DNA of 22,210 nucleotides, from positions 1 to 22,210 of IMG/VR virus record IMGVR_UViG_3300036817_000010. One strand, 5' to 3'. The notes beneath the pieces were generated by a model. That model saw nothing but the letters and a program-made list of their open reading frames with translations, was not told where the DNA came from and made no database searches. This document shows positions 1 through 22,210 of the stretch, one piece after another. Position numbers and translations under genes: made by a program. The stretch is from a virus. Numbering within the stretch: position 1 is the first letter of the stretch; the number at the start of each line of letters is the position of its first letter.

Positions 1-30
1 CGCCGCCTAAACAGGCGGCGTTTTCATTTT
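1..30 (+). terminator. Rho-independent terminator upstream of tail sheath gene
   Basis: An 8-bp perfect stem (CGCCGCCT / AGGCGGCG, positions 1-8 and 13-20) with a four-base loop is followed by TTTTCATTTT. This is a classic intrinsic terminator reading rightward. It should end transcription of a gene lying left of the window. The sheath gene starts 15 bases after the T-rich tract, so either a promoter lies further left with partial read-through, or the sheath unit depends on read-through. The stem could extend beyond the left edge. Confidence 0.75.
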
Positions 31-44
31 GACAGGAGGTATCA

Positions 45-1610
45 ATGCCGATCAGTTTTGCGAACATCCCTGCCAATATCAAGGTGCCGCTTTATTGGGT
101 GGAAGTGGACCCGTCGATGGCGGGACTACCCACAATCAATCTGCGCGCTTTGCTGGTCGGCATTGCCAAGGGTGGGACTGCTGCGGATGACATTCCGGTG
201 CCCATCGGCAGTCAGGCGCAAGCCGATGCACAATTCGGCGAAGGCTCTGAACTCGCGCGCATGTTCCAAGCGTTCTTTGCCAATAACTTTGCCAATGAGG
301 TGTGGGGCTTGCCGGTGGCCGCATCAACCGGCGCGGCAGCAGCGAGTGGCGATATTGTCATCACGGCTGCGCCGACAGCGGCTGGCACTATCCATCTTTA
401 CATCTGCGGCGATTACATTCCGGTCAACGTGCTGACGACCGATACACCGACGACAATCGGTCAGGCGATTGCTGACGCTATCAATGCGCAGACACAGTTG
501 CCGGTCACGGCAGTGAACGCTGCTGGCACTGTAACGCTCACGTCGGTTTTCATGAGCGTCAATGCGAATGAGATCAATGTCTCAACGAATTATTATGGGA
601 CGATAGGCGGCCAGCAGACGCCGATTGGTCTTGGCATTACCTTACCCGCAACCGGATTCCTGACCGGGGGAACAGGCACGCCAGATTTCACGACGGCGAT
701 CACCAACATGGGTGAAGAGCCGTTCGAGTATGTCGCGATGCCGTACACCGATTCCAACTCATTGTTCGTGTGGGATCAAGAATATGGTTTCACCGATCAG
801 GGTCGCTGGGGTTGGGAGCGTGAATTGTTCGGCCACGTGATCTCGGCAAAGCGTGGCACTTACGCTGATCTATTGACGTTCGGCGATACACAGAACAGCG
901 GTATCGAATCGATCATGGGCTTTGAGGTGGCGTCACTCTCGCCAGCTTTTGAGTGGTCTGCAGCCTATACAGCGAAGACACAGCGCGCATTCATCAATGA
1001 TCCTGCGCGACCGTTGCAGGCGTTGTCGCTCAATCAGATCAAGGCGGCACCGATCCATCAGCGGTTTGACTTTGTCGAGTTGAACTCGCTGGCGCTGAAC
1101 GGGATCGCAATTCAGAAGATCGGTTCTGACAATCAACCGATGATCGCCCGAGAGCAGACGACTTATCAGCTGAATTTGTACGGTCAGCCTGACGATGCCT
1201 ATGAATTGATGACGACGCTCGCGACGTTGGCGAAGCTTCTTCGCAATCAGAAGGCAGCGATTACCTCGAAATTCCCGAGGCACAAGCTTGCTGATGATGG
1301 CACCAAGTTTGGACCGGGCCAAGCCATTGTCACTCCCGGCATCATCAAGGCTGAACTGATTAATCAGTATCAGCAGGATATGTACAACGGGCTTGTCGAA
1401 AATCTGTCAGCCTTCAAAAACTATCTGCTGGTCGAACGCGATCCGAATGATCCGAATCGGGTCAACGTGCTCTATCCGCCTGATCTGATCAATCAGCTGC
1501 GCATCTTCGCCGTGCTGGCGCAATTCCGGCTGCAGTACGACCGAGGTATCGACACACAGATCATCGGCGCGACAACGGGACCGTACAACGCAGTGTCCGG
1601 TGCGGGCTAA
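45..1610 (+). CDS. Phage tail sheath protein, Mu gpL-like
   Basis: The 521-residue product has the size and pattern of Mu-type contractile tail sheath proteins, which polymerise around the tail tube and contract to drive it through the host envelope. The N-terminus (MPISFANIPANIKVPLYWVE) and the early LLVG..GTA segment are typical of the gpL family. The middle part, with EPFEYVAMPYTD and a GRWGWERELFGHV segment near residue 260, and the C-terminal core ending in a QFRLQYDRGIDTQ stretch, match the conserved sheath core. An AGGAGG ribosome site lies about six bases before the ATG. It heads the tail cluster and is followed 25 bases later by the tube gene, the standard sheath-tube order. I am confident of the family; the Mu comparison is from recalled sequence pattern. 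Confidence 0.93.
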   Translation: MPISFANIPANIKVPLYWVEVDPSMAGLPTINLRALLVGIAKGGTAADDIPVPIGSQAQADAQFGEGSELARMFQAFFANNFANEVWGLPVAASTGAAAASGDIVITAAPTAAGTIHLYICGDYIPVNVLTTDTPTTIGQAIADAINAQTQLPVTAVNAAGTVTLTSVFMSVNANEINVSTNYYGTIGGQQTPIGLGITLPATGFLTGGTGTPDFTTAITNMGEEPFEYVAMPYTDSNSLFVWDQEYGFTDQGRWGWERELFGHVISAKRGTYADLLTFGDTQNSGIESIMGFEVASLSPAFEWSAAYTAKTQRAFINDPARPLQALSLNQIKAAPIHQRFDFVELNSLALNGIAIQKIGSDNQPMIAREQTTYQLNLYGQPDDAYELMTTLATLAKLLRNQKAAITSKFPRHKLADDGTKFGPGQAIVTPGIIKAELINQYQQDMYNGLVENLSAFKNYLLVERDPNDPNRVNVLYPPDLINQLRIFAVLAQFRLQYDRGIDTQIIGATTGPYNAVSGAG

Positions 1611-1635
1611 AGAGCCCAGAAAAGGAGAATGAGCT

Positions 1636-2004
1636 ATGGCCCAAAGAATAGCAGGCATTGCCTTTCTGACGGTGGACGGCACGCAGATGGCGCTGCGCGG
1701 CAACTTCACCGTCAGCCCGTCACCGGTCGAGCGCACGATGATCGCAGGACAGGACGGCGTCCACGGCTATCAGGAATTGCCGCGCGTACCGTACATCGAA
1801 GGCGATCTATCGACGCTTCCGGGATTTCTGCTGGAAGATTTGCTCACCGAGACCAATGTGACCGTTGTCGCGCAACTCGCCAACAACATGCAGTACATTC
1901 TCACTGGCGGGACGTGCAAAGGCGGTTTTGAAAACAACACGCGCGATGGTCAGGTTCGCGTGCGTTGGGAGGGCATCACCTGTCAGGAGGTTAGTCTCGG
2001 ATGA
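1636..2004 (+). CDS. Phage tail tube protein, Mu gpM-like
   Basis: This 122-residue protein resembles the small tail tube proteins of Mu-like phages, which stack as rings to form the inner tube through which DNA passes. The N-terminal segment GIAFLTVDGTQMALRGNFTV, the RTMIAGQDGVHGYQE stretch around residues 34-48 and the TGGTCKGGFENNTRDGQV segment near the C-terminus are characteristic. An AAAGGAGAA ribosome site precedes the ATG. It follows the sheath gene directly, and its last codons overlap the next gene (ATG at 2001), which suggests coupled translation of tube and chaperone genes. The overlapping 1629 reading frame is out of phase and was ignored. Confidence 0.92.
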   Translation: MAQRIAGIAFLTVDGTQMALRGNFTVSPSPVERTMIAGQDGVHGYQELPRVPYIEGDLSTLPGFLLEDLLTETNVTVVAQLANNMQYILTGGTCKGGFENNTRDGQVRVRWEGITCQEVSLG

Positions 2005-2459
2005 ATATTCCAAACAAGCGTGAAGGTTTTGTTGAAGAGACGCCGTCTGTGAGGCCATCGAAAGTCATTGACGCGAAGCCTGAACCGGAGGCGAAACCGG
2101 CACGGACGATGCCGCCGCCGGAGATCGAGCCTTCGCCAATTGAACAGCCGCCGTTGTTACAGGATGAATGGCCGCTTGTCGTCAAATTACTCAACAAGCC
2201 AATTCGTGATAACAACGGTCAGCTTGTTCACGAGATCAAGTTGCGTGAGCCGCGTGCTGGCGACATCAATCGTTACGGCAATCCGGTTCGCATCAATCAG
2301 GACGGTGATGTGGTGTGGGACGAGCGCAAGATGACATACATGATTGCCGCGCTCTCGGACATTCTCGCGCCGTTCATCGAGGATATGCATCCGCGCGATT
2401 GGAACACAGCGGCGATGAAGCTCCGAAATTTTTTTCTGCCCGATCCACGGGCTTGGTAG
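2001..2459 (+). CDS. Tail assembly chaperone, short form (Mu gp41-like)
   Basis: The 152-residue product has a proline- and glutamate-rich N-terminal segment (about residues 10-55). It then has the pattern LLNKPIRDNNGQLVHEIKLREPRAGDI, typical of the gp41-type tail assembly chaperone family (Phage_TAC_7-like). Such proteins bind the tape measure protein while the tail tube polymerises and are not in the mature tail. It lies between tube and tape measure genes, exactly where this chaperone belongs. Near its end, codons AAT TTT TTT form a slippery tract, and the reading frame one base back continues to the tape measure start, so a longer frameshifted form is expected. It overlaps the tube gene by four bases. 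Confidence 0.87.
   Translation: MNIPNKREGFVEETPSVRPSKVIDAKPEPEAKPARTMPPPEIEPSPIEQPPLLQDEWPLVVKLLNKPIRDNNGQLVHEIKLREPRAGDINRYGNPVRINQDGDVVWDERKMTYMIAALSDILAPFIEDMHPRDWNTAAMKLRNFFLPDPRAW
2426..2435 (+). promoter_or_regulatory. Slippery sequence for -1 programmed ribosomal frameshift
   Basis: The run AAATTTTTTT read in the chaperone frame is A AAT TTT TTT. It contains the heptamer A_AAT_TTT (2426-2432), which fits X_XXY_YYZ, and the overlapping T_TTT_TTT (2429-2435). Slipping back one base joins the chaperone to the downstream open frame. I did not establish a downstream stimulatory structure. Confidence 0.7.
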
Positions 2460-2620
2460 GCGACGAAGACGAACTCATTCTTGATTGTTACCGCCTCGCT
2501 CGTTGGTATCATGTCAGTCCGGATGTGTTTTTGGCCATGCCGTTCAGCGACGTTCGCATTCATATGACGCGCAGTGCCGTGCTTAACCGCAGGCAGCAAC
2601 CAGTGAGCGATGACGACTAA
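2432..2620 (+). CDS. Frameshift extension of tail assembly chaperone (long form, gpG-T style)
   Basis: Between the chaperone stop and the tape measure start, the -1 frame stays open and ends in TAA at 2618-2620, overlapping the tape measure ATG by one base. It encodes about 62 residues beginning FSARSTGLVGDEDELILDCY and including RLARWYHVSPDVFLAMPFSD. This segment looks like a helical chaperone extension, not noise. It has no convincing start codon or ribosome site of its own: the only in-frame ATG (2315) lies inside the chaperone gene and gives an unlikely N-terminus. The best reading is a -1 programmed frameshift giving a fusion of about 206 residues, as known for lambda G-GT, P2 E-E' and Mu-like phages. 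A TTG at 2453 as independent start is the weaker alternative. Confidence 0.75.
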   Translation, partial: FSARSTGLVGDEDELILDCYRLARWYHVSPDVFLAMPFSDVRIHMTRSAVLNRRQQPVSDDD

Positions 2621-5244
2621 TGCCTTCTGAACAGGAAGAACTAAAACTTATCGTTACGCTGGTCGACAATGCGTCGCCGGGTCTCGACAAGATCATCGAA
2701 AAATCAAAGGAGCTAGGTGGCCCGCAAGTCAAAGAAGCGCACGAGAAAATGCGGCGTGAGACCGAATCGCTAAACAAGGCGTTCAAGGAAATCGCTGGTG
2801 GATTTGGCGAAGCCTTCAAGGCGCTTGGTGAGTTTCGAGGCGGTCTTATTTCTGGTGTTGGCGGCTTGGCTATATTCGGCATAGAGATGACCAAGCAGAT
2901 CGGCGAACTGAAAAAGTGGGCCGAAGAAATGCGCGGTATTAGTCAGGCTGCGAAAGCTATCGGTGTCGATCCTGCTTCGATGAAGAACATCATCGCTCAG
3001 TTTGAAGCGGTCGGTGTCAGCGCCGAGCAGACCAAAGCAAATCTTGAGAAGATGGCTGGCGCGGTTGCCGATCTCAGTCGCGTCGATAGTCCGTTGCGTC
3101 GTAGTTTGATGCATATGGCTGGGGCTGACCCGGAATCCAGACGTGCGATGGATCAGTTCTTGACGCGGTTTGCGCGCGCGAAGACAGAACAGGAGCGGTA
3201 TAACATAGTTTCCGAAGCCGGTGAGAAGGTAAGGCAGCACGCAATCGAACAAGAAATTGCGAGAGGAGCAACGCGAGACCAAGCGCGGATTGAAGCCACA
3301 AAGCGTCAGACCGATTTTGAGTCCAGCTTCTGGGACAAGTCGATGCTGGCGAAAAAACGTCTTGCGGAAATGGACGCGGCTGACCGACAAACTTTAAATG
3401 AGCGCATCGCTAAGGGGAATGAATTTGCTGATATTACTGGCGACATCGCGTCGGAATGGTCTGACATTGTAGATGAACTGAAAGCGCCGTTTCTCGATCC
3501 CGCGATTGCTGCGGCGAACAAGTTGTTGGGCATATTTAAGCAAATTCACGAGGAGACGGCCCGCGCCAACAAGATTGATAAGGAGCACCCCGCGCCCGAA
3601 GGCTTCTTGCAAAAACTCAATCCGTGGAATCAACAGAACATCGAGCGCGAGCAGCGCATGCGACATCCCGAAAACTACGATGAAAGTGGTCAGAAGAAAA
3701 CAACGGAGGACAACACCAAGGCAACAAAGGACTTGGACGATTCTACTAAAGCGCTGATTGATGCGCTCAAGCAGGGTTACAATCCGATCAGCTACAAAGG
3801 CGCTGGATTTGATCGTGGCATGGTGCAGAATGCCGCGTACACGACGGGCGGCGGCGGTGCTTATGGCGCTGGCGCAGATCGCGGTTATGGCGCGTTCGGC
3901 GGGGGTCGTGGTGGTGGTGGTGGTGGTGGTGGCGGCGGCCCGTATGGCAGTCACGTCGGCCCCGGCACGGGTGCGGGCGCGGGCGATACTCCCGCAGTAG
4001 GCGGCGGCAACGCTACTGGCAATCGCAGCGACATGAGCGTTCCTGCCGCGATCCGCTACAATAATCCCGGCGCGCAATGGCCATCTGCAGAGTCAAAGCA
4101 GTTTGGAATGACCGACGTTGGTGTCATCGGCGGCGGCAACAAGATCGCAGGCTTCCCGACTGCAGTACATGGTCTCGCGTCGAATATGGCTTTGCTGGCG
4201 CGGAAGTACGTCGGCATGACAGTTGGCTCAGCCATTGGCAAGTGGAGCGGCGGCGGTCGTGGTTCGGTCCCCGGCTTTCGCGGCGATCAGGTGATCACAG
4301 AGGAGATGGCGAAAGACCCGAAGTTCATGCTGCCGTTCTTTCAGCAAATGCAGAAGGCAGAGGCTGGCAAAGAATTTATGACACCGGAGCAGCTGCAACA
4401 GGGCTTCGATATGTATATGTCGGGTAGTGCGAAGGCATATGCCGAACAGAACCCCGGCAAAACAATTCTCGGCGCGGGAAGTAGCAGCAACACCGCTGGC
4501 CCAGGCACTGGCAAGGGAGCAGGCGACACGCCTGTGGGCGGCGGCGGCTACGGCGGTAAGTACACGCCGGGTGCCGATCTCTCCAATGTCAATCAGCGGC
4601 TGGTCGAGGCGATCAAAGGCGGTGCCAGCTATCTGCCGGAAGGCTATACGGTGAAGCCGACATCAGGCTTTCGCGGCGGCACCATGCAGAGCTACCACGG
4701 CAAACACGAAGCTGTTGATGTTGAAATCTACGATCCACATGGGCGCAGGATCACCAATCGCGGTGATGATCCAGAGGCGGTCGCTATCTATGGAAGATAT
4801 GCCCAAGGTGTGAAGACGTGGACGAGCAAGAACGATCCTAAACTAGGGCCTCAACTGGGTTGGGGTGGCGCATTCGGGACTCAGTTGGGCGGTGGTGGTG
4901 TCCCCGATCTGATGCACTTCGATCTGGGCGGCAGTCGCGGTCGTATGCGTCCAGAGCGACAGATCGGTAAGCTGCCGCTGTTGCCAGATGCCCCGGCGAC
5001 GACTGCCGCTGATCGTTTCAAGGATTGGCCTGATCGTCAATTGGAAGGTGCCCGTAAGGATATCGACAAGTCGCAATCCAGCGTGGGCAAGGTCGAAGCC
5101 ACCGGCAAGCTCCGCGTGGATGTGAATGGACCGAAGGGTACCAAGGTCGACGCGCAAGGCACCGGCCCGTTCAAGGATGTTGAGATCAATCGTCAGACAC
5201 AGATGGAGCCTGCGAAGAAAGGGCCTGAGACGCTATCGATATGA
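2620..5244 (+). CDS. Tail tape measure protein with two embedded hydrolase-like domains
   Basis: This 874-residue protein sits where Mu gp42, the tail-length ruler, lies. Residues 1-110 are helical and charged with a short hydrophobic stretch near 75-90 (GGLISGVGGLAIFGIEM); residues up to about 370 are largely helical, as in tape measures. A glycine-rich linker (about 405-465) leads to a domain at about 471-607 starting SDMSVPAAIRYNNPGA, which resembles PRD1 P5-type virion domains. A second near-copy linker (about 626-643) leads to an M15 peptidase-like domain at about 656-777. There H693, D700 and H766 match the zinc ligands of the HxxGxAxD...(E)xxH pattern; D763 stands where the family usually has Glu. 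Such domains could open peptidoglycan during infection. The ATG overlaps the preceding stop, and the end overlaps the next gene (ATGA). Confidence 0.85.
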   Translation: MPSEQEELKLIVTLVDNASPGLDKIIEKSKELGGPQVKEAHEKMRRETESLNKAFKEIAGGFGEAFKALGEFRGGLISGVGGLAIFGIEMTKQIGELKKWAEEMRGISQAAKAIGVDPASMKNIIAQFEAVGVSAEQTKANLEKMAGAVADLSRVDSPLRRSLMHMAGADPESRRAMDQFLTRFARAKTEQERYNIVSEAGEKVRQHAIEQEIARGATRDQARIEATKRQTDFESSFWDKSMLAKKRLAEMDAADRQTLNERIAKGNEFADITGDIASEWSDIVDELKAPFLDPAIAAANKLLGIFKQIHEETARANKIDKEHPAPEGFLQKLNPWNQQNIEREQRMRHPENYDESGQKKTTEDNTKATKDLDDSTKALIDALKQGYNPISYKGAGFDRGMVQNAAYTTGGGGAYGAGADRGYGAFGGGRGGGGGGGGGGPYGSHVGPGTGAGAGDTPAVGGGNATGNRSDMSVPAAIRYNNPGAQWPSAESKQFGMTDVGVIGGGNKIAGFPTAVHGLASNMALLARKYVGMTVGSAIGKWSGGGRGSVPGFRGDQVITEEMAKDPKFMLPFFQQMQKAEAGKEFMTPEQLQQGFDMYMSGSAKAYAEQNPGKTILGAGSSSNTAGPGTGKGAGDTPVGGGGYGGKYTPGADLSNVNQRLVEAIKGGASYLPEGYTVKPTSGFRGGTMQSYHGKHEAVDVEIYDPHGRRITNRGDDPEAVAIYGRYAQGVKTWTSKNDPKLGPQLGWGGAFGTQLGGGGVPDLMHFDLGGSRGRMRPERQIGKLPLLPDAPATTAADRFKDWPDRQLEGARKDIDKSQSSVGKVEATGKLRVDVNGPKGTKVDAQGTGPFKDVEINRQTQMEPAKKGPETLSI
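3910..3939 (+). repeat. Triplet repeat (GGT)7(GGC)3 in tape measure gene
   Basis: Seven GGT codons followed by three GGC codons encode a run of ten glycines inside a glycine-rich linker. The tract is in frame, so slippage would change linker length by whole residues without breaking the gene. Confidence 0.9.
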
Positions 5245-5822
5245 GCGACATCTTTCTCGTTGGCAAAGGACCGGACGGCTCTCTGCCATCGTGGCGCGAC
5301 GATCTCATGCGTGCGTCGTTCAAAGGTGCAACATTCCATTGCGAATCCAATGCGCGCGAGAGCGGGCGTCGCATCGTCGAACACGAATTTCCCAAAAAGG
5401 AATTGCCTTACGCCGAGGATATGGGGCGTCACGCGCGTGAGTTCAGCATTCGCGGCTATTGCATTGTCTATCAGACTGACGCCGACGATCTCTACCAGCG
5501 CGATTATCGTAAGCCGCGCGACGTGTTGCTCGCTGCGCTTGAAACTGAAGGCGGCGGTGAACTGCAACTGCCGACGCAGACCATACAGAACGTGGTCTGC
5601 TCGAAATATCGGCTCACTGAGGAAGAACGCTTCGGTGGTTATTGCGTATTTGATATGACGTTCTTGGAGCTTGGTCTCGATCCGCTTTATGATCCGGGTC
5701 AAGAGGACACGCAAGCGACGGTCGGGAATGCAGTGCAAGCCATGCGTGATCAGGTACAGCGGACGCTCGCGCCACCTAATCCATCCATTGGCACCGGATT
5801 GCCGGAGACTATTTCTGTATGA
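5241..5822 (+). CDS. DNA circularisation N-terminal domain protein (N-terminal half of Mu gpN)
   Basis: This 193-residue protein matches the N-terminal domain of Mu gpN (DNA_circ_N family), a baseplate/tail protein needed for tail assembly. The recognisable features are the WRDDLMRASFKGATFHCES motif at about residues 16-34, followed by GRRIVEHEFPKKELPYAEDMGR and a FSIRGYCIV strand, and then ALETEGGGELQLP. Mu gpN is a single protein of nearly 500 residues; here the family's C-terminal half is encoded by the next ORF, which overlaps by ATGA. The name 'circularisation' is historical; tail assembly is the better-supported role. It overlaps the tape measure gene by four bases. Confidence 0.88.
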   Translation: MSDIFLVGKGPDGSLPSWRDDLMRASFKGATFHCESNARESGRRIVEHEFPKKELPYAEDMGRHAREFSIRGYCIVYQTDADDLYQRDYRKPRDVLLAALETEGGGELQLPTQTIQNVVCSKYRLTEEERFGGYCVFDMTFLELGLDPLYDPGQEDTQATVGNAVQAMRDQVQRTLAPPNPSIGTGLPETISV

Positions 5823-6487
5823 AACGCGCCGATGCCACCGAGGCTGCACCAATCCTTGACCGGATGCTGGCAGCATTGGTGTCGTTCGTTCCGGCTAAGG
5901 GTCGCACGGGTGTCGATGCGCGTACTGCCATCGGCGATACTCGCGCCAACGCATATAAGCTGTTAATCGATGACGCGTTGGGACCGCCGCTCGATAATTG
6001 TTTCGATCAGGCGCGGCTCGCGGGCGTCACGTGGCAACAAGTCGAGACTGTGCGCGCGCAACTCGATCAGGAGAGTCCGGTCTCACTTGGCGCGGTGCTT
6101 GTTCAGAACGCTGGCGTTCGTCTTTGTTTGGCAACGGAATGTTTCATTCTCGCTGGAATGACATTTATCAGCCGTCAGCAGGTTGACGATACAAAGACTG
6201 CGTTGTTTCAGCCGTTTCAGGATGCCGAGGAAATCGCAGCCAATGAAATGGATCAGATGACGTTTCAATCACTGATCACGCTACATGGTGCGATCACAAA
6301 TCATCTTGTGCAGACGGCGCTGCCGCTACCGCGCATGTTGCAGTACCAATTCTTCGAAGTATTGCCGAGCCTCGTCATGGCGTACAAGTTTTATGACGAC
6401 GCTTCACGTGCCGACGAATTGCGCGACGAAAACAAAGTTGTGCATCCGGCTTTCTGTCCGATGGTCGGTGAGGCGTTGTCGTCGTGA
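5819..6487 (+). CDS. C-terminal half of gpN-like DNA circularisation/tail protein
   Basis: The 222-residue product resembles the C-terminal portion of gpN-family proteins: a helical region in which the late segment LPSLVMAYKFYDDASRADEL (about residues 183-202), followed by VHPAFCP, is the typical family ending. Its start overlaps the stop of the N-terminal half as ATGA, so both halves should be made together by coupled translation and probably assemble into one unit. The frame relation is -1, but the junction (ctgtatga) has no slippery run, so I favour two polypeptides over frameshifting. Together the halves add to about 415 residues. It is followed by a 63-base gap without a gene before the hub gene. 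Confidence 0.78.
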   Translation: MKRADATEAAPILDRMLAALVSFVPAKGRTGVDARTAIGDTRANAYKLLIDDALGPPLDNCFDQARLAGVTWQQVETVRAQLDQESPVSLGAVLVQNAGVRLCLATECFILAGMTFISRQQVDDTKTALFQPFQDAEEIAANEMDQMTFQSLITLHGAITNHLVQTALPLPRMLQYQFFEVLPSLVMAYKFYDDASRADELRDENKVVHPAFCPMVGEALSS

Positions 6488-6550
6488 GCGTGTCGTTTTC
6501 GCGAATGGGGAAGCAGCGTCGATCTACCACCACACCAGCAACGCCGATCC

Positions 6551-7636
6551 ATGCCAAAACCAACTGAGATCGCAACGCTCGAAGTTAACGGGCAGACGTT
6601 TCAGGATTGGGAATTTGTCATGGTCCGTCGTCCTTTTGGTGACTCGTATCACTATTTCCAGTTCAGTGCGGCTGAACGCGATCCGGCTATTGTCAAGCCA
6701 AGCAACAAGCTCGCTGACTGGACTAAGCTGCAGTTCAAGCCGGGAGATCGTTGTACCGTCAAGCTTGCTGGGCAATTGGCGATCACCGGCTTCATCGAGA
6801 CGCGTCAAGTCGCATATGATGCGAACAGTCATGGCGTGATGCTGCTAGGCAAGAGTTACACTGCGAACGCTGCTAAATCGAGTGTCGATAGCAAGACTGG
6901 GAATTTCGATAACAAGACCTTGCCTCAAGCCACGAGTGAAGTGTGGGGACAGTACGGCGTTCCCGTCAAGGTGATCGGTACAATTGACACAACGCCGTTC
7001 GACAAGCTTCAGAACAACAAGGGCGAGTCGTGTTGGGATTTCACCGAGCGCATTGCGCGGGATCGATGTGCGCGATTAGCCGTTGATGCCTTCGGTAGTC
7101 TGTTGCTCGTCGGCGATCACAGCAGTCCCATTGTTGCTGGTTTGGTCGAGGGCAAGAATATCTTGTCCTGTCAGTGCATCATGGATGCCTCGATGGTATT
7201 CGAGCAGTATGACGTTCATGGTAGTTCGCAAGCCAGCGATGATCATAACGGTACGGATGCCAGCGAGCAGCAAGCGACGCGGACTACCAGCATTTCGGGC
7301 GTGTTGCAAAGCAAGCTGATCACTCCGATTGAGGAGTCGGTGAAGTATCAGAACGAAATGGATTTGCGCGCTCAATTCGAGCAGCGAATACACGATGGCA
7401 CGATGATCCAAGCAACCATCACTGTACAAGGATGGCTGCGCGAGGGCATGGTGCTTTGGTCGGAGGGCGAGCATGTTCATGTCTATTCTCCGATGATCCC
7501 GCTCGATCGTGAAATGGCAATCCAGCAAGTCATCTTCATGCAGGACGACAAGCGCGGCAGTGTCACTGTGCTGACGTGCGTCAATCCTGAATTTCTTAAT
7601 TCGCAACAAACTTACGATACGAGCGGGAGTGTTTGA
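6551..7636 (+). CDS. Baseplate hub protein, Mu gpP-like (late control D/GPD type)
   Basis: This 361-residue protein has the organisation of Mu gpP and other GPD-type hub proteins, which form the trimeric ring joining tail tube to spike. An early beta domain with PGDRCTVKLAGQLAITGFIE (about residues 58-77) is followed by a VMLLGKSYTANAAKSS segment, and then KGESCWDFTERIARDRCARL (about 157-176), the typical middle-domain pattern. The C-terminal part carries LREGMVLWSEGEHVHVYSPM, as in the family. I kept the ATG at 6551 because the frame upstream has no other plausible start before a stop at 6485. The ribosome site is weak. Its stop overlaps the spike ATG by one base (TGATG). Confidence 0.87.
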   Translation: MPKPTEIATLEVNGQTFQDWEFVMVRRPFGDSYHYFQFSAAERDPAIVKPSNKLADWTKLQFKPGDRCTVKLAGQLAITGFIETRQVAYDANSHGVMLLGKSYTANAAKSSVDSKTGNFDNKTLPQATSEVWGQYGVPVKVIGTIDTTPFDKLQNNKGESCWDFTERIARDRCARLAVDAFGSLLLVGDHSSPIVAGLVEGKNILSCQCIMDASMVFEQYDVHGSSQASDDHNGTDASEQQATRTTSISGVLQSKLITPIEESVKYQNEMDLRAQFEQRIHDGTMIQATITVQGWLREGMVLWSEGEHVHVYSPMIPLDREMAIQQVIFMQDDKRGSVTVLTCVNPEFLNSQQTYDTSGSV

Positions 7637-8433
7637 TGCACCGATCAACGCCACTCAATAGCGCGCTGCGCGGCTACACATCTGGCGGCGCTCGCGGCGT
7701 AGTCGACCAAGTCGATGACACGAAATTGCTGCAGGAAATGGGCGGCAACTTCATGGTCAACGAAACACGCGACAAGGTCGAGGCTCCGCAGAACTATGGC
7801 TTCACTTCGGTGGTGTTCAATGCCGAGAAAGATGGCATGGGCAAGATCAAGTCGAGCGCAGAGCATTTCACCAGCTTCATGGGTGGCAGCCGTTCATTCC
7901 CTGTAGCGATCATGGATGATCGTCGTCACCGTCTCTACAAATTGCAGCAGGGCGACACCGCGATGTTTCGCGGGCGCGGCGACTTCCAGCAATTCCATAT
8001 GACGCAGAACGGTGGTTTCTGGACCGCACCACAGGACAAGACTGTTCGGATGCAGTTGCTGCAGAAGGACAGCCAAAGCAATTCGACAATGCAAAGCGGC
8101 GGTGGAAGTGGCGGCGGCGGTGGTGGTGCTGGTGCTCAAACGAGGGATGGAAGCGGCGGCGGCTCAAGTGGTAGCGGTGGGCAGCAAGGTCAACAGAAGG
8201 GACAGGAGTCCGTCTATCAAGACGGTCAGAAGTCGCCGATGTTCGTTGACGTGACCAAGGACGCCAGTCGTGTGGGCGGTAACAACGTTTACCTAATGGA
8301 TGGAAACGGTACCATCCTTGTCCACGTCACGGGTGGCAATGTTTATCTCGGTGCTCAGGCTGGAAAAGCGCAATTTGCGAAAGTGGAGACCGAGAGCGGT
8401 CCTTCAGTGAACGTGTATGCGAAGATAGGGTGA
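7636..8433 (+). CDS. Baseplate spike/assembly protein, Mu gp45-like, with glycine-rich insert
   Basis: The 265-residue product resembles Mu gp45 (Phage_Mu_Gp45), which forms the membrane-piercing central spike. The N-terminal GVVDQVDDTKLLQEMGGNF and VEAPQNYGFTSVV segments and the PVAIMDDRRHRLYKLQQGDTAMF region (about 89-111) are typical. Mu gp45 is about 200 residues; most of the excess is a Gly/Ser/Gln-rich insert at about residues 153-191, after which the repetitive beta tail (NVYLMDGNG..., GGNVYLGAQ) resumes. The His-x-His metal-binding tip motif known from some phage spikes is not visible. I chose ATG 7636, which overlaps the hub stop, over the TTG one codon earlier. Confidence 0.85.
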   Translation: MHRSTPLNSALRGYTSGGARGVVDQVDDTKLLQEMGGNFMVNETRDKVEAPQNYGFTSVVFNAEKDGMGKIKSSAEHFTSFMGGSRSFPVAIMDDRRHRLYKLQQGDTAMFRGRGDFQQFHMTQNGGFWTAPQDKTVRMQLLQKDSQSNSTMQSGGGSGGGGGGAGAQTRDGSGGGSSGSGGQQGQQKGQESVYQDGQKSPMFVDVTKDASRVGGNNVYLMDGNGTILVHVTGGNVYLGAQAGKAQFAKVETESGPSVNVYAKIG

Positions 8434-8437
8434 ATGA

Positions 8438-8956
8438 ATGCCAGCTGGGTACAATGTCCCTGACATCCGGCTTGTCCAAAACAACGTCTTCCCGCAATAC
8501 TCCGTCACGGTGGATTGGTCGTTGTTGCCGAACGGTACACTCGATGACAGTCAAGCGCTGGCAACTGCAGTGATCGTTGCACTCGGTACTAACGCGCTGG
8601 CGAGCGTTAACGATGAGTTGCCCGATCCTGATTCCGTTGATCGCATGGGATGGTGGGGTGATCTCGACGCACAATTGATCTGGGGCGGCTGGCCCATAGG
8701 ATCGAAACTGTGGTTGTTGGCTCGCACCAAGATATTGCCAGCATCCGCGCGGCAAGGCTCGACGATGGTGTTGATTGAGAATTATATCCGCAACGCGATC
8801 CAGCCGTTTGTCGATAACAAGATTTGTTCTGGTTTCAATGTGTGGACGACGCGGGTTGATCCGCAGCGCATTGATGCGTTGATCAGGATTTATCGCGGGC
8901 CGTTGCCAGACATTGAACTGCGCTACGCCGTCCTCTGGGACGCCATGCAATCCTAA
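8438..8956 (+). CDS. Mu gp46-like baseplate protein
   Basis: This 172-residue protein matches the GP46 family of Mu-like baseplates, related to T4 gp25-type wedge components. Typical marks are the N-terminal PDIRLVQNN, then DDSQALATAVIVALGTNALA, the tryptophan-rich MGWWGDLDAQLIWGGWPIGS segment at about residues 69-88, and the following SKLWLLARTK. It lies four bases after the spike gene and 15 bases before the baseplate J gene, the standard Mu order. A second ATG at 8434 is in another frame. Confidence 0.9.
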   Translation: MPAGYNVPDIRLVQNNVFPQYSVTVDWSLLPNGTLDDSQALATAVIVALGTNALASVNDELPDPDSVDRMGWWGDLDAQLIWGGWPIGSKLWLLARTKILPASARQGSTMVLIENYIRNAIQPFVDNKICSGFNVWTTRVDPQRIDALIRIYRGPLPDIELRYAVLWDAMQS

Positions 8957-8971
8957 CAGCAAAGTATCGAC

Positions 8972-10090
8972 ATGCCGTGGAACACGCCGACATTGCGCGC
9001 GGTGCGCGAACTTGTGCGCGACGCGGTCAATGCGTCGTTGCCGGGAGCCGATGCCAATGTGCCGAACAGCGTGTTGCGTGTCATGTCGGACAATCAGGGC
9101 GCGCTCTGCCATCTGACACTGCAATATGTTGATTGGTTGTCACTACAGCTGCTGCCCGACACGGCAGAGACGGAGTGGTTAGATCGGCACGGCAACATCT
9201 GGCTGGTCAATGCAGATGGTTCGACCGGCCGCAAAATGGCGACGCTTGCGACTGGTACGGCGCAGTTTCAGGGTCTTGTCGATGGCACGGTGGTTCCGAC
9301 TGGCACACAATTGCAAAGCGGCATTAGTTTCCCGGTCGGTTTTAGTTCGGCGAACAACACGGTTACGTTCGAAACGCTTGAGGACATTACCACATCGGCA
9401 AGCGGGCTAGTCAGCGGCAATATACGTGCGCTTGATGCAGGATCGTTCGGCAATCTGCCGGATGGCTCTGGGCTTTCGATATACCCGACAATCCCCGGCG
9501 TCAGCGGTCTCGCATTTGCGTATGGTCTTACGAACGGCACCGACACCGAAACCGACGATGAACTACGCGCTAGGGTTTTGCAGCGTATTCAAAATCCACC
9601 AATGGGCGGCGATGCTGCTGATTATGTTGCGTGGGCGCTCGCTGTTCCCGGCGTGACGCGTGCTTGGGCTTCGCCGAACGAAATGGGCGTCGGCACTATG
9701 ACGGTGCGATTTCTGATGGATGATCTGCGTGCCTCAGACAATGGCTGGCCGCAACCCAACGACATCATAGCTGTTGCCGATTACGTTGATCAGATGCGGC
9801 CGGTAACAGTCAAGGACTGTTACGTGGTTGCTCCAATCAAACAGTTTCTCAATATCACTATTGCTAATTTGGTGCCCGACACCACCGAAGCGCAGGCCGA
9901 GATTGAGCAGAGCCTGCAGAACATGCTGTTCGTCAAGGCGTCTCCGGGTCAGACTATTTTTGCCGCGTGGGTCAGCTACGCGATCATGAATGCGCCAAGC
10001 GTTCAATCGTTTCAGCTGGTGACGGATACAGATTTTGTGATGCCTGCGCCGGGTTACATGGCCGTGCTCGAAACGATCCTTTATGAGTGA
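8972..10090 (+). CDS. Baseplate J-like protein, Mu gp47
   Basis: The 372-residue protein is a baseplate J family wedge protein, which links the hub to the peripheral baseplate and fibres. Family signatures are the N-terminal PTLRAVRELVRDAVNA, then LLPDTAETEWLDRHGNIWLV at about residues 62-81, a TETDDELRARVLQRIQNPP segment followed by MGGDAADYVAWALAVPGVTRAW at about 207-228, and the VRFLMDD strand. Length agrees with Mu gp47. Its end overlaps the gp48-like gene by eight bases. Confidence 0.93.
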   Translation: MPWNTPTLRAVRELVRDAVNASLPGADANVPNSVLRVMSDNQGALCHLTLQYVDWLSLQLLPDTAETEWLDRHGNIWLVNADGSTGRKMATLATGTAQFQGLVDGTVVPTGTQLQSGISFPVGFSSANNTVTFETLEDITTSASGLVSGNIRALDAGSFGNLPDGSGLSIYPTIPGVSGLAFAYGLTNGTDTETDDELRARVLQRIQNPPMGGDAADYVAWALAVPGVTRAWASPNEMGVGTMTVRFLMDDLRASDNGWPQPNDIIAVADYVDQMRPVTVKDCYVVAPIKQFLNITIANLVPDTTEAQAEIEQSLQNMLFVKASPGQTIFAAWVSYAIMNAPSVQSFQLVTDTDFVMPAPGYMAVLETILYE

Positions 10091-10865
10091 CCGGCACATT
10101 CGTCGCGCCGGTGATGACTATCGCGACGCGTTTCTTGAGTTGTTGCCGCAAGGTCCAGCATGGCCGAAGCACACAATGGACAGCGTGCTCTGGCAATCCT
10201 GCGATGGCCTCAACAATTATTGGGGTTACGTCGATGGTCGCGCTGCTGATCTGTTGGAGATCGAAAGCGATGCGCGCACGACGTTAGAACTGCTGCCTGA
10301 TTGGGAGCGCAACTGGGGCCTGCCTGATCCATGCTGGTCGCAGGCTCAGACTATCGGCCAGCGTCAGCGCGAACTGGTGCTGCGGATGACCATGATGGGT
10401 GGTCAGTCGCGGCAGTTCTTCATCGATACAGCGGCCTATCTTGGATACACGATCAGCATCAGTGAGTATCGACCATTTATGGTTGGGCTGGATCGCTGCG
10501 GAGACAATCGGGTCTATGGCGACGGTACCAACCCGACGTTCAACTCCATGTTCGTGAGTGGCTATCTGATAGTCTGCGATCCAAGCGGAAACAGAGTTGA
10601 GAGCGGAGAGCTATCCGAATATCCCAATTACGGTTTGGGTCCACCAGAGAACCGCTTCTACTGGACGGTGCATGTCGCCACGGTCAGTTTGACGTGGTTC
10701 AGGTGCGGTGGTGGCGGCGGTCAGACCGGCGTCGATCCACATTTGCGGATTGGGCGGGATACCGATTTGGAGTGCATCCTGAATAGATGGAAGCCCGCGC
10801 ACACTGAAATCATTTTTGACTATACCGGCCTTACTCCCGGCGGCCCGATGGCCGGGACTCCATGA
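10083..10865 (+). CDS. Mu gp48-like tail protein (DUF2313/YmfQ family)
   Basis: This 260-residue protein has the DUF2313 pattern of Mu gp48. An N-terminal YRDAFLELLPQGPAWPK motif (about residues 13-29) is followed by a helical region with LELLPDWERNWGLPDPC (about 63-79) and RQRELVLRMTMMGGQSRQFF. It acts in the baseplate next to gp47, probably at the attachment point of fibres. It is longer than Mu gp48, with an extra segment in the second half (about 150-235) that includes a five-glycine run. It is followed 13 bases later by the first fibre gene. Confidence 0.85.
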   Translation: MSDRHIRRAGDDYRDAFLELLPQGPAWPKHTMDSVLWQSCDGLNNYWGYVDGRAADLLEIESDARTTLELLPDWERNWGLPDPCWSQAQTIGQRQRELVLRMTMMGGQSRQFFIDTAAYLGYTISISEYRPFMVGLDRCGDNRVYGDGTNPTFNSMFVSGYLIVCDPSGNRVESGELSEYPNYGLGPPENRFYWTVHVATVSLTWFRCGGGGGQTGVDPHLRIGRDTDLECILNRWKPAHTEIIFDYTGLTPGGPMAGTP

Positions 10866-10878
10866 AGGGCAGCATCAT

Positions 10879-11919
10879 ATGAAATACAATGTTCCTTACG
10901 GTCTGCCTGATGAAACGACGTTGTATGGTACGCCATACGTCAATGGCAATCCGTCAACGGGAACTGCTGGCTCCATTCCGCCAGCCGCGTCGATTGAATA
11001 CGATCAGCGCGAAATCGTTGCGGTGATCCAGTACGCCTTCGACAAAGTTCTGTTCGATTGGACAGGTACGCCGTGCGCTGCGCCTTCAAATGCGGACCTG
11101 ACGCAGTTGTTGAAAGCGATCTACGGGATAAGCAACCGCGCGCGCGTGGTGGTCCCGTTCTCGTACTACGTGGATGGAGGCGCTGGCAATGATGCAAACG
11201 ACGGTCTGACTGCAGCAACGGCGTTCAAGACAATCCAGCATGCAGTAGATGTCGCTTCGGGATATGCGCCGGGACCGAATGCGATCACAATTCGGATCGC
11301 CCCCTTTACTTATACCGGCTTCACCACTCCAAACTACTCGATCCCGCAAATTCTCATTCAAGGAGATACGACAACACCAACGTCTTGCGTGATCGATGGC
11401 GGTACGACATGGGCCGCTGGATGTGGCTCCTATAACACATTGACGCTGAGTTATTGCAAGCTGCAAGCGACCGGCGGTCAGCATGTCGGTCCCGGTTCGA
11501 GCGGTGTCGTGGCTTTTCCATACGGGACTGTCTTGATCGGTCAGGGTGTTACTTTCGGACGCTGTGACCTAGCCTGCATGAACTCTGCCGGTGCTGTGAA
11601 CATCGAAACAGGCTTTCATATTAACGGTAGTGTGGGTGATTACATTCTGTATTCCGCTGGCGGATCGATCATATGTGGCGCTCTTGGATCGAGCCTTGAA
11701 ATCTTTATCGACGCACCGATAACCGTGCAGGCGTTTGCTCTTGCCAACACTGGCGGGTATCTCACCTCAACAGGCGTGACGTGGACTGGCGCAGCTAATG
11801 TTACCGGCCAGCGCTACAGTGCGAATTACAACTCCATGATCGACACAAATGTCAGTGGCGTGAATTATTTTCCCGGAACTGTCGCTGGTTCGGTTGCTAA
11901 TGGAGGGACTTACCGATGA
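10879..11919 (+). CDS. Tail fibre/spike protein with predicted beta-helix
   Basis: I start this 346-residue protein at ATG 10879 (MKYNVPYGLPDETTLYGTPY), because the earlier in-frame ATG at 10816 lies inside the gp48 gene. The N-terminal 80 residues should attach to the baseplate; a SIEYDQREIVAVIQYAFDK segment is common in rhizobial phage fibres. From about residue 97, the YYVDGGAGNDANDGLTAATAF pattern marks the start of a pectate-lyase-like right-handed beta-helix: repeated short strands with G, N and T turns continue to the end. Such proteins bind and sometimes cleave surface polysaccharide; no catalytic residues can be assigned. It overlaps the next gene by four bases. Receptor binding is inference from fold and place. 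Confidence 0.72.
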   Translation: MKYNVPYGLPDETTLYGTPYVNGNPSTGTAGSIPPAASIEYDQREIVAVIQYAFDKVLFDWTGTPCAAPSNADLTQLLKAIYGISNRARVVVPFSYYVDGGAGNDANDGLTAATAFKTIQHAVDVASGYAPGPNAITIRIAPFTYTGFTTPNYSIPQILIQGDTTTPTSCVIDGGTTWAAGCGSYNTLTLSYCKLQATGGQHVGPGSSGVVAFPYGTVLIGQGVTFGRCDLACMNSAGAVNIETGFHINGSVGDYILYSAGGSIICGALGSSLEIFIDAPITVQAFALANTGGYLTSTGVTWTGAANVTGQRYSANYNSMIDTNVSGVNYFPGTVAGSVANGGTYR

Positions 11920-12476
11920 ACCTCGTAAACCCGACGATCAACCCCTTCAAACACTACTGGCTTGCCGACGACGGGCGTGTCTATTCCGCGCCGCTGCAAA
12001 ATATCGTGACGACCAACGATCCGGGATATGTCGATTTCACCGGCAGCGGTGGCGTTGCCGTGCGCTGGCCTGTCGATGAGGCGGGTGTGCAGACGGACGA
12101 GGCGCTGCTTGAGGCTCTAGAGCCGCATGGCTTGAGCCTTAGTCCCGCGTCTGCGCTGCTGACCTATTCGGCGCGTAAGCGTTATGAAAAGCAAACAGGC
12201 GGCATCCAGATCGGAAAGAATACGATTCCGACCGACCGCGAGACGCAGAGCATAATCACCAACGCGGTGGTCTACGTCCAGATTAACCCCGGCACTTCGG
12301 TAAAATTCAAACACAAGACCGGCTTCATGACACTCAATCCGGCTGAACTCTCGGCGCTCGACACCGCTGTCGGCGCGCATGTGCAGGATTGCTTTGACAT
12401 TGAGTTCGAAGTTGCTGGCAAAATCACAGCCGGAACGATCACGACACTGGCTCAGATCGATGCCGCCTACAAGTAA
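11916..12476 (+). CDS. DUF4376 domain tail fibre-associated protein
   Basis: The 186-residue protein starts with MNLVNPTINPFKHYWLADDG and has a DUF4376-like domain at about residues 80-186: YSARKRYEKQTGGIQIGKNT with PTDRETQSIITNAV, then HVQDCFDIEFEV and AGTITTLAQIDAAY. This domain is common in small phage proteins next to tail fibres, where it is thought to help fibre assembly or to form a distal tip. The gene begins inside the fibre gene (ATGA overlap), which supports a joint role. Function is not experimentally settled for the family. Confidence 0.75.
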   Translation: MNLVNPTINPFKHYWLADDGRVYSAPLQNIVTTNDPGYVDFTGSGGVAVRWPVDEAGVQTDEALLEALEPHGLSLSPASALLTYSARKRYEKQTGGIQIGKNTIPTDRETQSIITNAVVYVQINPGTSVKFKHKTGFMTLNPAELSALDTAVGAHVQDCFDIEFEVAGKITAGTITTLAQIDAAYK

Positions 12477-12509
12477 AGAGGCCAAGGTAAAGAGATTGGT
12501 TATCTGACC

Positions 12510-12863
12510 ATGGCGATTGTCACCATCACGGTCGAGAACGACGCCGACTTCTATCGCGGGTTCGTCTACCAGACGACATCTGGTGCCCCGATTGACCTGA
12601 CCGGGTCAACGATGCGCATGATGCTGCGCAGGAATGCTACCGATGTGACTGCGTTGCTCAGTCTTTCGAGCGATGTCGGCGAAGGCATCGCTATTACGTC
12701 GGCGACTGGCGGGACCTTCACTGTACTGATAACGCAAGCGCAGCTAGAGCAATTGCCGCTTGACACCTATGCGCACTCGCTGATCATGACCAACATCAGC
12801 AGCGGATTGCAGACAAGGATATGGAACGGAACGCTCACTAATCTTGCAGGGCCGTCGCGATGA
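12510..12863 (+). CDS. Small beta-rich tail protein (Ig-like, fibre-associated)
   Basis: The 117-residue protein shows the pattern of small immunoglobulin-like phage tail proteins: [19 protein letters not shown] at about residues 28-46, then [20 protein letters not shown] at about 70-89 and a final WNGTLTNL strand. Such proteins lie beside collagen-like fibres in many alphaproteobacterial prophages and may form the collar that binds the fibre, by analogy with BppU N-terminal domains. It overlaps the collagen-fibre gene by four bases. The family is recognised by pattern only. Confidence 0.65.
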
Positions 12864-14299
12864 GTGACATTCAAATCACCGCCGACCCGAACAACGATGT
12901 CGTCATCGTCAATGACGATTACGATACCGTGGTCGTTCAGACCGCCGATCCGGGGCCACCCGGCATTCAGGGACCAGTTGGTCCGCAAGGCCCGATAGGT
13001 CCGCAAGGCCCGCAGGGTTTGACCGGACAGAAGGGAGATACGGGAAACACAGGCGCAATTGGTCCGCAGGGACCGCAAGGCGTACCCGGATCGACCGGGC
13101 CAGCGGGGCCAGTGGGACCGCAAGGTCCACAGGGACCGGCAGGTATTGGCGACATGCTCGCCGCCAACAACCTCTCGGAATTGACCAACAAAATCACAGC
13201 ACGACAGAACATCTATGCCGCGCCGTTCGATGCGCTGGCCTACAACGGTATGCAGACCAACGGCTCGTGCGACATAGATCAGGCCCACAGCGGTGCTGCC
13301 ATTACAGGCATATCTAACACTGAGACATATATTATCGATGGTTTTTCTGTAAACTTTAATGGCGTCCCTGTTGGAAGTGCCCAGCAAGTATCGGATGCCC
13401 CTCCCGGTCTTATCAGTTCGCTAAAGCTGTCGGTAACCACCGCACAACCGTCCATTGCATCTGGCGACGTTGTTTATATCATCAGTAAAATTGAAGGATA
13501 TAGAACGGCCCGCCCCGCATTCGGGACATCGACTGCTCAACCTGTTTCATTTGGATTTTGGGTCAAGGCCAATAGGCCCGGAACTTATTCCGGAGCTATT
13601 GTTAATGGTGCCAATAGCAGATCATACGCATTCTCCTTCACGATAAATTCGTCCCTGACTTGGGAATTTAAGACAGTCACGATCCCCGGCGATATATCGG
13701 GAACGTGGTTGAATACGAATGGAGTGGGCCTGCGCCTGTATATTTGTATGGCGGCGGGAAGCAATTTCGTCGGCACGGCTAATGTTTGGGTAGGCACAAA
13801 CCAACTTGGCGTAACGGGCACCATTAACGGTGTGGCCGCGACCACTGACACGTTCCAAATAACTGGCGTCGTCATCCTCCCCGGTATCGAACTTCCGTCT
13901 GCGGCTCGCGCGCCGTTCATCATGCGGCCATTCGATCAAGAGTTGGTGCTTTGTCGGAGATATTTTCAATCTACATATGAAATCGGAACGCTTCTTGGAA
14001 CAGCTACGGATGTTGGTGCTGTTGAATTTTCGTGGGGGGCTGGTGCAGCAGCCGGTGCGATTGCGGGTGGAACTGCGTCGTTTAGTTCTGTGATGAGATC
14101 AACTCCAACCGTTAGCACTTATGATCTTAATGGCACGTCAGGACTTGTTTGCGCCACTCTAAGTGCGGGAGGCGTTGTAACAAATGGTGTTGCACTTAAT
14201 GAGGCGACCGCGAGTACCAAGAGCCTTAGAGCCCGCATTTATAATATAGCGGGAGCTTGTGGAATGCAGTTCCAGTACGCCGTTGATGCGAGGCTCTAA
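12860..14299 (+). CDS. Collagen-repeat tail fibre, probable receptor-binding protein
   Basis: The 479-residue protein has a 31-residue N-terminal segment followed by 21 uninterrupted Gly-X-Y triplets (residues 32-94), rich in GPQ and GPP, predicted to form a collagen-like triple helix. A conserved neck follows ([20 protein letters not shown] and [14 protein letters not shown]), typical of tail fibre trimers. The C-terminal 350 residues are beta-rich, with [19 protein letters not shown] resembling carbohydrate-binding jelly-roll modules. That part is visibly richer in A and T than the collagen-coding part, which points to exchange of the receptor-binding end. Gene order fits a trimeric fibre used for host recognition. 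Confidence 0.8.
12953..13141 (+). repeat. Collagen-like (Gly-X-Y)21 repeat region
   Basis: Twenty-one consecutive nine-base units coding Gly-X-Y, many reading GGNCCNCAN (Gly-Pro-Gln). No triplet is interrupted. Near-repeated DNA such as GGTCCGCAAGGCCCG recurs, so recombination or slippage by whole units is possible. Confidence 0.92.
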
Positions 14300-14577
14300 T
14301 GGCAGATTATCAACTCACCGCAACCGATGCTTCCGTGATCCGCACTGCTGACGGCGCGTGCATTCCGAACGAGCCTGCCAACCGAGACTGGGTCGAATAT
14401 CAGAAATGGCTTGAGGCTGGCGGCGTGCCCGATCCCTATGTGCCGCCGCCTCAACCGGAGCCGGTGCCCCCGCCACCAGAGTTGAGCGATGCGGTGCTGT
14501 ACGATCATGAAAACAGGCTTCGCGCACTAGAGGGTACGCCGACGCTGAATCGCGATCAATTCATGCGGAAGCTGTGA
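14299..14577 (+). CDS. Small fibre-associated protein with proline-rich linker
   Basis: This 92-residue protein starts with [20 protein letters not shown] and continues CIPNEPANRDWVEYQKWLEAGG, a pattern common in small proteins coded after phage tail fibres in Proteobacteria and as a tip or assembly domain. A proline-rich stretch follows at about residues 49-62 (VPPPQPEPVPPPPELS), then a short helical end. The start overlaps the fibre stop (TAATG). A similar proline-rich linker ending PPPELS recurs in the endolysin below. Exact role unknown; fibre assembly or capping is the likeliest. Confidence 0.65.
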   Translation: MADYQLTATDASVIRTADGACIPNEPANRDWVEYQKWLEAGGVPDPYVPPPQPEPVPPPPELSDAVLYDHENRLRALEGTPTLNRDQFMRKL

Positions 14578-14581
14578 GGAT

Positions 14582-14779
14582 ATGATCCTCAAGGTCGCAA
14601 ACACCATCGTGCATGATTTGCGCAGCCAGCCGCTGTTGCTTGCGCTCGTTGTCATCAACGCGATGTTTTTCGCTGGGAGCGTCTACACACTGCACCACGT
14701 CAGCAAATCGGCCGAACGTCGGGACGCAGTTCTCGCCACCATGGCTGAACGCTGCAATATCAGGGAGCCGAAGCAATGA
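14582..14779 (+). CDS. Single-TM small membrane protein, holin candidate
   Basis: This 65-residue protein has one hydrophobic segment at about residues 18-35 (PLLLALVVINAMFFAGSVYT), short charged ends and no cleavable signal pattern. Its stop overlaps the ATG of the endolysin gene (ATGA), the usual place for a holin or other lysis membrane protein. One TM segment would make it a class III-type holin or a spanin-like partner; no family can be named. The reading frame starts four bases after the previous gene. Confidence 0.6.
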   Translation: MILKVANTIVHDLRSQPLLLALVVINAMFFAGSVYTLHHVSKSAERRDAVLATMAERCNIREPKQ

Positions 14780-15897
14780 ACATTGTGATCTCGTCTGGTC
14801 ATGGCCTGAAGGTGCGCGGCGCAAGCGGATATCTGGACGAAGTCGATGAAGCGCGGCGCGTGGTCGAGCAAGTCGCCGATCTGCTGCTCAAGTCTGGTCT
14901 GGGTGTGAAGACTTTCCATGACGATATCTCGACCACGCAGAGCCAGAATCTCGAAACGATTGTGGACTTCCACAATGAACAGGATCGTGATCTCGATGTC
15001 TCAGTGCATTTCAATGCCTATGAGACGACGACAAAGCCAATGGGCTGTGAAGTGCTTTATGTCACTCAAGATGGATTGGCCGCGACGCTGTCGGAAGCTA
15101 TTTCGAATGCTGGGGACTTGATCGACCGTGGACCGAAGTATCGCAGTGATCTATATTTTCTTAACAACACCGAAGAACCGGCGATCCTGATCGAGACGTG
15201 TTTCGTCGATAGCTCCACTGATGCCGAACTATATCGCAACAAGTTCGATGAGATTTGCGCAGCTATCGCATCGGTGCTTTCAGGACGTGAGATCGTTGAC
15301 GTACCGCCGACAGAACCGGAGCCTGAGCCGCCACCGGAATTGAGTGAGAACAATCGTGTGGACATTCTTGGCGCGGTCGAGGGTGATGTAACCATCATCA
15401 TTAATGGACAACGTGTTACGGGTGCGGCGCGCTGTCTTAACATCGTCAATCTGAAAATCGCGATGCACGGCGATGTCACCGTGTCGATCAACGGACAAGA
15501 CTTTCACAACACGCCAAGCATTCCTTCGAACCAGAGCGACATCACCGCGACCGTGTTTGGCGGTGAAAGCGATTACAACACAAGTGCCTATGATCCGAAC
15601 AAGGTGCTCAACGACACCGATCTCTATATTGCGTTGCCGGATCGCATTGAAGGCGAGCGACCGCAAGTCCGGGTCTACAACTGGGTGACCGGCATCAGCG
15701 CGATTGCCAGCATCGAGGATGTTGGACCTTGGAACACCGATGATCCGTACTGGACAACGGGCGAGCGTCCGCAGGCCGAGAGCGGCACCGACATGGACGG
15801 GGTCGAGACCAATGGTGCAGGCATCGACCTGTCACCCGCGCTGGCAAACGCACTGGGCATCGACGGCATGGGCACTGTCGATTGGGAGTTCGTATAA
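14776..15897 (+). CDS. Endolysin: N-acetylmuramoyl-L-alanine amidase with C-terminal double-psi barrel
   Basis: The 373-residue protein has an Amidase_3 domain at residues 1-172, which cuts the bond between muramic acid and L-alanine in peptidoglycan. The zinc and catalytic residues fit H9 (SSGHG), E22, H78 (VSVHFNA) and E140 (ILIETCFVD). A proline- and glutamate-rich linker (about 176-190) leads to two short repeats, DVTIIINGQ and DVTVSINGQ, at about 204-241. Residues 256-373 resemble a DPBB/RlpA-type domain: ITATVFGGESDYNTSAYDPN, IEDVGPWN with D315, and TNGAGIDLSPAL with D351. No signal peptide is seen, so exit probably depends on the neighbouring membrane protein. Placed at the end of the late genes as a lysis enzyme. 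Confidence 0.88.
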   Translation: MNIVISSGHGLKVRGASGYLDEVDEARRVVEQVADLLLKSGLGVKTFHDDISTTQSQNLETIVDFHNEQDRDLDVSVHFNAYETTTKPMGCEVLYVTQDGLAATLSEAISNAGDLIDRGPKYRSDLYFLNNTEEPAILIETCFVDSSTDAELYRNKFDEICAAIASVLSGREIVDVPPTEPEPEPPPELSENNRVDILGAVEGDVTIIINGQRVTGAARCLNIVNLKIAMHGDVTVSINGQDFHNTPSIPSNQSDITATVFGGESDYNTSAYDPNKVLNDTDLYIALPDRIEGERPQVRVYNWVTGISAIASIEDVGPWNTDDPYWTTGERPQAESGTDMDGVETNGAGIDLSPALANALGIDGMGTVDWEFV

Positions 15898-15999
15898 ATT
15901 GACCGTGGCTATCCACCACGAATTGACGGTTGTCGGGGAGACAAAAGACTTGACGTTGTTAGGGTGCCGCGTTCGTTTTGAAACTGCGGAGACCCTGAC
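15898..15999. other. Intergenic region with three TTGAC repeats
   Basis: This 102-base gap is the longest in the late region. TTGAC occurs three times (15899, 15923 and 15950); the first two lie in a direct repeat AATTGAC[C/G]GT. A 5-bp inverted repeat CGTGG/CCACG (15904-15908, 15916-15920) is too short and lacks a T-tract to be a terminator. TTGAC resembles a -35 box, but no good -10 sequence follows at 16-18 bases. A promoter or operator for the last gene is possible. Confidence 0.35.
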
Positions 16000-16437
16000 A
16001 TGAGCACCTTGCCGGAAGTCATGAAGCGCGCACCGACATTGATGACCGTTGAAAAGTTCGAACGCGAGACCGGTCAAATTCGGCAGCGACCGACGCCACC
16101 GTCACCGCCGATGCCGAATTATGTTCAGCACCAAGAGGGCGTCAACCAAGTCGGCAAGCTCACGTCGGAAGCCGTGGTGCGGGAATACGAAGCAGCGGTG
16201 AAGGAGATCGAAGCGCTTGGCACCGAGCTACAGGACGCCGCCAAGTGTTGTGAAACCATGGTGTCTGGTGTGCATGCCATGATTGCCGAGATCAAGGAAA
16301 TCGCCAGCCGGTTCCGCGATGAGGGTAAGCACTACTTCCTTCAGATTGAAGCGTGCTCGCTGATGACAACGGAAGTGCGCGCGACATGCGAAGCGTTGAA
16401 GAAAAAGATTGGTGAAGTCACGCACAAAAAGATGTAA
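16000..16437 (+). CDS. Hypothetical helical protein downstream of endolysin
   Basis: I do not recognise this 145-residue protein. Residues 30-42 are proline-rich (RPTPPSPPMPNYV); residues 57-145 look helical and charged, probably coiled-coil (REYEAAVKEIEALGTELQDA), with cysteines at about 83, 84, 118 and 129. A GGAG ribosome site lies 9 bases before the ATG. It is the last rightward gene, separated from the endolysin by about 100 bases, so it may have its own promoter. A lysis, moron or packaging-related role cannot be chosen from sequence. Confidence 0.7.
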   Translation: MSTLPEVMKRAPTLMTVEKFERETGQIRQRPTPPSPPMPNYVQHQEGVNQVGKLTSEAVVREYEAAVKEIEALGTELQDAAKCCETMVSGVHAMIAEIKEIASRFRDEGKHYFLQIEACSLMTTEVRATCEALKKKIGEVTHKKM

Positions 16438-16508
16438 AATGAATTTGTGAAAGCGGCGTCACGTCCGTGATGTCGTTAAATTTCACTCCTTACGCGACAC
16501 TCCCTCTC

Positions 16509-16536
16509 GCCCCTGCTTTACGCAGGGGCTTTTTTT
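16509..16536 (+). terminator. Strong intrinsic terminator ending the rightward operon
   Basis: An 8-bp GC-rich stem (GCCCCTGC 16509-16516 with GCAGGGGC 16522-16529) with a five-base loop is followed by seven T residues (16530-16536). It ends rightward transcription at the junction of the convergent operons. The stop codon of the leftward gene (TTA at 16518-16520 on this strand) lies in the hairpin loop. Read leftward there is no T-tract after the stem, so it should work in one direction only. Confidence 0.9.
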
Positions 16537-17168
16537 GTGCCTGCAGTTTCGAACGCTTCGCACAGCGCTTTTGTCACTGCGATCCGGCGCGCGTTGCGGA
16601 TACGGAAGTCTTCCGATTTACGCCATTGCAATTCCGGTCGATCGGCCCATAGCACGCTGACGGTACGGTCGTCGTACTCATGCGATGCACCGGAGATCAC
16701 TGACATGTTGCGCCATGTTGGACTGTCGTCTTTCGGCTCATAGAATGATACTGCCATCATGCCGGTGATGCAGTCGCGCCAGTGCGAGCGCTTGGCCTGA
16801 TACATAGTCGGGTCGAGCAACAGATTGAGCGACGGTACCGTGACGACTGCATGGCCGTTGAACTTGTCTGGTCTGTCTGGATCGCCGGGAACACCGAGAC
16901 CTAACGACCATATCTCATTGCCATCTGGATCGTTGGCATAGATGAACAGCGTGCAGCCGCGCACGGTGGCGTCGGTGTAACCGATGGCGACAAGAAAGTC
17001 CCTGATCGCCAGCGACGTGAACAGGCATTTGTCTTTTGATGAGCCGACGCCGAATTGTTCATAGGTCTGGTGGGTGTGTTCGGCGATCACCGCCAGCGCT
17101 TTCCAGATGCGCGGCGGGAGATCGCCCGGTTCGAACCCGATGGTCATGTCGCCGAATTGCGGGTTCAC
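16518..17168 (-). CDS. Unknown protein with Cys-His-Asp pattern (transglutaminase/papain-like fold?)
   Basis: I choose GTG 17168 (216 residues, starting VNPQFGD), because it overlaps the upstream stop as GTGA, the junction type used in this operon; an in-frame ATG at 17219 would give 233 residues but overlap the upstream gene by 55 bases. With the GTG start, C48 lies at the start of a helix (KDKCLFTSLAIRDFL), H106 before a strand (FNGHAVVTV) and D119 in LLLDPT. This order and spacing resemble the catalytic triad of transglutaminase-like and papain-fold enzymes. No known family is recognised, so the activity is inference. It is the last gene of the leftward operon and its stop lies in the terminator loop of the opposing operon. 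Confidence 0.75.
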   Translation of the reverse strand: MNPQFGDMTIGFEPGDLPPRIWKALAVIAEHTHQTYEQFGVGSSKDKCLFTSLAIRDFLVAIGYTDATVRGCTLFIYANDPDGNEIWSLGLGVPGDPDRPDKFNGHAVVTVPSLNLLLDPTMYQAKRSHWRDCITGMMAVSFYEPKDDSPTWRNMSVISGASHEYDDRTVSVLWADRPELQWRKSEDFRIRNARRIAVTKALCEAFETAGTKKAPA

Positions 17169-17461
17169 CGACGTGTCAGCTTGCTGAACGTGTCCTGTCC
17201 ATCCGCTGAAGCCGCCCATGCGTCACTCTCTTCATCGCTGGCGTCAAAGTCGCCGTTGATCACACGCGAACGCAACGCCATGATCTGATCTTTTTTGTCT
17301 TGGCTGTTCTGGATCGCGATGCCGAGATCGGTGATTAGTTGCATTTCTGGCAATGCAATCGGTGACAGGTAGTCGTGATAGTATCCGCTACGCGCCTTGA
17401 AGCTCATGTCGATCAATCCGACCGTTAGCAGTGCATCGGCGAGCATGTCTTTGGTGTGCAT
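17165..17461 (-). CDS. Hypothetical small protein
   Basis: The 98-residue product starts at ATG 17461 (MHTKDMLADALLTVGLIDMS), chosen because GAAGGAAG precedes it at a good distance; the frame is open further upstream but that part overlaps the next gene. The first half is mixed helical; residues 76-98 are acidic (DASDEESDAWAASADGQD) and then basic. I do not recognise a family. Confidence 0.65.
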   Translation of the reverse strand: MHTKDMLADALLTVGLIDMSFKARSGYYHDYLSPIALPEMQLITDLGIAIQNSQDKKDQIMALRSRVINGDFDASDEESDAWAASADGQDTFSKLTRR

Positions 17462-17474
17462 GGTTGTCTTCCTT

Positions 17475-17696
17475 CTACCAGTCGCGGTCTTTACTGCGTC
17501 GACCGAGTTGCCATTGTCCCTTGGTGTTGCTCCACTCGGCTTCAAAATATCCCTTCACATCTGTGCCGAGATATTTTTGCGTTATTCGATCCAGCACTTG
17601 AAACGTCGTGTGCTTGTGGTGCCGGTCATAGATCATCGGCAGTACGTTCGGGTCGTTGCTGACCAGCGGTATCTGGACTTTGACGATTTCGCTCAT
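17475..17696 (-). CDS. Hypothetical small protein
   Basis: This 73-residue protein starts at ATG 17696 (MSEIVKVQIPLVSNDPNVLP). A GGAGAA site lies 12 bases before it, inside the end of the upstream gene, and the gap to that gene's stop is four bases; ATGs at 17714 and 17717 would add an unlikely N-terminus. A MIYDRHHKHTTFQ segment and an aromatic/charged end (YFEAEWSNTKGQW) are notable. No family recognised. Confidence 0.68.
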   Translation of the reverse strand: MSEIVKVQIPLVSNDPNVLPMIYDRHHKHTTFQVLDRITQKYLGTDVKGYFEAEWSNTKGQWQLGRRSKDRDW

Positions 17697-17700
17697 GGTC

Positions 17701-17943
17701 TCACAGTTCTCCATCATCGAGTGAATGATAGCCGCGCTCGGTCAACCATTGCTTCGATGCCTTACGCACTTCAAGCGGCAGCGACACAACGCTGGTGATG
17801 CTCTTGTGCATCGTCAACTCAGCCGCCGCCCGGCTAGATGGCACCGGCAAGCGGTGCTTGCGCATGAAGACGATCAGCGCATCGGGGTCGCGCTGCATCA
17901 GCATCGCATTGCGTTTGCGGTTATAGCGTTCGATCTCGCTCAT
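17701..17943 (-). CDS. Hypothetical small basic protein
   Basis: The 80-residue protein is basic and helical at its start (MSEIERYNRKRNAMLMQRDP) and ends in an acidic tail (SLDDGEL). The central stretch around RKHRLPVPSSRAAAELTMHK looks like a helix-turn-helix in outline, but I would not call it one. It lies four bases upstream of the next small gene. Confidence 0.65.
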   Translation of the reverse strand: MSEIERYNRKRNAMLMQRDPDALIVFMRKHRLPVPSSRAAAELTMHKSITSVVSLPLEVRKASKQWLTERGYHSLDDGEL

Positions 17944-17955
17944 TGGCCGTTATCG

Positions 17956-18222
17956 TCAGGCTCTCCGTCGATCCATGCGACGAACCACGGTACCGGGAAG
18001 CCAGCCCGCTAGATAGGCAGGCGCTTGATACGATCTGGCATAGGTAGTGACCATAACGACTGATTGATCGTTCTCGTCATATGGGTTGTCCCTCAGATAC
18101 GCGTACAGGTCGGCTAGGCAGCTATCACAGATGAAGATGTGTTGGTTCAGTCGCCAGATGCCACGCGCGCAGTGGCACTTGATGCAGTCGCTTTCGTTGG
18201 TCTTGCGCGCCTCGAATCTCAT
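17956..18222 (-). CDS. Small protein with CxxC...CxxC zinc-finger-like motif
   Basis: I start at ATG 18222 (MRFEARKTNESDCIKCHCAR), which overlaps the stop of the 380-residue upstream gene as ATGA; an earlier ATG at 18288 would lie inside that gene. The 88-residue product has CIKCHC at about residues 13-18 and CDSC at about 32-35, which fits a treble-clef or zinc-ribbon site. The C-terminal end is basic (RRMDRRR). Such small zinc proteins are common in phage early operons, often as regulators or DNA-linked factors, but no role can be assigned. Confidence 0.7.
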   Translation of the reverse strand: MRFEARKTNESDCIKCHCARGIWRLNQHIFICDSCLADLYAYLRDNPYDENDQSVVMVTTYARSYQAPAYLAGWLPGTVVRRMDRRRA

Positions 18223-19361
18223 GACACGACGTACTCCTTTCGCTCGACTTCCTTGCCGGGCAAGCCGCGATAGAATGGTGACCACCAATAGACGCCGGAC
18301 TTCCTAACCTTGAAGTGACCGCGCACGCTGTGAAATCCCGCCTCTTCGCGGGTCATGATCCCGGCGCGGAAGGCGCGCGCCTGTGCCTGCGACAGCCGCA
18401 GATGCGTCGTGCGATATGGCAGGAACGTCGGCCGCTTCATCTTGGCGCGCGATTTGTTGAGCGCTGTAAGATCAACGTCGCGATGTTCGATGGGCGAATT
18501 GCGCGAGTTCATCATAGCGATGATGGTCTCGATCATCGGGCTTTCGCCTTCGATGTCTTTTTCCCAACTCTGCGAAACGACATTGTCGAGAAAGCTTTTC
18601 AGTAGCTTGTCATTCGACAACGCCTGTCCGGCGCACCAGCCAACGAAGCCGGTTGCGTGTGGGCTGACGAACGGCATGGCGTGGTTGCCGAGTTCGCGCA
18701 GCGCTTCACGCTCGCTTGCTTGCTTGGCATGCTTGGGCCAATCATGAAACCAAGATCGCTCCATCCATCTCCGAACGTCTTCGTCGGACATCTGTTTCGA
18801 GTATCGTGTCGTCAACAGCAAATCCATCAGTGCAACGGGCTTGTGTCGCTCGGCGTCGGTGGCGTAGCGCTTGCGCAACATGGTCATGGCGTCGAGCGAA
18901 ACGACGGCATCCTTTTCCCAGTTGAACAGCGTGCCGAGCGGACTGATGCTGACCGGGGAATAGAGCGTGTCTCCGACGCGTTCCGGCCGCAGTTTGTGCA
19001 CCCACGCAAACGTCATGATGCCGCGCTGTCCGGTTTCGTCAGTCTCGACCAGTGCGCCTTGCTTCAGCGGATCAGGCGCAACGGCCACATCGCGCCGCTT
19101 GTCGGGCGGTATCCAGCCAGTTCGCGTCGAGGCACCGCCGCGCCATTCGAGCCACATCTTTCGATAGGGCGCGCGGATAAGCGGTAGCGTATTAAGCAGT
19201 GTGGTCGGCTTTGATTGCGTCAGTCGATAGGCAGCGATGGTGACATCGTCGGAAAGCTCGAACCGCTCGGCTTGTCGAATTGATGCGGCCATGCTGGTGA
19301 ACATGCCTTCGATGTCATTGGTCTTGCCGCATTCGGCGAGGATGTGGTCGGATAGTCTCAT
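18219..19361 (-). CDS. Large hypothetical protein of the leftward operon
   Basis: This 380-residue protein is the longest leftward gene and I do not recognise a characterised family. The N-terminal segment ELSDDVTIAAYRLTQSKPTT is followed by PLIRAPYRKMWLEWRG; the middle has VSISPLGTLFNWEKDA and a tryptophan-rich RWMERSWFHDWPKHAK; the C-terminal end has VRGHFKVRKSGVYWWSPFYR and a basic tail. The length and aromatic C-terminus resemble unnamed proteins of rhizobial prophages (recalled, not checked). There is no signal peptide or TM segment. GAAGGAAA lies at the right distance before the ATG. It overlaps genes on both sides by four bases, so it is co-translated with them. Confidence 0.75.
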   Translation of the reverse strand: MRLSDHILAECGKTNDIEGMFTSMAASIRQAERFELSDDVTIAAYRLTQSKPTTLLNTLPLIRAPYRKMWLEWRGGASTRTGWIPPDKRRDVAVAPDPLKQGALVETDETGQRGIMTFAWVHKLRPERVGDTLYSPVSISPLGTLFNWEKDAVVSLDAMTMLRKRYATDAERHKPVALMDLLLTTRYSKQMSDEDVRRWMERSWFHDWPKHAKQASEREALRELGNHAMPFVSPHATGFVGWCAGQALSNDKLLKSFLDNVVSQSWEKDIEGESPMIETIIAMMNSRNSPIEHRDVDLTALNKSRAKMKRPTFLPYRTTHLRLSQAQARAFRAGIMTREEAGFHSVRGHFKVRKSGVYWWSPFYRGLPGKEVERKEYVVS

Positions 19362-19588
19362 CGTTTCCTTCGCTCGTTGGTTTTAGGTTTTGTTGACTTG
19401 ATGATTTTCACCACGGTGCAGTTGTATGGTCCGATAGTGAAGTGTCCACCGATCTTTGGCACGCGCGTACCCTCATAGAAATTGACGGGGATCGTATCGG
19501 CTTGTCCATCTATGCGCGCCAACACCTTGCCGATTACTTTCTGTTTCCGTGCCGACTGTTGAAATGGTCGTCTTGGTGTCTTTGCCAT
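19358..19588 (-). CDS. Small basic hypothetical protein
   Basis: The 76-residue protein is strongly basic at both ends (MAKTPRRPFQQSARKQK and KSTKPKTNERRKR), with a beta-rich centre (IGGHFTIGPYNCTVVKI). Nucleic-acid binding is plausible from charge only. It begins two bases after the upstream stop and overlaps the 380-residue gene as ATGA. Confidence 0.65.
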   Translation of the reverse strand: MAKTPRRPFQQSARKQKVIGKVLARIDGQADTIPVNFYEGTRVPKIGGHFTIGPYNCTVVKIIKSTKPKTNERRKR

Positions 19589-19590
19589 GA

Positions 19591-19848
19591 TCAGCAGTGT
19601 TCTTCGATCATTAGTTTGATCATGTCGCTGACGCGGTCGGCCAGCACTTGTTGTTCATTTTTGTTTTTTGTCATCTTCTCAATGATGTCGAAGCAGAAGC
19701 CCGCGTAGGTTTCCAGCATCGCCTCGTGATTGTCGCAGAATTTAAGCAGAGCGAGAAAGCACTCGCCCACGATTTTTTCCATTTCGTAGGTGAGGTATTC
19801 GCCCTTATCGGCGTCGTCGTCTAAATGATCGCTAATCATGTAAACCAT
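19591..19848 (-). CDS. Small acidic helical protein
   Basis: The 85-residue protein is acidic and helical, with DHLDDDADKGEYLTYEMEK at the start and C-terminal helices (VLADRVSDMIKLMIEEHC). The start is ATG 19848, with AGGGA about ten bases upstream; M4 at 19839 is a possible alternative. It overlaps the small membrane protein gene by 17 bases. No family recognised. Confidence 0.65.
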   Translation of the reverse strand: MVYMISDHLDDDADKGEYLTYEMEKIVGECFLALLKFCDNHEAMLETYAGFCFDIIEKMTKNKNEQQVLADRVSDMIKLMIEEHC

Positions 19849-19975
19849 CTATCTGTTCCCTGTCATAGCCGCGTCTGATGTCTTCGATCTTGCCAGCACT
19901 TATCCAACTGCACACAAGAAAGCCGACTGGCGCACCGAGCAGGATGCCAGCAGCAAACATACCGAATAGCCACAT
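19832..19975 (-). CDS. Very small single-TM membrane protein (47 residues)
   Basis: Reading the reverse strand from ATG at 19975 gives a 47-residue ORF starting MWLFGMFAAGILLGAPVGFL, a clear hydrophobic segment at about residues 3-26 (through LVCSWI). A charged cytoplasmic-type tail with KIEDIRRGYDREQ follows, ending in TAG at 19832. GGAGGG lies seven bases before the ATG, one of the best ribosome sites of the operon. It overlaps the next gene. Such tiny membrane proteins are frequent in phage accessory operons; function unknown. Confidence 0.68.
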   Translation of the reverse strand: MWLFGMFAAGILLGAPVGFLVCSWISAGKIEDIRRGYDREQIDGLHD

Positions 19976-20032
19976 GACTGGCCCTCCGTTTGCTCGCGCG
20001 TTACAGCACGTTCGATCCAGAGCATATAGCGC

Positions 20033-20173
20033 TCACGCACCAGCCACGAGACCGCAGGCAAAACTTCGTGGTGGAGGAGCGCAGAGGATTGCGGCAACCG
20101 CGACCTTGTCGCCACTGTCGCGGCGTTCCAGCACGCGGTGAACCTGTGGCGTGACCAGTGGCATCGTGATCAT
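20033..20173 (-). CDS. Possible small ORF (46 residues)
   Basis: The reverse strand between the membrane protein and the next upstream gene holds a 46-residue ORF (MITMPLVTPQVHRVLERRDS to a TGA at 20033). Its ATG overlaps the upstream stop as ATGA, the junction type common in this operon. A competing GTG-started frame (20115 down to 19900) runs into the membrane protein gene. I cannot decide whether one, both or a decayed gene is present, so confidence is low. Confidence 0.4.
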   Translation of the reverse strand: MITMPLVTPQVHRVLERRDSGDKVAVAAILCAPPPRSFACGLVAGA

Positions 20174-20376
20174 GGCAGCGTGCCTTCTGCGTCCTTGCGA
20201 AGTTGCTTCGCCATATCCTCAAGCAAATCGGGTAACGCTATCAGAGTCGACAAATCGGTCTGGCACGCAAATCCATTGCCACGATTGCCACCGAGAACAA
20301 TTAGGATCACTTGGCCGCCAATTTCTTCGTGCACTATGGTACAGATGTCATCGTACTTGCCGGGTCCGAAAGTCAT
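20170..20376 (-). CDS. Hypothetical small protein
   Basis: This 68-residue protein (MTFGPGKYDDICTIVHEEIG) has a beta-strand-like core VILIVLGGNRGNGFACQT and a helical end (LPDLLEDMAKQLRKDAEG). Similar unnamed small proteins with this 'GG..G.GF' core occur in rhizobial and other phage genomes (recalled). The start overlaps the upstream stop as ATGA. Confidence 0.72.
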   Translation of the reverse strand: MTFGPGKYDDICTIVHEEIGGQVILIVLGGNRGNGFACQTDLSTLIALPDLLEDMAKQLRKDAEGTLP

Positions 20377-20615
20377 GGCTGCACTCCCAGCCGCTTGGCA
20401 ATTCGATTTGCTGTTGGATTGTTCAGCGCATCACGGAAGTCGGCTGGGTTGAGCTTGTCGGAGTATTTCTGTGTTAGTGTCAACATTTCCAAGCTCAGTT
20501 GTCTTGACTCGGCAATGTCGCCAGCGACGATGGCTTTCTCTGTTGCGATCAACAGCGGTTCAAGCTCGTCGATGAATTGCTGTTTTATGGTAATGTGAGG
20601 TTCATCATGTTTCAT
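20373..20615 (-). CDS. Hypothetical small helical protein
   Basis: I start at ATG 20615 (MKHDEPHITIKQQFIDELEP), which overlaps the upstream stop as ATGA, not at the earlier in-frame ATG at 20633, which lies inside that gene. The 80-residue product is helical and ends FRDALNNPTANRIAKRLGVQ. No family recognised. Confidence 0.7.
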   Translation of the reverse strand: MKHDEPHITIKQQFIDELEPLLIATEKAIVAGDIAESRQLSLEMLTLTQKYSDKLNPADFRDALNNPTANRIAKRLGVQP

Positions 20616-20899
20616 CGCTTGCTGGCCCTCCAATGTCTTACAATCAGCAGAGGCGTTCCAAAAGAACGTTGTCGCTGCGCTTTTGTCAATGTGTCATGCC
20701 ACCGTTTGATGGAGGTTCGGTTCTTCATGATTGTTTTCAGCGCATAGCGCTGCCATTTGTTCATGAACGTTTCGAAATTATAGCCATCTTGGATAGCCTT
20801 ACCGGCCAGCATCCAATCGTTCCAACTCGGTGTTGGTGGTATCGGTGGTTTCATCCGCTTTTTGATCCGCCTCAATGCTGCGACGAGTTTGTCGCTCAC
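20612..20899 (-). CDS. Hypothetical basic protein
   Basis: The 95-residue protein is strongly basic, with a PPIPPTPSWNDWMLAGKAIQ segment at about residues 18-37 and aromatic residues (W, Y, F) through the middle, ending RHWRASKR. It has no recognisable domain. It overlaps both neighbours as ATGA, so it is co-translated with them. Confidence 0.7.
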   Translation of the reverse strand: MSDKLVAALRRIKKRMKPPIPPTPSWNDWMLAGKAIQDGYNFETFMNKWQRYALKTIMKNRTSIKRWHDTLTKAQRQRSFGTPLLIVRHWRASKR

Positions 20900-21099
20900 G
20901 CCTTTCCCCCCTCGATCACGATGTCCGACAACCGTTTAGTGGTCGAAGTTTCGTGCACGATGGATCGCGCGGCTTCGATCAACAGTTCAGCAAGATTGCC
21001 GTGATGTCGACGCATGATGGAATGCGCTGCATCGCAGGCGCGCTGCGCGTGATACTGCGCCAGAGCAAGATGAGCTTCGATAGCGTCCTCGTCGGTCAT
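20896..21099 (-). CDS. Hypothetical small helical protein
   Basis: The 67-residue protein (MTDEDAIEAHLALAQYHAQR) is helical, with several histidines (at about residues 10, 17, 26 and 32-33), and ends RLSDIVIEGGKA. A strong GGAGGGG ribosome site lies about six bases before the ATG. The 72-base gap upstream of it holds the inverted repeat at 21130-21161, so this gene may begin a separately controlled section of the operon. Confidence 0.7.
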   Translation of the reverse strand: MTDEDAIEAHLALAQYHAQRACDAAHSIMRRHHGNLAELLIEAARSIVHETSTTKRLSDIVIEGGKA

Positions 21100-21129
21100 T
21101 GCGGTCCCCTCCGCGTTGGATTGGCAACT

Positions 21130-21161
21130 GATCAGGATTACGAACGCTCATGATCCTGATC
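21130..21161. promoter_or_regulatory. 9-bp perfect inverted repeat, operator or hairpin candidate
   Basis: GATCAGGAT (21130-21138) and ATCCTGATC (21153-21161) form a perfect inverted repeat with a 14-base spacer in the only real gap in this part of the leftward operon. It lies between the Xre-type regulator gene and the next gene. There is no T-tract, so it is not a terminator. An operator for one of the nearby HTH proteins or an mRNA hairpin are the two obvious readings. Confidence 0.45.
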
Positions 21162-21171
21162 GGGTTGATTG

Positions 21172-21651
21172 TCATTCGATGTTTGCCAGACTGCGCGCCA
21201 GCGCGACCACCGCACGCCGCAAGGCGACATCGTCAATGGCGACCATGGCGTCGAGCAACATCGGACCTTCGCGCGTCATCATGAATTGGCCGTAGGAACT
21301 TCCTGTAACGGCGGTCTCATGATCGTTAAGCAGATTGTTAGTCGAGCTTTCAAGAACTTGCGCGATCTGCACCAGCCGACCGCTGCTGATGCGGTTGACG
21401 CCTTTTTCGTATTTCTGGATTTGCTGAAAGCTGACGCCGAGCGCTTTCGCCAGAGCATCCTGACTGATGCCCATTTCGTTGCGACGAATGCGAATGCGCT
21501 GACCGACTTCGACATCGATGTTGGTAATGCCGCGTTTGGCTTTCAGCGATGATTTTGATTTGATTGCGCCTTTGACTTCGACCGTAGGACCGTGGCCGTT
21601 AGGACGGCGTTTTTTGACAACGCGCCGATTGCGTATGCTCAGATTTTTCAC
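21172..21651 (-). CDS. Xre/Cro-CI family HTH transcriptional regulator
   Basis: The 159-residue protein has a basic N-terminal arm (residues 1-42) and then an HTH_3 domain at about residues 48-102. The core reads VGQRIRIRRNEMGISQDALA, continuing KALGVSFQQIQKYEKGVNRI, which has the standard Q-x3-A-x3-G-x6-I-x2-YE pattern of this family. The C-terminal segment (GPMLLDAMVAIDDVALRRAV) is like that of alphaproteobacterial phage regulators. It starts at GTG 21651 with AAGGA upstream and overlaps the preceding gene as GTGA. It probably represses or activates a phage promoter; which one cannot be seen. Confidence 0.9.
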   Translation of the reverse strand: MKNLSIRNRRVVKKRRPNGHGPTVEVKGAIKSKSSLKAKRGITNIDVEVGQRIRIRRNEMGISQDALAKALGVSFQQIQKYEKGVNRISSGRLVQIAQVLESSTNNLLNDHETAVTGSSYGQFMMTREGPMLLDAMVAIDDVALRRAVVALARSLANIE

Positions 21652-22013
21652 TTAGATTTTCCTTTGCCGTTGGGTTTCGCGGCTTGACGTTCGCGCGCAC
21701 GCTCTTGTTGCTCACGCCACTTCGCGGCGGCTTCCAGTTCTGTTTCAACATTGATCTTCGTGACCTTGACAAAGGTTTCTTCGTATCCAAGCGCTGCAAG
21801 AGTTGCCATCACCGTTTCGTGGCGCGGCGATATCGTATCTCCCTCGAACCATCCGTCGTAAGTTGAGACGGAAACGCCGGTCAGGTCATGGAGCATCCGG
21901 CGCTTACTCTTGGCGTACATGCCTTCGTCTTGGAGAATGGTGCGCGTCTTATCGATCACCGGGTTCTTCGTTTTCCAGTTATAGCAGCGATATTTCATGA
22001 TGAAGCGCGCCAT
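21648..22013 (-). CDS. HTH-like DNA-binding protein
   Basis: This 121-residue protein starts at ATG 22013 (MARFIMKYRCYNWKTKNPVI), with AGGAG nine bases upstream. Residues about 38-75 (SKRRMLHDLTGVSVSTYDGW then FEGDTISPRHETVMATLAAL) look like a Cro-type helix-turn-helix: 'SVSTYDGWFEGDTISPR' corresponds to the recognition helix and following turn. The C-terminal 40 residues are charged and end in a lysine-rich tail. It is immediately followed by the Xre-type gene, so two DNA-binding proteins are produced in tandem. Family assignment is by pattern. Confidence 0.68.
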   Translation of the reverse strand: MARFIMKYRCYNWKTKNPVIDKTRTILQDEGMYAKSKRRMLHDLTGVSVSTYDGWFEGDTISPRHETVMATLAALGYEETFVKVTKINVETELEAAAKWREQQERARERQAAKPNGKGKSK

Positions 22014-22016
22014 CAA

Positions 22017-22210
22017 TTAAGCTCCTGTGGTGCTGGTGGTGGTGTCGTCAACCTTGCTGCCTTTCGCGGTGAGTTCGTATTTGTCACCGACTTTCTTGAT
22101 GATCTTGTCACGCTTGGCGCGGTCGATAATCCCGCTGGTGCTTTTGATTGACACGCCTTTTCCGCCGAGCGCTGCTTTGATCTCGGTCGGTGTCATCGGG
22201 TTGTTGGCCA
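22017..22210 (-). CDS. Partial winged-helix-like small protein (5' end outside window)
   Basis: The reverse strand is open from the right edge of the window to TAA at 22017. The visible part reads (A)NNPMTPTEIKAALGGKGVSI, then STSGIIDRAKRDKIIKKVGD, KYELTAKGSK and an end rich in threonine. The 'TPTEI...G...ID...KKVGDKYELTAKG' pattern fits a small winged-helix domain. An ATG at 22196 could be the true start (59 residues), but the frame remains open upstream, so I call it partial. Its stop is three bases before the next gene. Confidence 0.65.
   Translation of the reverse strand, partial: ANNPMTPTEIKAALGGKGVSIKSTSGIIDRAKRDKIIKKVGDKYELTAKGSKVDDTTTSTTGA

Follow-up and report, generated by a model that had tools for sequence, protein, structure and literature searches.

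Whether a single tape measure protein (TMP) can carry two different peptidoglycan-cutting enzymes, and what part the two would play for a virus of thin-walled bacteria, is the question raised by an ORF of 874 amino acids (2620..5244, plus strand) in a viral record. We refer to the whole stretch of 22.2 kb that was analysed as the window. The first-pass annotation of the window had proposed two different hydrolase-like domains within this one TMP, a proposal borne out by profile homology, predicted folds and relatives, as set out below.

Tail module and host

The window encodes a Mu-like contractile tail module in which a sheath gene (45-1610; phrog_165, E 2e-151) is followed by a tail assembly chaperone (TAC; 2001-2459; PF10109), the 874-residue ORF, a DNA_circ_N baseplate gene (5241-5822), a gpP/gp44-like baseplate gene (6551-7636) and a Mu gp45 baseplate gene (7633-8433). 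Because the ORF is positioned between the tail chaperone and the baseplate genes, we assigned it as the TMP on gene order and on the PHROG and Pfam matches of its neighbours; its own PHROG matches, to phrog_2013 ('lytic tail protein') and phrog_2276 (TMP), are weak. The gpN/DNA-circularisation baseplate protein is represented by two ORFs, 5241-5822 and 5819-6487, which match the two halves of phrog_184 (4-153 and 261-401, respectively), and the gene is thus split in the window.

Further along are a putative tail fibre gene with a collagen-like triple-helix stretch (12860-14299; PF01391, E 1.5e-8) and an endolysin gene (14776-15897; Amidase_3, E 1.3e-24). The C-terminal ~125 residues of the endolysin have no match in Pfam or the PDB; by eye they resemble what we take to be an RlpA-like double-psi barrel (DVGPWN..). 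The minus strand from 16518 to 22208 holds a block of genes, most of them without a recognised match, and within it lies an HTH_3 regulator (21172-21651), a possible repressor of lysogeny.

The sheath is nearest to those of Hyphomicrobiales prophages (54%), with Shigella phage SfI at 44%. Relatives of the first of the two TMP domains, the NNPG domain, in named genomes are nearly all from Hyphomicrobiales, and relatives of the modules occur in phages of Rhizobium, Mesorhizobium, Sinorhizobium, Ochrobactrum and Sulfitobacter; a sheath match was absent in the three NNPG-bearing genomes tested. The host is likely alphaproteobacterial and Gram-negative.

The NNPG domain

Neither domain of the TMP gave a match in single-sequence searches of Pfam, PHROGs and the PDB (phmmer). 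We gathered relatives of the NNPG domain (aa 470-606; 4027..4437, plus strand) from IMG/VR, phages and genomes, obtaining 44-45 relatives and 48-49 distinct copies, and 36-38 relatives of the M15-like domain, among them TMPs of named Rhizobium phages. Given that the relatives align, the folds are confident, the NNPG domain has profile homology to Enc34, relatives of the M15-like domain match Pfam M15 and dN is well under dS, both domains stand far above chance.

Profile-profile comparison (hhalign) of the NNPG domain with the Enc34-family alignment (PHA02564) gave 98.2% and an E-value of 4.3e-14, against 0.15% for an unrelated control in the same comparison, and placed E581 (4360..4362, plus strand) on the catalytic Glu131 of Enc34 and W542 (4243..4245, plus strand) on its Trp79. 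Seven residues are invariant across the 48-49 distinct copies (R479, N482, P483, G518, Y530, W542 in 49/49 and E581 in 48/48), and E581 is the only acidic residue among them. The AlphaFold model (pLDDT 95, pTM 0.90), for which the input alignments were made without rows from annotated phage records, has the Enc34 endolysin 7q47 as its best solved structure in Foldseek (E 3.1e-5, prob 1.00, TM 0.64). An endolysin PHROG was matched by 14 of 45 relatives, and the viral models matched include lysozyme and internal virion proteins. By its profile and its predicted fold, the domain belongs to the Enc34-type (PHA02564) lysozyme-like family; PF18013 was considered as its identity and rejected. The first-pass annotation had recognised an NNPG-type domain, correctly located, but had named neither the family nor the catalytic residue.

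The Enc34 domain degrades the peptidoglycan of permeabilised Gram-negative cells, and its catalytic signature consists of Glu131, Trp79 and Tyr95 (Cernooka et al., PMC8943055). In the window the segment holding Tyr95 is replaced by a shorter VPG[FY] loop, a subtype shared by 28 of the 49 copies, and the aromatic residue of the PG[FY] motif is kept in 27 of these 28 short forms, just as the Tyr is kept in the long forms. F553 (4276..4278, plus strand) is the corresponding residue of the window and a candidate equivalent of Tyr95. The NNPG relatives (e.g. L017, L095, L112-L118) thus fall into two forms: the short form is found mostly within tape measures, and in the long form the Tyr lies nine residues past the Trp, with many standalone proteins.

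Both TMP domains evolve under purifying selection. For the NNPG domain pN was 0.16-0.21 and pS 0.63-0.80; comparison with L069 gave a dN of 0.23 and a dS of 1.37, synonymous changes being saturated in the other comparisons. For the M15-like domain compared with L018, dN was 0.16 and dS 1.86.

The Enc34-type domain also occurs in two orders within TMPs. A prophage TMP (L183, aa 575-720) has the Enc34-type core followed by FTPAQRQQLLNAMQRHEGW, with the catalytic-Glu helix last, while a TMP with an M15-like domain (L030, aa 575-690, locus about 4560-4958) has the equivalent YSPAQRTALLDAMQKHEGFFPG ahead of the core, with the catalytic-Glu helix first. The two cores are identical at 56 of 79 positions and the Glu-helix blocks at 13 of 22 (maximum of 7 in 10,000 shuffles), and the Glu-first order is present in ten further IMG/VR contigs (L185-L191, L193-L195). 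As judged from these alignments, the pair represents a natural circular permutation of the domain. The Enc34 structure paper inferred a permutation relative to GH73/GH23 from structure; if true, the L030/L183 permutation would supply sequence-level intermediates for it.

The M15-like domain

The predicted model (A5; pLDDT 86) of the second domain (aa 651-788; 4570..4983, plus strand) has LysECD7 (8q2g) as its best structural match in Foldseek (prob 1.00, E 1.7e-3), a moderate one with a TM of 0.50, followed by Ply500 (2vo9) in third and LysB4 (6akv) in fifth place. Structure prediction had been suggested in the first-pass annotation as a check on both folds, and both agree with it. The first two predicted zinc ligands, H693 and D700 (4696..4719, plus strand), lie in SYHGKHEAVD, a variant of the SxHxxGxAxD motif in which the motif Gly, found at position 696 in 39 of 43 relatives, is His in the window; the predicted catalytic Asp and third ligand form D763-L-M-H766 (4906..4917, plus strand). 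These four residues correspond to H62, D69, D114 and H117 of LysECD7, with identical H-x6-D and D-x-x-H spacings, and in LysECD7 zinc is bound by H62, D69 and H117 while D114 is catalytic (PMC11267749). The loops flanking D763 and H766 are of low confidence in the model (pLDDT 53-59), and the geometry of the zinc site is a predicted one.

Among relatives H693 is conserved in 41/43, D700 in 43/43 and D763 and H766 each in 42/42. Because some of the M15-like loci had been gathered by a D-x-MHF pattern, we checked five prophage copies found by profile only, and all five keep the H/D/D/H set. The positions and residues given in the first-pass annotation, and its reading of three of them as zinc ligands in an M15-like domain, were therefore correct, and its check of ligand conservation in relatives came out in its favour. 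It had also taken D763 to stand in place of a needed Glu, which left activity in doubt; since M15 enzymes of the L-Ala-D-Glu type have Asp there (D114 in LysECD7) and the residue is conserved in relatives, an Asp is what is expected at this position, and we rejected the idea of an inactivating change.

Pfam M15_4 was matched by 6 of 9 relatives with E allowed up to 10 (best 0.0024), and VanY by two; the window domain itself had no Pfam M15 match and did not reach the curated cut-off. The closest solved chains by sequence profile are 9flh and 9fln ('LysM domain-containing protein', E 0.002), which cover the first motif only. From motif and model, we regard the domain as M15/LAS-like, most likely of the L-Ala-D-Glu type, and as a predicted zinc metallopeptidase.

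Independent inheritance of tape measure parts

The two domains lie between an N-terminal scaffold (aa 1-370; 2620..3729, plus strand) and a C-terminal cap (aa 820-874; 5077..5241, plus strand) that is common to TMPs with different enzymes. The scaffold is ~84% identical to that of L001 up to residue 451, beyond which L001 has a different module, and 26-36% identical to those of TMPs with other enzymes. L018 has 31% identity in the scaffold, 80% in the M15-like domain and 61% in the cap, with a PF18013 lysozyme replacing the NNPG domain, and L068 and L069 share the NNPG domain at ~70% and have no M15-like domain. The cap is also present in five TMPs of Hyphomicrobiales prophages, each of which has one module, either PF18013-like or lysozyme-like. 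Modules, scaffold and cap are thus inherited independently.

A 55-nt direct repeat flanks the NNPG module: copy 1 (3958..4012, plus strand; aa 447-465) encodes GPGTGAGAGDTP.. and copy 2 (4498..4552, plus strand; aa 627-645) encodes GPGTGKGAGDTP.., the two being 73% identical, spaced by 540 and both encoding GPGTGxGAGDTP. This motif occurs once, ahead of the module, in L001, L018 and L106, and the linker repeat may possibly serve as a recombination site for module exchange.

Pairing of modules across relatives

We found 31 two-module ORFs among the relatives, with modules called by one profile each and checked against Pfam and NCBIfam where possible, and every one combines a glycan-type with a peptide-type module. 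They fall into seven pair types: NNPG with M15 (the window, L030, L088, L092 and L108); M15 with PF18013 phage tail lysozyme, another lysozyme-like module or a SleB-like module; and NNPG with CHAP/TIGR02594, an L,D-transpeptidase-like or an NlpC-like module, where the L,D-transpeptidase-like, SleB-like and lysozyme-like labels are motifs read by eye. The sampling was conditioned on the presence of NNPG or M15, and TMP status is proven for part of the 31. Were modules from the same pool paired at random, all-mixed pairing would have a probability of 4.6e-9 over the 31 ORFs and of 0.037 when these are collapsed to the seven types; because the signal is weak at seven types and depends on the module labels, we treat the pairing rule as a hypothesis.

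L089 has two neighbouring ORFs, 3357-7292 (NNPG and CHAP) and 7243-9123 (SleB-like and M15), each with a glycan-type and a peptide-type module. The NNPG partner in L003 (aa 779-920), L083 (aa 756-895) and L085 (aa 208-344) carries an H...GC motif like that of L,D-transpeptidases and tlde1; it had no library match, and we take this identity as a lead only.

The first-pass annotation had called two such domains in one TMP uncommon, which is true in part: a 2017 review lists Gram-positive cases only (PMC5380687), and among prophage TMPs in which a module was detected, the nearest five have just one each; the 31 two-module ORFs speak against it. More tentatively, and with rather less than even confidence, we suggest that the TMPs of Gram-negative phages form a combinatorial platform, with a fixed scaffold and cap, recombination at linker repeats, a rule of one glycan cutter with one peptide cutter, and a permuted Enc34-type lysozyme.

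Proposed function and alternatives

We consider it probable that the TMP, a ruler of tail length, carries close to its C-terminus a cassette of two blades that cut peptidoglycan, and we infer from the above that the domains are catalytic, which bonds they cut and that they act at entry. The glycan backbone would be the target of the Enc34-type domain, which through E581 and W542 would most likely act as a glycosidase of the N-acetylglucosaminidase-like or lysozyme-like kind. For the M15-like zinc domain, with H693, D700, H766 and the catalytic D763, the target would be the stem peptide, and the bond cleaved would most likely be that joining L-Ala to D-Glu. Upon contraction and DNA delivery the TMP would exit the tube, placing its C-terminal part in the periplasm, where the two blades would breach the thin wall locally. 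The modules, set between the conserved scaffold and cap and joined by the repeated glycine-rich linker, could be swapped between phages in a manner that keeps each glycan cutter paired with a peptide cutter.

On the other hand, only one blade might work, the NNPG or the M15-like domain being a degenerate wall-binding remnant. The lack of the Tyr95 loop in the short NNPG form, the change of G696 to His in the M15-like domain and the one detected module of the nearest prophage TMPs are in keeping with this; against it, E581, W542 and the H/D/D/H set are invariant or nearly so across divergent relatives, selection on both domains is strongly purifying, and all but one of the short forms keep the aromatic. 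We therefore regard a single working blade as considerably less probable than two.

Still less probable, in our estimate, is a role in virion assembly (e.g. wall trimming around assembling tails) or late lysis rather than entry. The sequence is compatible with such a role, and Enc34-type domains are also found in endolysins and head proteins; however, the phage has its separate Amidase_3 endolysin, TMPs are internal to the tail, and in the cases studied entry is the step at which virion-associated lysins act (PMC6116005, PMC6023083). The richness of the linkers in glycine would also suit non-enzymatic spacers or tail folding units, but conservation is focused on the catalytic positions, and related TMPs substitute other wall-degrading families, PF18013 phage tail lysozyme and CHAP/TIGR02594, making this a very improbable reading.

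Relation to known systems and significance

The two-blade cassette has counterparts of several kinds. The NNPG domain is like that of the Enc34 endolysin (7q47) in fold, in its R-x-NNPG start and in the positions of the catalytic Glu and Trp, while differing in being embedded in a TMP, in its short loop at the Tyr95 region and in lacking the C-terminal transmembrane part; virion proteins, K1F-type gp16 among them, have Enc34-type domains as well. The M15-like domain has its best structural matches in LysECD7, Ply500 and LysB4 (MEROPS M15C), with which it shares H-x6-D, D-x-x-H and the catalytic Asp; here too the window domain is TMP-embedded, with SxHxxHxAxD in place of SxHxxGxAxD and similarity under curated cut-offs. 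The same M15-like domain is present in the tape measures of the Rhizobium phages L338C and RHph_I4, which also have Gram-negative hosts, but these are large phages with linear genomes, whose tail genes (M, L, K, I, J) are lambda-like, and the module profiles detected no second module in their tape measures.

Glycan- and peptide-cutting domains are combined in CwlP (YomI) of SP-beta, a large virion protein, probably of the tail (PMC5380687), though in a 252 kDa protein with other domain families and a Gram-positive host, and as a 'pair of scissors' of lytic transglycosylase and endopeptidase in the diffocin hub-hydrolase CD1368 (PMC10996793), likewise part of a contractile machine, though there the enzymes are of other families, sit on the baseplate hub and have a Gram-positive target. 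We found no description of an NNPG and M15 pair, or of Enc34-type domains in TMPs, in the open-access literature. The two-enzyme tape measure is thus well supported as one of a known general kind whose pairing and context are new; the enzyme families are known, and their pairing and interchangeability in viruses of thin-walled bacteria have been little described.

The two-lytic-domain virion lysins in the 2017 review all come from phages of Gram-positive bacteria, and wall thickness was suggested as the reason (PMC5380687). A glycan and peptide pair that recurs in tails from Alphaproteobacteria, whose walls are thin, would argue against wall thickness as the cause, and would make matched pairs of enzymes available from nature. 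Two uncharacterised families borne by TMPs also gain residues that can be tested, and a lysozyme fold gains permutants of natural origin.
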